Assembly (NCBI GenBank): GCA_943787745.1
Contig: CALSNJ010000007.1
Coordinates: forward strand, 186,001-250,000
Reading direction: 5' to 3'
DNA from: an uncultured Alphaproteobacteria bacterium
GTDB lineage: Bacteria > Pseudomonadota > Alphaproteobacteria > UBA6615
Length of the DNA: 64,000 bases
Below the pieces are notes generated by a model that was given only the letters and a program-made list of their open reading frames with translations, was not told the origin of the DNA and did no database searches. The first letter of the stretch is position 1; each line of letters opens with the position of its first letter. The translations under genes were made by a program, and so were the position numbers. Positions 1-64,000 of the stretch are shown piece after piece.

Positions 1-361
1 CCCGGTCCGCACCTGCGCGGGTGATCAGGTTCGCCACAAGCTTTGCAGATATAGGGGTTCGCGGCCCGGTTTTCCGGTCCTGACGGGCATATCCGAAATA
101 TGGAATAACCGCCGTTATCCGCCGTGCCGAGCCCCGTCGCAGAGCATCCAGGGTCACCAGAAGTTCCATCAGGTTGTCATTGGCCGGATAGGATGTCGAC
201 TGGACGACAAATACGTCCTCGCCTCGCACGTTCTCAAGAATTTCAACAAACACTTCCATATCCGAAAAACGTCGGATCGAAGCGCGTGTGAGTTCAATGT
301 TGAGATATGCCGAAATTGCTTCGGCGAGCGGACGATTGCTGTTGCACGCCAGCACCTTCAT
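1..361 (-). CDS. prs: Ribose-phosphate pyrophosphokinase (N-terminal 120 residues; cut by window start)
   Basis: Prs makes PRPP from ribose 5-phosphate and ATP for nucleotide, His and Trp synthesis in the cytoplasm. The visible N-terminus has the family's [11 protein letters not shown] region, the VFVVQS strand and the [10 protein letters not shown] segment, which contributes to ATP binding and the subunit interface. The start is the ATG at 361, preceded by a G-rich ribosome site (GGGGG). The frame is open to the window edge, so roughly the last two thirds are missing. It is the last gene of the minus-strand run that includes lgt, midA, pgeF and a lipoprotein, but the 161-base gap upstream probably carries its own promoter. 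The family assignment is secure. Confidence 0.96.
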
Positions 362-522
362 CGTACTTGCCCCCACGCTGCCTTGCAGCGAATTGCGTTT
401 CTTGGAAACGCGTTGAAATCGTCGGAAAGATGCCCGGTCGAAAGTGATCGCTCTCATTTAAGCGCCGGGAAATTATCAATCCGTCATGGTCGTGTAAACA
501 ATCACCCTCTGGGGATAATCTT

Positions 523-1407
523 CTAACGTGATTCGCCGTTTGGCTTCCCGGATTCCGGTCCGGGAGGGACAAATCCTTTGCTCCAGTCGATCTGCGAGAT
601 CAACCGGACCATTCCGGTGGCGGCTGCAATGCCAGCCTGACGGGCCAGATCACCCCATTGCGTCTCGATAACCGACCTGTCGATTGGGCTCGCCTGATCA
701 ATTTTACCGATCTGGGTTTCAAACGGGTCTTTAACAACCCATGCAATGGCCACTTCACTTTGGTCATCGGGGAGGGGCGTGATCACAACATCCGCCGTTG
801 CCACAAGAGTCTCGTCGGTCGCGCTGTTTGCAACGCGTGCGCCCTGACTGCGCAATGCCTGACGCAAAGACACTTGCAGCCGGATGGCGTCGCGTTCGTT
901 GGTGCCGCGTACGTCACCGACGAATATCGGTGGTGCCTTGATTTCGCGAACTGTCTCATTCTGCACGAATTTGGCGATAGAGGGCGCCGAAGTGGCCGCA
1001 AGCCGTGCCATCAGTTCCGGGTCGGCCACGGCCCAGAGATCAACCGGTGTGCCCTCAATGCTTTGATCGTGCCGCGCGACTTCTTCGCCTTTGGGGTTGA
1101 ACAATGTCCAGGCGATAATTGCATCCCGGCCGGGGTCTATGACCTCACCTGCGAGGATCATGCTCGAACGATTGCCGCCATTTACAAAAGCCGGGACATT
1201 GCGGTCAATCAGGGCTGCGGCCATCTCGGTGGCCAGTTTCTGTGCGGTTGCCGGTGGTGCGTCGGCGACAGGCAGCACCATGATGCCGCGTGAATCCGCC
1301 AGCACGAGCAGCTCATTGGGGGTTCCTGGGTTTGCTTCGAAAGGGCGCGGCACCGGTTGGCAGGCAACCAGAACCAGAAGTGCCAGCACCAGCGTGCTAA
1401 AGCGCAC
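523..1407 (-). CDS. Putative lipoprotein of unknown function
   Basis: A 294-residue exported protein. The N-terminus is a short hydrophobic signal (STLVLALLVLVACQP) with a lipobox ending in Cys16, so it should be processed by signal peptidase II and lipid-anchored. The next residues (QPVPRPFE) lack Asp at +2, which would fit outer-membrane sorting. The rest is soluble, with two similar halves containing alternating strands and helices (for example MVLPVADAPPATAQKLATEMAAALI and the later GTNERDAIRLQVSLRQAL). I recognise no named domain. It lies 58 bases downstream of pgeF in the same direction and may be part of that operon. Lgt, encoded upstream in the same run, is the enzyme that would modify it. 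Confidence 0.75.
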   Translation of the reverse strand: MRFSTLVLALLVLVACQPVPRPFEANPGTPNELLVLADSRGIMVLPVADAPPATAQKLATEMAAALIDRNVPAFVNGGNRSSMILAGEVIDPGRDAIIAWTLFNPKGEEVARHDQSIEGTPVDLWAVADPELMARLAATSAPSIAKFVQNETVREIKAPPIFVGDVRGTNERDAIRLQVSLRQALRSQGARVANSATDETLVATADVVITPLPDDQSEVAIAWVVKDPFETQIGKIDQASPIDRSVIETQWGDLARQAGIAAATGMVRLISQIDWSKGFVPPGPESGKPNGESR

Positions 1408-1465
1408 AGCTCACCATGGTTGCCGCGATTGTCATGAATGCCAGCATGATCAGATATGGCATTGT

Positions 1466-2245
1466 TCAGGCATTCTCGATCAGGGTGATGACAGACATGT
1501 TGCGACCGTAGTCAGTTTCGCTCTTGTGACAACTGCGTCGGTAACTGAAGAAGTCCATGTCGTCATACGTGTCATGGCCGGTCACGGCTGTGTTGTGAAG
1601 TCCGGTCTGTGCAAGCCGACTGCGGACATAGGCCGGAAGATCGAAGAGGAGCCGGTCCGAACCGGTCTTCTCGACAAAATACTGCGCGTTGGCCTGATCC
1701 TGTTCGAGGAAGGGTGTTGGAAATTCCGGACCAACTTCATAGGACGCGGGCCCAATACATGGTCCGACGGCTGCGGTGATGTTTTCGATTCTTGCACCGC
1801 GTTCCTGCATGGCGGCGATTGTCGCGGCGACAACGCCGTCGACCGCGCCACGCCATCCGGCATGTGCGGCTCCGATAACGCCAGCCTTTGAATCGGCCAT
1901 GAGAACAGGTGCACAGTCGGCCGCAAGGACGCCGATTGTGGTCCCCGGTCGGGTGCAGACAAGCGCGTCGGCCTCGGGGGGATTGCCGGACCAGCCTTCG
2001 TCTGCGTCAACAACACGCGCAGAGTGCACCTGATAGAGTGTGTGCAGACGGCTTGGGTCCGCCCCGATGACCCGCGCGGCGCGGGACCTGTTCTCTCGTA
2101 CATGTTCGGGATCGTCATTTGAGCCAAGACCGCAGTTCAGCCCGGCATAGATGCCGCCGCTGACCCCGCCTGCACGCGAGAGAAACGCATGGCGAATGCC
2201 AGGCATGCGCTTCAAATTGTCTGCGGTAACGTGTGGGGAGATCAT
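1466..2245 (-). CDS. pgeF: PgeF/YfiH family laccase-domain protein (purine nucleoside phosphorylase / peptidoglycan editing factor)
   Basis: A 259-residue DUF152/YfiH protein. Family members act on purine nucleosides, and E. coli YfiH removes mis-incorporated residues from peptidoglycan precursors. Visible family motifs are the N-terminal HAFLSRAGGVS, the VHSARV His, the LAADCAPVL Cys, the AHAGWRG His and the terminal RSCHKSETDYGRN. I chose the ATG at 2245 because it begins 5 bases past the midA stop and directly precedes the conserved region. A longer in-frame reading would lie entirely inside midA. It appears translationally coupled to midA. Confident on family; the physiological substrate is not visible from sequence. 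Confidence 0.93.
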   Translation of the reverse strand: MISPHVTADNLKRMPGIRHAFLSRAGGVSGGIYAGLNCGLGSNDDPEHVRENRSRAARVIGADPSRLHTLYQVHSARVVDADEGWSGNPPEADALVCTRPGTTIGVLAADCAPVLMADSKAGVIGAAHAGWRGAVDGVVAATIAAMQERGARIENITAAVGPCIGPASYEVGPEFPTPFLEQDQANAQYFVEKTGSDRLLFDLPAYVRSRLAQTGLHNTAVTGHDTYDDMDFFSYRRSCHKSETDYGRNMSVITLIENA

Positions 2246-2249
2246 GTGC

Positions 2250-3422
2250 TTAGCTGTCTGAATCGAACCCGGCAAGGCTTGAAAGGCCTTTGTGGGATAT
2301 CGCCATTGCCTTGAATAGGGTGCCCATTTCAGCGGGTGCAATCAAGCGCGTCACAGCAGTGCGCAGTTGATGTGCCTGAGAAACATTTGCGCGCTTCAAT
2401 AGAATATTCGCGCGTTCAAGGATCCCGAGCCGCTGCAGGAATACCCCCTGATCCACCGGTCCCCAGACCTTTGTGCCTGCGTTTTGAGCTGTATCGCCGA
2501 CAAGCTGAAAATCCACATGGGCAGTCAGGTCGCAGTCCCCGGGTCGCTCCAGAGGGTCCACCGGTTTGTGTTTGCGTACCGCCTGCAATGTTTGTCCGGT
2601 CGCGTGCTGGGTATATCCGTAATCGACAATGAGGCCGGCGCCGCTGTTCAGCAATATGTGGTGAGCCATGTCGGAAACGAAATCGCGGACCGCAGGTGCG
2701 AACTCAAAGATCGTGCCTTCCTCCGCCTGTGCGAGCTGCCGTGTGATTGCGCCGAGTGGCAGGCGCTTGGAACGGTCAATGGCGAAGCAGAAGCGGTCAT
2801 GTGCCGGGTCATGTGCAACGACCCGTTCGCACCAGTTGTCGCCGTGTTTCACGTATTGTTCCACAGGCAAGGCGTCGAGAAATTCGTTGGCCAGAAAGAT
2901 AACCGGTGTCCGGCCAAGGTCAGGTAAGGCTGAGTGCCAGGTGATGTTCTCACCTTGCAGCGCCTGTTGCTGTATCTCCCGCAGGACCGGGCTGGTTTCC
3001 ACCATGTGAACACTTGCCGCTGCCCGACATGCGGGTACCTGACGCAGGGCGCGCAGGGCGTCTGACATCAGGGTGCCGCGTCCTGGTCCGAGTTCGATCA
3101 GTGCAAAGGCACGCGGTGACCCCATGGCTTGCCATGTATCGGCGCACCACAATCCGATCAGTTCTCCAAAAACCTGCGAAATTTCCGGTGCGGTTGTGAA
3201 ATCGCCGGCTACACCAAACGGATCGCGTGTCGTGTAATAGCCGCCATCCGCGTCGCCCAGTGCGGATTGCATGAATTCGGCGACACTGACATGCCCCGCG
3301 GCAGCGATCTTTGACTTCAGGTGGTCGACAACCGGGTTTGCAACGGTTTCTGCATCCGGATCAGTTTCCGGATGACCGCGTTGTGCCGTGTTCCCGAGAG
3401 GGTTTGTGCTCGAGCCGTTCAT
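2250..3422 (-). CDS. Class I SAM-dependent methyltransferase, MidA/NDUFAF7 family
   Basis: A 390-residue protein of the DUF185 family. The eukaryotic relative NDUFAF7/MidA methylates an arginine of complex I subunit NDUFS2 during assembly; the bacterial role is inferred by homology. Visible features are GGYYTTRDPFGVAGDFTTAP near the N-terminus, the SAM-binding loop IELGPGRGTLM, the motif IFLANEFLDALPV, and VDYGY followed by DLTAHVDF. The only in-frame start before the conserved core is the ATG at 3422, so the first about 20 codons overlap the end of lgt (stop at 3361) in another frame. Placement between lgt and pgeF suggests co-transcription. Confidence 0.92.
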   Translation of the reverse strand: MNGSSTNPLGNTAQRGHPETDPDAETVANPVVDHLKSKIAAAGHVSVAEFMQSALGDADGGYYTTRDPFGVAGDFTTAPEISQVFGELIGLWCADTWQAMGSPRAFALIELGPGRGTLMSDALRALRQVPACRAAASVHMVETSPVLREIQQQALQGENITWHSALPDLGRTPVIFLANEFLDALPVEQYVKHGDNWCERVVAHDPAHDRFCFAIDRSKRLPLGAITRQLAQAEEGTIFEFAPAVRDFVSDMAHHILLNSGAGLIVDYGYTQHATGQTLQAVRKHKPVDPLERPGDCDLTAHVDFQLVGDTAQNAGTKVWGPVDQGVFLQRLGILERANILLKRANVSQAHQLRTAVTRLIAPAEMGTLFKAMAISHKGLSSLAGFDSDS

Positions 3423-4218
3423 GACGAACGGCATAGACGATGAACACGATGCCCGCAATGATGATTGGTGCCGACAGGATTTGCCCCATCGTGATGTTGC
3501 CCAAAAGGAACCCGCCATCTCCGACATAGGTGTCGGGTTGCCGGAACAGTTCGACGTAACTGCGGGCCGCGCCGTAGCCCACCAGGAAAACGCCGGCTAT
3601 CAATCCGGGACGGTCCCGCCCATGGGCAAAGCGGGCGAGGGCAAAAAGAATCACGAACAGCAACAGCCCTTCGAGCCCCGCTTCATAGAGCTGACTTGGG
3701 TGACGACCAAGCTCTCCGCCCGTCGGAAAGACAAAGGCCCAGGGCACGTCTGTCACGCGTCCGTACAATTCCCCGTTTATGAAATTGGCCAGACGTCCGA
3801 AGAACAATCCGATTGGCGCCGCTGCGGCCACCAGATCGGCAAGGGAGAGCACGTTGATCTGATACCGGCGCGCGTAAAAGAAAGTCGCGGCCACAATGCC
3901 AAGCAATCCGCCATGGAACGACATGCCGCCGTTCCAGACGGCAAGAATTTGCGATGGGTTCTCCAGGAAATAGCCCGGCTGATAGAAGCCAACGAATCCG
4001 AGGCGCCCGCCGACGATCACCCCGACAATTGCCCAGCTGAAAAAATCGCCGACCTGTTGCCGGGTCATCGTCATCGGGGGCCGACGCAGGAGCCACAGGA
4101 TATAGCCCCAGCCCGCAAGCAGCCCGGCAATGAAGGCAAGCGCATACCAACGGATCACAATAATGCCGAGATCCAGCGCGACGGGATCAAAGTCTGGAAA
4201 GGAAAGAGGACCGTTCAT
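3361..4218 (-). CDS. lgt: Prolipoprotein diacylglyceryl transferase
   Basis: Lgt transfers diacylglycerol from phosphatidylglycerol to the lipobox Cys of prolipoproteins in the inner membrane, the first step of lipoprotein maturation. The 285-residue sequence has seven or so hydrophobic segments. It shows the conserved IRWYALAFIAGLL start, GGRLGFVGFY, the catalytic-region His in GGMSFHGGLLG, the signature GRLANFINGELYGR, and HPSQLYEAGLEG. The length is normal. It starts 11 bases after the hldD stop, so it is probably in one transcript with it. The 3' end overlaps the start of midA. Confidence 0.98.
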   Translation of the reverse strand: MNGPLSFPDFDPVALDLGIIVIRWYALAFIAGLLAGWGYILWLLRRPPMTMTRQQVGDFFSWAIVGVIVGGRLGFVGFYQPGYFLENPSQILAVWNGGMSFHGGLLGIVAATFFYARRYQINVLSLADLVAAAAPIGLFFGRLANFINGELYGRVTDVPWAFVFPTGGELGRHPSQLYEAGLEGLLLFVILFALARFAHGRDRPGLIAGVFLVGYGAARSYVELFRQPDTYVGDGGFLLGNITMGQILSAPIIIAGIVFIVYAVRHERLEHKPSREHGTTRSSGN

Positions 4219-4229
4219 GGTGTACCGCG

Positions 4230-5207
4230 CTAGACGTAGAGATCGTTGCTCTCGAGGTAGTCGCCGACATAGGAGCGGACACCGTCTTCGAGCGATATGA
4301 ACGGCTGATCGTAGCCAGCGTTGCGCAACCGGTCCATTCGCGCTTCCGTGAAGTATTGGTACTGGTTGCGGACATTGGCGGGCATATCGATGTAGTCAAT
4401 ATCGGGTTGCAGGCCCAGCGTGTCGAAGATCGCTTTGGCCAGATCATCGAAGGACCGGGCCTTTCCGGTACCCAGATTGAAGATGCCGCTCACCTCTGAT
4501 GCGTCGAGCAGCCACCGCATCACGGATACGGTATCGGCGACATGAACAAAATCGCGCAGCTGACCTCCATCGGTGTAGTCGGGGTCATGGGATTTAAAGA
4601 GACGTGCTATTTCCGTCTCGCGAATCTGCTGCCAGAACTGAGGGACGACGCTGCGTTGCCCGCCCTTGTGGTATTCGTTCGGGCCATAGACGTTGAAAAA
4701 GCGCAGCCCGGCCCATTGGGGCGGCGCAAAGCCCATATGGGCCATCTGAACGGCCGCGCGGTCAAACATCAGCTTTGACCAGCCATAGGGGTTGAGTGGC
4801 TTTTGCCGCTGTAATGCCGCGAGATCATTGTTGTCGTCGAATCCGTTCTCGCCGTTTCCGTAGGTGGCGGCAGAGGAGGCATAGATGAACGGCACGTTGT
4901 GCGCCGTTGCCCATTCCCACAGGCGCAGGCTCAGAAGATAGTTGTTCCGCATGACCAGATCGACATTGCGTTCCACTGTCGATGAGATGGCTCCCATATG
5001 AAAGATCGCATCGGGCGTATGGCCTGATGTGGCCAGCCATTCGAGCAGGGCGTCGGGCGGGACAATTTCCAATGTGCCGCGTTTTTCCAGATTGGCCTGA
5101 TTGGACTCATCGACCACATCACTGACAACGATTTCGCCGCCAGCCTCGGCAAGGCCTGCCACAAGGTTGGAGCCGATAAAGCCCGCGCCACCTGTCACCA
5201 GATACAT
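4230..5207 (-). CDS. hldD: ADP-L-glycero-D-manno-heptose 6-epimerase
   Basis: HldD (RfaD/GmhD) converts ADP-D-glycero-D-manno-heptose to the L-glycero form for the lipopolysaccharide inner core. This is a 325-residue extended-SDR enzyme. It starts with the NAD(P) loop TGGAGFIGSN, followed by the catalytic SSAATYG and the YGWSK pair (Tyr and Lys), and the family hallmarks FFNVYGPNEYHKGGQ and DGGQLRDFVHV. I placed the start at ATG 5207, which has a strong AAGGGAG ribosome site and immediately precedes the nucleotide-binding loop; upstream codons do not look conserved. It implies an LPS-bearing cell with heptose in the core. Confidence 0.96.
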   Translation of the reverse strand: MYLVTGGAGFIGSNLVAGLAEAGGEIVVSDVVDESNQANLEKRGTLEIVPPDALLEWLATSGHTPDAIFHMGAISSTVERNVDLVMRNNYLLSLRLWEWATAHNVPFIYASSAATYGNGENGFDDNNDLAALQRQKPLNPYGWSKLMFDRAAVQMAHMGFAPPQWAGLRFFNVYGPNEYHKGGQRSVVPQFWQQIRETEIARLFKSHDPDYTDGGQLRDFVHVADTVSVMRWLLDASEVSGIFNLGTGKARSFDDLAKAIFDTLGLQPDIDYIDMPANVRNQYQYFTEARMDRLRNAGYDQPFISLEDGVRSYVGDYLESNDLYV

Positions 5208-5326
5208 GCACCACTCCCTTTGTTGGTGGGATTTATAGGCGCGTGCGACGGCGCGCCGCAATCTTCCGGCCTTGTTCCTGCCCTATTGGGGGGCGTAGTG
5301 TCAGGGGCTGACAAGGAGTGATCAAC

Positions 5327-5620
5327 GTGCAGACACGAAGCCGAATTCTTGATGATATTGCCCGCCTTACCAATGGTGCAGCGGGTGTGGCGAGCGGAAT
5401 GCGTGACGAAGTTGAAACCCTCGTCCAGCACCGTCTTGAGCGGGTTCTGGAAGGCTTGGATCTTGTCCGCCGCGAGGAGTTCGAGGCTGTCGAGGCCGTC
5501 GCGATCAAGGCCCGTGAAGAGCAAGAGGCGCTTGAAAAGCGTGTTGCCGCATTGGAAAAGAAGCTGGCCGCATCTGCCCGCAAAAAGGCCCCGGCGAAGC
5601 CGAAAACCGACAAATCCTGA
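5327..5620 (+). CDS. UbiK-like accessory factor (BMFP domain protein)
   Basis: A 97-residue BMFP (COG2960) protein. E. coli UbiK is an accessory factor for aerobic ubiquinone biosynthesis and binds lipids through an amphipathic helix. This sequence starts QTRSRILDDIARLTNGAAGV, with a long coiled coil and a Lys/Ala/Pro-rich tail (ASARKKAPAKPK). Of two in-frame GTG codons, 5327 is preferred because AAGGAG sits 8 bases upstream; the GTG at 5318 overlaps that ribosome site. It is divergent from hldD and begins a plus-strand run with a YbjN-like gene and proC. Confidence 0.85.
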   Translation: MQTRSRILDDIARLTNGAAGVASGMRDEVETLVQHRLERVLEGLDLVRREEFEAVEAVAIKAREEQEALEKRVAALEKKLAASARKKAPAKPKTDKS

Positions 5621-5817
5621 CCATTTGCGGGACCGAACGCTCGCGATCTGGGAAAATTTACTGTCCACAGCCGCGGCGGTTGCGACGCAGTCTGGCTTCG
5701 TGACAGTCTACCGCCAGTAGTGGTTAGGCCCTGCAATTACACAATATTTCGTATCTCTTTCAATATATTGTGGATTTGGAGGGCGGGAACCGGATGGCGC
5801 TCAGGAGGCCGGTTTAT

Positions 5818-6318
5818 ATGGGCAATTTGTCCCAATCCATCTTCGATCAAACGATGCATCCACTCGATCTGGTGGAGGAGACCGTTGCCATGCGCGACTG
5901 GTCCCTCGAACGCACCGCGCGCGATGAGTTGATCGCCGAGGCTGGCGGTCGCTGGTGCGACTACCATGCGATTTTCAACTGGATTGAAGAAATTGGTGCG
6001 TTGCAGATCACCTGTGCCTTCGATGTACGGACCCCGCCCGAGCGCCGGGCGTCCGTGCATGAATTGCTGGCAGTACTGAACGAGCGCCTCGGCATCGGTC
6101 ATTTTGACGTTGGTGCCCAAGACGGCCTGCCTGCCTATCGGCATGCCTTGTTGTTGCGGGGCGGGTCGCTCTCGGCTGAACAGGTCGAGGATATGATTGA
6201 TATTGCACTGCATGAACTCGATCGCTTCTATCCGGCGTTCCAGTATGTGGTCTGGGGCAACCAGAGCGCTCAGACCGCTGTCAGTTCAGTCGTTTTTGAG
6301 ACTGTCGGCGAAGCCTGA
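5818..6318 (+). CDS. YbjN domain-containing protein
   Basis: A 166-residue soluble protein of the YbjN family, which has a type III secretion chaperone-like fold and no settled biochemical role. Segments typical of the family are HPLDLVEETVAMRDWSLER near the start, the central strand LQITCAFDVR, then HELLAVLNERLGIGHFDV and HALLLRGG. The start at ATG 5818 is chosen for the AGGAGG site 9 bases upstream; other in-frame starts at 5770 and 5794 have weaker sites. The 197 bases before it contain no other gene. It is followed by proC 23 bases later. The function is unknown. Confidence 0.85.
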   Translation: MGNLSQSIFDQTMHPLDLVEETVAMRDWSLERTARDELIAEAGGRWCDYHAIFNWIEEIGALQITCAFDVRTPPERRASVHELLAVLNERLGIGHFDVGAQDGLPAYRHALLLRGGSLSAEQVEDMIDIALHELDRFYPAFQYVVWGNQSAQTAVSSVVFETVGEA

Positions 6319-6341
6319 CCAACGCAAGCTAGGACGCAATC

Positions 6342-7148
6342 GTGGCCAATCCTGATTCCATACTTCTCGTCGGTTGCGGCAAGATGGGCAGCGCCCTGAT
6401 GGCGGGCTGGATTGACCGCGGCACGTCCCCTGAGAGCATCTTTGTTGTCGATCCGGCTGCGGCGGCCTTGCCGGTCGGGGTTTCTGGCGGTGGGTCTATC
6501 GACGATATTCCTCAGAATTTTCTGCCATCGGTTGTGGTGTTGGCGGTCAAGCCACAGGTGATGGACGCCGTGGTGGCCCCATACGTGAAATTGGTGGCAC
6601 CCGAGACCGTTTTTCTGTCGATTGCAGCTGGGCGCAATGTGGCGTCCTTCGAGGCCCTGCTGGGCGCGGATGCGGGTATTGTGCGCGCCATGCCAAACAC
6701 ACCTGCCGCTGTGGGCCGGGGCATTACGGTTCTGTTTGCGAATACGCTTGTCAGCGCGGCCCAACGGTTGTCCTGCGAAACACTGTTGTCCGCCGTGGGT
6801 AAGGTCGCCTGGATCGACGAGGAAGCCCATATGGACGCCGTTACAGGCGTGTCAGGCAGTGGCCCAGCCTATGTGTTCCACCTTGTCGAAGCCATGGCGC
6901 AAGCCGGTATTGCGGCGGGCCTGCCTTCAGACCTGGCGATGACGCTGGCCCGGGAAACTGTGGCCGGGAGCGGCGAATTGTTGGCGCAAAGCGATGAAAG
7001 TGCTGCGACCCTACGCGAGAATGTGACCAGCCCGGGCGGGACGACCGCTGCAGCACTGGACATCCTGATGGCTGACGACGGCCTTGCGAAACTGATGACA
7101 GCAGCGATCCTGCGCGCCACGGAACGTTCTCGCGAACTCGCCGGATAG
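6342..7148 (+). CDS. proC: Pyrroline-5-carboxylate reductase
   Basis: ProC reduces 1-pyrroline-5-carboxylate to L-proline with NAD(P)H, the last step of proline synthesis. The 268 residues carry the N-terminal Rossmann motif LLVGCGKMGSALMAGW, the VLAVKPQ strand, RAMPNTPA and the C-terminal signature AVTGVSGSGPAYVF followed by NVTSPGGTTAAAL. Translation starts at GTG 6342 with an AGGAC ribosome site. The length is usual for the family. It sits between the YbjN-like gene and a TetR-like regulator in the same direction. Confidence 0.97.
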   Translation: MANPDSILLVGCGKMGSALMAGWIDRGTSPESIFVVDPAAAALPVGVSGGGSIDDIPQNFLPSVVVLAVKPQVMDAVVAPYVKLVAPETVFLSIAAGRNVASFEALLGADAGIVRAMPNTPAAVGRGITVLFANTLVSAAQRLSCETLLSAVGKVAWIDEEAHMDAVTGVSGSGPAYVFHLVEAMAQAGIAAGLPSDLAMTLARETVAGSGELLAQSDESAATLRENVTSPGGTTAAALDILMADDGLAKLMTAAILRATERSRELAG

Positions 7149-7188
7149 GCCTGTCACAGCTCTGACTTTGCGGTACATTCATTCCGCT

Positions 7189-7803
7189 ATGATCGATACC
7201 CCGAATGACCTCACTGAGCGATTGACGCACGCTATGCTGGCCTGCGTACGTGACCATGGCTGGCGGGGCCTGACAATGGAGCGCTTTGCGACAGCGGCCG
7301 ACCTCACCCCGGCGGAGTTGTATGCGGTTTGTCCAGGCCGGACCGAGCTCCTCAATATGTTTGCGCGCCATATTGATCTGGCGAGTGTCGCTGGAATAGG
7401 GCCGGTGCCCGACGATCCGGATGCCCGTTTTGATCAGCTCTTGGACATTATGATGATGCGGTTCGAAGCGCTCCAGCCTCACCGCGATAGCGTGGCGGTT
7501 ATTATTCAGGATGTGATGCGTGAACCGGAAACCCTGCTGGGCCTTTTGCCGCAGAGTCAGCGGAGTTTCGCATTTGTTGCGAAGATGTCCGGGTTTCCCC
7601 ATGACGGCGTTCGCGGGAAGGTGTTCGCCAAGGCCTTGTCGGCTGTGTGGTTGTCCACGCAACGGGTCTGGTTGCGCGATGAAAGTGCAGAACTGACAGA
7701 GACGATGCATGCTCTGGATCGCAATTTACGCCGCGCGCTCGAAACGCTTGCGCCGTTTCTGGGCCGGGAACTTGCGCCTTTGAAGCCGGCTGAAGAGGAC
7801 TGA
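7189..7803 (+). CDS. TetR-like / COQ9-like helix-turn-helix protein
   Basis: A 204-residue protein with an N-terminal TetR-type DNA-binding region: LTHAMLACVRDHGWRGLTMERFA, then TPAELYAVCPGRTELLNMFARH as the recognition helix region. The C-terminal domain is all helical and resembles the COQ9/TetR group. I prefer ATG 7189 over the TTG at 7168, as no conserved residues lie between, although neither start has a clear ribosome site. The next gene starts 1 base after the stop, so it is probably co-expressed with the tRNA-binding protein. Whether it regulates DNA or binds lipids as COQ9 does cannot be told from sequence. Confidence 0.78.
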   Translation: MIDTPNDLTERLTHAMLACVRDHGWRGLTMERFATAADLTPAELYAVCPGRTELLNMFARHIDLASVAGIGPVPDDPDARFDQLLDIMMMRFEALQPHRDSVAVIIQDVMREPETLLGLLPQSQRSFAFVAKMSGFPHDGVRGKVFAKALSAVWLSTQRVWLRDESAELTETMHALDRNLRRALETLAPFLGRELAPLKPAEED

Positions 7804-7804
7804 G

Positions 7805-8143
7805 GTGAGCGAAATATCATTTGAGGATTTCGCCAAGGTGGATGTGCGCGTGGGAACTGTTGTGGAAGCTCAGGCTTTTCCTGAAGCGCGACGCCCGGCG
7901 ATCAAGCTTTGGGTCGATTTTGGTTCCGAGCTTGGTGTTCGCAAGACGTCGGCTCAGCTAACCGTGCACTACACACCCGAGAAACTCGTTGGGCGGCAGG
8001 TGGCAGCGGTGGTCAATTTTCCCGCCAAGCAGATCGGGAAATTCATGTCCGAAATTCTTGTACTTGGGTTTCCTGATTCTGACGGTGCGGTGGTGTTGCT
8101 CAATGTTGACGAGAATGTGCCTGACGGTGGACGTCTTTTCTGA
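7805..8143 (+). CDS. csaA: CsaA-like tRNA-binding domain protein
   Basis: A 112-residue stand-alone EMAP/tRNA-binding OB-fold protein. CsaA of Bacillus has tRNA-binding and export-chaperone activity, and the bacterial role is usually inferred from that. The sequence follows the family closely: SFEDFAKVDVRVGTVVEA, then ARRPAIKLWVDFG, KTSAQLTVHYTPEKLVGRQV, VVNFPAKQIGKFMSE and VLGFPDSDGAVVLL. It starts at GTG 7805, one base after the TetR-like stop, and the AGGTGA context suggests coupling. It ends 10 bases before the convergent histidine-kinase gene. Confidence 0.92.
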   Translation: MSEISFEDFAKVDVRVGTVVEAQAFPEARRPAIKLWVDFGSELGVRKTSAQLTVHYTPEKLVGRQVAAVVNFPAKQIGKFMSEILVLGFPDSDGAVVLLNVDENVPDGGRLF

Positions 8144-8153
8144 AGGGTAGGCC

Positions 8154-9506
8154 TCAGATCGGAATTCGCAGTGCGACGCGCAACCCGCCGAGCGGAGAAT
8201 CCTCAAGGCTGATTTCACCACCATGGCCGCTGATAATGTCCTGTGCGATGGACAATCCGAGGCCTGTGCCACCGGTTTCGGTGTTGCGAGATTGGTCGAT
8301 TCGAAAAAACGGACGGAATACGTCTTCCCGCAATTCTTCTGGAATACCGGGCCCGTTGTCATCGACAAAGACTTCCAGCACGCGCCCGTTACGGCTTGCC
8401 GTCAGGGCAACCTCGTCGCCGTGGCGACCGCCGTTCTCAAGAAGGTTGGTCAGGCATCGCCGCATGGCGTTGCGCGCGAGAGGGAGTTCGACCTCGTCAT
8501 GAATTTCAAGCTTCACAGCGGCGCCATTGCGCGCGGCATCTCGGGTGACTTCTTCAAGGAGATCGGAGGCATTGACCAGTTGTCGCTCTTCGGTTCCCTC
8601 ACCGCGCGCAAAGTTCAGGTAGCCCTCGATCATGCCTTCCATGGCGGCCACGTCCGAGCTGAGTTCCTCGATCTCGGTGTTTCGATCGAGCATGGCAATT
8701 TGTAATTTCATGCGGGTGAGGGGCGTCCGCAGATCATGGCTGACGCCGGCCAGCATTTCGGTGCGCTGTTGAATTTGTCGTTCGAGACGGCTGCGCATGG
8801 CCATAAAGGCACTGGCCGCCTGCCGTACTTCAGTCGCTCCCGATGGCTTGAAGTTCGGTGTGTCGCGTCCCTTGCCGAAATTATCTGCTGCGGTGGCCAG
8901 GCGTCGGATCGGGCTGACCTGATTGCGCATAAAGAGCGTTGCGACCGCAAAGAGAATAAGGGACGTCCCCATCATCCAGAGAATAAAGATTTTTGTGGTG
9001 GAACTGATCAGGCGCTCTTCATTCGCAGAAACTTCCAGAACGCCGGTTGGCAATTGAATGTCGATAATCACGCGGTCGCGGGTGCTCGTGCTGTCAATCA
9101 CAACGGGTCTTTGCACGATTTCGGCAATGGAGCGCGCGAGTGTGTTTTCGAGGTTTCCAGAAGGGACGAACTCCGTATTGGGGAGAATTGCGTCCGGTTT
9201 ATAGGTGACGATCAGATCAAGGGTGCGACGCGCCAAATCGAACACGGCCTTTTGATTGCGGTTGATTCCATCCTTATTCGTCAGTTCCAGAATCATCGCG
9301 ATGTCACCGGCGAGTGCGTTCGCGCGATGGCGACTGACATTCGACCAGTGTCGGTCATAGAAAATAATGCCGCTGACAATTTGAAGAAGGACCAGAGGAA
9401 CCACGATGATCAGGAGTGATCTCGCGAGCAAACCACGAGGCAGAAATCGCTTCAGCGACAACCTTAGGATTCTCGGGACACGTAAGATTTCATCTAATCG
9501 TGACAT
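8154..9506 (-). CDS. Sensor histidine kinase, EnvZ-like (HAMP, HisKA, HATPase)
   Basis: A 450-residue inner-membrane sensor kinase. Two membrane helices (about 29-48 and 172-193) enclose a periplasmic sensing region of about 120 residues. Next comes a HAMP linker, the phosphoacceptor box GVSHDLRTPLTRMK (His257), and the ATP-binding domain with NLLENGGRHG (N box), VDDNGPGIP (G1), FRPFFRID (F box) and GGTGLGLSI (G2). The N-box context and overall architecture resemble EnvZ. It lies 21 bases downstream of the response regulator and is its likely partner. The signal is not identifiable from the periplasmic domain. Confidence 0.95.
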   Translation of the reverse strand: MSRLDEILRVPRILRLSLKRFLPRGLLARSLLIIVVPLVLLQIVSGIIFYDRHWSNVSRHRANALAGDIAMILELTNKDGINRNQKAVFDLARRTLDLIVTYKPDAILPNTEFVPSGNLENTLARSIAEIVQRPVVIDSTSTRDRVIIDIQLPTGVLEVSANEERLISSTTKIFILWMMGTSLILFAVATLFMRNQVSPIRRLATAADNFGKGRDTPNFKPSGATEVRQAASAFMAMRSRLERQIQQRTEMLAGVSHDLRTPLTRMKLQIAMLDRNTEIEELSSDVAAMEGMIEGYLNFARGEGTEERQLVNASDLLEEVTRDAARNGAAVKLEIHDEVELPLARNAMRRCLTNLLENGGRHGDEVALTASRNGRVLEVFVDDNGPGIPEELREDVFRPFFRIDQSRNTETGGTGLGLSIAQDIISGHGGEISLEDSPLGGLRVALRIPI

Positions 9507-9527
9507 ATGGGTTTGCGCATCCTGAGT

Positions 9528-10208
9528 TTAATCGGGCCACAAGACATAGCCCTGGCCCCGAATGGTCTGCAAATAGCGTGGTGTCCGCGGGTTGGGTTCT
9601 ATCTTACGCCGTAGCCTGTTCACCTGCACGTCAACCGCACGCGCGCTGCCGGTGATGTTGGTCTCGTCTTGCAGATCTTCCCGGCTGATCGGTTGACCGG
9701 GCGTTTGTGCCAGAACGTCAAGAAGCCGGGCCTCTGCGCCGGTTAGGGGCACAGTGCCCTCGGGTCCGGTCAAAAGCTGGCGTTGAGAATCATAAATATG
9801 ACTGCCGAAGCGGAATTCTGTTGCCTCGCTCTGGGCATCTCCCGCACGTCGCAGGATTGAGCGAATACGTGCCACCAGTTCGCGGGGCTCGAAAGGCTTG
9901 GTGAGATAATCGTCTGCGCCGCTTTCAAGACCCTGTATCCGGTCTTCCGATTCAGCCATGGCAGTGAGCATCAGGATTGGCACCATGCTGGTTTTTCGCA
10001 AGCTGCTGGTCAGAGACATGCCGCTTTCACCGGGCATCATCAGGTCAAGCACAAGCAGATCGAACTGGAGGCTGGCAAGCTTATCCCGCGCCGCGGCCGC
10101 GCTTTCGGCTGTGGTCACCCGAAACCCGCGATCGGTCAGGAACTTCTGCAGAAGTTCCCTGAGCCGGCGGTCGTCATCCACGACAAGAATATGCGGGCTA
10201 TCATCCAT
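9528..10208 (-). CDS. OmpR/PhoB-family response regulator
   Basis: A 226-residue two-component regulator. The receiver domain has the acidic cluster VVDDD (residues 9-13), the phosphoacceptor Asp55 in LLVLDLMMPG, the Thr in MLTAMAES and the Lys in YLTKPFEPREL. The C-terminal winged helix shows LTGAEARLLDVLAQTPGQPI, then REDLQDE and DVQVNRLRRKIEPNPRTPRY with the terminal wing TIRGQGYVLW. It is the first gene of a two-gene operon with the EnvZ-like kinase. OmpR is the closest well-known model, but the regulon cannot be inferred. Confidence 0.96.
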   Translation of the reverse strand: MDDSPHILVVDDDRRLRELLQKFLTDRGFRVTTAESAAAARDKLASLQFDLLVLDLMMPGESGMSLTSSLRKTSMVPILMLTAMAESEDRIQGLESGADDYLTKPFEPRELVARIRSILRRAGDAQSEATEFRFGSHIYDSQRQLLTGPEGTVPLTGAEARLLDVLAQTPGQPISREDLQDETNITGSARAVDVQVNRLRRKIEPNPRTPRYLQTIRGQGYVLWPD

Positions 10209-10284
10209 TGCCGGGAACTATATCCCGGTGCGCGAGAAACATCGCCTGTCTTTCAAAGTCGTTGCTTTTCCCGGCAACACGGCC

Positions 10285-10791
10285 TCAGCGTCGTTTGTCG
10301 TTGCGCATCGTCGTCGGTCGGACTCGAGCCCGATCTTCGGGTTCGACAATCCCGATCAGGACCCGACGAAAGCCTTCGACAGCCTCGGCCCCCGCATCGC
10401 GATAGGCGCGTGCAAAGCGTTCCATCTGGGTCGAGGTCAGCTCGTGTTCGAGCGATTTTCCTTTGCCCGACAGGGTAAGCTGCTTGCGTCGGCGGTCGGC
10501 GGGATCGGCGCGCTGATTGATAAAGTCTGTTTCGAGAAGATGTCCCAAAACACGTGACAGGCTCTGTTTGGTGATCCGCAGGATTTCAAGGAGTTCGGTG
10601 ATCGTGATTCCCGGATTGCGTCCGACGAAATAGATGACCCGGTGATGGGCACGGCCCAGTCCGTATTTGTCGAGGATCGCATCGGGTTCACCGGTGAAGT
10701 CGCGATAGGCGTAGAACAGAAGCTCGATCCCCTGTCGCAGGTCTTCTTCACGCAGGAACTCGGAATTGGGACTCGAATTAAGGTCAACCAT
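10285..10791 (-). CDS. MarR-family transcriptional regulator
   Basis: A 168-residue winged-helix repressor. The dimerisation helices (FLREEDLRQGIELLFYAYRD) precede the HTH (ITITELLEILRITKQSLSRVLGHL) and the wing with the characteristic DPADRRRKQLTLSGKG. It is divergent from ilvE, with two similar palindromes in the intergenic region, one overlapping this gene's own ATG. A perfect TATAAT on the minus strand (10801-10806) lies so near the ATG at 10791 that the message would be almost leaderless, and there is no ribosome site. Auto-regulation and control of ilvE are inferred from this arrangement. Confidence 0.92.
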   Translation of the reverse strand: MVDLNSSPNSEFLREEDLRQGIELLFYAYRDFTGEPDAILDKYGLGRAHHRVIYFVGRNPGITITELLEILRITKQSLSRVLGHLLETDFINQRADPADRRRKQLTLSGKGKSLEHELTSTQMERFARAYRDAGAEAVEGFRRVLIGIVEPEDRARVRPTTMRNDKRR

Positions 10792-10797
10792 GTTGAC
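10783..10797. promoter_or_regulatory. Predicted MarR operator 1, over the marR start codon
   Basis: Perfect inverted repeat GTCAAC-CAT-GTTGAC. The central CAT is the complement of the marR ATG, so a bound dimer would cover the start codon and the predicted transcription start. Operator function is inferred from symmetry, position and the second copy 40 bases away. Confidence 0.6.
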
Positions 10798-10800
10798 TTA

Positions 10801-10806
10801 ATTATA
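10801..10806 (-). promoter_or_regulatory. Predicted -10 element for marR
   Basis: On the minus strand this reads TATAAT, a perfect sigma-70 -10 box. The expected start point, about 7 bases on, is near 10794, only 3 bases before the marR ATG at 10791, implying a nearly leaderless transcript. A GTTGC-rich -35 region would fall inside the second palindrome. Confidence 0.5.
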
Positions 10807-10823
10807 GGTCAATGTTACGTCGT

Positions 10824-10836
10824 GCAACCATGTTGC
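10824..10836. promoter_or_regulatory. Predicted MarR operator 2 in the marR-ilvE intergenic region
   Basis: Inverted repeat GCAAC-CAT-GTTGC, sharing the AACCATGTT core with the palindrome at 10783-10797. The centres are 40 bases apart, close to four helical turns, so two dimers would sit on the same face. It lies 57 bases before ilvE and would cover the marR -35 region. Confidence 0.55.
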
Positions 10837-10893
10837 GGAATTAAGTGTCTCCGTGCAGGGTTTAAACGTTCGAAAGTATCAAGGAATCGAAAG

Positions 10894-11793
10894 ATGCAAG
10901 AAGCCCCATATGATGACCGCGATGGCGTGATCTGGATGGACGGGGAGTTTGTGCCCTGGCGTGACGCAAAGGTGCACTATCTGAGCCACGCACTGCATTA
11001 TGCGTCCTGCGTTTTTGAAGGCATGCGCGCTTATAACGGCGAAATTTTCGAAGTCACGGCGCACAATCAGCGTTTGCATGATTCTGCCGATATGCTCGGG
11101 TTTGAGATTCCCTACTCAGTTTCTGAACTGGATGCGATCAGCCGTGAGGCCCTGGCGAAGTCAGGTTATCAGGATGCGTATCTGCGCCCTGCCGCATGGC
11201 GTGGACCGGAGCAGATGGGCGTGTCGGCTCAGAACTGCAAGATTCATGTCGGTCTGGCTGTTTGGCAATGGCCGTCCTATTTCACGCCCGAAGCGCGGAT
11301 GAAAGGCATCAAGATTGACTGGGCCATCTACAATCGCCCAGACCCCAAAACCCAACCGGTTCACGCGAAGGCCGCCGGTCTCTATATGATTTGCACCCTG
11401 TCCAAACACGCAGCGGAGGCCAAAGGCTATTCCGATGCGCTCATGCTCGACTGGCGCGGTCAGTTGGCAGAGACGACGGGAGCGAACATGTTCCTGGTGA
11501 TAGACGGCAAAATTCACACACCGACGGCGGATTGCTTCCTGAACGGGATTACCCGACAGACCGTGATCAAGCTGGCCAAGGCACGCGGCTACGACGTCAT
11601 CGAGCGCGCGCTTATGCCCGAAGAGTTGAACAATGCTTCGGAGATGTTCGTGACAGGCACCGCTGCTGAGGTGACCCCGATTGCCCAGATTGCCGACGAC
11701 CACACATTTGAAGTGGGTGAGATCACGCGGAACCTGATGCAGGACTACGATAATCTCGTGAATGGTCGCGCTGAAGCTGTCGCTGCCGAGTAA
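10894..11793 (+). CDS. ilvE: Branched-chain amino acid aminotransferase
   Basis: IlvE interconverts Leu, Ile and Val with their 2-oxo acids using pyridoxal phosphate. This is a 299-residue fold-type IV enzyme: HALHYASCVFEGMRAY is the substrate-pocket region, the PLP lysine lies in PVHAKAAGLY, GQLAETTGANMF carries the Glu/Thr PLP contacts, and FVTGTAAEVTPI closes the site. ATG 10894 has an AAGGA ribosome site; longer in-frame starts overlap marR and its operators. The divergent marR and two palindromes suggest local repression, possibly relieved by a metabolite. It ends 11 bases from the convergent moaE. Confidence 0.96.
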   Translation: MQEAPYDDRDGVIWMDGEFVPWRDAKVHYLSHALHYASCVFEGMRAYNGEIFEVTAHNQRLHDSADMLGFEIPYSVSELDAISREALAKSGYQDAYLRPAAWRGPEQMGVSAQNCKIHVGLAVWQWPSYFTPEARMKGIKIDWAIYNRPDPKTQPVHAKAAGLYMICTLSKHAAEAKGYSDALMLDWRGQLAETTGANMFLVIDGKIHTPTADCFLNGITRQTVIKLAKARGYDVIERALMPEELNNASEMFVTGTAAEVTPIAQIADDHTFEVGEITRNLMQDYDNLVNGRAEAVAAE

Positions 11794-11804
11794 TTACTGC
11801 TGCG

Positions 11805-12284
11805 TTAGCCATCGGTGTCGGGGCTTTTGCCCCACCGCGCGGCTGCCTGATTGTCGGACTCCCGCGAATCGACCCAAACCCCGCCAGTGTCGGTGTCTTC
11901 AAGCTTCCAGAACGGCGCTTCTGTCTTGAGCCAGTCCATCAGGAACTGGCAGGCATCGAATGCGGCTTGCCGATGAGATGATGCGCAGGCCACGAACACG
12001 ATCTGGTCGCCGGGTTCGAGGGTTCCGTAGCGGTGAATGATCAGGCTGGCGGCCAGCGGCCATCGCGAATTGGCTTCAGCTTCGATCTCGGCGAGTTTCT
12101 TCTCGGTCATGCCCGGATAATGTTCCAGGGTCATGGTGCGGATTTCCCGGGACTGTCCATCGATCGGTGCCATATCACGGACCAGTCCGGTAAAGCTGGC
12201 GACCGCGCCGACGGACGTGTCCCCCTCGGTGAGGGTTCTGAGTTCAGCCCCAATGTCGAAGTCGTCTTCCTGAACCCGGATCAT
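11805..12284 (-). CDS. moaE: Molybdopterin synthase catalytic subunit
   Basis: MoaE, with the thiocarboxylated C-terminus of MoaD, converts precursor Z (cPMP) to molybdopterin. The 159-residue protein has GAVASFTGLVRD near the N-terminus, LEHYPGMTEKKL, then IIHRYGTLEPGDQIVFVACAS and the active-site SSHRQAAFDACQFLMDWLKTEAPFWK with conserved Arg and Lys. It lies 6 bases after moaD and is the last gene of a minus-strand block for molybdenum cofactor synthesis (mobB, moeA, moaD, moaE). Confidence 0.97.
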   Translation of the reverse strand: MIRVQEDDFDIGAELRTLTEGDTSVGAVASFTGLVRDMAPIDGQSREIRTMTLEHYPGMTEKKLAEIEAEANSRWPLAASLIIHRYGTLEPGDQIVFVACASSHRQAAFDACQFLMDWLKTEAPFWKLEDTDTGGVWVDSRESDNQAAARWGKSPDTDG

Positions 12285-12290
12285 CAGCTG

Positions 12291-12542
12291 TCAGCCGCCC
12301 GTAACCGGGGGGAAGAAGGCGATCTCATCGCTGTTTTTGATGGGGTGATCGAACTGCACATATTCCTGGTTCACGGCAGCACGGATGACCTCACGCTTCA
12401 CGAAGGCCTCGCTGTAATTCTCGCCGCGCGCAACCAGCCAGTCGACCAAGGCGTCGACTGTGGTGACATCGCCGGGCAGGTCGATGTCTTCTTTGGATGC
12501 GCCGATGCGTTGCCGCATCCATGCAAAGTAGAGAATTTTCAT
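12291..12542 (-). CDS. moaD: Molybdopterin synthase sulfur carrier subunit
   Basis: An 83-residue ubiquitin-like sulfur carrier. MoaD is thiocarboxylated on its C-terminal Gly and delivers sulfur to MoaE. The sequence begins MKILYFAWMRQRIGASKEDI, contains DEIAFFPPV and ends in the required double glycine (VTGG). Its ATG overlaps the moeA stop by 4 bases (ATGA), a sign of coupled translation. The protein and its partner MoaE are adjacent. Confidence 0.96.
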   Translation of the reverse strand: MKILYFAWMRQRIGASKEDIDLPGDVTTVDALVDWLVARGENYSEAFVKREVIRAAVNQEYVQFDHPIKNSDEIAFFPPVTGG

Positions 12543-13816
12543 CGTGCGACTTCCGTGAAGGGCAAAAAGGATACCATGGCTCCCTCCTCAAGTTGGGTCA
12601 TCTCCTCGGGCAATTCAACCAACCCGTCCGCTTCAACGAGCGATGAAAGAATTCCGGCGCCGCTGCGCGGATGTTTCCGTGCTACGGGAAAGCCGTCTTC
12701 GCCATCCTCAAGATGAACGCGCACGTATTCGCGCCGGTTTCGCTTCTTTCGATGCGCGAAGCCGGCTCGGATTGGATAGAGTCTGGGGCGCAGGTCGCTG
12801 GCCCCCGCCAGTTTCAGCAGAGCCGGACGGGCCATCCGCAGGAAGGTGACCATCATGGCGGCTGGGTTTCCCGGCAGGCCGATAAATGGCGTCCCGTTTA
12901 TCTGGCCGAAAGCGATGGGGCGCCCGGGCTTGATCGCGACTTTCCAGAAATGGAGCGCACCCAGTCCGCGGATCGTCTCCGCGAGATGATCTTCTTCGCC
13001 GACCGACATGCCCGCGGTTGAAATCACCGCATCGCATGCCTGGGCGGCAGCGGTGAGGGTTTCAGATATCCGGTGTGCATCATCGGCTACGATTCCAAAG
13101 TCGCGGACGTCACAGCCGAGATCGGACAGGATCGCCATCAGGGCATGACGGTTTGCGTCATAGATGCCGCCCGCCGGGACGGTTTGACCGGGGTCGACAA
13201 CTTCGTCACCGGTCGACATGACTCCCACCGTCAGGCGTCTGAACACTTCAAGTTTTGGGATGCCCAGTGATGCTGCGAGGCCAATATCCTGTGGGCGTAG
13301 CCGGTCACCTTTGCGCAATACGACATTCCCGCTTTGAATGTCTTCGCCGCGTGAACGCCGGTTGGCGCCACGGGTGATGCCGTTTGGCAGCACCACGATT
13401 GTTTGACCGGTGTCGTCCCGGAGGACGCTGTCTTCCTGCATGAATATGGTGTCTGGGCCGTTGGCGTCATCAGGTATGGGCGCACCGGTGAAAATGCGCA
13501 GTGCAGTTCCTCTTTGCGGTGTTCCCTCAAGTGGCTGTCCGGCGGCCACCCGGCCAATGACGGGAAGTTCGGTTTCCCCCTCGGGTGACAGGTCATCGAA
13601 ATACACCGCATATCCGTCGACCGCTGAATTGTCGTGCGGTGGCACGTCACGTTCCGCGACAATGTCTTTGGCGAGAATTCGGCCCGCGCATTCGTTCAGG
13701 GGAATCGTCTCCTCGCCGACAACAGGCAGGAGCCGCGTTTCAAGCATCTCGAGGGCCGCATCCATAGACATCAGACCTTCACCGGGCATGAAACAGTCGT
13801 CGGAAAGCTGGGCCAT
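12539..13816 (-). CDS. moeA: Molybdopterin molybdotransferase
   Basis: MoeA inserts molybdenum into adenylylated molybdopterin. The 425 residues are the normal length. The order of motifs is ECAGRILAKDIVAERDVPPHDNSAVDGYA at the N-terminus, GRVAAGQPLEG, FTGAPIPDDAN, GEDIQSGN, then the MoaB/Mog-like domain with GVMSTGDEVVDPG, YDANRH and SVGEEDHL, the substrate loop KPGRPIAFG, and GLPGNPAAMMVTF. It starts 3 bases after mobB and overlaps moaD. Confidence 0.96.
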   Translation of the reverse strand: MAQLSDDCFMPGEGLMSMDAALEMLETRLLPVVGEETIPLNECAGRILAKDIVAERDVPPHDNSAVDGYAVYFDDLSPEGETELPVIGRVAAGQPLEGTPQRGTALRIFTGAPIPDDANGPDTIFMQEDSVLRDDTGQTIVVLPNGITRGANRRSRGEDIQSGNVVLRKGDRLRPQDIGLAASLGIPKLEVFRRLTVGVMSTGDEVVDPGQTVPAGGIYDANRHALMAILSDLGCDVRDFGIVADDAHRISETLTAAAQACDAVISTAGMSVGEEDHLAETIRGLGALHFWKVAIKPGRPIAFGQINGTPFIGLPGNPAAMMVTFLRMARPALLKLAGASDLRPRLYPIRAGFAHRKKRNRREYVRVHLEDGEDGFPVARKHPRSGAGILSSLVEADGLVELPEEMTQLEEGAMVSFLPFTEVAR

Positions 13817-13819
13817 TGG

Positions 13820-14356
13820 TCAGGCGTCTTCCATGGCCGTATGGGGCGAGGGGTCCGCCAGAGACCAGCGCTGTTCGATATAGTCCGCGACCGCTGACGT
13901 ATCGTTGAGATCGAGGTGCGAGACGCCGGGGGGCAGGTTGCGGACTTCTTTGTCTGATGCGACGGCTACGACGTTGGGTACGATGTTTGCGAGAAGTGGT
14001 TCATCGAGACTCTCACGATAGACCTCGATCTTGTCATGATCTTCGTTTTTGAAGCCTTCGACAATGACGAGATCGACCGGAGTCATATGCGCCAGAAGTT
14101 CGGTGAGGCTTGGCTCCGCGGCGTCCCGCAGTTCATGCATCAGGGCCCAGCGTTTTTCAGAACCGACCATAACTTCGGTGGCACCTGCATCGCGATGGCG
14201 CCATGAGTCTTTTCCCGGCGTATCGACATCAAAGGCGTGATGGGCATGTTTGATTGTTGAAACCCGATGCCCGCGGGATGCGAGTTCCTGAACGAGCGCT
14301 ACCAGAAGCGTGGTCTTGCCGCTGTTGTGCCAACCGACCAGTCCCGCGATTTTCAC
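13820..14356 (-). CDS. mobB: Molybdopterin-guanine dinucleotide biosynthesis protein B
   Basis: MobB is a GTP-binding helper for the guanylylation of the molybdenum cofactor, which MobA carries out; MobA is not in this window. The 178-residue protein has a P-loop (GLVGWHNSGKTTLLVALV), the conserved TIKHAHHAFDVDTPGKDSWRHRDAGA region, ELLAHMTPVDLVIVEGFKNE and a base-recognition-like stretch VVAVASDK. It begins 1 base after the pgsA stop, so the molybdenum block and pgsA look co-transcribed. Confidence 0.95.
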   Translation of the reverse strand: MKIAGLVGWHNSGKTTLLVALVQELASRGHRVSTIKHAHHAFDVDTPGKDSWRHRDAGATEVMVGSEKRWALMHELRDAAEPSLTELLAHMTPVDLVIVEGFKNEDHDKIEVYRESLDEPLLANIVPNVVAVASDKEVRNLPPGVSHLDLNDTSAVADYIEQRWSLADPSPHTAMEDA

Positions 14357-14357
14357 T

Positions 14358-14915
14358 TCACGAGCCTCGCGTGTCGGCGTCGATCCGCTGTGTCGCAGTC
14401 GTCACATAGCCGTAGCCGGTCATCAAGGTCAGTGCCGTGGCGAGCCACCAGATGGCCGATGTCATGATTTCCTGCCCGGCGATCAGGGTTGGCGGCACGA
14501 TGAACAGGCCGATCGCGACCAACTGCACAGTGGTTTTCCATTTTGCCAGTTGGGTCACTGGCAGAGAGATATTCCGCGGGGCCAGAAATTCGCGCAGGCC
14601 GGAGACCAGAAATTCCCGGCTCAGGATCAGGATCGCACCCGCGATGTCCCAACCCGCGATATCGCCGGACCCGACCAGCGCAACGACAATTGCGGCAACC
14701 AGAATCTTGTCGGCGATGGGGTCGATCAGAGCGCCCAATTCACTTTTCTGGTTCAGTTTGCGCGCCAGATAGCCATCGAGATAATCGGTGAAGGCAAGCG
14801 CAGTAAACAAGCCGAACGCCCACCAGCGCAGTCCCGCGCTGTCCAGGAACAGTAAGGTGACCAAAACCGGGATCAGGGCGATGCGCGCAAAAGTCAGGAA
14901 ATTGGGGATGGTCAT
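14358..14915 (-). CDS. pgsA: CDP-diacylglycerol--glycerol-3-phosphate 3-phosphatidyltransferase
   Basis: PgsA makes phosphatidylglycerophosphate, the committed step to phosphatidylglycerol and cardiolipin. The 185-residue membrane protein carries the CDP-alcohol phosphotransferase signature DG-x2-AR-x8-G-x3-D-x3-D in DYLDGYLARKLNQ, with the G and both Asp residues in the following ELGALIDPIADK. The MTIPNFLTFARIALIPVLV start is typical and several membrane segments follow. The length matches the family. uvrC lies just upstream (26 bases), a gene order common in proteobacteria. Confidence 0.97.
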   Translation of the reverse strand: MTIPNFLTFARIALIPVLVTLLFLDSAGLRWWAFGLFTALAFTDYLDGYLARKLNQKSELGALIDPIADKILVAAIVVALVGSGDIAGWDIAGAILILSREFLVSGLREFLAPRNISLPVTQLAKWKTTVQLVAIGLFIVPPTLIAGQEIMTSAIWWLATALTLMTGYGYVTTATQRIDADTRGS

Positions 14916-14941
14916 CGTCTGGTGTCTGCCCGATACGTGAT

Positions 14942-16966
14942 CTAGCTGGCCGTGTGGAAGAAGTCGTATATACGACGTGCCACGGTATTGCTGATGCCGT
15001 CTACCTTTTCCAGATCCTGAAGTCCGGCTTCGGACACGGCCCGTGCTGACCCGAAGTGATTGAGCAGGGCGCGTTTGCGTCCGGCACCGATACCCGGGAC
15101 TTCGTCCAGCGGGTTTTTTGTGATCGCGCGCGAGCGCTTCTGTCTGTGGCCGCCGATCACAAATCTGTGGGACTCATCACGCAGTCGCTGCAGGTAGTAG
15201 AGAACGGGATCCCGCGGGGGCAGTTGAAAACCATCCGGGTCGCCATCGGTTGTGAAGAAATGTTCGCGCCCCGCATCGCGGTCCGGCCCCTTCGCAATAC
15301 CGACCGTCGGAATGTCGTCGATTCCGAGTTCTTCGAGCGCGTTCAGAGCCGATGCCAACTGGCCTTTGCCGCCATCTATCAGGAGAAGGTCGGGCCACTG
15401 GCCCTTGGTGCGATCTGGGTCTTCTTTGAGGGCACGCCCAAAACGTCTTGTCAGCATCTCGTTCATCATCGCGAAGTCGTCCCCCGGCGTGTAGCCGCCT
15501 TTTGTCTCCGTGGCTGCGCCGCGCATGTTGAATCGGCGGTAGGCTGGTTTGATGAAGCCATCCGGCCCGGCGACAATCATGGCACCGGTCGCGTGCGCGC
15601 CCTGAACATGGGAGTTGTCATAGACTTCGATCCGCTGGGGCGGGCCATCCAGCCCGAACAGTTCACCGACTTGCGCCATCAGGTCCCGGGTGGTGGCGCT
15701 TTCTGCCATGCGACGCTCAAGTGCGTCCCGGGCGTTTGTGCGGGCGTGTTCGACGAGTTTTCGCTTGGCCCCGCGCTGGGGCACGGAAATGCTGACCTTG
15801 CGTTCGGTGCGTACGCTCAATGCCTCTGCAATGAGGTCGATCTCGATCGGTTTGTGGCTGAGGAGAATGTCAGATGGGGCGGGCTTGTTCTCGTAGAACT
15901 GACCCAGAAAGGCCGTGAGCACGTCTTCGATTTCCTCGGTCTTGTCATGTCGGGGAAAATAGGCGCGGTTGCCATAATTGCGACCGGACCGGAAGAAGAA
16001 GACCTGAATGCAGATACGCCCGCCATCCTCCTCTGCAGCGACAATGTCGGCGTCGCGCAAGTCGAGGTTCTCGATGTTGATGTCCTGGTGAGACTGAATC
16101 TGTGTCATCGCCCGGATGCGATCCCGGAAGCGCGCGGCGGCCTCGAATTCAGTGCGTTCTGAGGCTTCCTGCATCTCTTTGGCCAGGTCTTCCTGAATCT
16201 CCCGTGAGCGGCCGGTCAGAAAGGCGCGGGCCTGGTCTATGAGCACGCCATAGTCATCTTCTGTAACAAAGCCCACACAAGGGGCCGCGCAGCGTTTGAG
16301 CTGGTACTTGAGGCAGGGGCGGGTGCGACCCGAGAACACCGCATCTGAGCAGCTCCTCAAGAGAAAGGCGCGTTCAAGAGCATTGAGCGTGCGGTTGACT
16401 GCACCGGCTGATGCGAACGGACCGAAATACTCACCCGGCAAGGTGCGCGCGCCGCGATACTTGACCACCCCGGGCCATTTCGCCGGGTCTGGTCCGGCCC
16501 GGTTCTGACGTCGTGTTTTTAGATCTTTACGTGCCTTGCGGGCATTCGGGTCTGCGCCGGTCTTGGTTGTCTGACGGTCAAGATGCCGGGTCAGCAGGAT
16601 GTAGGGGAAGCTCTTGTCGTCACGCAGCAGGACATTGTACCGCGGCATCAGGCGCTTGATGAGATTTGACTCGAGCAGAAGTGCTTCCGCTTCGGTGTGT
16701 GTGGTGACGATTTCGAGTTCGATGGTCTCCGCGACCATGCGCTGGAGCCGATATGGCAGCCGGGTGAGCTGCGTGTAATTGGTGACCCGACGTTTCAGGT
16801 TGCGGGCCTTTCCGACATAAAGCGCATCCCCGGCCGCATTCAACATGCGGTAGACGCCTGGACCTTCGGGGAGTGTCTTCAGTCGCGCACGGATGATCTC
16901 AAGCCCGTTTCCGGACAATGTCTCGGGAGCGTCGATGTCGGGTTCTGGTTCGGCAGCGTCGGTCAT
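14942..16966 (-). CDS. uvrC: UvrABC system protein C, with a lysine/arginine-rich insertion
   Basis: UvrC makes the 3' and 5' incisions in nucleotide excision repair. The 674 residues contain the GIY-YIG nuclease (GPGVYRMLNAAGDALYVGKARNLKRRV), the UVR motif that binds UvrB (EFEAAARFRDRI), the RNase H-like nuclease domain with RIEVYDNSHVQG and LLIDGGKGQL, and terminal helix-hairpin-helix motifs (GIGAGRKRALLNHFGS). Residues about 131-163 (bases about 16478-16576) are an extra basic stretch between RHLD and the conserved YRGARTLPGEYFGPF. The start is uncertain: ATG 16966 or GTG 16990. The partner uvrB lies 5 kb away and carries frameshifts. Confidence 0.96.
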   Translation of the reverse strand: MTDAAEPEPDIDAPETLSGNGLEIIRARLKTLPEGPGVYRMLNAAGDALYVGKARNLKRRVTNYTQLTRLPYRLQRMVAETIELEIVTTHTEAEALLLESNLIKRLMPRYNVLLRDDKSFPYILLTRHLDRQTTKTGADPNARKARKDLKTRRQNRAGPDPAKWPGVVKYRGARTLPGEYFGPFASAGAVNRTLNALERAFLLRSCSDAVFSGRTRPCLKYQLKRCAAPCVGFVTEDDYGVLIDQARAFLTGRSREIQEDLAKEMQEASERTEFEAAARFRDRIRAMTQIQSHQDINIENLDLRDADIVAAEEDGGRICIQVFFFRSGRNYGNRAYFPRHDKTEEIEDVLTAFLGQFYENKPAPSDILLSHKPIEIDLIAEALSVRTERKVSISVPQRGAKRKLVEHARTNARDALERRMAESATTRDLMAQVGELFGLDGPPQRIEVYDNSHVQGAHATGAMIVAGPDGFIKPAYRRFNMRGAATETKGGYTPGDDFAMMNEMLTRRFGRALKEDPDRTKGQWPDLLLIDGGKGQLASALNALEELGIDDIPTVGIAKGPDRDAGREHFFTTDGDPDGFQLPPRDPVLYYLQRLRDESHRFVIGGHRQKRSRAITKNPLDEVPGIGAGRKRALLNHFGSARAVSEAGLQDLEKVDGISNTVARRIYDFFHTAS

Positions 16967-17198
16967 GGGTCTTGCTAAATACCCGTCCACGGGCCTCCAT
17001 CACAACCCGTGAATGGCGGAATAAGGTTTTCCCCCATTCGGGTGGATAAGTCTGTGTAGCGTTCGCAGTTGGTATGCTGCTCTGCGCGGAAAACATTACA
17101 AGTTTATCGGAATGCCTAAAAAATAGGCAATTCGATATACCCATATTTCCAATTGGGGAATCCGGATTGAACGCAATGTTTTTGCGTCCTGCCATTGC

Positions 17199-17223
17199 AA
17201 AAAACTATCTTGTAAAACAATAG
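17199..17223 (-). terminator. Probable intrinsic terminator after the Ca/Na exchanger gene
   Basis: On the minus strand an imperfect stem (CTATTGT with ACAAGATAG, two unpaired bases) is followed at once by six T residues. It lies about 30 bases past the stop at 17254, as expected for a Rho-independent terminator. Confidence 0.5.
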
Positions 17224-17253
17224 CTTGCCTGCGGTGTGTCTGTGCACAACGGC

Positions 17254-18309
17254 CTAGTAGATAAGAGCGCGAACGCTGTCGGCCTGGAAAGCAAGAAAGC
17301 CGGCGTAGAGCAAGACAAGCAAAGCTCCCTCGCGGCGACACAGGCGTCCGCCGGACAACATCAGCGGTATCAACAAAACAGTGACACCAAGCAGCAGCCA
17401 GATGTCGAACTGGAGCAGGCTCGGCGCAACCGCGATGGGGGACACCATTGCGACCACGCCCGTAATGCCGAGCAGATTGAAGATGTTGCTGCCGAGGACG
17501 TTGCCCAGCGCTACATCTGCATGGCCCCGCATGCTCGCAACAACGACGATTGCAAGTTCGGGAAGGCTTGTGCCGATCGCAACCAGAGTCAGCCCGATCA
17601 CGGTTTTGGACACGCCAAGGGATTCCGCGACAGAAACCCCGCCATCGACCAAGAGTTTGGCCCCGAGCACCGTGCCAAGCAGGCCACCAATCAAAAACAG
17701 GGCGGCAAGCGCGGGGCGTTCGGGCACGCCGGTCACTTCTTCGACTTCTTTAGCGTGCAGGCTGTCGGCTTCAGAACGTCGTTCTGCCCGATAGGTCAGG
17801 ATCAGGTAGAGCGCCAGCGCAGCCAGCAAGGCCAGTCCGTGCCAGAACATGAACACGCCAGTCATTGCAACGCCGACAAAGAGAAGGGTCGCGATGAGAA
17901 CCATCGAACCATCGCGCGCAATCACCCGGGGCGCACAGGCAACCGGCTTGATCAGGGCGGCAATCCCGAGGATGAGGAGCATGTTCGCCAGATTGCTGCC
18001 GATCACATTGCCGAGCGCAAGATCGGGCGCACCCTCGAGCGTCGCTGTGAGGGTTGTCACGAGTTCGGGCGCCGAGGTGCCAATGGCCACCACGGTCAGG
18101 CCAATGATGAGCGGCGACAAACCCATGCGTCGTGCGATGCCGACAGCACCGCGTACCATGAAATCTGCCGAGAACAGGAGGAGCGCCAAGCCAATGGCGG
18201 CCAAGAGGAAGCCGGTGTAACTGATGTTCGTACTCCCGGAATCTGTGCCCCGTTGGATGGCACCGATGTCTGTGGTGCCGCGTGTCCGACCTACATCGCG
18301 ATGCGCCAA
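17254..18309 (-). CDS. Calcium/sodium antiporter (CaCA family, YrbG-like)
   Basis: An inner-membrane cation exchanger with about ten hydrophobic segments and the two inverted alpha repeats of the family: GLTVVAIGTSAPELVTTL with LGNVIGSNLANMLLILG, and GLTLVAIGTSLPELAIVV with LGNVLGSNIFNLLGITG. The Glu in each PEL motif and the Asn in each GSN motif are the predicted ion ligands. The reading frame opens at TTG 18309, but the first about 30 codons look non-conserved. A GGGAG stretch near 18225 suggests the true start may be nearer the first membrane helix, possibly at a rare codon. Transport direction and exact ions are inferred from family. Confidence 0.9.
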   Translation of the reverse strand: MAHRDVGRTRGTTDIGAIQRGTDSGSTNISYTGFLLAAIGLALLLFSADFMVRGAVGIARRMGLSPLIIGLTVVAIGTSAPELVTTLTATLEGAPDLALGNVIGSNLANMLLILGIAALIKPVACAPRVIARDGSMVLIATLLFVGVAMTGVFMFWHGLALLAALALYLILTYRAERRSEADSLHAKEVEEVTGVPERPALAALFLIGGLLGTVLGAKLLVDGGVSVAESLGVSKTVIGLTLVAIGTSLPELAIVVVASMRGHADVALGNVLGSNIFNLLGITGVVAMVSPIAVAPSLLQFDIWLLLGVTVLLIPLMLSGGRLCRREGALLVLLYAGFLAFQADSVRALIY

Positions 18310-18460
18310 CGCGTTTTCAAGAGAAATCTGGGATTTTCAATCATTCTCAAGCACAATTTTCCTGCATATAAGCGAACCCTGACCTTCGTTGCATGGCTCG
18401 TTGGCGCATTTGGCGATAAGTTGGGTTCAGGAATTGGTTTTGGGCTGGAGAGAGCGTGTA

Positions 18461-19291
18461 ATGGAACCACAACTGCAGATGGTGACCAATATCATTGATG
18501 TCGCGTCGGAGTTTGCAATCGCATATGGATTGCAGCTCATCGGGGCCTTGGTGATCCTGCTGATTGGTTTGAAGTTTGCCAGCTTTCTGGGGCGACGGGT
18601 TGTTGCGCTATGTGAGCGGCGCAATATCGATATCACCCTGTCCCGCTTTGCCGGCAATGTCGTGAAGATTGTGCTTGTGATGATTGTCGTGATCATCACG
18701 TTGAGCAATTTCGGCATCGACATCGCGCCATTGGTTGCTTTGGGTGGTGCGGCGGCGTTTGGCATTTCATTCGCAGTGCAAGGCCCACTCTCCAACTACG
18801 GCGCTGGTCTCGTGATCATCCTTACACGCCCGTTCACGGTCGGTGACACTGTCCTTGTCCAGGGCGTTACGGGGCTGGTTGATGAAGTGACGCTCGCCCA
18901 TACAATCCTGATTGGTGAGGACAGTGAAAAAATCACGATTCCCAATCGCAAGATCGTTGGCGAGATTCTGGTGAATTCTGATGGGCATCGGATCGTTGAG
19001 TCCCAGATAGTGATTGCGGCGGATAGTGATCCTGAAGAGGCGATTACCGCCATTGAGGCTGCCGTGTCCGGACTATCTGGTTTGGCCGCAGATGAGCCCG
19101 TACAGGTCGGAATTCATGACTTCAGTTTTGGTGGCATTATTCTCGGGCTTCGATACTGGGTGCCCACTTCGCGTTACTACCGGACCCGGTATGAGGTGAA
19201 CAGCGCGGCGCATCGGGCGCTTAAAGGCGCGGGAATTGAACTTCTCAAGGCAGGTGGCACGACGATCCTGGCCACGCCGCCGTCCAGTTAA
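18461..19291 (+). CDS. Small-conductance mechanosensitive channel (MscS family)
   Basis: A 276-residue MscS-type channel that releases solutes on hypo-osmotic shock. Three membrane helices are visible, the third being the pore helix rich in Gly/Ala (LVALGGAAAFGISFAVQGPL), followed by the beta domain with RPFTVGDTVLVQG, EVTLAHTIL and ITIPNRKIVGEILVN, and the C-terminal alpha/beta domain. ATG 18461 is chosen for the GGAGAG site upstream. The length is close to E. coli MscS (286), so it is a minimal member. It is divergent from the exchanger gene, with 151 bases between. Confidence 0.95.
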   Translation: MEPQLQMVTNIIDVASEFAIAYGLQLIGALVILLIGLKFASFLGRRVVALCERRNIDITLSRFAGNVVKIVLVMIVVIITLSNFGIDIAPLVALGGAAAFGISFAVQGPLSNYGAGLVIILTRPFTVGDTVLVQGVTGLVDEVTLAHTILIGEDSEKITIPNRKIVGEILVNSDGHRIVESQIVIAADSDPEEAITAIEAAVSGLSGLAADEPVQVGIHDFSFGGIILGLRYWVPTSRYYRTRYEVNSAAHRALKGAGIELLKAGGTTILATPPSS

Positions 19292-19329
19292 GCCATGATC
19301 AGGACGACCTTCGGTGCTGGCCTGGTGGG

Positions 19330-19749
19330 GTGGAAATAGTCGTGTCTGTGGACGCGAACACCCGGCTGGTTGAGACGTTTTTCGAGGTCATGTGGAACAC
19401 CTGGGATGACGCAGTGATGCGTGAAATCCTGCACCGTGATATCGATTTTCGGGGATCGATTGGTCTTCATGTGATCGGGCATGACGCCTTTGCGGGTTAC
19501 ATGCAGACGATCCGCAATGCGTTCTCGGATTTCCACAACACGATTGAGGAGATCGTTGCGACAGAGGATCGCGCCGTTGCCCGCCTAACCTATACGGGCA
19601 CCCATGTCGGTAAATTGTTCGAACATGAAGCGACCGGTCGGCGGATCGAATATGCCGGAGTTGCCATGTTCACGCTGGCAGACGGGAAGATCACCAAGGT
19701 CTGGGTCCTGGGAGATCGCCTGGCTCTGGTGGAGCAGATTCGAGACTGA
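19330..19749 (+). CDS. SnoaL-like / NTF2-fold protein (ester cyclase type)
   Basis: A 139-residue single-domain protein of the SnoaL-like polyketide cyclase group. The pattern matches the fold: RLVETFFEVMWNTWDDAVMREILHRDIDFRGSIG, GHDAFAGYMQTIRNAFSDFHNTIEEIVA, VARLTYTGTHVGKLF, then GRRIEYAGVAMFTLADGKITKVWVLGD. Many such proteins have no known substrate, so no reaction is assigned. GTG codons at 19330 and 19342 are both possible starts. It stands between mscS and the convergent uvrB. Confidence 0.82.
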   Translation: MEIVVSVDANTRLVETFFEVMWNTWDDAVMREILHRDIDFRGSIGLHVIGHDAFAGYMQTIRNAFSDFHNTIEEIVATEDRAVARLTYTGTHVGKLFEHEATGRRIEYAGVAMFTLADGKITKVWVLGDRLALVEQIRD

Positions 19750-19787
19750 AACCGGCGCTCGATATCCGGCCGTCGCGCGTCAGAAGG

Positions 19788-22024
19788 TTAGCCTCTGCGA
19801 CGTTTCCGGCTGCCTTTGCCAGAGCTGTTTTTGGGCCGGGCCGTCATATTGGCCTTGGTGCGGGCTGCGCGCTGGGCGGCGAGCATGTCTCCGGCATTTT
19901 CGCCTTCTCGCCACGGTGAGCCATCCAGATCGGCCCCCATTGACATCAGTTCGTGGGCCTCAAGACGTTTGATTTCATCGCGCAGGCGGGCGGCTTCCTC
20001 GAATTCCAGATCGGCCGCTGCGGTGTGCATCCGTTGTTCGAGTTCGCCAATATAAGTCTGCAAATCCTTGCCCACGAGATGGGGCGTGGCGTCGTCGTCG
20101 ATCTCCACGGTGACACGATCACGTTCAAAGACGCTGTGCAGGATATCGGAGATGTTGGTGCGGACAGATTCCGGGGTGATGCCGTTGGCGAGGTTGTAGG
20201 CCTGCTGCTTTTCGCGACGTCGCGCGGTTTCATCGAGCGCGGCGGTCAGGCTTTTCGTCATCACGTCGGCATAAAGGATCACCCGTCCATCGACGTTGCG
20301 GGCGGCGCGTCCAATGGTCTGCACCAGCGATGTCTTGGAGCGCAGATAACCCTTCCTTGTCGGCATCGAGAATGGCCACAAGCGCACATTCGGGGATATC
20401 GAGACCTTCGCGCAGCAGGTTGATGCCGATCAGGATATCGAAAGCGCCAAGCCGCAGATCACGCAGGATCTCGATCCGCTCCAGTGTCTCGATATCCGAA
20501 TGCATGTAGCGGACCCGCAATCCCTGCTCATGCATATATTCGGTCAGGTCTTCGGACATGCGCTTGGTCAGGGTTGTGACCAGAACACGGCTTCCCGCGG
20601 CGGTGACCTCCTTGCACTCAGCGATCAGGTCGTCGACCTGGGTGCCGACCGGACGGACGATGCAGACCGGGTCGGTCAGGCCTGTCGGGCGTACGACCTG
20701 TTCGGCAAAGACGCCGTCGGTCTGTTCCATTTCCCAGTCGCCCGGTGTCGCGGAGACGTAAACCGTCTGGGGACGCATGGCATACCATTCCTCGAATTTG
20801 AGGGGGCGATTGTCGACACAGGAGGGCAGGCGGAAGCCGAACTCGGCCAATGTGCCCTTGCGCGACAAGTCACCACGGAACATGCCGCCGACCTGCGGCA
20901 CGGTGATGTGGGATTCATCGACGAACAACAGCGCGTCTTGCGGGAGATATTCAAACAGTGTCGGCGGCGGATCGCCGGGGTTGCGCCCTGTCAGGTGGCG
21001 CGAATAGTTCTCGATGCCAGGGCAGACGCCGGTCGCTGCGATCATCTCCAGATCAAAGGTGGTGCGCTGCTCGATCCGCTGGGCTTCCAGCAGACGTCCT
21101 TCGCTTTGCAGAACCTTGAGCTGGATATCGAGCTCGGCCTTGATGGTTTTGATGGCCTGCTGAAGCGAGGGCTTGGGGGTGATGTGATGAGAGTTGGCGA
21201 AGACCTTGATGGTCTCCAGATCGCCCATGCTCTCGCCGGTGAGCGGGTCGAACTCCTTGATGGACTCGATCTCGTCCCCGAACAGGGACAGCCGCCAGGC
21301 GCGATCTTCCAGATGGGCCGGGAAAAATTTCGATGGTGTCGCCGCGCGCGCGCAACATGCCGCGATAGAAATTGGCGTCGTTGCGCTTGTACTGCAGCTC
21401 GGTCAGGTCGCGCAGGATTTGCGTGCGGTCGACCCGGTCCCCCACCGCGTAGGTCTTGGTCATTTTCAGATAGGATTCGGCGTCGCCGATACCGTAGATG
21501 CAGGAGACAGACGCCACGATGATCACATCACGCCGCTCGAACAGCACGCGGGTGGCGGAGTGACGCATCCGGTCGATCTGCTCGTTGATCGAGGATTCCT
21601 TCTCGATATAGGTGTCCGAGCGCGGGACATAGGCCTCGGGCTGGTAATAGTCGTAATAGGAGACGAAATACTCGACCGCGTTGTTGGGGAAGAAGTTTTT
21701 CATCTCCCCGAACAGCTGGGCGGCGAGCGTCTTGTTGGGGGCCAGGATCAGCGCCGGACGCCCTGTCCGCTCGATCACATGAGCCATGGTGAAGGTTTTG
21801 CCCGACCCGGTAACGCCGAGAAGCACCTGATCGGTCTCCCCCGCATCGATGCCTGCGATCAAATCCTCAATGGCTTTGGGCTGGTCGCCGGCTGGCTTGT
21901 AGTCGGACTGCAAATCGAAGTCCGCACGCGCATTGCCCGACGGATGGTCATCGGTAAACACCGGGCGCGGCAGTTCCTGCGCCATCGGCAGGTACTTCGC
22001 CTGAATTTCTGAGAGTTCGGCCAT
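19788..22024 (-). pseudogene. uvrB: UvrABC system protein B, reading frame broken by two single-base insertions (possibly sequencing errors)
   Basis: UvrB is the damage-verification helicase of nucleotide excision repair. The gene starts at ATG 22024 and shows the Walker A loop [14 protein letters not shown], the beta-hairpin region [38 protein letters not shown], the helicase motif [22 protein letters not shown] and the C-terminal UVR motif. The frame shifts at about 21320-21322 (three G where two restore [11 protein letters not shown]) and at about 20347-20349 (an extra A; removal restores [17 protein letters not shown]). Corrected, it would give about 744 residues, normal for UvrB. As given, only fragments can be translated. 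Everything else is intact, so assembly error is at least as likely as real loss. Confidence 0.9.
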
Positions 22025-22096
22025 GGGGCTTTATATAGGGTGCGTGGCTGTGGAAAAGCGAGTCCGGCGAGGGGCCTTTTTCCGCACATGCGTCGC

Positions 22097-22207
22097 TCCC
22101 GCGCAGGTGGGAACTGATTGCCTCGAGTGTTCTTCGTGACGTTGGCATGACGGGGGAGGGTGGTTTTCAATTCCACGCACCGTCATGGCCGGACTTGATC
22201 CGGCCAT
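22097..22207. repeat. Dispersed palindromic repeats in the gap upstream of uvrB
   Basis: The gap holds several short inverted repeats: TCCCGC with GTGGGA around 22097-22113, CATGACGG (22146-22153) with CCGTCATG (22180-22187), and a perfect ATGGCCGGA-CTTGA-TCCGGCCAT at 22185-22207. The GTCATGGCCGGACTTG unit recurs at 59100. These resemble REP-like units common between alphaproteobacterial genes. Confidence 0.7.
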
Positions 22208-22230
22208 CTCATTTTCCTGGTCATTTGCGT

Positions 22231-22244
22231 TTGACCTAGATCAA
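22231..22244 (+). promoter_or_regulatory. FNR/FixK-type binding site
   Basis: TTGAC-CTAG-ATCAA fits the FNR/FixK consensus (TTGAY-N4-RTCAA). Its centre at 22237.5 puts a class II start near 22279, with a TAAATT -10 at 22266-22271, leaving a 19-base leader that holds the AAAGGAG ribosome site of the small gene at 22298. The geometry is that of an oxygen-regulated activator site; the regulator itself is not in this window. Confidence 0.65.
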
Positions 22245-22297
22245 TGCAGCTTCAGATCCCGGAATTAAATTTTCTCCATCACAAAAGGAGAATTGTT

Positions 22298-22432
22298 ATG
22301 CCGCTTGAAAACCTGATTGTTCTTGGAATTGTTGGCGCCGGAATGCTGGCGTTTGCCGTGGTGACCTTCTGGCTGACCACGGAAAGTGGTGCCGAGCGCA
22401 AGCGTGAAAGCCGGATGATCGCTGCCGAGTAG
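22298..22432 (+). CDS. 44-residue single-pass membrane protein under an FNR/FixK-type promoter
   Basis: A small protein that starts at ATG 22298 behind a strong AAAGGAG ribosome site. It has one membrane helix (NLIVLGIVGAGMLAFAVVTF) and a charged C-terminal tail (ESGAERKRESRMIAAE) expected in the cytoplasm. A longer in-frame reading from 22244 would lack a ribosome site. The FNR/FixK box upstream suggests expression at low oxygen. It is reminiscent in size and topology of small respiratory-oxidase subunits such as CcoQ, CcoS or CydX, but no motif matches and no oxidase genes are adjacent. The function is unknown. Confidence 0.75.
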   Translation: MPLENLIVLGIVGAGMLAFAVVTFWLTTESGAERKRESRMIAAE

Positions 22433-22507
22433 ATTTCTGTGGGTCGTTTCGGCCCGGAAGTGTTGCGCCGCATGGTGCCCGGGACTAGGTTCGCACCCGC
22501 AAATTAA

Positions 22508-23731
<1,224 letters not shown>

Positions 23732-23826
23732 CTCTTCCCGGTTTTCGTGCGGTTTCCCTTTCGCGGGAACACAATCGTCATTTGCCAGCTTTTCAGGAGC
23801 AGCGCTAACTCTCTCTGGGTTTTGGG

Positions 23827-25047
23827 GTGGGGTTTGTGTTGACGGTACGTACGCGTTCTCTTGTGATCATTGCGTTTTGTGCTGTGGCGACCATGTCGCT
23901 GTGGTTCTCGGCGTCGGCTGTTGTTCCGGCGCTGCGGGAAAGCGTCGACCTGCCGCCGCTGGTGGCCTCGTTGTTTACGAGCGCGGTGCAGGCCGGGTTT
24001 GTCATCGGGACATTGCTCAGCGCGCTTTTCAATCTGGCGGACCGGATTGCGCCGCGCCGGTTCTTTCTGTTTTCGGCCCTTGTTGCGGCGGGTGCCAACG
24101 CGCTCATTCTTGCATTTGAACCCGCCTCTTATTCTGTGATCGCGCTGCGATTTGTGACCGGTGTCTGCATGGCCGGGATTTATCCCGTGGGCATGAAGCT
24201 CGCGGCCAGCTGGGCACGAGGTGATATGGGCCTGATGATCGGCGCGCTTGTTGGTGCGCTGGCGCTGGGATCGGCGAGCCCGCATCTTTTCAACGCGCTG
24301 GGCGGCATCGACTGGGTCTTCACGCTTGTGGCGGCGTCCGTGTCCGCGACCATCGCCGCCTTTGCGATCCTGCTGGTGAAAGAAGGCCCGAACACCGCGC
24401 CGACGCCACCCTTCCGGATCGATGCCGCATTGCAGGGCTGGACCAAGCGGGGTTTGCGTCTCGCGAATATCGGCTATCTCGGACATATGTGGGAGCTCTA
24501 TGCCATGTGGGCCTGGATCGGGGTGTTCCTCGTGGCGAGCTTCCGGGTGACTCTTGGTCCGGATTCGGGTGCGGATACGCTCGCGGCGATCGCGACGTTT
24601 ATCGTCATGGGGGCCGGGGCCGCTGGTTGTGTCGTCGGGGGACTCGTGGCGGACCGCATTGGTCGCACAACCGTGACCATCGCCGCCATGGCCGTCAGCG
24701 GAAGTTGCGCGTTGCTGGCAGGCTTCCTGTTTGGCGGCGCCATCTGGCCGCTGTTTGCGCTATGCGTCATCTGGGGTGTGTCGGTCGTCGCCGATTCCCC
24801 GCAATTCTCAGCCAGTACGGCAGAGCTCTCCGAACCGGGCTATGTCGGGACGATGCTGACCGTGCAGACCAGCATGGGGTTTCTGCTCACGCTCATCACG
24901 ATCCATCTTGTCCCGGTCATCGTCGATGTCATCGGCTGGCAATTCGCGTTTATCATTCTGGTGCCCGGACCGATCGTCGGGATCATTGCGATGTGGCGGT
25001 TGCGCAAAAGCCCGGACGCCGCCCGGCTTGCCGGGGGGCGTGGCTAG
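23827..25047 (+). CDS. MFS transporter (YbfB/nitrate-nitrite-like group; substrate unknown)
   Basis: A 406-residue major facilitator carrier with about 12 membrane helices. The N-terminal half begins with VIIAFCAVATMSLWFSASAVVPAL and shows the motif LADRIAPRRFFLFSALVAAGAN between helices 2 and 3 (the DRxGRR-like loop); the second half repeats it as VADRIGRTTVTIAAM. The start is uncertain: GTG 23827, GTG 23836 and TTG 23839 are all close, with a G-rich upstream stretch. No substrate can be read from the sequence, and the neighbours (an aminotransferase and dps) do not point to one. Confidence 0.85.
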   Translation: MGFVLTVRTRSLVIIAFCAVATMSLWFSASAVVPALRESVDLPPLVASLFTSAVQAGFVIGTLLSALFNLADRIAPRRFFLFSALVAAGANALILAFEPASYSVIALRFVTGVCMAGIYPVGMKLAASWARGDMGLMIGALVGALALGSASPHLFNALGGIDWVFTLVAASVSATIAAFAILLVKEGPNTAPTPPFRIDAALQGWTKRGLRLANIGYLGHMWELYAMWAWIGVFLVASFRVTLGPDSGADTLAAIATFIVMGAGAAGCVVGGLVADRIGRTTVTIAAMAVSGSCALLAGFLFGGAIWPLFALCVIWGVSVVADSPQFSASTAELSEPGYVGTMLTVQTSMGFLLTLITIHLVPVIVDVIGWQFAFIILVPGPIVGIIAMWRLRKSPDAARLAGGRG

Positions 25048-25080
25048 CCGTTGGTCGCGCGGATTGTTTTCGAAAATGCC

Positions 25081-25108
25081 TTGAAGTTCAGAGAAATCAC
25101 GCTATATT
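25081..25108 (+). promoter_or_regulatory. Predicted sigma-70 promoter of dps
   Basis: TTGAAG (25081-25086) and TATATT (25103-25108) are separated by 16 bases. The -10 end and start point fall within or next to the ICE palindrome at 25107-25123, so a bound repressor would block polymerase. Confidence 0.5.
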
Positions 25109-25123
25109 TAGAATAATTCTAAA
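25107..25123. promoter_or_regulatory. Iron-control element (Irr-type ICE box) before dps
   Basis: The 17-base sequence TTTAGAATAATTCTAAA is a perfect palindrome around one central base and matches the ICE consensus recognised by the iron regulator Irr (TTTAGAA-N3-TTCTAAA). It overlaps the predicted dps -10 and start point and ends just before the ribosome site. It is expected to repress iron storage when iron is short. Confidence 0.75.
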
Positions 25124-25138
25124 GAAGGAGATTCGACG

Positions 25139-25633
25139 ATGGCGACCCCAGCACAAAGCGCCGGTATTCCGGTCAATATAGGTATTCCCGAGGATCAGCG
25201 TCAGGACATTGCGGACGGCTTGTCACGTCTGCTGGCCGACACTTACACACTGTATCTGAAGACCCACAATTATCACTGGAACGTCACAGGGCCGATGTTC
25301 AACACCCTGCATCTGATGTTCGAGACCCAGTACAACGAGCTGGCTCTGGCCGTGGATGAGATCGCCGAACGTATCCGCGCACTGGGTTTTGCAGCGCCCG
25401 GCAGTTATGCGGCTTATTCGAAGCTTTCCTCGATCCCCGAGGCCGAGGATGTGCCCGCGGCTGAGGACATGATCCGGCAGCTCTCGGAAGGGCAGGAGAC
25501 CGTGGTGCGGACGGCCCGTGAAGTCTTCCCCATCGCGGAAGCTGGCACTGACGAAGCCACGGCAGATTTGCTGACCCAGCGTATGCAGATCCATGAAAAG
25601 AATGCCTGGATGCTGCGCAGCATGATTGGCTGA
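25139..25633 (+). CDS. dps: Dps family DNA-protection / ferritin-like protein
   Basis: A 164-residue Dps: twelve subunits form a shell that oxidises and stores iron and shields DNA from peroxide. The ferroxidase motif is seen in [23 protein letters not shown] (His and Asp/Glu ligands between subunits), with [21 protein letters not shown] following and [16 protein letters not shown] at the end. The ATG at 25139 has the site AGAAGGAG. A perfect Irr-type palindrome lies just upstream and a strong terminator follows, so the gene is a single unit controlled by iron (inferred). Confidence 0.95.
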
Positions 25634-25656
25634 CAGCCAAAGAAATTTTTACAGAA

Positions 25657-25688
25657 AGCCGGGCAGGTCGTTGTTGCCCGGCTTTTTT
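25657..25688 (+). terminator. Intrinsic terminator after dps
   Basis: A 9-base-pair GC-rich stem (AGCCGGGCA with TGCCCGGCT), a 9-base loop and a T run to 25688. Confidence 0.9.
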
Positions 25689-25767
25689 GTGCCCGGGCTT
25701 TGCATTGCGTCGCGGGTTTCCAGGCCTATATTGCTTGGGAACCCGGAATGACTGCAGGAGTAATCAA

Positions 25768-26070
25768 ATGGCCGATCTCGACAAAGCGACCCAGACCGAA
25801 CTGGAAGCAGCTGCGTTTCGCACGCTTGTGCAGCATTTGCGTGACAATCCACAGGTCCAGAATATCGACCTGATGAACCTGGCTGATTTTTGCCGGAACT
25901 GCCTGTCCAAGTGGTACCGGGCGGCGGCCGACGAGAAGGGGATTGAACTCGAATATGAGGATGCCCGCGAGATCGTCTACGGCATGCCCTATAGCGACTG
26001 GAAGTCGAAGCACCAGACCGAGGCCACACCTGAGCAGCTGGCCAAAATGCAGGAAAAGCAGGGCCACTAG
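25768..26070 (+). CDS. DUF1244 domain-containing protein
   Basis: A 100-residue soluble protein of the DUF1244 family, known mostly from alpha- and gammaproteobacteria; structures exist but no function. The family signature is clear: AFRTLVQHLRDNPQVQNIDLMNLADFCRNCLSKWYRAA, then REIVYGMPYSDWKSKHQTEA. The two Cys in FCRNCLSKW are conserved in the family. ATG 25768 is preceded by CAGGAG. It lies 80 bases after the dps terminator, so it has its own promoter. Confidence 0.92.
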   Translation: MADLDKATQTELEAAAFRTLVQHLRDNPQVQNIDLMNLADFCRNCLSKWYRAAADEKGIELEYEDAREIVYGMPYSDWKSKHQTEATPEQLAKMQEKQGH

Positions 26071-26078
26071 GTCACTGA

Positions 26079-26558
26079 TTGCGCGTTGGTGTCGTGGAGA
26101 TCGACCTCCAGCATTGCGATGTCTCTCACCCGGATGCTGTCGTCTGTCTGGATGGATATTTCCGTGAAATAGATAGCCGCTTTACAACCGGGTTTGACCG
26201 GTCGCGGGGCGGGGCGGCCGGAGATGCTGCCTATGCGCCGCCAACGGGTGCGTTCCTTGTTGCGCGGATGGATGGCAAAGCTGTCGGGTGCGGCGGGGTG
26301 GCGTTTCGCGATGGTGGATATGCCGAAATCAAACGGATGTGGGTCTCCCGTGACGCGCGGGGTCTTGGTGTGGGCTATCAGATCCTGTTGGGTCTGGAAC
26401 TGGTCGCGCAGAACGCTGGATTCACGCGGGCTCGACTGGATTCCAACCGTGCCCTGACAGAAGCCCACGCGCTCTATGCGCGCTGTGGCTATGTCGAGAT
26501 CGAACGGTATAACGACAACCCCTATGCCGATCTCTGGTTCGAGAAAGCGCTTCCCTGA
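26079..26558 (+). CDS. GNAT family N-acetyltransferase
   Basis: A 159-residue acetyl-CoA-dependent acetyltransferase. The core runs from GAFLVARMDGKAVGCGGVAFRDGGYAEIKRMWVSRDARGLGVG, whose RGLGVG is the acetyl-CoA pyrophosphate loop, to RLDSNRALTEAHALYARCGYVEIERYNDNPYADLWFEKAL. TTG 26079 and GTG 26094 are both possible starts. Substrate unknown. It follows the DUF1244 gene by 8 bases and may be co-transcribed with it. Confidence 0.88.
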   Translation: MRVGVVEIDLQHCDVSHPDAVVCLDGYFREIDSRFTTGFDRSRGGAAGDAAYAPPTGAFLVARMDGKAVGCGGVAFRDGGYAEIKRMWVSRDARGLGVGYQILLGLELVAQNAGFTRARLDSNRALTEAHALYARCGYVEIERYNDNPYADLWFEKALP

Positions 26559-26661
26559 AAGTTGCCCACAAGCGATAGCTTTGCGTTTCCACAGCCGATT
26601 GGGCTAAAGCCATTGGCGTTGCGGTTGATCGCGGCAGTAATCGTTTTTCGGAGAGAGTTTC

Positions 26662-26904
26662 ATGTCTGATACCGGCGGAATTGCGGGCGACCGCCTGCGC
26701 AGCTTCATCGAACGCGTCGAACGCCTCGAGGAAGACCGGTCAAATTTGAATGCGGATATTCGCGAGGTCTATTCTGAAGCGAAGTCGGCCGGGTTTGATG
26801 CCAAAACCATGCGCGCCATCGTGCGCCTGCGGAAGCTGGAGCCCAATGAACGGCAGGAGCAGGAACACCTGCTTGAAGTCTACCGGAACGCCGTTGGCGT
26901 CTAG
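26662..26904 (+). CDS. gapR: GapR family DNA-binding protein (DUF2312)
   Basis: GapR is an alphaproteobacterial nucleoid protein that clamps overtwisted DNA ahead of replication and transcription and stimulates topoisomerases. The 80-residue protein matches closely: GDRLRSFIERVERLEEDRSNL, then DIREVYSEAKSAGFDAKTMRAIVRLRKLEPNERQEQEHLLEVYR. The long N-terminal helix forms the dimer interface and the basic middle part faces DNA. ATG 26662 has a GGAGAGAG site. Its last four bases overlap the convergent transglutaminase gene. Confidence 0.95.
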   Translation: MSDTGGIAGDRLRSFIERVERLEEDRSNLNADIREVYSEAKSAGFDAKTMRAIVRLRKLEPNERQEQEHLLEVYRNAVGV

Positions 26905-27806
26905 TCCTCGATCATTGCGGATGACGGGAACACCAATGCGGGTGTGTCCGGTCGGGTCCTGAGTGATTCCAGCAACGTATTGTCATCTGAACCAGGCGGG
27001 AGGCCCATGGTCCAGACCCGGAAGTGGGTCAGGTCGTAGGACCCGAAGGATGTGATGATGGCCACATCGGCAGCATCCCGCCCGCGGACCATCTGCACCC
27101 GGCCGACCCGGGGCTTGTTGTGCCGGGCATCAAAGGTGTGCCAGGCACCGTCGAGAAAGACTTCAAACCACGCACAGAAATCGGTGGGTCCGGTTTCCGG
27201 GGCACTGATGTCCGATATGTATCCGCTCACATAGCGTGCGGGGATGTTCATCGCGCGACATAGCGAGATGGCGAGATGCGCAAAGTCGCGGCATACGCCC
27301 GATTTCTCGATATGCACCTCATGCGCGGTCTTGGTTGGACGGCCGAACTTGTAATCGAATGTGGTTTGCTCGTGCACGTAATCGCAGATGGCCTGCACCT
27401 GCTGCCAGCCGGGTGTGTAGAACCCGAAATAATCCCACGCAAAATCACCCAGCTCGTCAGATTCGCAGTAGCGGCTTGGGGCGAGGAACTGCAGGGTTTC
27501 GACGGGAAGGTCCTGAACCGGTGCCAGGCGCGCCTCGACATTGACCGGATCGGGTCGACCGTCGACCTGCGCAATGCAGTCTGACCAGAGTGTCAGTCCT
27601 CCCACTGGCGCCACGATCCGGGCGAACTGATTCCCGAAGGCATCGAAATAGATTTCCAGCGGTACGTCCGGTTCGGCGTGAATTTCATCCGATCCGATCA
27701 GATGCAGATCGATATCGGGACGTGGTGCGAGTGCCAGCAGCATGGGGACGGGGTGTTCGCATTCGATGACGATCTCGAATCCGAACCTGATTTGAACATT
27801 GCTCAT
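26901..27806 (-). CDS. Transglutaminase-like cysteine peptidase family protein
   Basis: A 301-residue protein with an N-terminal beta-rich domain (VQIRFGFEIVIECEHPVPMLLAL) and a transglutaminase core. The predicted catalytic triad is Cys in KSGVCRDFAHL, His in GAWHTFDARH and the following Asp. HEQTTFDYKFGRPTKTAHE is the segment before the Cys and is typical of bacterial members that act as proteases or amidases. There is no signal peptide or membrane helix, so it is probably cytoplasmic. Convergent with gapR. Substrate unknown. Confidence 0.9.
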   Translation of the reverse strand: MSNVQIRFGFEIVIECEHPVPMLLALAPRPDIDLHLIGSDEIHAEPDVPLEIYFDAFGNQFARIVAPVGGLTLWSDCIAQVDGRPDPVNVEARLAPVQDLPVETLQFLAPSRYCESDELGDFAWDYFGFYTPGWQQVQAICDYVHEQTTFDYKFGRPTKTAHEVHIEKSGVCRDFAHLAISLCRAMNIPARYVSGYISDISAPETGPTDFCAWFEVFLDGAWHTFDARHNKPRVGRVQMVRGRDAADVAIITSFGSYDLTHFRVWTMGLPPGSDDNTLLESLRTRPDTPALVFPSSAMIED

Positions 27807-27874
27807 GGGCGTTGGTTAGCACGAATTCCCATGCGTGCGTGCGTAACTTCTTCTCGTCTGTCAAATCGGTCGAA

Positions 27875-30800
27875 CTATTCTGCCGCTTTTGCCTGTGGGG
27901 CATTCGGATCGCGGAAAGCTTGCAGCAACGCTTCCTCCTCGGCCTTTGCCTTTTCGAGATGCTGTTCCTTCACGTGACCATAGCCGCGGATATGTTCGGG
28001 AATGGTCGCAATGGCGACAGCCAACTCATGGTTCTGGGAGGTCAGGCCATTGAGCAACTCGTCGATGGTCGCTTCATAGTCCGCGATGAGCTCGCGTTCC
28101 ATCTTGCGCTCGGCGGAATAGCCAAAGACATCGAGCGGCGAGCCGCGCAGAAATTTCAATCCTGCGAGAAGCTTGAAGGCCGACATCATCCAGGGGCCAA
28201 ATTCCTGCTTCTGGAGTTCGCCGGTTTCCGGATCGCGTTTGGCGAAGAGCGGCGGCGCCATGTGGAACTTCAGCTTGTAGTCGCCTTCGAACTGGTCGCG
28301 AACCTTGTGCAGGAAATCGCCATTCGTATAGAGGCGCGCGACTTCATACTCATCCTTGATCGCAAGGAGCTTGTAGTAGTAGCGGGCAACTGCCTCGGCG
28401 AGACCGGAGTGGCCTTTGGTGCGATCGCCCTCGGCTTTCTGAACCTTGACCACAAGATCCTTATAGCGACGCGCATAGGCCTCGTTCTCATACATGGTCA
28501 GGAAGCGGATGCGACGGGCGACGATGTCCTCGAGCGACGTGGCGATGTCGGGTGCCTTGAGGCGCATCGGTGTCACCGGTTCGGCGGCACGTGCAACGCG
28601 TGTCTCGTCGACCGCAGCCCGACGGCCCCACAGGAAGGCTTCCTTGTTGAATTCGACAGCCACACCGTTCAGTTCGATGGCCTGACTGAGGGCTTCGCCC
28701 GAGATCGGGACCAGGCCCTTCTGCCAGGCATAACCGAGCATGAAGAGATTGGTCGCAATGGAATCGCCCATCAGGGCGGTGGCATAGCGTGTGCCTTCGA
28801 TGAACTCGGCAGCAGCTTCACCCACGGCAACCTGAATCGTTTGCGCGAGTTCACCTGCATTCAGGTTGTAGTCGGGATTGCGTGTAAAATCGCCGGTGAT
28901 GGTCTCATGGCTGTTGATGATCGCCCGGGTTTCTCCCGGTTGCATCTTGGCAATCGCATCGGTGCCTGCGGCAACCACCAGGTCGCACCCCAGAACGAGA
29001 TTTGCGCTACCGGCGGCGATCCGGACGGCATGGATGTCCTCCGGTGTCTCCCCGATTCGAATATGGCTGATCACGGCGCCGCCCTTCTGGGCAAGGCCGG
29101 CCATGTCGAGCACGGAGACGCCCTTGTTCTCGATATGGGCAGCCATGCCGATCAGGGCGCCGATGGTGACAACACCGGTTCCGCCAACCCCCGTCACGAG
29201 GATCCCGTAGGGTTCATCGAGTGAAGGCAGGCGCGGCTCTGGAAGGTCGATGCCATCGAAGGCCGCGTCCGCGCCAATCGGTGCATTCGCGTCGGGCTTG
29301 CGCAACCCGCCACCTTCGATGGTGACGAAGCTTGGGCAGAAACCGTTCACACAGGAATAGTCCTTGTTGCAGCTGGACTGGTCGATCGCCCGCTTGCGGC
29401 CGAACTCGGTTTCTACCGGGACAACCGAGAGACAATTGGATTTCACCGAGCAGTCCCCGCAGCCTTCGCAGACCTGTTCATTGATCATCACGCGTTTGGC
29501 CGGGTCCGGGAAGGTCCCGCGCTTGCGGCGGCGGCGCTTCTCGGCAGCGCATGTCTGGTCGTACACCAGAACCGAAACACCCGGGAACTCCCGCAGGTCT
29601 TTCTGGATACTGTCGAGCTCATCCCGGTGATGGATTGTCACGCCATGGGCAAACGGTGCTCCGGTCGGATACTTGTCCGGTTCGTCGCTGACCACAACGA
29701 TCCGCTGGACGCCCTCAGCCTCCATCTGGCGGGTGATCCCCGGAACCGTCAGCGGTCCATCGTGGTGCTGCCCTCCGGTCATGGCGACGGCGTCATTGAA
29801 CAGAATTTTGTAGGTCATGTTCTCGCCCGAGGCGACAGCCTGCCGGATCGCCATGAAGCCCGAGTGGTAATATGTGCCGTCACCGAGATTGACGAAGACG
29901 TGGTCGTCCTCAACGAAGGGCGCCTGACCGACCCAGGAGACGCCTTCGCCGCCCATATGGGTGAAGGTCTCGGTGTTGCGGTCCATCCAGACCGACATGA
30001 AATGGCAACCAATCCCGGCGAGCGCCCGGCTTCCTTCTGGGACTTTGGTCGAGGTGTTGTGGGGGCAGCCCGAGCAGAAAAACGGGATACGTTTGGCGGC
30101 GGGAGGTTGCTGGGCGAGGGAGGCGTCCTTGCGCTCCAGGAAAGAAAGGCGCTCAGAGATCGCTTCCGAATTGTGCCACCGGGCGAGCCGTTTCGCGATC
30201 GCGCTGGCGATCTGGGCGGGGGTGAGTTCGCCCGATGACGGCAGAATCCAGTTTCCCTCTTCGTCATGCTTTCCCAAAACATTGGGACGCTTGTTGTCGG
30301 GCAGGTCGTAGAGCTGCTCTTTCAGCTGGCCCTCGATCAGCGAGCGTTTCTCTTCGACGACGAGGATTTCTTCCAGGCCTTCGGCGAATTCTCTCATGCC
30401 CTCTGGCTCGAGTGGCCAGACCATTGCGACCTTGTAGATGCTGATGCCGATATCGGACGCCTGAGATTCGGAAATGCCAAGGTCGTCGAGCGCCTGCCGC
30501 ACATCGAGATAACTTTTGCCGGTGGTGACAATGCCCAAACGGCGCTTCGGGCTGTCGAGGGTGATCTTGTCGAGACGGTTGGCGCGCGCAAAGGCGAGTG
30601 CAGCCTGAATCTTGTAGCGATGAAGCCGGTCTTCCTGGGGGAGGAACTCGTCTGGCCAACGAATGTTCAGGCCACCCTCGGGCATCTCGAAACCTTCCGG
30701 GGTCACGATTTTTACCCGATGTGGATCCACATGGACTGACGCCGAACTGTCGACCGTTTCCGCGACGGTCTTGAACGCCACCCAGCAGCCCGAAAAACGG

Positions 30801-31384
30801 GACATGGCCCAACCATAGAGGCCCAGATCAAGAAACTCCTGGACGCCGGCCGGATTCAGGACCGGAATCATGGCATCGACGAACGCGAATTCAGATTGGT
30901 GTGCCGTTGTGGAGGATTTGCATGTGTGGTCATCGCCTGCGAGCAAAAGCACGCCGCCATGAGGGGCAGACCCGGCGAGGTTGCCGTGTTTGAACACATC
31001 ACCCGAGCGGTCGACACCCGGGCCTTTGCCATACCACATGGAAAACACGCCATCATGTTTGGCGCCTTCTGAGAGATTGATCTGCTGGGTGCCCCAGATG
31101 GCGGTGGCCGCCAGGTCTTCGTTGACGCCGGCCCGGAAGACGATGTTGTTGCGTTCCAGGAAGCGTTTGGCACGTTCCATCTGCTGGTCCAGCGCGCCCA
31201 GCGGAGATCCCCGATAGCCGGTGACATAGGCGGCGGTGTCCAGACCGGCAGCGGCGTCGCGCTGGCGTTGCATCATCGGTAGCCGCACAAGCGCCTGTGT
31301 TCCATTGAGAAATACGCGCCCGGATTCGAGGGCGTACTTGTCATCGAGACTGACCTGATTAAGTTTGGCGGTTGACGCAGCCAT
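27875..31384 (-). CDS. Indolepyruvate ferredoxin oxidoreductase, single-chain (IorA-IorB fused) form
   Basis: A 1169-residue enzyme that oxidatively decarboxylates indolepyruvate and other aryl-pyruvates to acyl-CoA, passing electrons to ferredoxin. The N-terminal pyruvate-oxidoreductase domain has RGSPLGALDQQMERAK, the TPP region FFCSGCPHNTSTKVP and GIGCHFMSVWMDRNT, and NLGDGTYYHSGF. A central ferredoxin-like stretch has VCEGCGDCSVKSNCLSV followed by SCNKDYSCVNGFCPSF (Fe-S cysteines). The gamma-type domain begins GILVTGVGGTGVVTIGALIGMAAH. ATG 31384 has GGGAG upstream; the longer frame reaches only non-conserved sequence. It would serve Trp/Phe/Tyr catabolism. Confidence 0.93.
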   Translation of the reverse strand: MAASTAKLNQVSLDDKYALESGRVFLNGTQALVRLPMMQRQRDAAAGLDTAAYVTGYRGSPLGALDQQMERAKRFLERNNIVFRAGVNEDLAATAIWGTQQINLSEGAKHDGVFSMWYGKGPGVDRSGDVFKHGNLAGSAPHGGVLLLAGDDHTCKSSTTAHQSEFAFVDAMIPVLNPAGVQEFLDLGLYGWAMSRFSGCWVAFKTVAETVDSSASVHVDPHRVKIVTPEGFEMPEGGLNIRWPDEFLPQEDRLHRYKIQAALAFARANRLDKITLDSPKRRLGIVTTGKSYLDVRQALDDLGISESQASDIGISIYKVAMVWPLEPEGMREFAEGLEEILVVEEKRSLIEGQLKEQLYDLPDNKRPNVLGKHDEEGNWILPSSGELTPAQIASAIAKRLARWHNSEAISERLSFLERKDASLAQQPPAAKRIPFFCSGCPHNTSTKVPEGSRALAGIGCHFMSVWMDRNTETFTHMGGEGVSWVGQAPFVEDDHVFVNLGDGTYYHSGFMAIRQAVASGENMTYKILFNDAVAMTGGQHHDGPLTVPGITRQMEAEGVQRIVVVSDEPDKYPTGAPFAHGVTIHHRDELDSIQKDLREFPGVSVLVYDQTCAAEKRRRRKRGTFPDPAKRVMINEQVCEGCGDCSVKSNCLSVVPVETEFGRKRAIDQSSCNKDYSCVNGFCPSFVTIEGGGLRKPDANAPIGADAAFDGIDLPEPRLPSLDEPYGILVTGVGGTGVVTIGALIGMAAHIENKGVSVLDMAGLAQKGGAVISHIRIGETPEDIHAVRIAAGSANLVLGCDLVVAAGTDAIAKMQPGETRAIINSHETITGDFTRNPDYNLNAGELAQTIQVAVGEAAAEFIEGTRYATALMGDSIATNLFMLGYAWQKGLVPISGEALSQAIELNGVAVEFNKEAFLWGRRAAVDETRVARAAEPVTPMRLKAPDIATSLEDIVARRIRFLTMYENEAYARRYKDLVVKVQKAEGDRTKGHSGLAEAVARYYYKLLAIKDEYEVARLYTNGDFLHKVRDQFEGDYKLKFHMAPPLFAKRDPETGELQKQEFGPWMMSAFKLLAGLKFLRGSPLDVFGYSAERKMERELIADYEATIDELLNGLTSQNHELAVAIATIPEHIRGYGHVKEQHLEKAKAEEEALLQAFRDPNAPQAKAAE

Positions 31385-31639
31385 GGCATTTTCTCCCGTC
31401 CGAACACGCACACGGTGTTCGTCTGCCAGAAATGTAAGCACCGCTAACCTAGCTGTCCATCCGCAGCGGACTATAGGTGCATTCACGAAACAAATATTCG
31501 GCGCTTACGGGATTGGTGCGCAGTTTGTTCGCGAGAATGCTTGAGGTTTTTCGATTCTGATCGGCGCAGTTCACGTGCATTTTGTCGAATGCTCGCCTAT
31601 ATCAAGGTATCTGCCAATTTTGATCTGTGAGCGCGCGCC

Positions 31640-32611
31640 ATGACCGTACTTGTGACAGGAGCTGCCGGTTTTATCGGCATGAATGTCAGCCTTGCCCTGA
31701 TGGCGCGGGGCGAAACGGTTGTCGGGATCGACAATCTCAATGACTACTACGATGTGAGCCTCAAGGAAGCCCGGCTCGCCAGACTGACAGCGCATAATGC
31801 GTTCAGCTTTGTGCGCGGTGACATCGGCGATGCCGATACCCTTGCTGAAGCCGGGAACGGGGTCGACCGAATTGTGCATCTCGCAGCGCAGGCCGGTGTG
31901 CGTTATAGCCTCGAAAATCCCGGGGCGTATATTCAGGCCAATATTGTCGGACATATGAACGTGATCGAGCTGGCAAGGGCGTTGGGGGACGACCTCAAGC
32001 ATCTTGTCTACGCCAGCTCATCTTCGGTCTATGGCGGCAATACGAAGCTGCCTTTTTCCGTGGATGATCAGGTCGACAATCCGGTTTCGCTTTATGCGGC
32101 CACGAAGAAGGCGGATGAGCTGATGAGCCATGCCTATTCTTCGACCTTTCGTTTGCCGCAGACGGGTTTGCGGTTTTTCACGGTCTATGGCCCCTGGGGT
32201 CGGCCGGATATGTCGCTTTATATTTTCACGCGAAAAATTCTGGCGGGCGACCCCATCCCGGTCTTCAACCACGGCAAGATGCAGCGCGATTTTACCTATA
32301 TCGACGATATCGTCGCAGGTGTTCTGGCCGCGCTCGACAATCCGCCGCCCCGTGACGGCGAAGATGTGCCCCACCGGGTCTACAATCTGGGCAATCACAG
32401 CTCCGAACCGCTGATGCGGTTTATCGGATTGATCGAAGAGGCTTTGGGTGAAAAGGCGGAAATCGACTTCCAGCCGATGCAGCCGGGTGACGTTCCTGCG
32501 ACCTATGCGGATATCGAGGCCAGTCGCCGGGATCTTGGTTTCGAGCCGCGGGTTCCGATCGACGAAGGTATTCCACGTTTCGTGGAATGGTATCGGGAAT
32601 TCCACGGCTAG
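31640..32611 (+). CDS. NAD-dependent epimerase, UDP-glucuronate 4-epimerase type
   Basis: A 323-residue extended-SDR epimerase. Such enzymes turn UDP-glucuronate into UDP-galacturonate for capsule or LPS sugars. It has the NAD loop VTGAAGFIGMNVS, the family marker GIDNLNDYYDVSLKEARL, HLAAQAGVRYSLENP, the catalytic YASSSSVYGGN with YAATKKADE (Tyr and Lys), FFTVYGPWGRPDM and RDFTYIDDIV. These segments are those of the WbpU/LpsL group. It is divergent from the indolepyruvate gene. The exact sugar substrate is inferred. Confidence 0.9.
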   Translation: MTVLVTGAAGFIGMNVSLALMARGETVVGIDNLNDYYDVSLKEARLARLTAHNAFSFVRGDIGDADTLAEAGNGVDRIVHLAAQAGVRYSLENPGAYIQANIVGHMNVIELARALGDDLKHLVYASSSSVYGGNTKLPFSVDDQVDNPVSLYAATKKADELMSHAYSSTFRLPQTGLRFFTVYGPWGRPDMSLYIFTRKILAGDPIPVFNHGKMQRDFTYIDDIVAGVLAALDNPPPRDGEDVPHRVYNLGNHSSEPLMRFIGLIEEALGEKAEIDFQPMQPGDVPATYADIEASRRDLGFEPRVPIDEGIPRFVEWYREFHG

Positions 32612-32622
32612 GTTGTTCTGAA

Positions 32623-32707
32623 GTCATTGCGAGCCGAAGGCGAAGCAATCCAGTGCGGGTAGGGTGCAGGCGTGGATTGCGTCGTCGCTGTGCTTCTCGC
32701 AATGACG
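32623..32707. repeat. Dispersed palindromic repeat (GTCATTGCGAG type)
   Basis: A long imperfect inverted repeat with outer arms GTCATTGCGAG and CTCGCAATGAC and inner arms GAAGCAATCCA and TGGATTGC. This is the pattern of a repeat family widely dispersed in alphaproteobacterial intergenic DNA. It fills the gap between the convergent epimerase and acyl-CoA synthetase genes. Confidence 0.75.
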
Positions 32708-32729
32708 TTCGAAAAATGAAGTTCTCGGC

Positions 32730-34550
32730 CTAGCCCCGTTTCCGTCCGTAGAGCGCTTCCAGCCGTTCCCCGTAGATTTTGCGAATTTCGTGTCGCCGGA
32801 TCTTGAGTGATGGCGTCATCAGGCTGTTTTCGGTGGTGAAGCCTTCCTCGGCCACGATGAAACGCCGCACCTGTTCGAGGGGAGAGAGACGCGCATTGGC
32901 GCGGTCGATGGCTTCCCGGAGGCGCGCGTGAAATTTTTCGGAATCCGAAAGTTCTGAGAGGTCGGCTTTGCGATCGTTTTCTTTCGCCCAGCTGGAGATA
33001 AAGGCTTCATCGGGCACAAGCACGGCCACCAGGTGCGGGCGCTTATCGCCATAGACCATGGCCTGACTGAGTTCAGGCTCGAAGACGAGTATGCCTTCGA
33101 CCCGTTGGGGGGAGACGTTGTCGCCGCCCGAATTGACGATGATGTCCTTCTTCCGGTCGGTTATCTTGATGTAGCCGTCCTCGTCGAGAACGCCAATATC
33201 GCCGGTGTGGACCCAGCCATCGCGCAGTGTTTCTGCGGTCAGTTCCGGCGCATTCCAGTAGCCCTGCATATTGAGTTCGCCGCGGACAAGAATTTCTCCA
33301 TCTTCGGCAATCTTTACTTCGACATCGGGGAAAGCGGGCCCGACAGTATCGATCTTGATCTTACGAGGCGGGTTGGCGCTCACGACGGGTGCGGTCTCGG
33401 TTTGTCCGTAGCCCTGCAGCAGGCGAACCCCCAATGCCAGAAAGAAGACACCGACATCATAGTTCAGGGGTGCGCCCCCGGAGACAAAGGCCTTGAGGCG
33501 CCCGCCGAAACGTTCGGCCACTTTGGCGCGTACGAGTTTCTCAAGAACCCGGTCCTGGATTTTCTCTATCAGTGAGAGGCTGGCCGCTCCGTGTTCGTAG
33601 CGTTTGATGCCCAGAGCAACGGTTTTCTTGAACAGTTTCTCCGACAGGCCACCCTTGCGTTCGACACCTGAGATGATGCGCTGGTGCATCGATTCATAGA
33701 GGCGCGGAACCGCGGTCATGATCGTTGGGTGGACTTCAGCCATGTTCGCCGAAAGTTTGTCGATCCCTTCGGCATAGTAAATCTCTGCGCCGATGGTCAG
33801 CGGGAAGTGCAGGCCCGCGGTGTGTTCGTAAGAGTGGCTGAGGGGCAGGAAGGACAGAAATGCTTCCTGGTTCAGGTCAAGCATCCCGTCATCACTGAAC
33901 AGATGGTACGCGCCCGTGCAATTGCGCAGAATGGCGCCGTGGCTGAGCATCACCCCTTTCGGTGCGCCACCGGTGCCTGACGTGTAGATCAGACAGGACG
34001 TGTCGGTGCGGGATATCTCACTGAGTTCGGCCTCGATGTCATCCGTAAGGGCAGCGGCATCGCGGATCATGTCACGCCAGTTGATGATGGAGATGTTTTC
34101 ACTCTGACCGCTGACGCCTTCGATGGTGACAACGGTTCCGACTGTGCCGGTGCTCCGGATCGCCGGCACCAGGCGTTCGGCCAGTTGCTCGGATGAAACG
34201 ATGGCCGCTTTCGGTTCACAGTCCGAAACAAGGTGGATGTGGTCGTCGACTGTGTTGGTGGTATAGGCGGGCACGGTGATGGCGCCGGCCGCCATGATCG
34301 CGAGATCGGCGATCCCCCATTCGGGGCGGTTCTCGGACACCAGTAAAACACGGTCGCCACGGGCAACGCCGGCGGCACGGAGGCCGCGCGCCAGGGCGGT
34401 CACTTCATCGCGGGCTTGGGCCCAGCTGGTGGACTGCCAGGACTCATAGCGCTTGGCCCAGAACAGCGGAGCATCGCCAAGTTCAGCGGCTTTCTCGTAG
34501 AAGACCTGTGGCAGATTTTGCCAGTTGTCGTAGCGCGTGGCGTAGTCCAT
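32730..34550 (-). CDS. Long-chain acyl-CoA synthetase (AMP-forming, FadD/FAA1-like)
   Basis: A 606-residue adenylate-forming ligase that activates fatty acids to acyl-CoA with ATP. It shows the P-loop-like CLIYTSGTGGAPKGVMLSHG, the FLPLSHSYEHTAGLHFPL linker region, VSGGAPLNYDVGVFF, LQGYGQTETAPVVS, GWVHTGDIGVLDEDGYI and DRKKDIIVNSGGDNVSPQRVEG, with the C-terminal Lys region TPSLKIRRHEIRK. The overall form is that of the COG1022 group. ATG 34550 precedes the conserved region; an earlier in-frame start exists at 34601. Chain-length preference is not visible. Confidence 0.93.
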   Translation of the reverse strand: MDYATRYDNWQNLPQVFYEKAAELGDAPLFWAKRYESWQSTSWAQARDEVTALARGLRAAGVARGDRVLLVSENRPEWGIADLAIMAAGAITVPAYTTNTVDDHIHLVSDCEPKAAIVSSEQLAERLVPAIRSTGTVGTVVTIEGVSGQSENISIINWRDMIRDAAALTDDIEAELSEISRTDTSCLIYTSGTGGAPKGVMLSHGAILRNCTGAYHLFSDDGMLDLNQEAFLSFLPLSHSYEHTAGLHFPLTIGAEIYYAEGIDKLSANMAEVHPTIMTAVPRLYESMHQRIISGVERKGGLSEKLFKKTVALGIKRYEHGAASLSLIEKIQDRVLEKLVRAKVAERFGGRLKAFVSGGAPLNYDVGVFFLALGVRLLQGYGQTETAPVVSANPPRKIKIDTVGPAFPDVEVKIAEDGEILVRGELNMQGYWNAPELTAETLRDGWVHTGDIGVLDEDGYIKITDRKKDIIVNSGGDNVSPQRVEGILVFEPELSQAMVYGDKRPHLVAVLVPDEAFISSWAKENDRKADLSELSDSEKFHARLREAIDRANARLSPLEQVRRFIVAEEGFTTENSLMTPSLKIRRHEIRKIYGERLEALYGRKRG

Positions 34551-34682
34551 GGGTGTAGGCCTCGTTCTGGGGCGTTCTATGAGCCGGAATGTCACACGCA
34601 AATCCGCGTGAATGCCAACTGTGGTGGTTGTTGTTCCGCTATATGGACCTTATCTGAAGACGTGATTCAAGGAGCTGTTGAT

Positions 34683-36516
34683 ATGTCGAAAGCCGCCACA
34701 AAACGTCGTCAAAAGGGAAGTCCCGCACGAGACAGGCTCGGACCTCTGCCCGAATGGGATTTGTCCGACCTCTATCCGTCTCAGGATGGGCCCGAGATTA
34801 CCAAGGATATTGCGTCATCGGCGCGGGCTGCGGCACGGTTTGCCAAGCGATATCAGGGCAAGCTGACAGACCTTGATGGAGATACGCTTGCCAAATCCAT
34901 CACCGAGTTTGAGAAAATCGATGAGGTTTTGTCCCGGCTGATGAGTTACGCGTCATTGCTCTATGCCGGAGACATGATGGACCCGGAGAACGGGCGGTTT
35001 TATCAATCGATGCAGGAAACAGTCGTGGGAATTTCGTCCCACTTGTTGTTTTTCACGCTCGAGATCAACCGCGTTTCGGACCGTGCTCTGAGTAAGAAAC
35101 TCAAGGCGTCGGCCAAGCTGCGGCGCTATGCGCCATGGTTGCGTGATTCCCGCGCCTATCGCCCCCATCAGCTCGATGATCAGCTGGAGAAACTTCTTCA
35201 CGAAAAGGCTGTCGCGGGCCGGTCCGCCTGGAACCGTCTTTTCGACGAGACCATGGCTGAACTGGTGTTCGAGGTCGATTTGCCAAAAGGCAAGAAAAGC
35301 CTGAGCAGCGCGGAAACGCTTAATCTTTTGTCCAGCGTGCACGGGGCCGAACGCAAAGCGGCTGCCAAGGCACTGGGAAAGACGTTGGGCGAGAATGCCC
35401 GGGTGTTTTCGTTGATCACCAACACCCTGGCAAAGGACAAGGAGATTGAGGACAAGTGGCGTGGATTCGCGCGGCCGGTCTCGGGACGAAACCTGGCAAA
35501 CTATGTCGAGGACGAGGTGGTCGATGCGCTGTCGCAATCGGTTCGCGATGCTTACCCCGACCTCTCACATCGCTACTACAAGCTGAAGGCGAAATGGTTT
35601 GGCGTTCGCAAACTGGACTACTGGGATCGCAATGCACCCCTTCCCAATGCCGATGACCGGGTGATCCGTTGGGATGACGCGGTTGAGAAAGTGCTCGATG
35701 CCTATGGTCAGTTTTCACCGAAACTGGCTGGGGTGGCGCAGGACTTCTTTGACAACAACTGGATCGATACGCCGGTGCGGCCCGGTAAATCGCCCGGGGC
35801 CTTTGCCGCCTCAACGGTTCCCAGCTGTGCATCCGTATCTGCTTTTGAACTATCAGGGAAAAACCCGGGATGTCATGACGCTGGCTCACGAATTGGGCCA
35901 TGGTGTGCATCAGGTGCTCGCCGCCAGTCAGGGCCATTTGATGTCCGACACGCCTTTGACGCTGGCCGAAACCGCCTCGGTGTTCGGCGAAATGCTCACC
36001 TTCCGAAAATTGCTGGCAGAAGCCGACAACCCGAAGCTGCGCAAGACCATGTTGGCCTCCAAGGTGGAGGACATGCTGAACACCGTTGTTCGGCAGATTG
36101 CGTTCTTTGAGTTTGAACGCCGTGTCCATGAGAAGCGCCGGGACGGGGAGCTGCTGACCGAAGAGATCTGCACGATCTGGATGGACGTACAGAAAGAAAG
36201 TCTGGGGCCGTCGATCCGCTTTGAAGAGGAATACAAATATTTCTGGACCTACATTCCCCACTTCATCCATTCGCCCTTCTATGTTTACGCCTATGCATTC
36301 GGTGATTGTCTGGTGAACTCTCTTTATGCCGTTTATGAGAACGCGTCGGACGGTTTCGCGGAACGCTATCTGGAAATGCTGCGTGCTGGCGGAACCCTGC
36401 GCCATAAGGAATTGCTGGCGCCGTTCGGACTGGATGCGTCCGATCCGGCCTTCTGGAAGAAGGGGCTCGGTGTGATTTCGGGAATGATCGATGAACTTGA
36501 GGAGCTTGAGGCCTAG
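34683..36516 (+). pseudogene. pepF: Oligoendopeptidase F (M3B zinc peptidase), reading frame broken by one single-base insertion (possibly sequencing error)
   Basis: PepF is a cytoplasmic zinc peptidase that cleaves short peptides. It starts at ATG 34683 (AAGGAG upstream) and reads as a family member through PLPNADDRVIRWDDAVEKVLDAY. Near 35826 an extra T shifts the frame; without it the sequence continues VHPYLLLNYQGKTRDVMTLAHELGHGVHQ, whose HExxH-type HELGH carries the zinc ligands, to the TAG at 36516. Corrected length about 610 residues, normal. As written it yields two overlapping fragments. The downstream ABC1 gene starts directly after the stop. The same kind of insertion occurs twice in uvrB. 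Confidence 0.88.
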
Positions 36517-37866
36517 ATGAGCGATGACGACCGTTCCACAGTTCGCGGCCGGGTCGGGCGCTATGGTCGTGTCGGTGTGGCTGTCGGTGGCGCGGCCATG
36601 CGAATGGCGGGCAGTCGCTATCTCGGGCGCGAAGCAGATCATGAACGCAATGCCGCCGACCTGAAGGTTGCGCTCGGCGGGCTCAAGGGCCCTCTGATGA
36701 AGGCGGCGCAGATTCTCGCGACGATCCCCGACGCGCTCCCCTCTGACTACGCCCGGGAATTGGCGGAACTTCAGGCGAACGCGCCACCGATGGGTTGGGC
36801 CTTTGTCCGACGGCGCATGGCGGCTGAACTGGGCCCGGACTGGCAGACGAAGTTTGCCGATTTTCCACGTGAGGCTGCGAAGGCAGCTTCGCTCGGTCAG
36901 GTCCACGCGGCAACCGACCTGAGTGGCCGCAAGGTTGCCAGCAAACTGCAATATCCCGATATGGCTTCGATCGTTTCAGCTGATCTGAACCAGTTGAAGC
37001 TCGCCTTTGCTGTCTATCGCCGATACGACCCCGCCATTGACCCCAGCCAGATACATGCCGAGCTTTCTGAGCGCCTGACCGAAGAGTTGGACTATGTCCA
37101 CGAGGCACGAAACACCCGGCTCTACGAGGCTTTGTTGGCCGGGGAGAGCGGGGTTCACGTTCCCGAAGTCATCGATGACCTTTCCGCCTCAAGACTATTG
37201 ACGACGTCATGGCTTGAAGGGCGACCGATGGCCGCGTTTGCCGAGGACGCTGACCCCGATGCGCGCGAGGCGGCGGCGCTCAATATGTTCCGGGCCTGGT
37301 ATGTGCCGTTTTACGGCTATGGTGTTATTCACGGGGACCCGCATCTGGGCAACTATTCGGTGAATCAGGATGCGTCGATCAATCTTTACGATTTTGGCTG
37401 TATTCGGGTGTTCCCGCCGCGCTTCGTCGAGGGGGTGATTGAGCTTTATCATGCCTTGCGAAGCGACGACCGGGACCGTGCTGCCCACGCCTATGAGCGC
37501 TGGGGATTTGAGAACATCTCCAATGAACTTCTCGATACGCTGAATATTTGGGCCGGATTTCTTTACAAGCCGCTGATGGAAGATAAGGTGCAGCGGATTC
37601 AGGAATCAGAATCCGGAACCTATGGCGCAACCATTGCCAGCAAGGTGCATGAACAGCTGCGCGAGATTGGCGGTGTCACGCCGCCTCGCGAATTTGTGCT
37701 GATGGACCGGGCCGCGATTGGCCTGGGGTCAGTGTTCCTGCGCTTACGCGCAGAACTCAACTGGCACCGGGTCTTCCATGAGTTGATCGACGAGTTTGAT
37801 CTCGAGGGCCTCGCGTCCCGTCAGTCCAAGGCGCTTGAGGTGCAGGGTCTGGCTCCGGTCGGCTGA
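36517..37866 (+). CDS. ABC1/UbiB-family atypical kinase
   Basis: A 449-residue protein-kinase-like protein; the best-known relatives UbiB/COQ8 support ubiquinone synthesis as ATPases. It has the N-terminal family helix GGLKGPLMKAAQILATIPDAL, where the hallmark KxGQ reads KAAQ, an Ala-rich loop (AKAASLGQVHAA in place of AAASxGQVH), a Lys in VASKLQYPDM, the catalytic loop HGDPHLGNY and the metal-binding DFG (LYDFGCIRVF). The ATG follows the pepF TAG with no gap, so the two are coupled. No membrane helix is evident. Substrate unknown. Confidence 0.9.
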   Translation: MSDDDRSTVRGRVGRYGRVGVAVGGAAMRMAGSRYLGREADHERNAADLKVALGGLKGPLMKAAQILATIPDALPSDYARELAELQANAPPMGWAFVRRRMAAELGPDWQTKFADFPREAAKAASLGQVHAATDLSGRKVASKLQYPDMASIVSADLNQLKLAFAVYRRYDPAIDPSQIHAELSERLTEELDYVHEARNTRLYEALLAGESGVHVPEVIDDLSASRLLTTSWLEGRPMAAFAEDADPDAREAAALNMFRAWYVPFYGYGVIHGDPHLGNYSVNQDASINLYDFGCIRVFPPRFVEGVIELYHALRSDDRDRAAHAYERWGFENISNELLDTLNIWAGFLYKPLMEDKVQRIQESESGTYGATIASKVHEQLREIGGVTPPREFVLMDRAAIGLGSVFLRLRAELNWHRVFHELIDEFDLEGLASRQSKALEVQGLAPVG

Positions 37867-38002
37867 CGTCCGTTGACAGCGGGGCCGGGGCGCGTGAACG
37901 CAACAGCCTGCACGCTCGGCGGTGGTGAAGGCAGGGGCGGTCGATATGACATCGCCGAACCCCGCCGCCCCACCGGGCCGTGCGCAAAGTCTCCTGTTAG
38001 GA

Positions 38003-39784
38003 TCAGGCCGCGCGGACCCGATCTAGAAATTCAGAGACAGCGGCCTGAAGTTCTTCAGACTGCTTTTCGATTTCTTCTGACGAGGACATAACTTCGGCAG
38101 CAGACGCACCGGCTTCCTGCGTACCGCGAGAGACCTCAACGATGTTCGATGAAACATCCTGGGTCCCGGCGGCGGCCTGCTGGACGTTGGCTGCGATTTC
38201 CTGGGTCGCAGCGCCCTGTTCCTCAACGGCCGAAGAAATGGCCGTTGTTGTATCGCTGATTTCGGAAATCGACTTTCCGATCTCGGCGATGGCTTCGACA
38301 GCCTCCTGGGTTTCGGTCTGGATCGCGGCGATCTGACTGCCGATTTCCTCGGTGGCCTTGGCAGTCTGCGTGGCCAGCGACTTCACTTCGGACGCCACAA
38401 CTGCAAAGCCCTTGCCCGCTTCACCGGCGCGCGAGGCTTCGATGGTGGCGTTCAGCGCCAGCAGATTGGTCTGTGCGGCGATGTCGTTGATCAGGCTGAC
38501 GATATCGCCGATTCTGTTCGCTGCTTCGGCCAGATGTTCGACCCGTTCATTGGTGGCGTTGGCCCGCGCGACAGCCGTATGGGCCATCTGGGCGCTCTGG
38601 CTGACCTGCCGTGAAATCTCCTGAACCGAGGAAGACAGCTCTTCTGTCGCGGTGGCAACAGTCTGGACGTTCACGGAGGCTTCCTCTGAAGCTGCAGCAA
38701 CACTCGTGGAACGATCACTGGCTTCATTCGTGATCTGGGTCATGGAGGTTGCCGTCGACTTCATCTGGTTGGCAGCACTGCTGACCATGGAGATCACGGT
38801 GCCCACGCCACCTTCAAAATCGGATGCAAGTTTCTGCATCGTATCCTTCTTTTCCTGCGCGGTCCTTGCTTTCTGGGTTTCCTGTTCTTCTTCCAGTCGC
38901 TTGTTGGCGATGAGTTTCTCACGAAATGTTGTGAACGCAACTGCGAGGGTACCAATTTCATCGCGACTGTTTACGGCAACTTCGGCGTCAGTATTGCCCT
39001 GCGCAAGTTCATCCATTCCTGTGACGATACGGTTGAGCGGGCGCACGATTCCGATGCGGGCGATCAGAATGGCCAATCCGAAACCAAATACTATGGAGCC
39101 AAGGGTGATGCCGAGAATGACAATAACCCCGGTCTTTTCGTCATGCTCCGCCTTAAGGGCCGCCTTGCCCGTGAAGTTTTGCAGTTCGGCCGTCAGATTC
39201 TCAAGAATGTGAGTGAGTTCGGATTGATGAGACTCGATCGTCTCAACCATCTCGCCGACTTCAACTGCGCGACCGTTTGTGATCATTTCGAAAGCCAGAT
39301 GGACCTCGGTGTCATAGGCCTCGTGTTTGAGTTTGGTTTCGTCGAGAATTTCCAGAACGTGCTCGAACTCCGCTTTCTGTTTTGCGGAAGGGTTGTGAGC
39401 CAGAGAGCTGCGGGAAATTTCTTCCGCCGCCGTGATTGCGACCACAGCCTTTTCTGAGTACGCATCAAACTCGGCCAATAGCGTGTCCATGGCCTCACCA
39501 TGAGAGCTAATACCCTGTGAGCGCAGGGCGCGTTCAAATACGATCGCCTGTTCAAGCTGATTGATCGTGGCGTTTGTGATTTCCTGAGTTGCGGGAAGGT
39601 CAACTTCAGCAATGTTGACAAGCTCGCCACCGATTTTTTCCATTGTCACAATGCCTGAGGCACCGACGGCGATAAGAAATGTGATGCAGACGGAAACTAC
39701 CAACATAATTTTCTGATTGATGGACAGTCGTCCCAGCAGTCCAACTGACTGTGGTTTGGTTTCGGTGATTGTTTGGTCGGTCAC
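38003..39784 (-). CDS. Methyl-accepting chemotaxis protein
   Basis: A 593-residue transmembrane chemoreceptor. A helix at about 26-48 and another at about 225-245 enclose a periplasmic helical-bundle sensing domain of about 175 residues (4HB type, rich in Glu). A HAMP domain ([23 protein letters not shown]) follows, and the long signalling coiled coil carries the conserved hairpin tip [39 protein letters not shown]. No NWETF pentapeptide is seen at the C-terminus. It starts at GTG 39784 with GGAGA upstream. There are no che genes nearby; the ligand is unknown. Confidence 0.96.
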
Positions 39785-39939
39785 GTCTATTTCTCCGGTT
39801 CGTTGAACGGAGAATTTGGATCGACCATATTCCCCGTTGAATTTGCGATTGGACGCAATCTCGGAGCATTTTGTTAAAGTTTATCTAACGCATAAGAATT
39901 AGGCAGTGGAGTTTTTTCGGGCGTAAAACCGGAGCGAGT

Positions 39940-40374
39940 TCAGGCCGTTTTCTGTTCCGCGTTAAAGTAGTTGAGTTCGACTGTTACGCCGTTGGGGTCT
40001 TCCACGAAAATCTGGAAAAGCTCAAGATCGGGAACCATACGTTCGCGATAGTCGCAGCCATTTTCGCGAAGACGCTGGATCAGGACGGATGGGTCCTTCG
40101 CACGAAACGCGATATGGTCAAATGCACCTGAACCGTCTTTCAGTGAATCGGGATCGACCGTTCCACCCAGATAGGTTTCGAGCCCTTCTGGAGATTCTGC
40201 GTCAATCCCGATCAGATGAACAACGGGTTTGTCACCGACATAGAGCCAGTGTCCCGGGAAATCGAAATTCGGTCGTGCACCATCGTCCATGCCGAGGATA
40301 TCGACAAAGAACGCCCGTGTTTCGGGCAGGTGGGTTGTGCGAATCGAGCAATGATCAAGGGCGCTGAGTGACAT
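39940..40374 (-). CDS. VOC family (glyoxalase/bleomycin resistance-type) protein
   Basis: A 144-residue metal-binding fold protein with two beta-alpha-beta3 modules. The first opens LDHCSIRTTHLPETRAFFVDILGM, whose His is a likely metal ligand; the second has GAFDHIAFRAKDPSVLIQRL and ends with LFQIFVEDPNGVTVELNYF. The ligands in a typical enzyme of this fold would be His8, His90-region and the Glu in VTVEL. The substrate is unknown. It is divergent from a flavin-reductase-like gene, a pairing common in small redox operons. Confidence 0.9.
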   Translation of the reverse strand: MSLSALDHCSIRTTHLPETRAFFVDILGMDDGARPNFDFPGHWLYVGDKPVVHLIGIDAESPEGLETYLGGTVDPDSLKDGSGAFDHIAFRAKDPSVLIQRLRENGCDYRERMVPDLELFQIFVEDPNGVTVELNYFNAEQKTA

Positions 40375-40508
40375 GTTTGTCTCCGTTTCGATGATTGGAA
40401 ACAGATTAGGAGCAGAAGCACAGCCGGGAATTGATTCAGATCATTCGATGCGGTCGCTCGTTGCAGCATCGTGCTTGGCAGTTCAACGAAACAGACAGGC
40501 ATGCCGCA

Positions 40509-41012
40509 ATGGATTCCGATCTCAAAAAGAAAATTCTGCGCATGATTCCCTATGGAATCTATGTTCTGACCGCGCGCGCTTCTGGCGGAGACATCACAGC
40601 GGCAACGGTCAACTGGGTGACGCAAGTGTCCTTTGATCCGCCTCTCGTCGCGCTCGGAGTAAAACCGGACTCAGGTGCTTATGTGGCGCTGAAGGAAAGC
40701 GGTGGATTCGCGTTGAACTTCCTCGGCAAGGGCCAGCAGGGGCTGGCATTTAAATTCTTCAAGCCGGCTGAGGTTTCCGGGGGGGGAATCAGTGGTGAGG
40801 CGTTTCACAACGGTGCGAATGGGGCGCCGGTCCTGGAATCTGCCGCAGCATGTGTTGAGTGTGCCGTTGTCGAGATCGTTGAGAAGGGGGATCATCACAC
40901 CGTCATTGCTGAGGTCCGTGCTGTGCATGGTGGTGCGCAGATCGATGGGCGTTCCGATGCGTTCGGCTTGCATATGAACGAACTGGGCGAGAACGTCTTC
41001 TATGGTGGCTGA
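40509..41012 (+). CDS. Flavin reductase-like FMN-binding protein
   Basis: A 167-residue protein of the flavin-reductase-like split-barrel family, which reduces or binds FMN. Typical segments are MIPYGIYVLTARASGGDITAATVNWVTQVSFDPPLVALGVKPDSGAYVALKESGGFALNFLG and later AACVECAVVEIVEKGDHHTVIAEVRAV. ATG 40509 is the first good start; the longer frame from 40431 has no ribosome site. It is divergent from the VOC gene. Enzyme or FMN-carrier role cannot be separated by sequence. Confidence 0.88.
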   Translation: MDSDLKKKILRMIPYGIYVLTARASGGDITAATVNWVTQVSFDPPLVALGVKPDSGAYVALKESGGFALNFLGKGQQGLAFKFFKPAEVSGGGISGEAFHNGANGAPVLESAAACVECAVVEIVEKGDHHTVIAEVRAVHGGAQIDGRSDAFGLHMNELGENVFYGG

Positions 41013-41032
41013 ACAGCGTTGTTGCTTGAGAA

Positions 41033-41470
41033 CTATTGGGGCCGTGCCAGCATTCTGCGCAGGGTGGGCGTTTCAAGCACGTCCAGCCATGCAAGCGCTG
41101 GCGTGACCTCAATAAAAAATCGATAGTGGATTTCGGTTTCGATATCTTCGTCGCAGATCGCTTTCCACAACGGCATGATGATCCCGGCATCGAGAGACCC
41201 GTCAATCACGATGGCGCCCGCCGGGCGCTGCAGAGATGCTTCGTCATGGGTGGTGTTCATGATGGACTTGATCGCCTGTAACTCCTGTCGGCCAATTTTT
41301 GAAAGATCGGTGGATCCGTCAAACACAAGCAGGCTGCGATAGGTTGTTGCGGGCTTCGAAGATTGCGCGATGGCCTGTGCGGCCTCAGCAACCTGCTGAT
41401 ATGCAACATCCCCGAAAAAGTGAAACACGAGCAATTGGGTCCGGTTTTCGACGAGGTGGTGTACCGGCAT
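41033..41470 (-). CDS. Hypothetical protein, possibly STAS/SpoIIAA-like fold
   Basis: A 145-residue protein without signal peptide or membrane helix. I recognise no named family. The strand-helix order (LLVFHFFGDVAYQQVAEAAQAI, then YRSLLVFDGSTDLSKIGRQELQAIKSIM) is suggestive of the STAS/SpoIIAA fold, in which the Asp after the second strand sits at the ligand site; this is a weak guess. The second half continues with PAGAIVIDGSLDAGIIMPLWKAICDE, another strand-turn-helix unit. It is convergent with the flavin-reductase gene and 136 bases from the MFS gene upstream. Confidence 0.6.
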   Translation of the reverse strand: MPVHHLVENRTQLLVFHFFGDVAYQQVAEAAQAIAQSSKPATTYRSLLVFDGSTDLSKIGRQELQAIKSIMNTTHDEASLQRPAGAIVIDGSLDAGIIMPLWKAICDEDIETEIHYRFFIEVTPALAWLDVLETPTLRRMLARPQ

Positions 41471-41606
41471 TCGGCGATCTCTGGTGCAGCTGCGCCAGCC
41501 GGGCGCGTTCTGCGGGCAATAAGAACTTGCGGATGACGGCGGACGTCATACTGACAACTCAATATTGTTAATATTGTAATGAATCGCAACCGCAGGTTGT
41601 GGGTAA

Positions 41607-42869
41607 TTATTCCTGCGGACGTGCGCGCCAACCCACAATACTGGCGGCGAATGCCGCCAACTGGGAGAGGAAGATGACCCATGCAAGTGGCAGGTGCGTC
41701 ACGTGCGGCAGCAGCCCGACGATCAGTGTTGTAATTGCGGCCATGCCGTACTGCATGAGGCCGTTCATCGCAGCGGCGGTTCCGGCATATTCGGGTCGCA
41801 CGCTGACAGCTGCGGCCATCACGTTGGGGAATGTCATGGCCAGCCCGACATTGAAAATGAAGATCGGCGAGATTGCGGCGACAGGTGTGAAAATCCCCAT
41901 CAGCGGGAGCACGAGATAAAGGGTCGCGCCAGCCATGCCGATGCTCGTGCCCAGCACAATCATCCGGTTGACCCCCAGCTTGCCGGTGAGCCAGATCGCA
42001 CTGCCATAACCGCAAAATGCGCCCGATGTTGCGGTCAGCATCAAGTAGCCGAAGGTGTCGGGGGCAACGCCGTAACTGTCGATCAGCACAATCGGGACAC
42101 CTGCAAACCAGGCGAAAATGGCACCACCGATAAATCCGATATTCAGGTTGTAGGCGATGAAGGAGCGCTCGCCGATCAGCACGCGGTAACCCTGGATCAT
42201 GGCCCGGAGATTCGAGATGAAATCGGCGTGGGCCGGACGGTTGGTTTCTGCCATACGCAAGGCGCAATAGACAAAGAGCACGGTCCCCAGGATCGCGAGG
42301 GCAAAGAAAGATGATTGCCAGCCAAAGTGGATATGCAGATAGCCGCCGATGGCAGGTGCTGTTGCGGGCGCAAACACCATGACCGTTGATATGACGGCGA
42401 GCGCGCGGGCTGAATCCTTGCGATCAAACAGGTCGCGCACAATCGAACGGACCATGACGATAGACCCGGCCGCGCCGATACCCTGCAGAATGCGCGCGAG
42501 CAGCAGCATGGTGATTGAAGTCGAGAAGGCGCAAAGCAGGCTTGCGATCACATAGATCGCGAGGCCCCACAATAAGGTCGGCCGACGTCCGAAACGGTCC
42601 GACACCCCGCCATAGAAGAACTGCGCCAGCGCGTAGGCCACCAGGAATGCGATCAACGTGGATTGCACGGTGAATATCGACACCCCGAACACCAGCCCGA
42701 TATCCGGCATGGATGGCAGAAACAGATTGTACGCAATCGCGCTGCTCGAAATGAGTACGGTCAGCAGGGGAATTTTTGGTGGTTTGCGAAGAATGAGACG
42801 GGTCCGGTGTATGGTGCCGTCTGGGTGACGGGTGCATGCCCAGTCTACCACCACCCGCCGACCTGTCAT
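41607..42869 (-). CDS. Bcr/CflA-type multidrug efflux MFS transporter
   Basis: A 420-residue drug:proton antiporter with 12 predicted helices. The Bcr/CflA features are AYNLFLPSMPDIGLVFGVSI at helix 1, FFYGGVSDRFGRRPTLLWGL (motif A), LLLARILQGIGAAGSIVMVRSIVRDLFDRKDSARA at helices 4-5 and APAIGGYLHIHFGWQSSFFAL (motif C). The N-terminal 30 residues before KIPLLTVLISSSAIAYN are non-conserved, so the true start may be later than ATG 42869. Substrates are unknown; members export chloramphenicol, bicyclomycin and similar compounds. Confidence 0.9.
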   Translation of the reverse strand: MTGRRVVVDWACTRHPDGTIHRTRLILRKPPKIPLLTVLISSSAIAYNLFLPSMPDIGLVFGVSIFTVQSTLIAFLVAYALAQFFYGGVSDRFGRRPTLLWGLAIYVIASLLCAFSTSITMLLLARILQGIGAAGSIVMVRSIVRDLFDRKDSARALAVISTVMVFAPATAPAIGGYLHIHFGWQSSFFALAILGTVLFVYCALRMAETNRPAHADFISNLRAMIQGYRVLIGERSFIAYNLNIGFIGGAIFAWFAGVPIVLIDSYGVAPDTFGYLMLTATSGAFCGYGSAIWLTGKLGVNRMIVLGTSIGMAGATLYLVLPLMGIFTPVAAISPIFIFNVGLAMTFPNVMAAAVSVRPEYAGTAAAMNGLMQYGMAAITTLIVGLLPHVTHLPLAWVIFLSQLAAFAASIVGWRARPQE

Positions 42870-42881
42870 GCGGATGCGTTG

Positions 42882-43385
42882 CTAGTTTCCTGTATTCATT
42901 TCCCGGCGACGCATCGGCATGGCGTCGATTGTTTCAAACAGCTCATGGGCGGAGATCGCCGTTGGGCTTTTCATCTTCACGCCCCCGTCCTTGCCGACAA
43001 GAAGGGCAAGTGCTTCCCCTTTCCTGATCCCGTATCTATCCCGGATCTGCGATGCGGCTATGTCCGGCATCGCCTTGCCATCAATTGTGACCTGATCTCC
43101 CAAGATCTCGATCCACACCATGTCTCGCGCCTGCAGGGCGTGTTTTTGTACAGACAGGATTTTGCGTTGGTCCTGCACGAGCGATGCATTGGCGTTGGGT
43201 GCCGCGACAATCACGGGACGTTTATTCCATCGGTATGCGTCCATGAGAGGTTCTGCCGTGCTGGTCTGTGCGGGGTTCGTTGCGGCTGTTGCGATCGCAA
43301 GGCTGAAGGCCGCGAGTCCGAAAAACCGAGGCCTCGACCGTGTGGGGGAGCGGCATGCGGGACCTGACGCCCACAGCGCGGGCAT
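42882..43385 (-). CDS. DUF4174 domain-containing exported protein
   Basis: A 167-residue protein with an N-terminal signal-like segment (FFGLAAFSLAIATAATNPA) followed by the DUF4174 domain. The domain begins PLMDAYRWNKRPVIVAAPNANASLVQDQRKIL and ends ALALLVGKDGGVKMKSPTAISAHELFETIDAMPMRRREM, as family members do; it resembles a thioredoxin-like fold without the CxxC pair. It starts 5 bases after the Sel1-repeat gene and is probably co-expressed. Role unknown; the family is usually periplasmic. Confidence 0.85.
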   Translation of the reverse strand: MPALWASGPACRSPTRSRPRFFGLAAFSLAIATAATNPAQTSTAEPLMDAYRWNKRPVIVAAPNANASLVQDQRKILSVQKHALQARDMVWIEILGDQVTIDGKAMPDIAASQIRDRYGIRKGEALALLVGKDGGVKMKSPTAISAHELFETIDAMPMRRREMNTGN

Positions 43386-43390
43386 CTGCG

Positions 43391-43945
43391 TTACTCGTTG
43401 GTCGTGGTGTTGCTGGACAGGCGCGCGAGATTTTTGCGCGCATTGGCGTTACCGCTTCGCGCACTCTCCTCATACCAATAGGTGGCGATATCAAGGTCGA
43501 CCTCGACGCCATGTCCCAACTCGTAAAGCCGCCCCAGATTATTCTGTGCTCTGCCCAGACCTTGCTCGGCCGCGCGCAGGTACCACTGGAAGGCGATTTC
43601 GTAATCCTGTTCGACACCGTTCCCGGTTTCATATCCATGGCCCAGAAAAAGTTGCGCGCCGGAATGTCCGCGGTTGGCCGCTCTTTGATACCAGTCCATC
43701 GCGTTGATATCGCTTTCGGGCACGCCATGACCGAAGGTGTGCATGAGGCCAAGGGCGAACTGCGCCTTTGGGTCACCGAATTGCGCCAATGCGTCCCATT
43801 CGCGCAATGCGGTGTCATAGTCGGCCCGGTTATAGGCCGAGAGCCCGCGCTCGAAACTCTGCGCTTGTGCGGCCGGCGCTGCGAATAGGGTCAGCAATGC
43901 GGCGACCATGAAGTATTTAAGGTTGGCTTTTGGTGTCTTGCGCAT
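43391..43945 (-). CDS. Sel1-repeat (SLR) exported protein
   Basis: A 184-residue protein with a cleavable signal peptide ending in PAAQAQ, then three or four Sel1-type repeats (DPKAQFALGLMHTFGHGVPE, SGAQLFLGHGYETGNGVEQD, GRAQNNLGRLYELGHGVEVD, NANARKNLARL). Each has the GxGV turn and the Ala-rich helix pair of this solenoid family. SLR proteins are adaptors in envelope or signalling complexes. It lies directly upstream of the DUF4174 gene, with a 5-base gap. No enzyme motif is seen. Confidence 0.88.
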   Translation of the reverse strand: MRKTPKANLKYFMVAALLTLFAAPAAQAQSFERGLSAYNRADYDTALREWDALAQFGDPKAQFALGLMHTFGHGVPESDINAMDWYQRAANRGHSGAQLFLGHGYETGNGVEQDYEIAFQWYLRAAEQGLGRAQNNLGRLYELGHGVEVDLDIATYWYEESARSGNANARKNLARLSSNTTTNE

Positions 43946-44198
43946 CTTCGAGCCCTTTCAGGAGGTTGCCTGATCGGTACGTCATTTTTACGAAAACAGA
44001 TCAGTTTTGCACCATATTCGAGATGTTCTGTTCCGATTGTGCCCAAATGACAAAACACACAGGACGATGTGCCGGGTTGCTCTGCCGGGAACGGCGCGGC
44101 ATATTCCATCCGCGCCCTAAATTTGCGCTGTGACCGGCCACTTTCGGGGGCATAGGCCGGGTCCCAATGAGTTCGACCGAACCGAGGTTCCTCACGTT

Positions 44199-45440
44199 AT
44201 GAAGATCGCGATTGCCAAAGAGCGGCGCCCGCACGAGCGGCGTGTTGCGGCGACACCCGATACGATCAAGCGTTACCTGCAATGGGGTTTCGATGTGGCC
44301 GTGGAAAGTGGAGCGGGTGAAGCCGCTTCGATTTCTGATGCCGCTTATGTCGAAGCCGGTGCGACCGTCGGTGCGACGCGCGCCGAAGTGTTTGCCGGTG
44401 CTGATATCGTCTTGAAAGTACAACGCCCGCTGGCCCAGGATTCCGGGGATGACGGCCTGTCTGACATTCCGGACGGGGCTTTCCTCATCGGCCTGCACAA
44501 TCCTTACGGAGACCGGGACGGAGTTGATGCTTATGCGGCGCGGAATATCACTGCGTTTTCGATGGAAATGCTGCCGCGTATCAGTCGCGCGCAATCCATG
44601 GATGTGCTGAGCTCTCAGTCCAACCTGACCGGCTATAAGGCGGTGATTGACGGTGCGGCCAATTACGGCAAGGCGATGCCCATGCTGATGACCGCCGCGG
44701 GGCGCATCAATCCCGCCAAGGTCTTTGTGATGGGGGCCGGCGTGGCCGGACTGCAAGCGATAGCAACTGCGCGCCGTCTGGGGGCCATCGTTTCGGCAAC
44801 CGATGTGCGCGCGGCCTCGAAGGAAGAAGTTCAGAGCCTTGGGGCCACGTTCATTATGGTTGAGGCCGATGAGGGCGACACCGGACAAACCGCTGGTGGG
44901 TATGCCAAGGAAATGTCGGACGATTACAAACGCCGTCAGGCTGAGTTGATCGCGGAACATATCAAGGACCAGGATATCGTGATCACCACGGCCCTGATCC
45001 CGGGGCGGCCTGCGCCGACCCTGGTGAATGACGACATGATCGCGTCCATGCGGTCGGGATCAGTGATCGTTGATATTGCGGCGGAGCAGGGCGGTAACGT
45101 CACGCAGACCAAGCCCGGTGAGATCGCGGTTACGGCCAACGGGGTCAAAATTCTCGGTGAGTTCAACCTTCCATCGCGTCTCGCGACAGATGCCTCGGCG
45201 CTCTATTCGCGCAATGTGATGAACTTCGTTGAACTGCTTGTCGATACCGAAGGGAAGAAGATCGATATCGACTGGGAAGACGAGATCATCAAGGGCACCT
45301 GCCTGACGCGTGACGGCAAGGTGGTTCATCCCGCGTTGTTGCCGGAAGAGGAGAAGGCGCCCGAACCGGTCGCCACTGAAGATGCTGGGTCCGATTCGGA
45401 CAGCGCTTCGGAAACAGATTCAACCGAGAAGGGAGCCTGA
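44199..45440 (+). CDS. pntAA: NAD(P) transhydrogenase subunit alpha, part 1 (NAD-binding domain I)
   Basis: The soluble NAD(H)-binding part of the proton-translocating transhydrogenase that makes NADPH from NADH at the inner membrane. The 413 residues start MKIAIAKERRPHERRVAATPDTIKRY and include MEMLPRISRAQSMDVLSSQSNLTGYKAV, the Rossmann GAGVAGLQAIATARRLGA and the RQAELIAEHIKDQDIVITTALIPGRPAP loop. The C-terminus is an acidic, Ser-rich tail of about 30 residues (EEEKAPEPVATEDAGSDSDS). ATG 44199 was chosen as it begins the conserved region. It is 3 bases from pntAB. Confidence 0.97.
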   Translation: MKIAIAKERRPHERRVAATPDTIKRYLQWGFDVAVESGAGEAASISDAAYVEAGATVGATRAEVFAGADIVLKVQRPLAQDSGDDGLSDIPDGAFLIGLHNPYGDRDGVDAYAARNITAFSMEMLPRISRAQSMDVLSSQSNLTGYKAVIDGAANYGKAMPMLMTAAGRINPAKVFVMGAGVAGLQAIATARRLGAIVSATDVRAASKEEVQSLGATFIMVEADEGDTGQTAGGYAKEMSDDYKRRQAELIAEHIKDQDIVITTALIPGRPAPTLVNDDMIASMRSGSVIVDIAAEQGGNVTQTKPGEIAVTANGVKILGEFNLPSRLATDASALYSRNVMNFVELLVDTEGKKIDIDWEDEIIKGTCLTRDGKVVHPALLPEEEKAPEPVATEDAGSDSDSASETDSTEKGA

Positions 45441-45443
45441 TCC

Positions 45444-45851
45444 ATGGATCCTTCGACACTCGCTGACAACGCAGCGCGTCTGGCCAATGAGGCCGCGACG
45501 GTTGCTGAGAATGCAGCCGGACTTGCGCAGGAGGCAACTCAGCTTGCCCTCACGCAAACCGCCGGCGCGGGCGACCCCTTTGTATTCCTGTTCACGGTTT
45601 TCGTGCTGGCCTGTTTCATCGGCTACTACGTCGTGTGGAGCGTCACACCGGCTCTGCATTCGCCCTTGATGGCGGTGACCAACGCGATTTCCTCTGTGAT
45701 CATCGTCGGGGCGCTGATCGCGGCCGGACCGGATGACTGGAACATCTCGAAAATTTTCGGATTTATCGCCGTCATTCTGGCGTCGGTGAATATTTTTGGC
45801 GGGTTTATCGTGACGCAGAGAATGCTCGCGATGTACCGCGCGAAGAAATAG
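45444..45851 (+). CDS. pntAB: NAD(P) transhydrogenase subunit alpha, part 2 (membrane)
   Basis: The small membrane part of the alpha subunit (135 residues). Three to four helices follow an N-terminal Ala-rich amphipathic extension ([20 protein letters not shown]) not present in E. coli. The core [49 protein letters not shown] is typical, including the [12 protein letters not shown] loop. It lies between pntAA (3 bases) and pntB (10 bases), the usual split operon of alphaproteobacteria. Confidence 0.96.
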
Positions 45852-45861
45852 GGCGCTCGAT

Positions 45862-47265
45862 ATGTCTGCATCATTGACTGCATTTGCGTATCTGGTCTCC
45901 GGCGTCTGTTTCATCATGGCGTTGAAGGGGTTGAGTTCGCCCAAGACCGCGCGGATGGGCAACATTTACGGCATCTCCGGCATGGTGATAGCGATCCTGA
46001 CCACGATCGCGTTGCCAGGCGTGACGTCGCTCAGTGCGATTGTGATCGGCATTGCGATTGGCGGTGCCATTGGCGCCATCATCGCTTTGAAGATCGCGAT
46101 GACCGCATTGCCGCAGCTTGTCGCTGCTTTCCATTCACTGGTTGGCCTCGCAGCTGTCCTCGTGGCCGGTGCTGCGTTTTTCTCACCCGAGGCTTATGGC
46201 ATCGGGAGCGTGGGCAACATCCATATGGGTAGCCTGATCGAGATGTCGATTGGGACAGCCATTGGTGCCATCACCTTTACCGGTTCCATCATCGCGTTTG
46301 GCAAGCTCCAGGGCCTGGTGACGGGCAAGCCGCTGGTCTTCAAGGGCCAGCACATGGTCAATCTGGCACTTGGTGTTGCTCTGGTGGTGGCTGTGATCTG
46401 GCTGGCGGCGACGGAATCACCGAGTGCATTCTGGGCGATTGTGATCTTGTCCCTGATCATCGGTGTGACACTGATCCTGCCAATCGGTGGCGCGGATATG
46501 CCCGTTGTGGTGTCGATGCTGAACTCTTATTCGGGTTGGGCTGCAGCCGGGATTGGGTTCACGCTTTCCAACCCGGCCCTCATCATTGTGGGTGCCCTGG
46601 TCGGGTCCTCGGGCGCGATCCTCAGCTACATCATGTGCCGGGCGATGAACCGTTCGTTCTTCAGTGTGATCCTGGGCGGGTTTGGTGGTGAAGCCGCTGC
46701 TCCCGGCATGGAAGACCTGGGGGATCGCACCGTGCGTCAGGGCTCGGCCGAAGATGCAGCCTTCATTATGGAACAGGCCAACTCCGTCATCATCATTCCG
46801 GGTTACGGCATGGCGGTGGCTCAGGCCCAGCATGCGCTGGCCGAGATGGTCAGCGTGCTCGAAGAGAAGGGCGTCAAGGTTCGTTATGCGATCCATCCTG
46901 TTGCCGGGCGTATGCCGGGGCATATGAATGTGTTGCTGGCGGAAGCCAATGTTCCTTATGACGATGTGCTCGAACTCGATGAGATCAATTCGGACTTCTC
47001 TTCGACCGACGTGACCTTCGTGATTGGTGCGAATGACATCACCAACCCGGCTGCGAAGACCGACAAGTCCAGCCCGATTTACGGGATGCCGGTCTTCAAT
47101 CTGGATGAGTCGGGTACGGTGTTGTTCATCAAACGGTCGCTGGCCTCGGGTTATGCCGGTATCGACAACCCGCTCTTCTACAAGGACAACACGATGATGC
47201 TGTTCGATGACGCCAAGAAGATGTGCGAGAACATCGTCAAGACGCTCAAGGGCGGCGGTCACTAG
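45862..47265 (+). CDS. pntB: NAD(P) transhydrogenase subunit beta
   Basis: The NADP(H)-binding, proton-conducting beta subunit (467 residues). About nine membrane helices contain MGSLIEMSIGTAIGAITFTGSIIAFGKLQG and SPSAFWAIVILSL, and the soluble domain III starts with ITVRQGSAEDAAFIMEQANSVIIIPGYGMAVAQAQHALAEMV, whose GYGMAVAQAQ binds NADP, followed by HPVAGRMPGHMNVLLAEA and NDITNPAAKTDKSSPIYGMPV. It ends 28 bases before a strong terminator. Confidence 0.97.
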   Translation: MSASLTAFAYLVSGVCFIMALKGLSSPKTARMGNIYGISGMVIAILTTIALPGVTSLSAIVIGIAIGGAIGAIIALKIAMTALPQLVAAFHSLVGLAAVLVAGAAFFSPEAYGIGSVGNIHMGSLIEMSIGTAIGAITFTGSIIAFGKLQGLVTGKPLVFKGQHMVNLALGVALVVAVIWLAATESPSAFWAIVILSLIIGVTLILPIGGADMPVVVSMLNSYSGWAAAGIGFTLSNPALIIVGALVGSSGAILSYIMCRAMNRSFFSVILGGFGGEAAAPGMEDLGDRTVRQGSAEDAAFIMEQANSVIIIPGYGMAVAQAQHALAEMVSVLEEKGVKVRYAIHPVAGRMPGHMNVLLAEANVPYDDVLELDEINSDFSSTDVTFVIGANDITNPAAKTDKSSPIYGMPVFNLDESGTVLFIKRSLASGYAGIDNPLFYKDNTMMLFDDAKKMCENIVKTLKGGGH

Positions 47266-47292
47266 CATCTCGACATCAACGACCAAAAACAA

Positions 47293-47322
47293 ACGGCCCC
47301 GGACAAATCCGGGGCCGTTTTT
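47293..47322 (+). terminator. Intrinsic terminator between pntB and rpsU (probably bidirectional)
   Basis: A perfect 10-base-pair stem (ACGGCCCCGG with CCGGGGCCGT), a 6-base loop and a T run; on the minus strand the A-rich left flank gives a T run too, so it can also end rpsU transcripts. Confidence 0.92.
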
Positions 47323-47355
47323 GATTCGTGTGTTCTTCTGGAAGGAAAGAGGGGG

Positions 47356-47571
47356 CTAGAAGCCTTCGCGTTCCTTACGCTTGCGGGCGAGCTTGCGCTG
47401 ACGGCGAACGGCTTCTGCGCCTTCGCGCGCACGCTTCTCCGACGGCTTCTCGTATGAGCGCCGCAGTTTCATCTCACGAAACACGCCTTCACGTTGCATC
47501 TTCTTCTTCAGCGCTTTCAGCGCCTGATCGACATTGTTGTCGCGTACAACAACCTGGACGATGGGAATCAC
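47356..47571 (-). CDS. rpsU: 30S ribosomal protein S21
   Basis: A 71-residue ribosomal protein: [45 protein letters not shown] with a Lys/Arg-rich tail. S21 aids initiation at the 30S platform. The start is unusual: GTG 47571 is the only common start codon, but it abuts the AAGGGG ribosome site. The alternative is an ATC at 47562, nine bases later at ideal spacing, which would give the usual MVQV beginning of this family. The gene has a structured leader upstream and shares a terminator with pntB. Confidence 0.9.
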
Positions 47572-47604
47572 CCCCTTCCGACTGAATTTGCTCCGGGCAT
47601 CGGG

Positions 47605-47661
47605 AAAAACAACCGATCCCGGGCAGCCTCTTGCGAGGAGGCGTCTACATACACGCCCGGG
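47605..47661 (-). promoter_or_regulatory. Structured rpsU leader: nested hairpin with T run (possible attenuator)
   Basis: Read on the minus strand, CCCGGGC (47661-47655) and GCCCGGG (47624-47618) form an outer stem and GCCTC and GAGGC (47642-47638 with 47630-47626) an inner one. A TTGTTTTT run follows 6 bases later (47605-47609). It begins about 35 bases before the rpsU start, in the position of a transcription attenuator. No protein ligand is implied. Confidence 0.45.
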
Positions 47662-47773
47662 GCACGAATGCCAAGCGATCAGGGCGAATGTGTCGTTGTG
47701 GCCCCAATTTGGGGGTGATGGCCGGAAAAAAACCACAATTCTGGCTCATATGGAGCCGTAACCTGCACTTTTG

Positions 47774-47801
47774 TTGAGGTTCCGTGGTCGTCCGCTGTAG
47801 C
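47774..47801 (+). promoter_or_regulatory. Weak promoter candidate for the vWA/proton-channel operon
   Basis: TTGAGG (47774-47779) and TGTAGC (47796-47801) with 16 bases between are the best sigma-70-like pair before the first gene at 47834. The -10 match is poor. Confidence 0.25.
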
Positions 47802-47833
47802 ATCAAAAGAATACGTCACGAGGGAGAGTACGG

Positions 47834-48724
47834 GTGAAAAACCTGTTTCGATTGGGCTGTTTGGTGTTTGTGGGGTTGCCGGTTGCGCTGGCGCTTCCGG
47901 CATGGGCGCAATCTGCTGGGGTTGGAAGCGGCCAGATCACAAATGCCACGGATGAATGTGATCGTTCGACCATCGACTACGCCGATGAAGAAGGGCTGAC
48001 GCTGGAGGAGAAGATCCGGCGTATGGATCTTGCCCTGACCCGGTCCCTGAATCGGTATGATGAGTGCGCGGCGCCCGACGACGACAAGCTTGATCCGCAA
48101 GACCCCGAAACACCCGCCGAAAGTGCCGAAACGGAATCCGGCGGCGCCGATGGAGCAGAAAATGCGGCTGCGGAAGGTGAATCCGCCGAAACTGCTGAAG
48201 GACAATCTTCCTCCGCATCACCCGGAGATATTTCCGGGAATGAGCCCGACCCGGATCCGAGCCAAAATCCATCCGTTACAACCTTGCCGAGCCTGACCCC
48301 ACCCCCTTCGGGGTCTGAGGGAACAAACGGCACGCAGGCGGGTTCGGCGCAGGCCACGGGTGTCGAGGGTGAAGGCGAAGATATGCCCTCAGTTTCCGGG
48401 TCTCCTTCTGTTGCTGCAGGTGATATTGCCGGAGACGAACCCGACCCTGAGCCTGTAGAACAGACGCGGGCATCGGGCGCGGGTCGTGAAATTGATCCAG
48501 AGCAGGCCGGTCAAGGAGGCGGTACAGGCGACGGCACGGTTGCCGGAACCCGGACGCGTGTCCTGAACAATGGAAAGCTGCCCGAGGACATTCCGCCATC
48601 CGACAATGACAGTGTGTTGGAGGCGCAGATACGACAAGCTGCGATTGACGAGCCTGACCCGGAGCTGAAAAAGAAACTCTGGAACGAATACCGCAGATAT
48701 AAGGGCTTACCGCAGGTCAAATAG
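47834..48724 (+). CDS. Secreted acidic protein, first gene of the vWA/proton-channel operon (unknown function)
   Basis: A 296-residue protein with a signal peptide (NLFRLGCLVFVGLPVALALPAWAQ, cleavage after AWA). A helical domain follows (DECDRSTIDYADEEGLTLEEKIRRMDLALTRSLNRYDEC, with a Cys pair at both ends), then about 150 residues of Glu/Ser/Ala/Gly/Pro-rich low-complexity sequence. A short conserved-looking tail ends ELKKKLWNEYRRYKGL. The middle is probably disordered and extracytoplasmic. It starts at GTG 47834 behind GGGAG. No known family. Position as first gene of a compact eight-gene run suggests a periplasmic partner in the same complex. Confidence 0.75.
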   Translation: MKNLFRLGCLVFVGLPVALALPAWAQSAGVGSGQITNATDECDRSTIDYADEEGLTLEEKIRRMDLALTRSLNRYDECAAPDDDKLDPQDPETPAESAETESGGADGAENAAAEGESAETAEGQSSSASPGDISGNEPDPDPSQNPSVTTLPSLTPPPSGSEGTNGTQAGSAQATGVEGEGEDMPSVSGSPSVAAGDIAGDEPDPEPVEQTRASGAGREIDPEQAGQGGGTGDGTVAGTRTRVLNNGKLPEDIPPSDNDSVLEAQIRQAAIDEPDPELKKKLWNEYRRYKGLPQVK

Positions 48725-48745
48725 CGGTTGGTGATGGAGAGATCG

Positions 48746-50002
48746 ATGCGTTTTTTGATGAAGAGAATGGGTGTCTATGCGGTCTGTTTCAGTTTGGTGC
48801 TGACCGGCTGTGTCACCAATCAGGGTGGAGCGGGCACGGCTGGCGCGGGCGGGCCAAACGTGGGTCCTCAGCTGTCATCAATTTTTGACAAGACCGGTGA
48901 AGCGGTCGTCGACCCGGGTAAGCCCAAGCTCGATATCGTGGTTCCGGTCTTTGACCCTGGACTTTCGGAAAATGCCGAGGATTACAAGGAAGAGGGTGTC
49001 TGGCCCGAATTGCGTCGTGCAGAAGCCAACCGGTTCGCGGTCAAACTGAAAGAAGCACTCGAGGATACAGGAGCATTCGGGGCTGTTCGCGTCGTGCCGG
49101 ATCAGACGGCAACCGGCGACTTGTACGTGCTGGGAAAGATTCTCGAATCGAATGGCGAGGATGTGGAGATACAGGTCGAAGTGACAGACATCACCGGCGA
49201 CAACTGGTTTACCCGGACGTTTGATCACACCGTCGATCCGGGGTTCCACAAAAATCCGCGCAACGAAGGCCGCGACCCTTATGACCCGGTTTTCGCCGAA
49301 GCCGCCAACCGCATCGCTTTGGAACTGGAAGATTATGAGGTTGCCGATCTGGAGACGATCCAGCATGTGACCGAGTTGCGCTTTGGTTCAAATTTTACCG
49401 AGGAAGCGTTTGCCGAGCATCTCGATGCAACAGGCCGCACCGTTGAGCTTGTCAGTTTCCCGAGCGAAGCGGACCCGATGCTCCGCCGGACGCGGGCCGT
49501 GCGTGTCCGCGATCAGCTGTTCGTTGATGGCTTGCAGGAACACTATCGAACCTTCAGTGCCAATATGCAGGATAGCTACCTTGTATGGCAGGAACAAAGC
49601 TTGCTGGAGCTCGAGGCCCGAAGTGAGGCGAACGAGAAGGCGGCAGGGCAGGCTGCATTGGGTGTTCTAGCGATCGGGCTGAGTGTCTTGGCCATCATGG
49701 CGGGGGCTCGATCGAGCTCGTCGGCCGGCGCTACGGCCGCCACAACGGGTGCCATTGTTGGCGGCGTTGTGGGCGCGAAACTTCTCACGGACAGTTTCCA
49801 AACCAGCGAGGAAGCCAAAGTGCATCGCGACGCGCTCGAGGAACTTGGCCAGTCGATCGATATCGATCTGGCCCCCCGTGTGATCGCGTTCCAAAAAGAA
49901 ACCGTCGAATTGACGGGGACCGCCAAGGAGCAGTTTGCCCAGTGGCGGGAGTTTCTGCAGAAAATTTTCGAGCAGGAAAAGACCCCGCAGGTACAGCTCT
50001 AG
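48746..50002 (+). CDS. Outer-membrane-type lipoprotein of the vWA/proton-channel operon
   Basis: A 418-residue protein beginning with a signal and lipobox (CFSLVLTGCVTN; the +2 residue is Val, so not Asp-retained). The N-terminal half looks like the strand-rich CsgG/LpoB-type nucleotide-free fold (KPKLDIVVPVFDPGL, then DLYVLGKILESNGEDVEIQVEV), a weak guess. The C-terminal half has a hydrophobic Gly/Ser-rich segment (LGVLAIGLSVLAIMAGARS then GATAATTGAIVGGVVGAKLL) with glycine-zipper character, so it may enter the membrane. Start at ATG 48746 is 5 bases after GGAGAG; in-frame ATGs at 48734 and 48728 lack one. It is 21 bases after the first gene. Confidence 0.75.
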   Translation: MRFLMKRMGVYAVCFSLVLTGCVTNQGGAGTAGAGGPNVGPQLSSIFDKTGEAVVDPGKPKLDIVVPVFDPGLSENAEDYKEEGVWPELRRAEANRFAVKLKEALEDTGAFGAVRVVPDQTATGDLYVLGKILESNGEDVEIQVEVTDITGDNWFTRTFDHTVDPGFHKNPRNEGRDPYDPVFAEAANRIALELEDYEVADLETIQHVTELRFGSNFTEEAFAEHLDATGRTVELVSFPSEADPMLRRTRAVRVRDQLFVDGLQEHYRTFSANMQDSYLVWQEQSLLELEARSEANEKAAGQAALGVLAIGLSVLAIMAGARSSSSAGATAATTGAIVGGVVGAKLLTDSFQTSEEAKVHRDALEELGQSIDIDLAPRVIAFQKETVELTGTAKEQFAQWREFLQKIFEQEKTPQVQL

Positions 50003-50015
50003 GTCTGCGCGTTCC

Positions 50016-51569
50016 ATGCTTCTCGAAAAACTCGAACAGGAAAGCCGCGCATCCCGGCGGCGACGGCTGATCGTTGCTGGCGGATTTGCCGGCGCGGCGG
50101 TTTTGCTTGGGCTGTTTCTTGTCGCGGTTGTTGTTGTCTGGCCCAAGGTCGAGGGCACAGCTGTAACTGCCGAACCGGTCCGCGAGGACGGGAGTCCTGT
50201 GCGCGTGGATGCGCGGGCTCCGGATGACAATGTTACGCGCCTATCGGCCAACCCTTCACCGGGAACGGCTCGGGATAGCGAGATTTCAGGCGAGATATCG
50301 CAAGGCAATCCGGTTTCACCGCAGCAATTCGACGATGACACGGCGTCGCGCGATCAGTTCAAGGCGCTGTTCGAGACCTTCCAGAAGGACATCGAGCCCG
50401 ACATTTCATCCACTGCCTTTGCCGGTTGGGACGCCGCCACGCAGCAAGACGTCATCGCGCAAAAAGAGTCAGCCTTCGCGCAGTTCTCCCGCGGGCAATA
50501 CAGCGAGGCGTTGGAAGGTTTGGAAGCTGCGACGTCGCAAGCCCAAAAATCTCTCGATGCACGTGATCTCGCTTTTGATGCGGCCTTGCGTGAGGCGCGA
50601 TCGGCTTATGACACAGACAACTATGATCAGGCCCTGCCGCAGATCACGCGGGCCCGCCAGTTGAAGCCGGACTCGGCCGAGGCTGAGGCTCTCGAAGCTG
50701 AGGTGGCGCGACTTCCAGAGATTTTGAATGCGATCTCGAAGGCCTCGGTGGCGCGTGTTGAAAACGATCTGGAGGCTGAGGAAAAATACCTTGGCGAGGC
50801 CCTCGCGCTTGACGCCGATCGGTCGGAGCTTGCGTTGCGGCGCCAGGAGATTCAGATAGAACGGAAGGAACGGGCATATGCTGGCCGGGTTCAGTCCGGA
50901 TTGGCGAATGTTCAGTCACGCCGGTTGTCGAGTGCGCGCGCGGATTTGAGCGCAGCGCGTGAGATGTTTTCGGATCGCAGCGAGACGCGATTGCTGTCCC
51001 GGCAGGTTGCTGCGCTGGCCGAGAAGATGGAGTTTGAAAAGATGATGGCATCGGCCGCCGATGCGCGCCGTGCCGATGACTGGATCGCTGCCGAGGATTT
51101 TTATGCGCGCGCGGGCGCAATCGTGCCCGATGATCCGCAGGTCAATGGCGGCTATCAACTTGCCGGGGAGATCAATCAACTGCAAACCGAGATGGTGAAG
51201 GTGCTCGACAAGCCTGAACGATTGGCATCAGAGAGCGTTGCTGCGCATGCATCAGCGCTTGTGTCGAAAGCGCGCGATATTGCCGATTTGAGCCCCTCGC
51301 TCGCCACGCGAAGCGAAGAGGTTGCAGCGCTTGTGAAGGCCTATGGAACCAAGGTTTCAATTCGTATCCTGTCCGATGGGATTACAAGAATTTCCGTACG
51401 CGGCGTCGGGCAGGTTGGCGCGACAACGGACCGAACCATCGAACTAAGGCCGGGGAGCTACACATTCGAAGGTGCGCGTGCGGGCTTCCGTTCCAAACTT
51501 ATTCAGGTTGATATTCCGCCCGGCACTGAAGGTCTGGTGTTGGAGATTTATCCCGATGAGCGCGTTTGA
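50016..51569 (+). CDS. TPR-containing inner-membrane protein with a C-terminal PEGA-like domain
   Basis: A 517-residue protein anchored by one N-terminal helix (LIVAGGFAGAAVLLGLFLVAVVVV) with a short basic cytoplasmic tip (KLEQESRASRRRR), so the rest is periplasmic. A flexible acidic linker is followed by a TPR-like helical solenoid (YSEALEGLEAATSQAQKSL, YDQALPQITRARQLKPDSAEAEALE, AEEKYLGEALALDADRSE) over about 150-380. The end (SIRILSDGITRISVRGVGQV and TIELRPGSYTFEGARAGFRSK) is a PEGA-like beta unit, as in the next gene. Its ATG is 13 bases after the lipoprotein and its 3' end overlaps the next gene by 14 bases. Confidence 0.78.
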   Translation: MLLEKLEQESRASRRRRLIVAGGFAGAAVLLGLFLVAVVVVWPKVEGTAVTAEPVREDGSPVRVDARAPDDNVTRLSANPSPGTARDSEISGEISQGNPVSPQQFDDDTASRDQFKALFETFQKDIEPDISSTAFAGWDAATQQDVIAQKESAFAQFSRGQYSEALEGLEAATSQAQKSLDARDLAFDAALREARSAYDTDNYDQALPQITRARQLKPDSAEAEALEAEVARLPEILNAISKASVARVENDLEAEEKYLGEALALDADRSELALRRQEIQIERKERAYAGRVQSGLANVQSRRLSSARADLSAAREMFSDRSETRLLSRQVAALAEKMEFEKMMASAADARRADDWIAAEDFYARAGAIVPDDPQVNGGYQLAGEINQLQTEMVKVLDKPERLASESVAAHASALVSKARDIADLSPSLATRSEEVAALVKAYGTKVSIRILSDGITRISVRGVGQVGATTDRTIELRPGSYTFEGARAGFRSKLIQVDIPPGTEGLVLEIYPDERV

Positions 51570-53574
51570 AGAGGGACTGCGGCAGGCCCGCAGACGTCAG
51601 GTTCGGTTTTACCTCGGGGGCGTGATTGGTCTGGTCGTCATAGGCCTTGTGGTCATCGGGGTGTTGGCGTCGACCAGCGGAACGGTGATGAAGATCGCAC
51701 CGGAAGAAGCCGAACAGCTCGGATCTGTAGAGTTGGTTTCCGGGATAGGTCTGACGGTTGGCACCACTGTCTACAGCCTGAGCGGATCTCCTGTCGTCCG
51801 CGTTGCAGCGGAGGGGTTTCAAGAGGTCGTGCATACAATCAGGCCCGAAGAGGCCGGACGTATAGTTGCGGTGCGGCTTGAGGCTTTGCCGGGGCGAATT
51901 GATGCTGCAACAACCCGTGATTTGCCCGAAACCCGCTGGAATCTTGACGGGACGCAGATCGCGGTCGGCTCAGCCATTGATGTCGAGCGCGCCGCCGGCA
52001 GCTATACACTGAACGTCGATCATCCGCATTTTCAGTCCGTTGAGCAGCTTGTTGAACTGCGACGTGGCAAAACCGAAGAAATTCGCCTCGATCTGAATCC
52101 GGTCGCCGGGCGGATATCCATCAAGTCCGAACCGTCCGGGGCCGAGGTGTTTTTCGACGAAACAAGTCTGGGTTTAACCCCTCTTGAATTGCCGATGGCA
52201 GGCGGGGCCTATGCGGTTCGTATTGTTGGCGAAGATCGTCAGCCGGTTGAAGAAGATATTCAGATCACCAACACGGCACCTGTTCTGGAACGTCGCTACA
52301 TTCTGAAGCCGCTGACCTCGGTCTTGCGCATTCGTACGATCCCGGCAGGTGGCCAGCTCCTTGTCGATGGGCGCCGTGTTCCGGAGTCCGGAGAAATCGA
52401 AGTGACCGCCAATGAAGATCACACGGTGACCTATGTGCGGCCCGGCTATCGTTTCAAAAGCGAGACCGTGCGCCTGACATCAAAGGAACAACGCGAGCTG
52501 ACAATGCAGCTTCAGGAAGAGCTTGGCGTTGTCGATATTCGGACCACCGCGGGTGCGGATATTATCGTGGACGGCAAGAAGGTGGGAACGGGCAGCGCCG
52601 AGCTGCAGCTGCAGGCGGTCCCGCACAAGATCGAGTTGCGCAAAAAGGGCTATCGCACCGTCCGCAAGACGGTCACACCATCCGGCCAACGTAGTCTCGT
52701 CATTCGAGAAGAACTGATTGGCGAAACCGCGGCACGACTGGCTGAATCCCCACGTTCCTATACGAATTCTGTTGGTATCAAACTCAACCTGTTTGAACCT
52801 GGCGCCCTTGTTATGGGGGCCCCCCGAAGCCAGAAAGGTCAGCGCGCCAATGAGTTCGAGCGGCGGGTCAGCCTGACGAAAGCCTTTTATGCTTCGCGCC
52901 ATGAGGTGACCAATGGACAGTTCGCACAGTTTCGCGGCGGGCGGCGCGGTGGGACCTCTCGTCCTGTTACAGGGGTTTCCTGGGTTGATGCTGCCGAATT
53001 TGCAAACTGGCTCAGCGTGCGCGAGAAACTGACCCCTTTCTATCGCATTTCCAATGGACGGCTTGCGGATGTCAGTCCGACCAGTGACGGCTACCGTTTG
53101 CTCAGTGAAGCGGAATGGGAATGGCTGGCGCGGAAGGCCGGGCGCCCCGCCCAGACCGTTTTCACCTGGGGTGACACGGCGACCGTGCCGCGCAAGGCAG
53201 GGAATATCGCAGATGAATCTGCCAATGGGCTCACGCGGTTTTACGTGCCCAAATACAACGACGGCTATGCCAGAACGGCACCGGTCGGAAGTTTCCCGGC
53301 AGAAATGTCAGGGCTTTTTGACCTGACGGGCAATGTGAGTGAATGGGTGCATGACTTCTATTCCTTGCAGCCGCCGGATCGTGGGCAGGTCGAGATCAAT
53401 CCGCTCGGGCCCGGTTTTGGAGACTCCCATGTGATCAAGGGCTCCAGCTGGAAGTCGGGAACGCGGACCCAGTTGCGGGCCGCTTATCGAGAAGGTGGAT
53501 CTCAGGGCAGCGATGAAATCGGATTTAGAATAGGAAGGTATCTGCATGGTGCACAAAGCAATCTCGCGCGATAG
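51556..53574 (+). CDS. PEGA-repeat and SUMF1/FGE-domain membrane protein without catalytic cysteines
   Basis: A 672-residue protein. A short basic N-terminus and a helix at about 18-38 (GGVIGLVVIGLVVIGVLAS) anchor it, followed by three PEGA repeats (about 184-252, 255-321, 324-387) and a PEGA-like unit at 112-182. From about 410 a SUMF1/formylglycine-generating-enzyme-like domain runs to the end, with EPGALVMGAP, HEVTNGQFAQF, PVTGVSWVDAAEFANWLS, YRLLSEAEWEWLAR, GLFDLTGNVSEWVHDFY and GSSWKSGTRTQLRAAYRE. The latter segment holds the catalytic Cys pair in true FGE, but here no cysteine occurs anywhere in the protein. It therefore probably serves as a binding or structural module. It overlaps the preceding gene by 14 bases and the small gene by 29. 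Confidence 0.82.
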   Translation: MSAFEEGLRQARRRQVRFYLGGVIGLVVIGLVVIGVLASTSGTVMKIAPEEAEQLGSVELVSGIGLTVGTTVYSLSGSPVVRVAAEGFQEVVHTIRPEEAGRIVAVRLEALPGRIDAATTRDLPETRWNLDGTQIAVGSAIDVERAAGSYTLNVDHPHFQSVEQLVELRRGKTEEIRLDLNPVAGRISIKSEPSGAEVFFDETSLGLTPLELPMAGGAYAVRIVGEDRQPVEEDIQITNTAPVLERRYILKPLTSVLRIRTIPAGGQLLVDGRRVPESGEIEVTANEDHTVTYVRPGYRFKSETVRLTSKEQRELTMQLQEELGVVDIRTTAGADIIVDGKKVGTGSAELQLQAVPHKIELRKKGYRTVRKTVTPSGQRSLVIREELIGETAARLAESPRSYTNSVGIKLNLFEPGALVMGAPRSQKGQRANEFERRVSLTKAFYASRHEVTNGQFAQFRGGRRGGTSRPVTGVSWVDAAEFANWLSVREKLTPFYRISNGRLADVSPTSDGYRLLSEAEWEWLARKAGRPAQTVFTWGDTATVPRKAGNIADESANGLTRFYVPKYNDGYARTAPVGSFPAEMSGLFDLTGNVSEWVHDFYSLQPPDRGQVEINPLGPGFGDSHVIKGSSWKSGTRTQLRAAYREGGSQGSDEIGFRIGRYLHGAQSNLAR

Positions 53575-53701
53575 GCCGCGAATTCGCCGGGTCATTGTGC
53601 TGGCCGTGGCGCTTGCCATGGGGGGCGGCCTGATTGGTTTTGCCTATGCCCAGTCGAGTATCAGTCTGAATTCACCGGTGTCCTTCCCGGTGGACATATA
53701 G
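53546..53701 (+). CDS. 51-residue exported peptide of the vWA/proton-channel operon
   Basis: A small reading frame that overlaps the end of the PEGA/SUMF1 gene by 29 bases and stops 24 bases before the proton-channel gene. ATG 53546 has an AGGAAGG ribosome site. The protein is a basic N-terminus (ISRDRPRIRR), one hydrophobic stretch (VIVLAVALAMGGGLIGF) with a plausible signal-peptidase site (AYA before QSS), then a short tail SISLNSPVSFPVDI. Either a 16-residue secreted peptide or a single-pass membrane protein would result. I recognise no family. Its place inside the operon argues it is real. Confidence 0.7.
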   Translation: MVHKAISRDRPRIRRVIVLAVALAMGGGLIGFAYAQSSISLNSPVSFPVDI

Positions 53702-53725
53702 CGCGACAGGAGAGCGATTCCGATT

Positions 53726-54493
53726 ATGGCATCTGCAATCAAAAACACCCTCGCATTGGTCGTTTCGATCATCGTCGTTCATCTGATTTATGTTGGCTAT
53801 ATCTGGCCCGAATCAACACAAGTGATCGAGGCTGCGCGCGCAGCCGGCCAAAGTGCCCCGCGCGATCTGCTGGTGATCCTCAAGGATTGGGAGCAGGAAA
53901 TCTGCATCATCATGATGCTGTGGGGGACATTCATGATCCTCGACAAATGCTTTGCGATCCTGAAGGACCGTTACCTGTTCAATGTTGATTTGCTCGACGG
54001 TGCGGCCGAAGACGAGGGCGACCTCCTCACCATGCTCGACACGCTGGAGAAACTTCCCGACCGTATCCGGACCACACCGCTTGTGCGGACCCTTGCAGCC
54101 AGCCTTCGGCGCTTCCTGATTACCGAAGATGTGCAGAACACATCAGAGACCATCGATGCAAATGTCGAGGCGCTGGCGGTGAAACAGGAGGCTGAAAATT
54201 CCATGGTCCGGTATCTGATCTGGGCGATCCCGGCCATCGGTTTTATCGGCACCGTGCGCGGTATTGGTCAGGCATTGTCCCAGGCGGATCAGGCGCTTGC
54301 CGGTGATATCGCGGGCATGACCGAGAGCCTTGGTGTTGCCTTCAATTCAACCTTTGTGGCGCTGTTGATCAGCGTTGTGCTCATGTTTCTGCTGCATCAG
54401 CTTCAGAGATTGCAGGACTCCATGGTGACGGACACGCAAGAGTACTGCGAATCCTTCCTGTTGAACCGCATCAGCTCCGTGGGCAAAAGCTGA
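53726..54493 (+). CDS. MotA/TolQ/ExbB-type proton channel family protein
   Basis: A 255-residue inner-membrane protein with four hydrophobic helices: 8-28 (LALVVSIIVVHLIYVGYIW), 59-76 (ICIIMMLWGTFMILDKC), about 162-182 (YLIWAIPAIGFIGTVRGIG) and about 205-225 (LGVAFNSTFVALLISVVLMF). The IGFIGTVRGIG and AFNSTFVALL segments match the conserved channel motifs of TolQ and ExbB. Such subunits form a pentameric stator around two ExbD/TolR/MotB helices and conduct protons. The adjacent vWA proteins, whose single helices begin with a conserved Asp, are the likely partners. No ExbD or TolR gene is seen here. Confidence 0.85.
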   Translation: MASAIKNTLALVVSIIVVHLIYVGYIWPESTQVIEAARAAGQSAPRDLLVILKDWEQEICIIMMLWGTFMILDKCFAILKDRYLFNVDLLDGAAEDEGDLLTMLDTLEKLPDRIRTTPLVRTLAASLRRFLITEDVQNTSETIDANVEALAVKQEAENSMVRYLIWAIPAIGFIGTVRGIGQALSQADQALAGDIAGMTESLGVAFNSTFVALLISVVLMFLLHQLQRLQDSMVTDTQEYCESFLLNRISSVGKS

Positions 54494-55551
54494 GACCGCG
54501 CCGTAAATCCGAGGGGTTTAACCTCGCCTTTCTGGATGTCATGTCCTGTGGGTTGGGTGCGATCATTCTCGTGTTGATGCTCGTCAAGCACGATGTGGAG
54601 CATGTCTCGGATGAAAGCGAACGCCTGACCTCCGATCTCGAACGGCTCCAGAGCACCGAAGAGGAACTGAGCGCAAAAGTGGTGAGTGCGTTGCGCGCGA
54701 AAGCGGCGACAACGGGACAGGTTGAAGCCCTGGAGAGTGAGATATCCCGAGTCCGGCGCGAGCTTCAGGAAAAACAGGTGGAGATCACTGCACGTCGCAG
54801 TGAGGAAAAAACCCTCGAGGAAACGATCAAGACCATCGAGGTGCAGGACAATACCGATATTGTCGAAAACCGGCAGGTCGGTGAAGAAAACTACGTGATC
54901 GGATTGCGGGTTGAAGGCAAACGTATCGGTATTCTCGTCGACAGTTCGGCGTCCATGACCGAAGAGAAGCTGATCGATATCATCCGGAGCAAGAATATGG
55001 CTCCCGGTGTGCGCATTCAGGCTCCCAAATGGCAGCGCACACGTCGGGTTGTTGCATGGCTGCTGGCGCGATTGCCGCGCGATACAAGTGTACGCGTGGT
55101 GGCATTTGGGGAGACAGCGCAGGGCCTTGGAAACTCGGCTGGGGTGTCGGGAGGTGACGCCGCTGGATTGTGGCAGATTGTTTCAGATATGAACAAGATC
55201 GTCCCGGGGGGTGCGACGAACCTTGCGGCCGGGCTCAAGGCCATTTCGGCGCACAAGCCGACCGATCTGTATCTGATCACCGATGGTCTGCCGACGGCGG
55301 GAAATTCGGGATATCGCAGCCTTAACCCGTTCTCTGGCTGCAGCGCCTTGTGGGGCGGCTCCACCTCGATATCAGGTGAATGCCGCGCGCGCCTGTTTCG
55401 CCATACGGTCAACAATGCCGGTATGGATAAGGTCCGAACCAACGTGATTCTGCTTCCGCTTGAGGGCGACCCTGAAGCGGCGGCACATTTCTGGCGCTGG
55501 ACTGCGGCAACAAACGGGTTGTTGATCAGCCCCGCGGAGAGCTGGCCTTGA
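54490..55551 (+). CDS. vWA-domain membrane protein 1, ExbD/TolR-like stator partner (predicted CTG start)
   Basis: A 353-residue protein if translation starts at CTG 54490, whose CTGA overlaps the stop of the channel gene. The first ATG (54541) would cut the conserved anchor FLDVMSCGLGAIILVLMLVKH, which begins at residue 14 with Asp16. A coiled coil (about 35-110) follows, then a von Willebrand A domain with an intact MIDAS (D151-S-S-A-S155 in IGILVDSSASM) and VAFGETAQG, GGATNLAAGL, DLYLITDGLP. The paralog downstream shares the anchor and overall plan. The anchor plus helix-first Asp is the plan of ExbD/TolR/MotB, hence the stator reading. Substrate unknown. Confidence 0.78.
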   Translation: MRPRRKSEGFNLAFLDVMSCGLGAIILVLMLVKHDVEHVSDESERLTSDLERLQSTEEELSAKVVSALRAKAATTGQVEALESEISRVRRELQEKQVEITARRSEEKTLEETIKTIEVQDNTDIVENRQVGEENYVIGLRVEGKRIGILVDSSASMTEEKLIDIIRSKNMAPGVRIQAPKWQRTRRVVAWLLARLPRDTSVRVVAFGETAQGLGNSAGVSGGDAAGLWQIVSDMNKIVPGGATNLAAGLKAISAHKPTDLYLITDGLPTAGNSGYRSLNPFSGCSALWGGSTSISGECRARLFRHTVNNAGMDKVRTNVILLPLEGDPEAAAHFWRWTAATNGLLISPAESWP

Positions 55552-56504
55552 AGCGAAAATCCCGCGAGTTGGAAATATTCAGCCTGTCGTTTCTCGACAT
55601 CATTTCCTGCGGGTTTGGTGCGGTCGTTCTGCTTGTTCTGATTTCGACCTTCGCGGAATCCGTGCTGCCGGACTTCACATCGGAAACCAAGCAGGCGCTT
55701 GATCAGGTGTTGGCGGCTGAAGCACGTGTTGAGGCATTGGAAAGCGCGCTCGTGCAGGAAACCCAGACTTTGGAAGATATCCAGGACAGGTTGACCGAAG
55801 AGAGCACGAAAGCAGCCCGGGCCAAGAACCAACTACGTGCGGCGAATGCGCAAGCGGAAAGCCTCGATGAGAACCTGGCAGGTCTGGAGTTGGTTGAGCG
55901 TTCTTTGCGCGACAACCAGCGCGCGAGCATCACGCCCAATACCTCGGAGACCCGGGATGAGGAAGTCGGTGGTATACCTGTCGACAGCGACTATGTGGTC
56001 TTCATCATCGATACCTCGGGCAGCATGCAGGCCATCTGGTCGCGCGTGACCAGCGAGGTCGAGAACATCATCAACATCCACCCCCGCATCAAGGGCTTCC
56101 AGATCCTCAATGACAATGGCACGCATCTCGTTAGTGGGTATGCCGGGCGCTGGATACCCGACACCAAAGCACGCCGTGACAGCGTTATTCGATTGTTCCG
56201 GAACTGGAAGAGTGCGTCGAACAGCAGCCCTGTGGAAGGGCTTGAAGTTGCCCTGAAACGCTATGTGAACCCGAACCAGAAAGTCTCGATCTACATCTTT
56301 GGCGATGACTACACGGGTTCGAGTTACGACACGGTGATTCGCACCCTCCGGCGGGCAAATGCGAACCGCATTACCGGAAAGCCGCTGGCCCGTGTGCACG
56401 CGATCGGATTTCTCTCGCCAACATCCAACGGTCGTTTTGAGACCCTGATGCGTGAAGTGACGCGGCAGAACAATGGGACATTCATCGCGCTGCCGGTCCG
56501 CTAG
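55548..56504 (+). CDS. vWA-domain membrane protein 2, ExbD/TolR-like stator partner
   Basis: A 318-residue paralog of the previous protein. It starts at TTG 55548 overlapping the upstream stop (TTGA), with GGAGAG at good spacing. Basic tip, anchor FLDIISCGFGAVVLLVLIS (Asp17), coiled coil (about 45-120), then a von Willebrand A domain with MIDAS (D155-T-S-G-S159 in VFIIDTSGSM) and IFGDDYTGSSYDTVIRTLRR. Residues after the anchor should be periplasmic. The two vWA proteins may form a heterodimer, like ExbD2 or MotB2. It ends the operon; the next gene is convergent. Confidence 0.82.
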   Translation: MKRKSRELEIFSLSFLDIISCGFGAVVLLVLISTFAESVLPDFTSETKQALDQVLAAEARVEALESALVQETQTLEDIQDRLTEESTKAARAKNQLRAANAQAESLDENLAGLELVERSLRDNQRASITPNTSETRDEEVGGIPVDSDYVVFIIDTSGSMQAIWSRVTSEVENIINIHPRIKGFQILNDNGTHLVSGYAGRWIPDTKARRDSVIRLFRNWKSASNSSPVEGLEVALKRYVNPNQKVSIYIFGDDYTGSSYDTVIRTLRRANANRITGKPLARVHAIGFLSPTSNGRFETLMREVTRQNNGTFIALPVR

Positions 56505-56512
56505 AATTTTGG

Positions 56513-57193
56513 CTAGCGCAGGAAGCGAATCCATCGCCAGAGATTGAGCAGGCTGACGAGTGACCCGGCGACATAGGTCAGCGCGCAAGCCCTGAGGATA
56601 CTGCGTGCTGCGGGCATGTCTTCGGGCGGCAGATATCCGCCCGAGTCAAGAATCGGAAGCGCCCGCCCGAATGAGGCGTCGAACTCTACCGGCAGCGTGA
56701 TCAGGTGAACGACAACCGCGCTGCCCATTGTCGCGATTCCCGCAGCTGCCATGAGGAGACCAAGTCCGGGCGCTTGCGTGACCGCGCCGAGCAGGATCGA
56801 GCCGAAAAGGATTGCCGAGCCGATCTTCTGAAGACGGGCCGCCCATTTGACCATATCGGTTCGTGCGCGCAGAGGCGCATATCCGTTGCCGTCCTGCAAG
56901 GCGTGTCCGACCTCGTGGGCGGCGACCGTGACGGCGGTCAGCGAGCGGCCGTCGAAATTGGCTTCCGAAAGACGGACCGTCTTGTCTTCCGGGTCATAGT
57001 GGTCGCCCCTTTCGGTTTGTTCGACACGCACCTCGGACAGGCCGGCCTCGTCGAGCAGGTGCCGGGCGAGTTCGCCGCCGGTGCCGGGGAAATCAGGGCG
57101 ATCTGCGGCATGCCGGGACAACACCGTCCGCGCCCAGAGGCTGGGGCCGAATACGATGGCAAGCAGCAGTACGATGAGGATGAGCCAGGGCAT
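56513..57193 (-). CDS. Zinc membrane metallopeptidase, YugP family
   Basis: A 226-residue membrane protease of the Zn_peptidase_2 family. It has an N-terminal helix (LILIVLLLAIVFGPSLW), GTGGELARHLLDEAGLSEV, then the zinc-binding AAHEVGHALQD (HExxH) and C-terminal membrane helices (AILFGSILLGAVTQ, IATMGSAVVVHLITLPVEFDAS, where the Glu is the likely third ligand). ATG 57193 is chosen; the frame extends upstream through non-conserved sequence inside the permease gene. It lies 11 bases after the permease stop and may be co-transcribed. Substrate unknown. Confidence 0.88.
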   Translation of the reverse strand: MPWLILIVLLLAIVFGPSLWARTVLSRHAADRPDFPGTGGELARHLLDEAGLSEVRVEQTERGDHYDPEDKTVRLSEANFDGRSLTAVTVAAHEVGHALQDGNGYAPLRARTDMVKWAARLQKIGSAILFGSILLGAVTQAPGLGLLMAAAGIATMGSAVVVHLITLPVEFDASFGRALPILDSGGYLPPEDMPAARSILRACALTYVAGSLVSLLNLWRWIRFLR

Positions 57194-57204
57194 ATGCGGG
57201 AGTC

Positions 57205-58131
57205 CTAGCGGCGCACTGAGCGCGGATCGAGCGCATCCTGAAGGCCATCCCCGAGAAAATTGAAGGCCAGAACCGTCACAAAGATGACGGCACCGGGCCA
57301 GACTGCCAGCGCGGGCGCGCGGGTCGCGAGTTCCTGGGCGTTGGTCAGCATGTTGCCCCAACTGGGGATCGGCGGCTGAATGCCGAGCCCCAGAAAGCTT
57401 AGAACGGATTCAAGCAGAATCACGGATCCGATCGAAAGCGTGGTGGCCACAATGATGGGGGACACCACGTTGGGCAGGATATGCCGGAGCATCATGGTCG
57501 TGGACCCGGCACCCATGGCCTCAGCTGCGCGCACAAATTCCCGTGTCCGCACTGACAAGGTGGCCGCGCGAACCAGACGGGCGACCGTGGTCCAGCCGAC
57601 AATCGCGATAATGAAAACGATGCGATAGAGGCTCGCCATTTCCGAGGTTGCGATGCTTTCGGGAATACCGATTTTGGTCAGGTCGATCGCGGCAAGAATG
57701 ATCAGCAGTGGCAACAAGGGCAGGGCGATCACACCGTCCGTGGAACGCATCAGGAAGGTGTCGAGCCACCCGCCGCGGTAGCCCGCCAACAATCCGATGG
57801 TTGTGCCGATCACGGCTGCACCGATCGCGGCCACCAGACCAACGAGAAGTGAGATGCGTCCGCCATAGAGCAGGCGGATGAAGACATCACGACCGGCTTC
57901 GTCGGTGCCGAGCCAATGGATGGCACTGGGGGCGGCGTATTGGTTGAACAGATCCACCCGGGTTGCCTCGATCCCGAGCAGGCTTTCAAAGGCCGGGGCG
58001 AGCAGCGCGAGTGTGGTGATGGCAACAAGGATCACCGCGCTGACCATGGCGGACCGGTTGCGCCGCAGGCGCTTCCAGAAGAGGTTGGGTTCTGCCGTCG
58101 CGACGCCCGGGGACGTTTGGGCGATAGTCAT
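57205..58131 (-). CDS. Oligopeptide/dipeptide-type ABC transporter permease (DppC/OppC)
   Basis: A 308-residue permease with an OppC N-terminal tail (FWKRLRRNRSAMVSAVILV) and five or six helices. The transmembrane coupling loop shows the EAA motif (FVRAAEAMGAGSTTMMLRHILPNVVSPIIV), and the upstream segment HWLGTDEAGRDVFIRLLYGGRISLLVG is typical of this subfamily. It overlaps the DppB-type gene by 4 bases. No ATPase subunits are present in the window, so they must lie elsewhere. Confidence 0.93.
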   Translation of the reverse strand: MTIAQTSPGVATAEPNLFWKRLRRNRSAMVSAVILVAITTLALLAPAFESLLGIEATRVDLFNQYAAPSAIHWLGTDEAGRDVFIRLLYGGRISLLVGLVAAIGAAVIGTTIGLLAGYRGGWLDTFLMRSTDGVIALPLLPLLIILAAIDLTKIGIPESIATSEMASLYRIVFIIAIVGWTTVARLVRAATLSVRTREFVRAAEAMGAGSTTMMLRHILPNVVSPIIVATTLSIGSVILLESVLSFLGLGIQPPIPSWGNMLTNAQELATRAPALAVWPGAVIFVTVLAFNFLGDGLQDALDPRSVRR

Positions 58132-59093
58132 GCAGCTTCCAATACGCGGAAGGAAATGCGTGGATCGAGAACCGCATAGGCGATATCGGCCAGAAAGTTT
58201 CCGATCAGAACCACGAGCGTTGCCAGCAACAGGCCGACAAGCGCGAGATTGAAATCATTCCCGAGGATGGAATCGTAGATCAGCTTCCCCATGCCCAGAT
58301 AACCGAACATGGTTTCGGTAATCAGGGCCCCGGAGAAAAGCGCACCGAAATCGAGCGCGATGATCGTGGTCAGCGGCAGCATGGCGTTGCGCAAGCCGTG
58401 GCCGAACACGGTCCGGCCCGACCCGAGCCCCTTGGCGCGGGCGGTTCGAATGTAATCCTGGCGCAAGACCTCGATCATCGCTGCGCGGGCAAAGCGCGTA
58501 TATCCGGCAAGGCTGGCAATGGTGAGTGTCGCAACAGGCAAGATCAGAAATTCCAGCCGCCCCAGCAGACCTGTTTCGGGTGATCCCATACCCCCGGCGG
58601 GCAGCCAGCCGAGTGTCACGGCGAAGAACATGATGAACACAAGCGCCAACCAGAAGGGCGGCACCGAAATGCCCGCAAAACAGAACAGGTTGATCGCGCC
58701 GTCGAGGGGGGACTGGGGTCGGGTGGCGGCGATCACCCCCAGCGGGATGGCGATGGCAATGGCAACCAGCGAACTCAGGCCAAGCAGGATGACCGTGTTA
58801 CCAAGGCGCGGGAGCAGAATATCCAGCACAGGGCGATTATAGGTGCGCGAAAAGCCAAGATCGCCATGCAGAACGCCACCCAGCCAGTTTGTGTAACGCT
58901 CCCAGAGCGGCAGATCGAGGCCGTGCAGGCGCTTGAGTCGTTCGCCATCCGCAGGTGTCAGGTCCGGGTTGGACGCGATCATGATGTCGATCGGATCGCC
59001 AGGCATCAGGCCGATCAGCATGAAAACGATGAACGACATCACCGTCAGAACGATGGCCATGCCCAAAAGCCGACGTGTCAGGAAGCCGATCAA
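58128..59093 (-). CDS. Oligopeptide/dipeptide-type ABC transporter permease (DppB/OppB)
   Basis: A 321-residue permease with six helices: FLTRRLLGMAIVLTVMSFIVFMLIGLMPGDPID at the N-terminus, the GDLGFSRTYNRPVLDILLPRLGNT periplasmic loop, and the EAA-type loop MIEVLRQDYIRTARAKGLGSG. I set the start at TTG 59093 because a palindromic repeat (59099-59201) occupies everything upstream and the residues it would encode are not conserved. It lies downstream of the substrate-binding protein gene, with only the repeat between. Confidence 0.9.
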   Translation of the reverse strand: MIGFLTRRLLGMAIVLTVMSFIVFMLIGLMPGDPIDIMIASNPDLTPADGERLKRLHGLDLPLWERYTNWLGGVLHGDLGFSRTYNRPVLDILLPRLGNTVILLGLSSLVAIAIAIPLGVIAATRPQSPLDGAINLFCFAGISVPPFWLALVFIMFFAVTLGWLPAGGMGSPETGLLGRLEFLILPVATLTIASLAGYTRFARAAMIEVLRQDYIRTARAKGLGSGRTVFGHGLRNAMLPLTTIIALDFGALFSGALITETMFGYLGMGKLIYDSILGNDFNLALVGLLLATLVVLIGNFLADIAYAVLDPRISFRVLEAA

Positions 59094-59098
59094 AAAAC

Positions 59099-59201
59099 GG
59101 TCATGGCCGGACTTGTTCCCGCCATCCACGTGGTTGGTGCCTCGAAGATCGTTGTGGGGGCCGATGGACGTGGATGCCCGCAACAGGTGCGGGTATGACG
59201 A
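59099..59201. repeat. Dispersed palindromic repeat between the substrate-binding and permease genes
   Basis: Two arms, GTCATGGCCGGACTTGTTCC (from 59100) and the complementary ATGCCCGCAACAGGTGCGGG (to about 59193, continuing TATGACG), face each other over a 37-base gap. The left arm is the same unit as at 22183. As RNA the arms would fold into a long hairpin. Confidence 0.75.
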
Positions 59202-59214
59202 TGTCTTTCTGTCG

Positions 59215-60873
59215 TCATTTCGCGGTCCAGTTTTCGACCCACAATGTGCTTGGGTACTGGTGTCCGGTTGGTGTTACGCCGTGCAGCCATTTGGGCATGA
59301 TGAACGCGTTGGCCCGGAAATAGAGGGGCAAAGCCGGCAAGTCTTCGGCGTAGGTCTGCTGGATGGTGGTCCAGAGGCGCTTCTGGTCGGCATCACTGCA
59401 TTCAACTTCAACTTTATCGATGGCCTCATCCATGACGGCGCTGCGATAGCCGGGGTAATTCTGGCCTGACCAACCGTTTTCCACGGTTGGGATCATCGAG
59501 GAATGCAGCGTGGTCCGCGGCACATTTCTGGGGCTGGAAAACCAGGCAAACATGGCCATGCCGGTAAATTCACGCTGCCGGATGGTTTGTCCAAACAGAA
59601 CCCGTGCCGGTTGATTGCGGATACGCAGATCCACACCGATGTCGCGCAGATTGGACTGGATCACCTGCTCAACCAGTTCGCGCACACGGTTGCCTGCTGT
59701 TGTCATGATTTCAAGACGCAGGGGATCGCCGGCAGCGTTGTGGCGGATGTCCTTGCGGATGTCGGTCCAACCGGCTTCGTCGAGCATGGTTCTGGCCAGT
59801 TCGGGGTCGAATGCGTATTTGCGAATGCTGTCCACATAGACCGAATCCAGCTGATGGACCGATGTATCCGCCACGGGTTGCTTGCCTTCAAACAGGCGCG
59901 TGCTGATGGAAGCCCTGTCGATCCCGTGAAGCAGGGCGCGTCTTACCCGGACGTCCTCTAGGACCGGATTGTCGAGCATCAGGTCGATGTGCTCGTAGAA
60001 CAGCCCGGGTTTGAAAACGACGTCGAATCTCTTGCCGTGACGTTTCTCGAATTCCAGCGCCTGATCGAGCGAAATGCCGTCCTCACCCGCGATGTAATCG
60101 ATCTCGCCGGACAAAAGATTTGCTTCGAGGGCCGCCGTGTTTTCAATGGTCCGGATTGTAATTTTCTTGAAGAACGGTTTCTGACCCCACCATGTCGGGT
60201 TTGGTTCGAGCACGACTGTCGCGCCAGGTTCGACGCGGGTAATCCGATAGGGCCCGAAATAGAGCCCGGCCTGGGTTGGGTCGCTGTCATAGGCGTTGCG
60301 GGTGCGATAGGCAGCAGGCTCACTCGCCGCGTCCCGTTCCAGATGTGCGGGCACGATCTCGAAATCGTTGATGGCTTCGGCTTCGCAGGTCCGCTTGTTC
60401 CAGAAAATGGTGAAGCTCTTGTCGTCCTTCGACACGATCTTCTCCATGCGGCGATAGAGTTCCTGATTGTTCACACCGGAGGTTTCGTTGCGCCCGATTT
60501 CCCAGGTGAACTGGACGTCTTCGGTTGTGATCGGCTTGCCATCACCCCAGGTTGCACCCTTCTGAATGGTGTAGTCGACTTCCAGTCCCGGCTTGCCGTC
60601 CGGCGTGGTCCAGTCCCGGATTGTGCCGGCTTCGCGCGATGGGAGCGTGGTGCACAACTGACAGATCAGTTTCCATTCCGCGTCATAGACGGTGAACGGT
60701 CGGCGGGTCATGCCGTTGATCAGGGAAAGCGCCACATGACTGGCGATATTGGGGTGAAAACCCTGTGGGAACTGGCTGATCCCGATGACCAGCTCATCTT
60801 TTTGAGCCTGCGCCGCGCCTGTGCTTAGGGCCGTCGCAAGTGCGGCGGTGGCAAGAATCCGATGGGCAGACAC
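59215..60873 (-). CDS. Peptide/opine-type ABC transporter substrate-binding protein (SBP family 5)
   Basis: A 552-residue periplasmic binding protein with a signal peptide (ILATAALATALSTGAAQAQ). Features of family 5 are LVIGISQFPQGFHPNIASHVALSLINGMTRRPFTVY, GATWGDGKPITTEDVQFTWE, VRVRRALLHGIDRASISTRLFEGKQPVADT and NLRDIGVDLRIRNQPARVLFGQTIRQREF. The start is GTG 60873 with AGGGAGAG upstream. It begins the importer operon; the ligand (peptide, opine, nickel or other) cannot be read from the sequence. Confidence 0.92.
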   Translation of the reverse strand: MSAHRILATAALATALSTGAAQAQKDELVIGISQFPQGFHPNIASHVALSLINGMTRRPFTVYDAEWKLICQLCTTLPSREAGTIRDWTTPDGKPGLEVDYTIQKGATWGDGKPITTEDVQFTWEIGRNETSGVNNQELYRRMEKIVSKDDKSFTIFWNKRTCEAEAINDFEIVPAHLERDAASEPAAYRTRNAYDSDPTQAGLYFGPYRITRVEPGATVVLEPNPTWWGQKPFFKKITIRTIENTAALEANLLSGEIDYIAGEDGISLDQALEFEKRHGKRFDVVFKPGLFYEHIDLMLDNPVLEDVRVRRALLHGIDRASISTRLFEGKQPVADTSVHQLDSVYVDSIRKYAFDPELARTMLDEAGWTDIRKDIRHNAAGDPLRLEIMTTAGNRVRELVEQVIQSNLRDIGVDLRIRNQPARVLFGQTIRQREFTGMAMFAWFSSPRNVPRTTLHSSMIPTVENGWSGQNYPGYRSAVMDEAIDKVEVECSDADQKRLWTTIQQTYAEDLPALPLYFRANAFIMPKWLHGVTPTGHQYPSTLWVENWTAK

Positions 60874-60970
60874 AAATACTCTCCCTCACAACATGAGGGA
60901 TGATTGTAGGCCATGTGCGTGTAGCGATGTCGAGATCAATACGGTCACGAATGCGCGGGTCGGGTTCCCC

Positions 60971-61660
60971 TTAGGATCCCATCGGCGTCCAGCTGTCCGG
61001 CGCGCTGAGATATTCCTCGACACTGTCGAGCTGTTCGGCGCTGAAAATGCTGTTCTCGCGGGCGGCATCCAGGACATCCCACCATGTCGCCAATGCGTGC
61101 AATCCCACACCCAGATTTTCCATGGTTTCCCATGCTTCGGCGAAAATCCCGTAGTGGAAGACAACATAGGTGTGTTCGACAGTCGCGCCAGCTTCGCGGA
61201 GGGCATCGATAAAACGAACCTTGCTGCCGGCATCGGTGGTCAAGTCCTCGACCAGAAGCACTTTTGCATTGTCTTCCAGTGCGCCTTCGATCTGTGCCAT
61301 ACGGCCAAAGCCCTTGGGCTCTTTGCGGACATACACCATGGGTTTGCCCAGCGCGACGGCGATAAAGGCGGCGTAGGGAATGCCTGCTGTTTCGCCCCCG
61401 GCAACAACATCGATGTTGTCGCGTCCGATCTCCCGGTCGATCAGATCGACGGCATGGGCTGTCATGGCCTCCCGGGCTTCGGGAAACGCGATGACGCGGC
61501 GGCAATCGATATAGCTGGGACTGACCCGACCGGATGTGAAGGTGTAGGGGTCTTCGGGTTTGAAATTCACCGCGCCGATATCAAGCAGATGCCGGGCTGT
61601 GTCCATGGCCGCCGCTCGGGCTGCATCGGAAGTGTGTTTTGCTTTTTCGGGGCGTGCCAT
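60971..61660 (-). CDS. pyrE: Orotate phosphoribosyltransferase
   Basis: PyrE makes orotidine 5'-phosphate from orotate and PRPP in pyrimidine synthesis. The 229-residue enzyme shows ARHLLDIGAVNFKPEDPYTFTSGRVSPSYIDCR at the N-terminus, VAGGETAGIPYAAFIA, MVYVRKEPKGFGRMAQIEG and the PRPP loop VLLVEDLTTDAGSK. The motifs and length match the alphaproteobacterial form (with the extended C-terminus). The substrate PRPP is made by the prs product at the other end of the window. Confidence 0.96.
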   Translation of the reverse strand: MARPEKAKHTSDAARAAAMDTARHLLDIGAVNFKPEDPYTFTSGRVSPSYIDCRRVIAFPEAREAMTAHAVDLIDREIGRDNIDVVAGGETAGIPYAAFIAVALGKPMVYVRKEPKGFGRMAQIEGALEDNAKVLLVEDLTTDAGSKVRFIDALREAGATVEHTYVVFHYGIFAEAWETMENLGVGLHALATWWDVLDAARENSIFSAEQLDSVEEYLSAPDSWTPMGS

Positions 61661-61734
61661 CGGGGCCTCGGGTCGTTCGTTGCGGATTGAATGCCGAACC
61701 TAGCGTTGCGACGTGAGTCGCGGATATCCGTGTC

Positions 61735-62325
61735 CTAGTGGCGATACTTGGACGGGCTGTCGGCGGAGATATCCAGAGCTGCGCTACCGGTATCAGCGGA
61801 TGGTTCGTCGACATTCTCGGATCCGGTCGCGTCCAGACCCCAATCGGCGTTTTTGAGCACGGTGACAATGCCATGTGAGAACTGGGCGAGTTGCTCGTCA
61901 TTGAGAGGTACGCCAAGCGACCTGACGCCGTCCGTGAGTTGCAAAAGATGTTGTCCCTTCCCCTTGTCCGTAACGCGCAGCCGGGTCACCAGGTGGGACG
62001 GGACGGCAACGGGGGCAGGAACCGAAGACTCATCGTTTTCCGATGTAGCGGTCTCTGTCTGGGGTTGCGCTTTCTGTTTGTGCTGCGCGCTGAACGCGAC
62101 AGCTTCGGCAGGCGTTGGGCCCGGTGTCACAGGTGTCTGCTCCGGAACCTGGGGTTGAACAAGATGTCCTGCCTGCCGGAGGACTTTCTCCAACCCCGGC
62201 ACCAGCCGTTTTACAAGGCGGCGTGTCAGTCCAAACACCTCATCCTGATCAGCATCGTCAGTAACGATGATTAGGATGCGATCTTCAACCTGTGAGTAGC
62301 GTAGCTGGAATTTTTGCGCGTTCAT
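61735..62325 (-). CDS. Hypothetical protein of unknown function
   Basis: A 196-residue soluble protein without signal peptide or membrane helix. The N-terminal 55 residues (QKFQLRYSQVEDRILIIVTDDADQDEVFGLTRRLVKRLVPGLEKVL) form a beta-rich unit, followed by a Pro/Glu-rich linker (about 57-105) and a second unit LVTRLRVTDKGKGQHLLQLTDGVRSLGVPLNDEQLAQFSHGIVTVL. The two ordered parts joined by a flexible linker are the visible plan; I do not recognise a family. It is divergent from the SH3 gene. Confidence 0.65.
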   Translation of the reverse strand: MNAQKFQLRYSQVEDRILIIVTDDADQDEVFGLTRRLVKRLVPGLEKVLRQAGHLVQPQVPEQTPVTPGPTPAEAVAFSAQHKQKAQPQTETATSENDESSVPAPVAVPSHLVTRLRVTDKGKGQHLLQLTDGVRSLGVPLNDEQLAQFSHGIVTVLKNADWGLDATGSENVDEPSADTGSAALDISADSPSKYRH

Positions 62326-62430
62326 TATGTCCGGACCTCAAGACGTGGCATAATTGCAAGACCGATCGCGCAAGTCGAGGTCACGCGCGTAAAAGGACAA
62401 GCCGATGCGCTATCGCCGGGCAAATGCCGC

Positions 62431-62979
62431 ATGAAATGCCTGATGACGTTGTTGTTTTCTGTGCTGCTCTCGTTGGGAGATGCCGCGTATGCGCAGGAGT
62501 CTCCAAAGAGTTGGGAGGGCACGATTTCGGCGCGGACGCTGAACGTTCGGGCCGGGCCGGGTCAAAGTCAGAAAATTGTCGGACGGCTCAAACGTGGCGA
62601 CCGTGTTGTAGCTTTCGACGAAGAAGGTCGGTGGATTCATATCCGAGATTTCGATGGTAGCGTAGAGACCGGCTGGATCAGTCGCGCATTCATAAATTTG
62701 CCCAAAAACTTCATGGCACCGGCTTTCGGCGATCTGGAAAACGCATTTCTGGAGTGGGCATCAGCGCGTGGTGATCTATCCGTTGTCTCTGTGGAGGCAG
62801 AAAACCAGCTCTCTCTGGTGCTTGATCAGGTGTCCGGGGTCGCTGTATCGGAGCGCGTGGCGCGTGAGGTGGCCTGCAGTTATCGCGCACAGTTGTCCGT
62901 TGAGGGTCCGGTTACGGCGACGGTCTGGCCCGAGGCTGGAGCACAGGACGGCTGGATTGTTCACGTAAGCTGCCCCTGA
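62431..62979 (+). CDS. Exported SH3-domain protein
   Basis: A 182-residue protein with a signal peptide (CLMTLLFSVLLSLGDAAYAQ) and one bacterial SH3 domain (ARTLNVRAGPGQSQKIVGRLKRGDRVVAFDEEGRWIHIRDFDGSVETGWISRAFI), with the LNVRxGP and W..I signature of SH3b. Such domains bind cell-wall or adhesion ligands. The rest of the chain (about 90-182) is an unrecognised globular part containing two Cys (VACSYR, VHVSCP) that may form a disulfide. ATG 62431 begins the signal peptide; the longer frame has no ribosome site. Its end overlaps livF by 19 bases. Confidence 0.82.
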   Translation: MKCLMTLLFSVLLSLGDAAYAQESPKSWEGTISARTLNVRAGPGQSQKIVGRLKRGDRVVAFDEEGRWIHIRDFDGSVETGWISRAFINLPKNFMAPAFGDLENAFLEWASARGDLSVVSVEAENQLSLVLDQVSGVAVSERVAREVACSYRAQLSVEGPVTATVWPEAGAQDGWIVHVSCP

Positions 62980-63635
62980 TCTGCCGGGGCTGTGGTGATT
63001 TGTCCGTTGCGCAGCATGATCGTTTTGTCGGCGATCGATCTTACAAATCCTGCGTTTTGCTCTCCGATGAGAATGGCCGCGCCGCCCGATGCGAGCTGCT
63101 GCAGCGCAATGGCGACCGACTCTGCTACGGCGGGCGCGAGGCCCAGCGATGGTTCATCCAGCAGATAGACCATCGGTTTTGCCATGATGGCGCGTCCGAT
63201 GGCGAGCATCTGCTGCTGTCCGCCAGACAATTGCCAGGCGTGATCTGACGGTCGTCCTGCGAGTTGTGGAAACAGGGAAAAAACCTCTTCCAGTTTCCGT
63301 TGCCGCTCGGCATGGCGTGAAAGACTGGCGACGAGCAGGTTTTCAGCAACGGTCAGGCCGGGAAACACCCGGCGTCCCTCAGGCACCCATGCGAGACCAA
63401 GCCGAACTCGGTCTTCTGTTGTGCACTGTGAAATATCGGTGCCACCCAGCGATACACTGCCGGTCGATGATGCGAGGCCGATCACTGCGCGCAACAAGCT
63501 TGATTTTCCGGCACCATTGGCACCGAGCAACACTGCGGTTTCGCCGGCCAAAACCGAGATGCTGACATCGTGAATTGCCGCCACGCCACCATGAGTGACG
63601 CTCAGGTTACGAATATGAAGTGCAATACCGGTCAT
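62961..63635 (-). CDS. livF: Branched-chain amino acid-type ABC transporter ATP-binding protein (LivF)
   Basis: A 224-residue ATPase of the LivF group: LHIRNLSVTHGGVAAIHDVSI, Walker A (LLGANGAGKSSLLRAVIG), the Q-loop, VPEGRRVFPGLTVAENLLV, signature LSGGQQQMLAIGRAIM, Walker B (MVYLLDEPSLGLAP) and the His switch replaced by Gln (GEQNAGF), as usual in LivF. It overlaps the livG stop by 4 bases, so the two are translated together. Importers of this family carry branched-chain amino acids, urea or short-chain amides; the substrate is not visible. Confidence 0.93.
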   Translation of the reverse strand: MTGIALHIRNLSVTHGGVAAIHDVSISVLAGETAVLLGANGAGKSSLLRAVIGLASSTGSVSLGGTDISQCTTEDRVRLGLAWVPEGRRVFPGLTVAENLLVASLSRHAERQRKLEEVFSLFPQLAGRPSDHAWQLSGGQQQMLAIGRAIMAKPMVYLLDEPSLGLAPAVAESVAIALQQLASGGAAILIGEQNAGFVRSIADKTIMLRNGQITTAPADQGQLT

Positions 63636-64000
63636 GACGAAATCACGCCGAAATAGGCATTTCGCACGTCCGGATTCGTGAGGGTTTCGTCCGATGCGCC
63701 GTCAGCGATGACGCGTCCGGCTTCCATGCATATGAGCCGGGACACGCAGGGAGACAGGAATTCGATATTGTGATCGATCAGCAGGATTGCCATGCCGGAG
63801 GCGGAGAGAGAAATGCAGATTGCCGCAATTTCGTCCTGCTCGTCCGGTGAAAGCCCGGCTGCGGGCTCGTCGAGCACCAGGATGCCAGGGTTGGTCGCAA
63901 TGGCACGTGCGATCTCAACCTGACGGCGCAAGCCGTGTGGGAGCGTGTCACATCTCGCATCTGCGATACTGCGGATGGTGAGCAGGTCGAGGGCCTCGTC
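63632..64000 (-). CDS. livG: ABC transporter ATP-binding protein LivG (C-terminal part, cut by window end)
   Basis: The C-terminal 122 residues of a LivG-type ATPase. Visible are the signature region (LPHGLRRQVEIARAIA, somewhat degenerate from LSYGQQRxLEIARAL), Walker B GILVLDEPAAGLSPDEQDE, the His switch ILLIDHNIEFL and the typical LivG end DGASDETLTNPDVRNAYFG. The frame is open to the window end. It overlaps livF by 4 bases. The permease genes presumably lie beyond the window. Confidence 0.9.
   Translation of the reverse strand, partial: DEALDLLTIRSIADARCDTLPHGLRRQVEIARAIATNPGILVLDEPAAGLSPDEQDEIAAICISLSASGMAILLIDHNIEFLSPCVSRLICMEAGRVIADGASDETLTNPDVRNAYFGVISS

Follow-up and report, generated by a model that had tools for sequence, protein, structure and literature searches.

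The window analysed is a stretch of 64,000 nucleotides from an uncultured Alphaproteobacteria bacterium. Inspection of its ORFs confirmed eight genes at 47834-56504, all of them on the plus strand, which are separated by gaps of 21, 13 and 24 nt or overlap by 14, 29, 4 and 4 nt. This is the arrangement given in the original prediction (eight plus-strand genes, gaps of 24 bases or less, four overlaps), and the three short gaps and four overlaps are consistent with a single operon. Directly upstream, three NAD(P) transhydrogenase subunit genes were recognized by eye (44130-47265), and a small minus-strand gene (47356-47736) lies between them and the cluster. Downstream, the minus strand carries at 56513-60873 a zinc metallopeptidase-like gene with an HEVGH motif and a peptide-type ABC transporter operon, both assigned by eye; a few close relatives likewise have these ABC genes downstream of their operon.

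The first four genes encode envelope proteins. Gene 1 (47834..48724), which starts with GTG, encodes a secreted acidic low-complexity protein with a signal peptide identified by eye. It has homologues in 60 of the 80 related loci that were compared and is conserved near its C-terminus only (D259, Q265, A269, A270, E273, D275, P276, LW282-283 and EYR285-287). Gene 2 (48746..50002) encodes a lipoprotein with the lipobox LTGC, whose Cys22 is kept in 58 of 63 homologues. As the residue following this Cys is not Asp, the protein is probably directed to the outer membrane. Its residues 62-162 form an alpha/beta domain weakly resembling TolB-N, LptE and PelC, after which comes a helix of 77 residues. 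The TolB and PelC matches of this domain had E values of 8e-3 to 0.1 and a Foldseek probability of 0.9-1.0 with a low TM-score, and no solved relatives of the lipoprotein were found by sequence.

Genes 3 (50016..51569) and 4 (51556..53574) encode proteins anchored in the inner membrane, each with one N-terminal TM helix (by eye) and with PEGA-type periplasmic domains. The TPR repeats of the gene 3 product are below threshold, and its C-terminal region, PEGA-like by eye, has S453, G468 and G480 invariant. The gene 4 product contains four PEGA domains and a SUMF1/FGE-fold domain at 414-659, and was matched by the Pfam FGE-sulfatase model with 123 bits. The best named model for its SUMF1 domain was GldK/PorK (6e-23), with a score of 81.8 bits against a cut-off of 350, and the protein was consequently rejected as a GldK/PorK equivalog. 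Solved PorK chains match residues 465-661, and FGE enzymes match equally well. The gene 4 product has no Cys, and an alignment of 76 sequences shows no column of conserved Cys. Because the SUMF1 domain lacks Cys, this protein cannot be a formylglycine-generating enzyme; catalytic sulfatase maturation was excluded by the absence of the active-site Cys pair.

Gene 5 (53546..53701) encodes a micro-protein of 51 aa with a signal peptide, identified by eye, in which AYA precedes Q36. The predicted mature peptide is QSSISLNSPVSFPVDI, with FPVDI, the hallmark of this family, at its C-terminus. The element coding for this tail and its stop, TTCCCGGTGGACATATAG (53684..53701, plus strand), is the only FPxDI-stop in the whole genome, and a general sorting tag was rejected for this genome on that ground. 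In related loci, the alpha-type micro-proteins consist of a signal peptide and about 16-20 residues ending in SLNSPVSFPVDI, and in the gamma-type ones the mature part is mostly 46-90 residues long and often acidic. A profile scan had left the gamma clade without a micro-protein, which was discarded when inspection revealed one that has a long and variable linker and ends in the same way. Nearly all members end in FPxDI: FPxD[IF] was counted 74 times, and [FYI]Px[DN][IF] stands at the C-terminus in all 78 testable loci. In these 78 loci the tail is encoded by 55 different DNA 15-mers, and each of the four Pro codons and three stop codons is used. Selection on FPxDI thus acts at the peptide level, and a conserved DNA element, for instance a ribosome-binding region, was rejected. 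A literature search did not retrieve any paper on the FPVDI motif in such a setting.

Ion-driven 5:2 motors power flagella, nutrient import, outer-membrane upkeep, gliding and secretion. Their channels of the ExbB, TolQ and MotA type work with ExbD, TolR or MotB, which have one helix with an essential Asp. The product of gene 6 (53726..54493) is a channel of this type, since the Pfam model MotA_ExbB (PF01618) matched it with 49.3 bits against a cut-off of 22.9; no solved relatives were found by sequence with the channel profile. T176 is invariant in 81 of 81 homologues and T209 in 80 of 80, and alignment with the E. coli references placed these columns at T148 and T181 of ExbB and at T145 and T178 of TolQ. 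ExbD Asp25 and ExbB Thr148 and Thr181 have been termed essential (PMC12905483). In the reference alignment the position of ExbB E176 is occupied by Val204, so that the pore of gene 6 differs from that of ExbB. In the tree, the channel family and its distant relatives from loci L030 and L031 formed their own clade with respect to TolQ, ExbB and MotA, with long branches to the references.

A profile search of the contigs of the genome revealed four MotA/TolQ/ExbB genes: TolQ with TolR, the flagellar MotA with MotB, a third MotA-like gene beside an OmpA-domain gene, and gene 6. The only ExbD-type gene of the genome is the TolR adjoining TolQ, on a contig other than that of the window, and the cluster itself is, as had been claimed, free of ExbD, TolR, TonB and Pal genes. 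Since the remaining channels have their own neighbours and the single ExbD is TolR, the only obvious axle for gene 6 is the pair of vWA proteins encoded after it. Across the 80 loci, the ExbD-type motif was found in one ORF only, near the end of one locus.

Genes 7 (54490..55551) and 8 (55548..56504) encode vWA-A and vWA-B, respectively. The vWA-A anchor, FNLAFLD16VMSCGLGA, has Asp16 invariant in 75 of 75 sequences, and the vWA-B anchor, FSLSFLD17IISCGFGA, has Asp17 invariant in 73 of 73. By eye, both anchors (FNLAFLDVMSCGLGA and FSLSFLDIISCGFGA) are as similar to that of MotB (WKIAYADFMTAMMA) as to that of ExbD (NVTPFIDVMLVLL). The anchor of vWA-A is followed by a coiled coil. Both vWA domains were below the Pfam threshold by sequence (26.7 bits against 27 for one and 16.8 for the other), and the only solved relative of vWA-B found by sequence was a coiled-coil match. 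The AlphaFold2 model of vWA-B displayed a clear vWA fold at 149-318, with pLDDT above 90 and a best Foldseek E value of 3e-7 (ANTXR2 vWA). This model places a TM helix at 15-33, in an anchor region of low confidence (pLDDT 40-70), and a rod at 44-125, an 82-residue helix that would be about 12 nm long if straight. The MIDAS of vWA-A is complete (D151, S153, S155, T243 and D265), and that of vWA-B comprises DxSxS at 155-159 and D253; DxSxS is kept in 75 of 75 vWA-A and 72 of 72 vWA-B sequences.

The start codons of these two genes are TTG for vWA-B and apparently CTG for vWA-A. The latter, at 54490, overlaps the stop of the channel gene (CTGA), and the next ATG is at 54541, where a start would remove the key Asp. 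In ten of ten near relatives examined, the window included, CTG overlaps the channel stop in this way and is the only nearby upstream start, and one of them has an in-frame TAA two codons ahead of it. Judged from the sequence, vWA-A appears to start at this CTG, as the original prediction had allowed for; automatic annotation would probably pick the ATG at 54541 and lose the Asp.

The distribution of the cluster was studied in a scan of named genomes, in which 80 loci out of at least 589 relatives were examined. These loci come from Alpha- and Gammaproteobacteria and Desulfobacterota, and their carriers include Rhodospirillales, Sneathiella, Magnetovibrio, Methylophaga, Thiotrichaceae, Arenicellales, Woeseiaceae, Porticoccus, SAR92, a Nitrosomonadaceae MAG and Desulfobacterota MAGs. 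Within the genus of the window, as well as in one further genus of the same family, the eight genes are all found in synteny. Order and strand are identical in 54 of the 56 loci having all seven larger genes, the other two having them split into two blocks. Elsewhere in the set genes are missing at contig ends, with two exceptions. One is L072, in which gene 1 is absent and no contig edge explains it; the other, L092 from a Myxococcota-labelled MAG, consists of the channel and the two vWA genes alone and is a candidate minimal motor. Among 385 alphaproteobacterial genomes, the ten with full-length vWA-B are precisely the ten with the gene 2 lipoprotein, and vWA-B was found in 16 of 398 genomes of a Pseudomonadota-wide sample, 13 of these in one family. 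The system is patchy in its distribution but always whole, and its eight genes are inherited together as one system. Separate inheritance, the outcome that would have spoken against the original prediction, was not observed.

The cluster occurs in at least two proteobacterial classes and in Desulfobacterota. Cultured carriers in which the idea of a vWA axle can be tested are Magnetovibrio blakemorei, Methylophaga aminisulfidivorans, Aestuariispira insulae, Denitrobaculum tricleocarpae and Sneathiella sp. One genome of the same genus as the window has a second complete copy of the operon, 30-40% identical (L034, 4297-14061, G002:C123). In the tree its channel clusters with the gamma-type clade, and for this reason the second copy was likely gained separately. 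In a plasmid search the channel gave distant matches only and vWA-B gave none, by which plasmid carriage of the operon was rejected.

Most loci of the gamma clade have one additional gene between the channel and vWA-A (10760-11899 in L081 and 10760-12172 in L098). Of four members scanned, two (L098 and L110) have a C-terminal FHA domain, and the N-terminal 370 residues or so had no Pfam match. In some of these loci Ser/Thr kinase, PP2C, OmpA or TPR/TonB_C genes lie alongside, the kinase and PP2C genes being upstream in some. A distant variant, in L030 (7247-12783) and L031 (10596-19509), has Ser/Thr kinase and FHA genes beside a related channel, and no micro-protein was seen upstream of this channel in either locus. 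The L030 kinase carries a beta-helix, and the vWA proteins of L030 have the same SxLD anchor, with its Asp, as vWA-A and vWA-B. None of these accompanying genes is present in the operon of the window.

The motor principle and the prediction of a vWA axle have already been published. PMC12204202 (Mol Biol Evol 2025, msaf138) describes, beside tolQ-like genes and in the absence of tolR and exbD, vWA proteins in heterologous pairs whose pore helix is like that of TolR/ExbD, the seed of this predicted TPH-vWA/TolQ-like motor family being Idiomarina loihiensis, and its AlphaFold3 models of the vWA/tolQ-like complex independently predict the same arrangement. The window's operon shares with this family the tolQ-like gene, the heterologous vWA pair, the lack of tolR and exbD in the cluster, an Asp in each pore helix and the Thr ring, and neither of its vWA proteins has the SHLS motif. 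The proposal that the vWA proteins are the stator partners is accordingly sustained by co-inheritance, the invariant Asp, the Thr pair and the lack of a spare ExbD, but the machine cannot be called undescribed in this respect, and that proposal is an independent rediscovery of the one in PMC12204202. No function is assigned in that paper, in agreement with the claim that no system of this composition has been characterised. Its main text and Fig. 4 legend do not mention PEGA, SUMF1, a lipoprotein, a micro-protein or FPxDI. Our literature search yielded no paper naming such a gene composition, the comparison with PMC12204202 covering its text. What we could not find described in the literature searched is the whole machine, with its Cys-free SUMF1/PEGA protein and its FPxDI micro-protein.

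We consider that the operon probably encodes a PMF-driven trans-envelope motor of the 5:2 type whose axle is a vWA heterodimer, and the replacement of ExbD/MotB by the vWA proteins is strongly supported. With the ExbB-ExbD(-TonB) and TolQ-TolR(-TolA-TolB-Pal) systems the operon has in common the channel superfamily, the Thr pair, the Asp in the pore helix and a lipoprotein weakly like TolB-N. However, it lacks ExbD, TolR, TonB, TolA, the TolB propeller and Pal, has Val instead of E176, and carries its vWA heads on long rods belonging to two different axle proteins. Membership in Tol-Pal was rejected, as no TolR, TolA, TolB propeller or Pal is encoded by the eight genes and TolQ and TolR lie elsewhere in the genome. 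The channel could nevertheless work in trans with the TolR of the genome or another ExbD, the vWA proteins being passive transducers like TolA or TonB, or adhesins bound at its side. TonB/TolA-like vWA transducers do exist, and PMC12204202 describes them as having SHLS and usually accompanying tolR genes. Against such a role stand the invariant Asp of both anchors, the lack of SHLS, the position of the only ExbD next to TolQ and, save for the one ORF near a locus end, the lack of ExbD-type motifs in the 80 loci; we regard it as very improbable. As for MotA-MotB and ZorA-ZorB, the vWA-A anchor (FNLAFLDVM) resembles by eye that of MotB (WKIAYADFM) and there is a weak ZorA match, but the vWA axle proteins have no peptidoglycan-binding OmpA domain and the channel falls in a separate clade. 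A Zorya (ZorAB) or other defence system was rejected, PADLOC giving nothing beyond coiled-coil noise and a ZorA match of 16 bits, and NCBIfam 13.5 bits against 500.

A machine similar to those of type IX secretion (T9SS) and gliding, with a GldK-like PEGA/SUMF1 ring turned by the vWA shaft so that surface cargo is moved or exported, seems unlikely. In the T9SS, the 5:2 motor GldLM turns a GldK/GldN ring through a GldM shaft of 18 nm (PMC9389320; PMC9127263), and the operon likewise combines a 5:2-type motor gene with a SUMF1-fold protein and a long periplasmic shaft; GldK as best named model and the PorK matches point in the same direction. However, the score falls well short of the GldK cut-off, SUMF1 folds occur widely, and the match to PorK is no better than that to FGE enzymes. 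Moreover, the SUMF1 protein is anchored in the inner membrane and carries PEGA domains instead of being a lipoprotein, and neither the channel nor any other protein matched GldL, GldM or GldN. SprA had no match in the genome, and none in the control genomes either. A little less probable still is a signalling or mechanosensing complex that performs no external work, in which ion flow or movement of the pore helices would report the state of the envelope or surface and the vWA heads would sense a ligand. The FHA protein between channel and vWA-A in gamma loci, the kinase and PP2C genes upstream in some of them and the kinase and FHA genes adjoining the channel in L030 and L031 favour it, and in such subtypes control by phosphorylation is plausible. 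Nevertheless, the subtype of the window has no FHA, kinase or phosphatase gene in its operon, and the complete conservation of the ion-path residues suits an energy-using motor.

In the motor that we prefer, gene 6 would form a pentameric wheel, and one copy each of vWA-A and vWA-B would provide two pore helices, each with a single protonatable Asp as in ExbD, TolR and MotB. Passage of ions, presumably protons, past the Thr ring would cause a relative rotation or a power stroke, which the helical rod of about 80 residues would transmit some 12 nm into the periplasm to the pair of vWA heads with their intact metal sites; the motor would thereby turn or pull the vWA heterodimer between the membranes. 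From their localisation signals and weak fold similarities, the products of genes 1-5 may be placed as scaffold or load. Those of genes 3 and 4 would be a periplasmic scaffold or collar holding the wheel or guiding the shaft, the lipoprotein and the secreted acidic protein would be the load or receiver at the outer membrane or in the periplasm, and the micro-protein would dock through its free FPxDI tail onto another component. The machine would act on a ligand in the periplasm or at the surface, and its role, as far as gene content can indicate, may be outer-membrane upkeep, surface movement or export. The cluster indicates a further branch of 5:2 motors, whose axle combines two different vWA proteins and which has a constant set of envelope proteins of its own.

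A free C-terminal Asp-Ile near two intact MIDAS sites suggests that FPxDI could be a vWA ligand, which we offer as a guess. Its extension to a proton-driven, integrin-like clutch, in which the MIDAS sites would grip the Asp of the tail and proton flow would load, release or position the peptide, and whatever it is joined to, at the outer membrane, is doubtful. If true, the eight genes would be a class of self-contained envelope machine with its own peptide ligand. The invariant tail is a small handle that should reveal which part of the machine the micro-protein binds. Finally, GGIPVDSDYVVF (window 55971-56001, vWA-B residues 142-151), a highly conserved stretch containing GGIPVDS and located just ahead of the first core (MIDAS) strand of vWA-B, is similar to the micro-protein's FPVDI tail; it is possibly a pseudo-ligand, possibly a coincidence.

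Follow-up and report, generated by a model that had tools for sequence, protein, structure and literature searches.

A pair of vWA proteins encoded at the end of a seven-gene cluster from an uncultured alphaproteobacterium probably forms the axle of a motor of the 5:2 type, driven by the proton motive force, as judged from sequence. Motors of the TolQ/ExbB/MotA kind drive swimming, the uptake of nutrients and the maintenance of the outer membrane, and the moving dimer of such motors usually ends in a piece that binds peptidoglycan or a partner. A preliminary description of this DNA had proposed that the two proteins, here called vWA1 and vWA2, replace ExbD, TolR or MotB, and this reading is now well supported by the adjacency of a TolQ-type gene (66/67 loci among the matches listed), the absence of a spare ExbD gene, the invariance of the anchor Asp and of the pore threonines, and the occurrence of the two proteins as pairs. 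The replacement by a vWA pair has already been published as a prediction in 2025 (PMC12204202), and it is confirmed here on a new example.

Organization of the Gene Cluster

The cluster lies on the + strand of the window, i.e., the whole 64-kb stretch of DNA that was analysed. Its first gene (47834-48724) encodes a secreted or periplasmic low-complexity protein with a signal-peptide-like start, which gave no match in a Pfam search, and homologues of which occupy the equivalent position in most of the full-length neighbourhoods. This gene is followed by those of a lipoprotein (48728-50002), with the lipobox LTGC and its Cys kept in 9/9 aligned sequences, an inner-membrane-anchored protein with weak TPR matches (50016-51569), and a second inner-membrane-anchored protein (51556-53574), which combines four PEGA domains (PF08308, 7e-30) with a C-terminal FGE/SUMF1-type domain (PF03781, 2e-35). 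The last three genes of the cluster encode a TolQ/ExbB/MotA-type motor subunit (53726-54493; PF01618, 5e-13, above the cut-off), vWA1 (54490-55551), the CTG start of which overlaps the TolQ-type stop (CTGA), and vWA2 (55548-56504), the TTG start of which overlaps the vWA1 stop, each of these two junctions being a four-base overlap. A convergent gene with a HEVGH zinc-peptidase motif is located directly after vWA2, on the - strand (56513-57361). Scans of the sequence for repeats, promoters and terminators yielded nothing that clearly exceeded chance, and a literature search for a phenotype of the operon found none.

Anchor, Coiled Coil and Fold of the vWA Proteins

The two reading frames were confirmed at the positions given in the preliminary description, together with their motif and domain order. 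Each protein has a membrane helix that opens with FLDxxSCGxGA, a long coiled coil, and a vWA domain with MIDAS residues, an arrangement borne out by the sequences, the structural models and Foldseek. The N-terminus of vWA1 reads LRPRRKSEGFNLAFLDVMSCGLGAIILVLMLV, with the codon of Asp16 at 54535-54537 (+ strand), and that of vWA2 reads LKRKSRELEIFSLSFLDIISCGFGAVVLLVLIS, with the codon of Asp17 at 55596-55598 (+ strand), these residues being the candidate proton carriers. The DNA pattern of the anchor occurs twice in the window and in none of 100 shuffles, and the two proteins are paralogues, related across residues 2-157 with an E-value of about 6e-8.

The AlphaFold2 models of the two proteins have mean pLDDT values of 74.5 and 78.0, with coiled-coil helices at residues 22-115 and 44-127 and low values, of about 40-60, in the anchor region. 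The assignment of the vWA domain is weak through Pfam, where both proteins score below the cut-off, and clear through the fold, given that the best Foldseek matches to solved vWA domains reached E-values of 2.5e-8 for vWA1 and 1.8e-7 for vWA2. In a profile search of solved structures, vWA2 matched coiled coils only, and the TolQ-type profile had no match. The ExbD profile PF02472 does not match vWA1, and it matches vWA2 only at an E-value of 0.034 and in the wrong region (226-276). When the anchors were compared with a TolR position matrix, neither vWA1 nor vWA2 obtained a significant score, and a true MotB also failed, which leaves this test without power. This agrees with a 2025 survey of MotAB relatives, according to which ExbD, TolR and similar B subunits typically escape detection by sequence (PMC12505986).

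At the other end of vWA1, the C-terminal motif SPxxxWP (55528-55548) is nearly invariant, with the final W and P present in 108/108 of the matches listed, and this conservation suggests a docking tail.

The MIDAS Sites and the Side of the Membrane

The MIDAS motifs DSSAS and DTSGS, which had been described as intact, are present and conserved, as are the further positions T243 and D265 of vWA1 and S226 and D253 of vWA2. All of the following codons are on the + strand and all of the counts refer to the matches listed. In vWA1, DSSAS (residues 151-155; 54940-54954) has its D in 106/110 sequences, S153 in 110/110 and S155 in 107/110, with a T or S at Thr243 (55216-55218) in 105/110 and D at Asp265 (55282-55284) in 110/110. 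The D, S and S of the vWA2 motif DTSGS (residues 155-159; 56010-56024) are kept in 105/105, Ser226 (56223-56225), the likely third MIDAS position, is S in 102/102, and Asp253 (56304-56306) is D in 101/101. Because these residues are conserved, both vWA proteins are likely to have a metal site. The earlier proposal that the C-terminal part had been exchanged for a metal-binding adhesion domain thus stands for the exchange itself, a vWA domain occupying the place of the ExbD/TolR or OmpA-type domain, and its metal binding is likely from the residues.

The N-terminus is basic and an acidic stretch follows the helix, in line with the positive-inside pattern and with an N-in anchor. Within an insertion in the vWA domain of vWA1, the cysteines C284 and C298 are both present in 16 of the matches listed, both absent from 92 and present singly in two, in a set of related sequences that are not independent. 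Their joint gain and loss is as expected for a periplasmic disulphide, and the charge pattern and the cysteine pair hint that the vWA domain is periplasmic.

The CTG Start of vWA1

The vWA1 gene starts with a CTG at 54490, and its first ATG (54541) is located inside the helix, so that a gene caller restricted to ATG, GTG and TTG places the start at 54541 and drops the Asp. Among 115 related copies of vWA1, the start codon is ATG in 71, GTG in 11, TTG in seven and CTG in 24 (the copy in the window and 23 more). The CTG is always part of CTGA and always lies exactly 13 codons ahead of the F of FLD; 21 of these 24 copies have no in-frame ATG, GTG or TTG upstream, and in 11 of the 24 the TGA also terminates the TolQ-type gene. 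Annotated vWA1 proteins may be missing the Asp owing to this conserved CTG, which would hide their link to a motor. At a guess, with starts as weak as CTG and TTG, less of the axle than of the pentamer protein might be made.

Conservation and Distribution

The anchor pattern, with about 0.1 chance matches estimated from the number of specified bases, was searched for in 84,980 genomes and was found in at least 118 stretches, in the Alpha-, Gamma- and Deltaproteobacteria and the Opitutales, with Pseudoalteromonas and Bowmanella among the Alteromonadales members. Both of these genera, like Sneathiella, are cultivated marine relatives in which the operon is present. The persistence of the Asp in homologues, on which the preliminary description had made its reading depend, was borne out in 102/102 copies of vWA1 and 105/105 of vWA2 among the matches listed. 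As the pattern itself demands an Asp, this conservation is in part built into the scan, and three checks were used for this reason. The paired anchors that do not fit the pattern (34 of vWA1 and 59 of vWA2, among the matches listed) all have the Asp. The copies found through whole-protein homology have it in every complete anchor, even where the SCG motif is missing, as in FLDIISSAFAA and FLDIMASGLGA. Finally, the Asp is also retained in a divergent lineage whose anchor reads SALDLFASALG and which again has a TolQ gene and two vWA genes.

A homology search detected the system in 16/398 genomes across the phylum and 11/385 in the class, with its own genome counted, and it is therefore uncommon and patchy. 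Some genomes have two copies of the pair (contig C123 of genome G002, locus L018; contigs C20 and C21 of G015), one of which is strongly diverged, with 37% identity in G002.

Operon Partners Across Loci

The partners of the pair were counted, among the matches listed, over those loci that have room for the gene in question. By this measure, vWA2 follows vWA1 in 91/91 loci and a TolQ-type gene precedes them in 66/67, with the PEGA/FGE gene found in 56/59, the TPR protein in 30/31 and the lipoprotein in 6/6. The three loci without the PEGA/FGE gene include both of the judgeable Opitutales loci.

The FGE domain of this partner lacks the catalytic cysteine pair of the family in 10/10 aligned sequences, with the motif GSSWxxGTxTELRxSYR, which contains no Cys. 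Because the catalytic cysteines are missing, a role of this domain in binding is more likely than an enzymatic one. Among the NCBIfam models, the whole protein matches GldK best, at 81.8 bits versus a cut-off of 350.

A gene-sized gap separates the TolQ-type gene from vWA1 in 60/82 loci, among the matches listed, and where it was read, it holds one conserved gene. This extra gene, of about 410-490 aa, is found in gammaproteobacteria and Opitutales (L167:9913-11208, L171:8692-9921, L172:9934-11403); its gammaproteobacterial form has no Pfam match, and it might, judged by eye, have an actin/Hsp70-type fold with an FHA-like tail. In the two gammaproteobacterial loci L167 and L171, the flanks also include two lipoprotein-like genes, a peptidase that is of the M48 type by its motif, and a TPR protein that weakly matches the TonB C-terminus. 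The divergent second lineage, with its two Asp-helix vWA proteins, occurs in a genome of the same family (L225:8247-13783), where the gene order is a Ser/Thr kinase with a beta-helix, a TolQ-type gene, vWA, FHA and vWA, and in another genome (L227), with a TolQ-type gene, vWA, FHA and vWA.

The TolQ-Type Partner and the Motors of the Genome

The TolQ-type protein has two presumed pore-lining threonines, T176 (54251-54253) and T209 (54350-54352), both on the + strand, which align with Thr residues of the genome's own TolQ and are each T in 85/85 of the matches listed. In the assembled protein, they would form a ring.

The genome has four PF01618 genes. Its sole ExbD-family gene is the TolR beside tolQ, and two further PF01618 genes adjoin MotB genes that bear the Asp (YADFVTAMMAFF; TFADAVTLLLAFF), which leaves the gene of the vWA motor as the only one of the four without a TolR or MotB partner, with no spare ExbD or TolR gene. 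The same economy is found in the genus, where each of six genomes has exactly one ExbD-family gene. As no ExbD or TolR is left over, vWA1 and vWA2 are the best candidates for the dimeric axle of this motor. The Zorya anti-phage defence was also considered, and was rejected, given that the best match was just ZorA2, at an E-value of 0.001, with no ZorB-like match.

A Proposed Model of the Motor and Its Alternatives

In the model that we infer for the complex, its stoichiometry and use of protons, its periplasmic side, metal and ligand, and any movement, the TolQ-type protein would be a pentamer and the central dimer would consist of one copy each of vWA1 and vWA2. The membrane helix of each vWA protein would lie inside the pentamer pore, its Asp presumably oriented towards the Thr ring, and the flow of protons would turn or tilt the dimer, a movement that the coiled coil could transmit to two periplasmic vWA domains. 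These domains might then bind another product of the operon through one of its acidic groups, probably via a metal at the MIDAS; the candidates for this partner, as a guess from gene order, are the lipoprotein, the TPR protein and the PEGA/FGE-like protein. Our confidence in this step of MIDAS and ligand is much less than in the axle. Such a trans-envelope machine would pull on, or rearrange, a structure linked to the outer membrane.

The make-up of the axle is the point at which one of the alternatives departs from this model, given that vWA1 and vWA2 each have a complete anchor and domain, as would two homodimeric motors, one of vWA1 and one of vWA2, that share the TolQ-type pentamer. We consider this arrangement improbable, as the loci have one of each protein in a fixed order (91/91 among the matches listed), and no locus with a single type was found, among the same matches, where room allowed; the axle is probably a heterodimer. 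In a further alternative, the complex is a static scaffold or sensor, in which the Asp has a structural or assembly role and the TolQ-type protein just holds the vWA pair; the conservation of the Asp and of both pore threonines, as in working motors, speaks against it. A role in signalling would fit the FHA and kinase gene links of the second lineage, and we grant this static reading a similarly small chance.

It is very improbable, by contrast, that the vWA proteins are side transducers outside the motor, comparable to TolA or TonB, with the genome's TolR or a MotB as the central dimer. Among vWA proteins, a TolA/TonB-like family that has an SHLS-type helix does exist (PMC12204202), but no histidine is present in the anchor helix of either vWA1 or vWA2, the Asp is invariant, the sole TolR adjoins tolQ, and the MotB genes adjoin their own motA genes. 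The published pairs were set apart from the SHLS family on these same points (PMC12204202).

Relationship to Published Systems

The axle reading places the pair next to a published group, in which vWA proteins that occur in pairs, and that have a TolR-like helix with an Asp, are proposed to replace TolR beside tolQ-like genes, and for which an AF3 complex model of such "TPH-vWA" pairs is available (PMC12204202, Mol Biol Evol 2025; Fig. 4c,d). The present pair has every defining feature of this group that was tested, the Idiomarina proteins of that study being compared by description only: a heterologous vWA pair, a tolQ-like neighbour with pore threonines, no tolR, exbD or motB in the cluster, the Asp helix, the vWA fold, and an occurrence in Proteobacteria and Verrucomicrobia. 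The function of the motor-linked vWA proteins is called unknown in the same study, the main text of which is silent on the CTG start, on PEGA and formylglycine-type genes, and on a lineage linked to FHA and kinase genes.

The system shares with ExbBD, TolQR and MotAB a pentamer-type subunit with pore threonines and a partner in which the Asp opens its single N-terminal membrane helix; it differs from them in its vWA end and in an anchor without an ExbD profile match. The TolA/TonB-like transducers of the Tichowtungia type are likewise membrane-anchored vWA proteins linked to a tolQ-like gene but, unlike the present pair, have an SHLS-type helix and separate tolR-like genes (PMC12204202). A membrane motor beside an FGE-fold protein is also found in GldKLMN of type IX secretion, from which the operon differs in its GldK score under the cut-off and in having no GldL or GldM match among its proteins.

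The present case adds a branch from the Alphaproteobacteria and a conserved operon that also encodes a lipoprotein, a TPR protein, and a PEGA protein with an inactive-looking FGE domain. It further adds the conserved CTG start, the covarying Cys pair, and a second motor lineage beside FHA genes. These may amount to a distinct trans-envelope machine, with a 5:2-type motor, an obligate heterodimeric vWA axle, a dedicated and co-inherited lipoprotein/TPR/PEGA-pseudo-FGE set, a metal-dependent catch on one of these partners, and a sister lineage connected to signalling through FHA and Ser/Thr kinases, a tentative proposal in which our confidence is slightly under even. If true, the metal-dependent adhesion end would show that the end piece of the moving dimer is swappable, and it raises the tractable question of what the vWA pair holds, for which the conserved operon supplies candidates.
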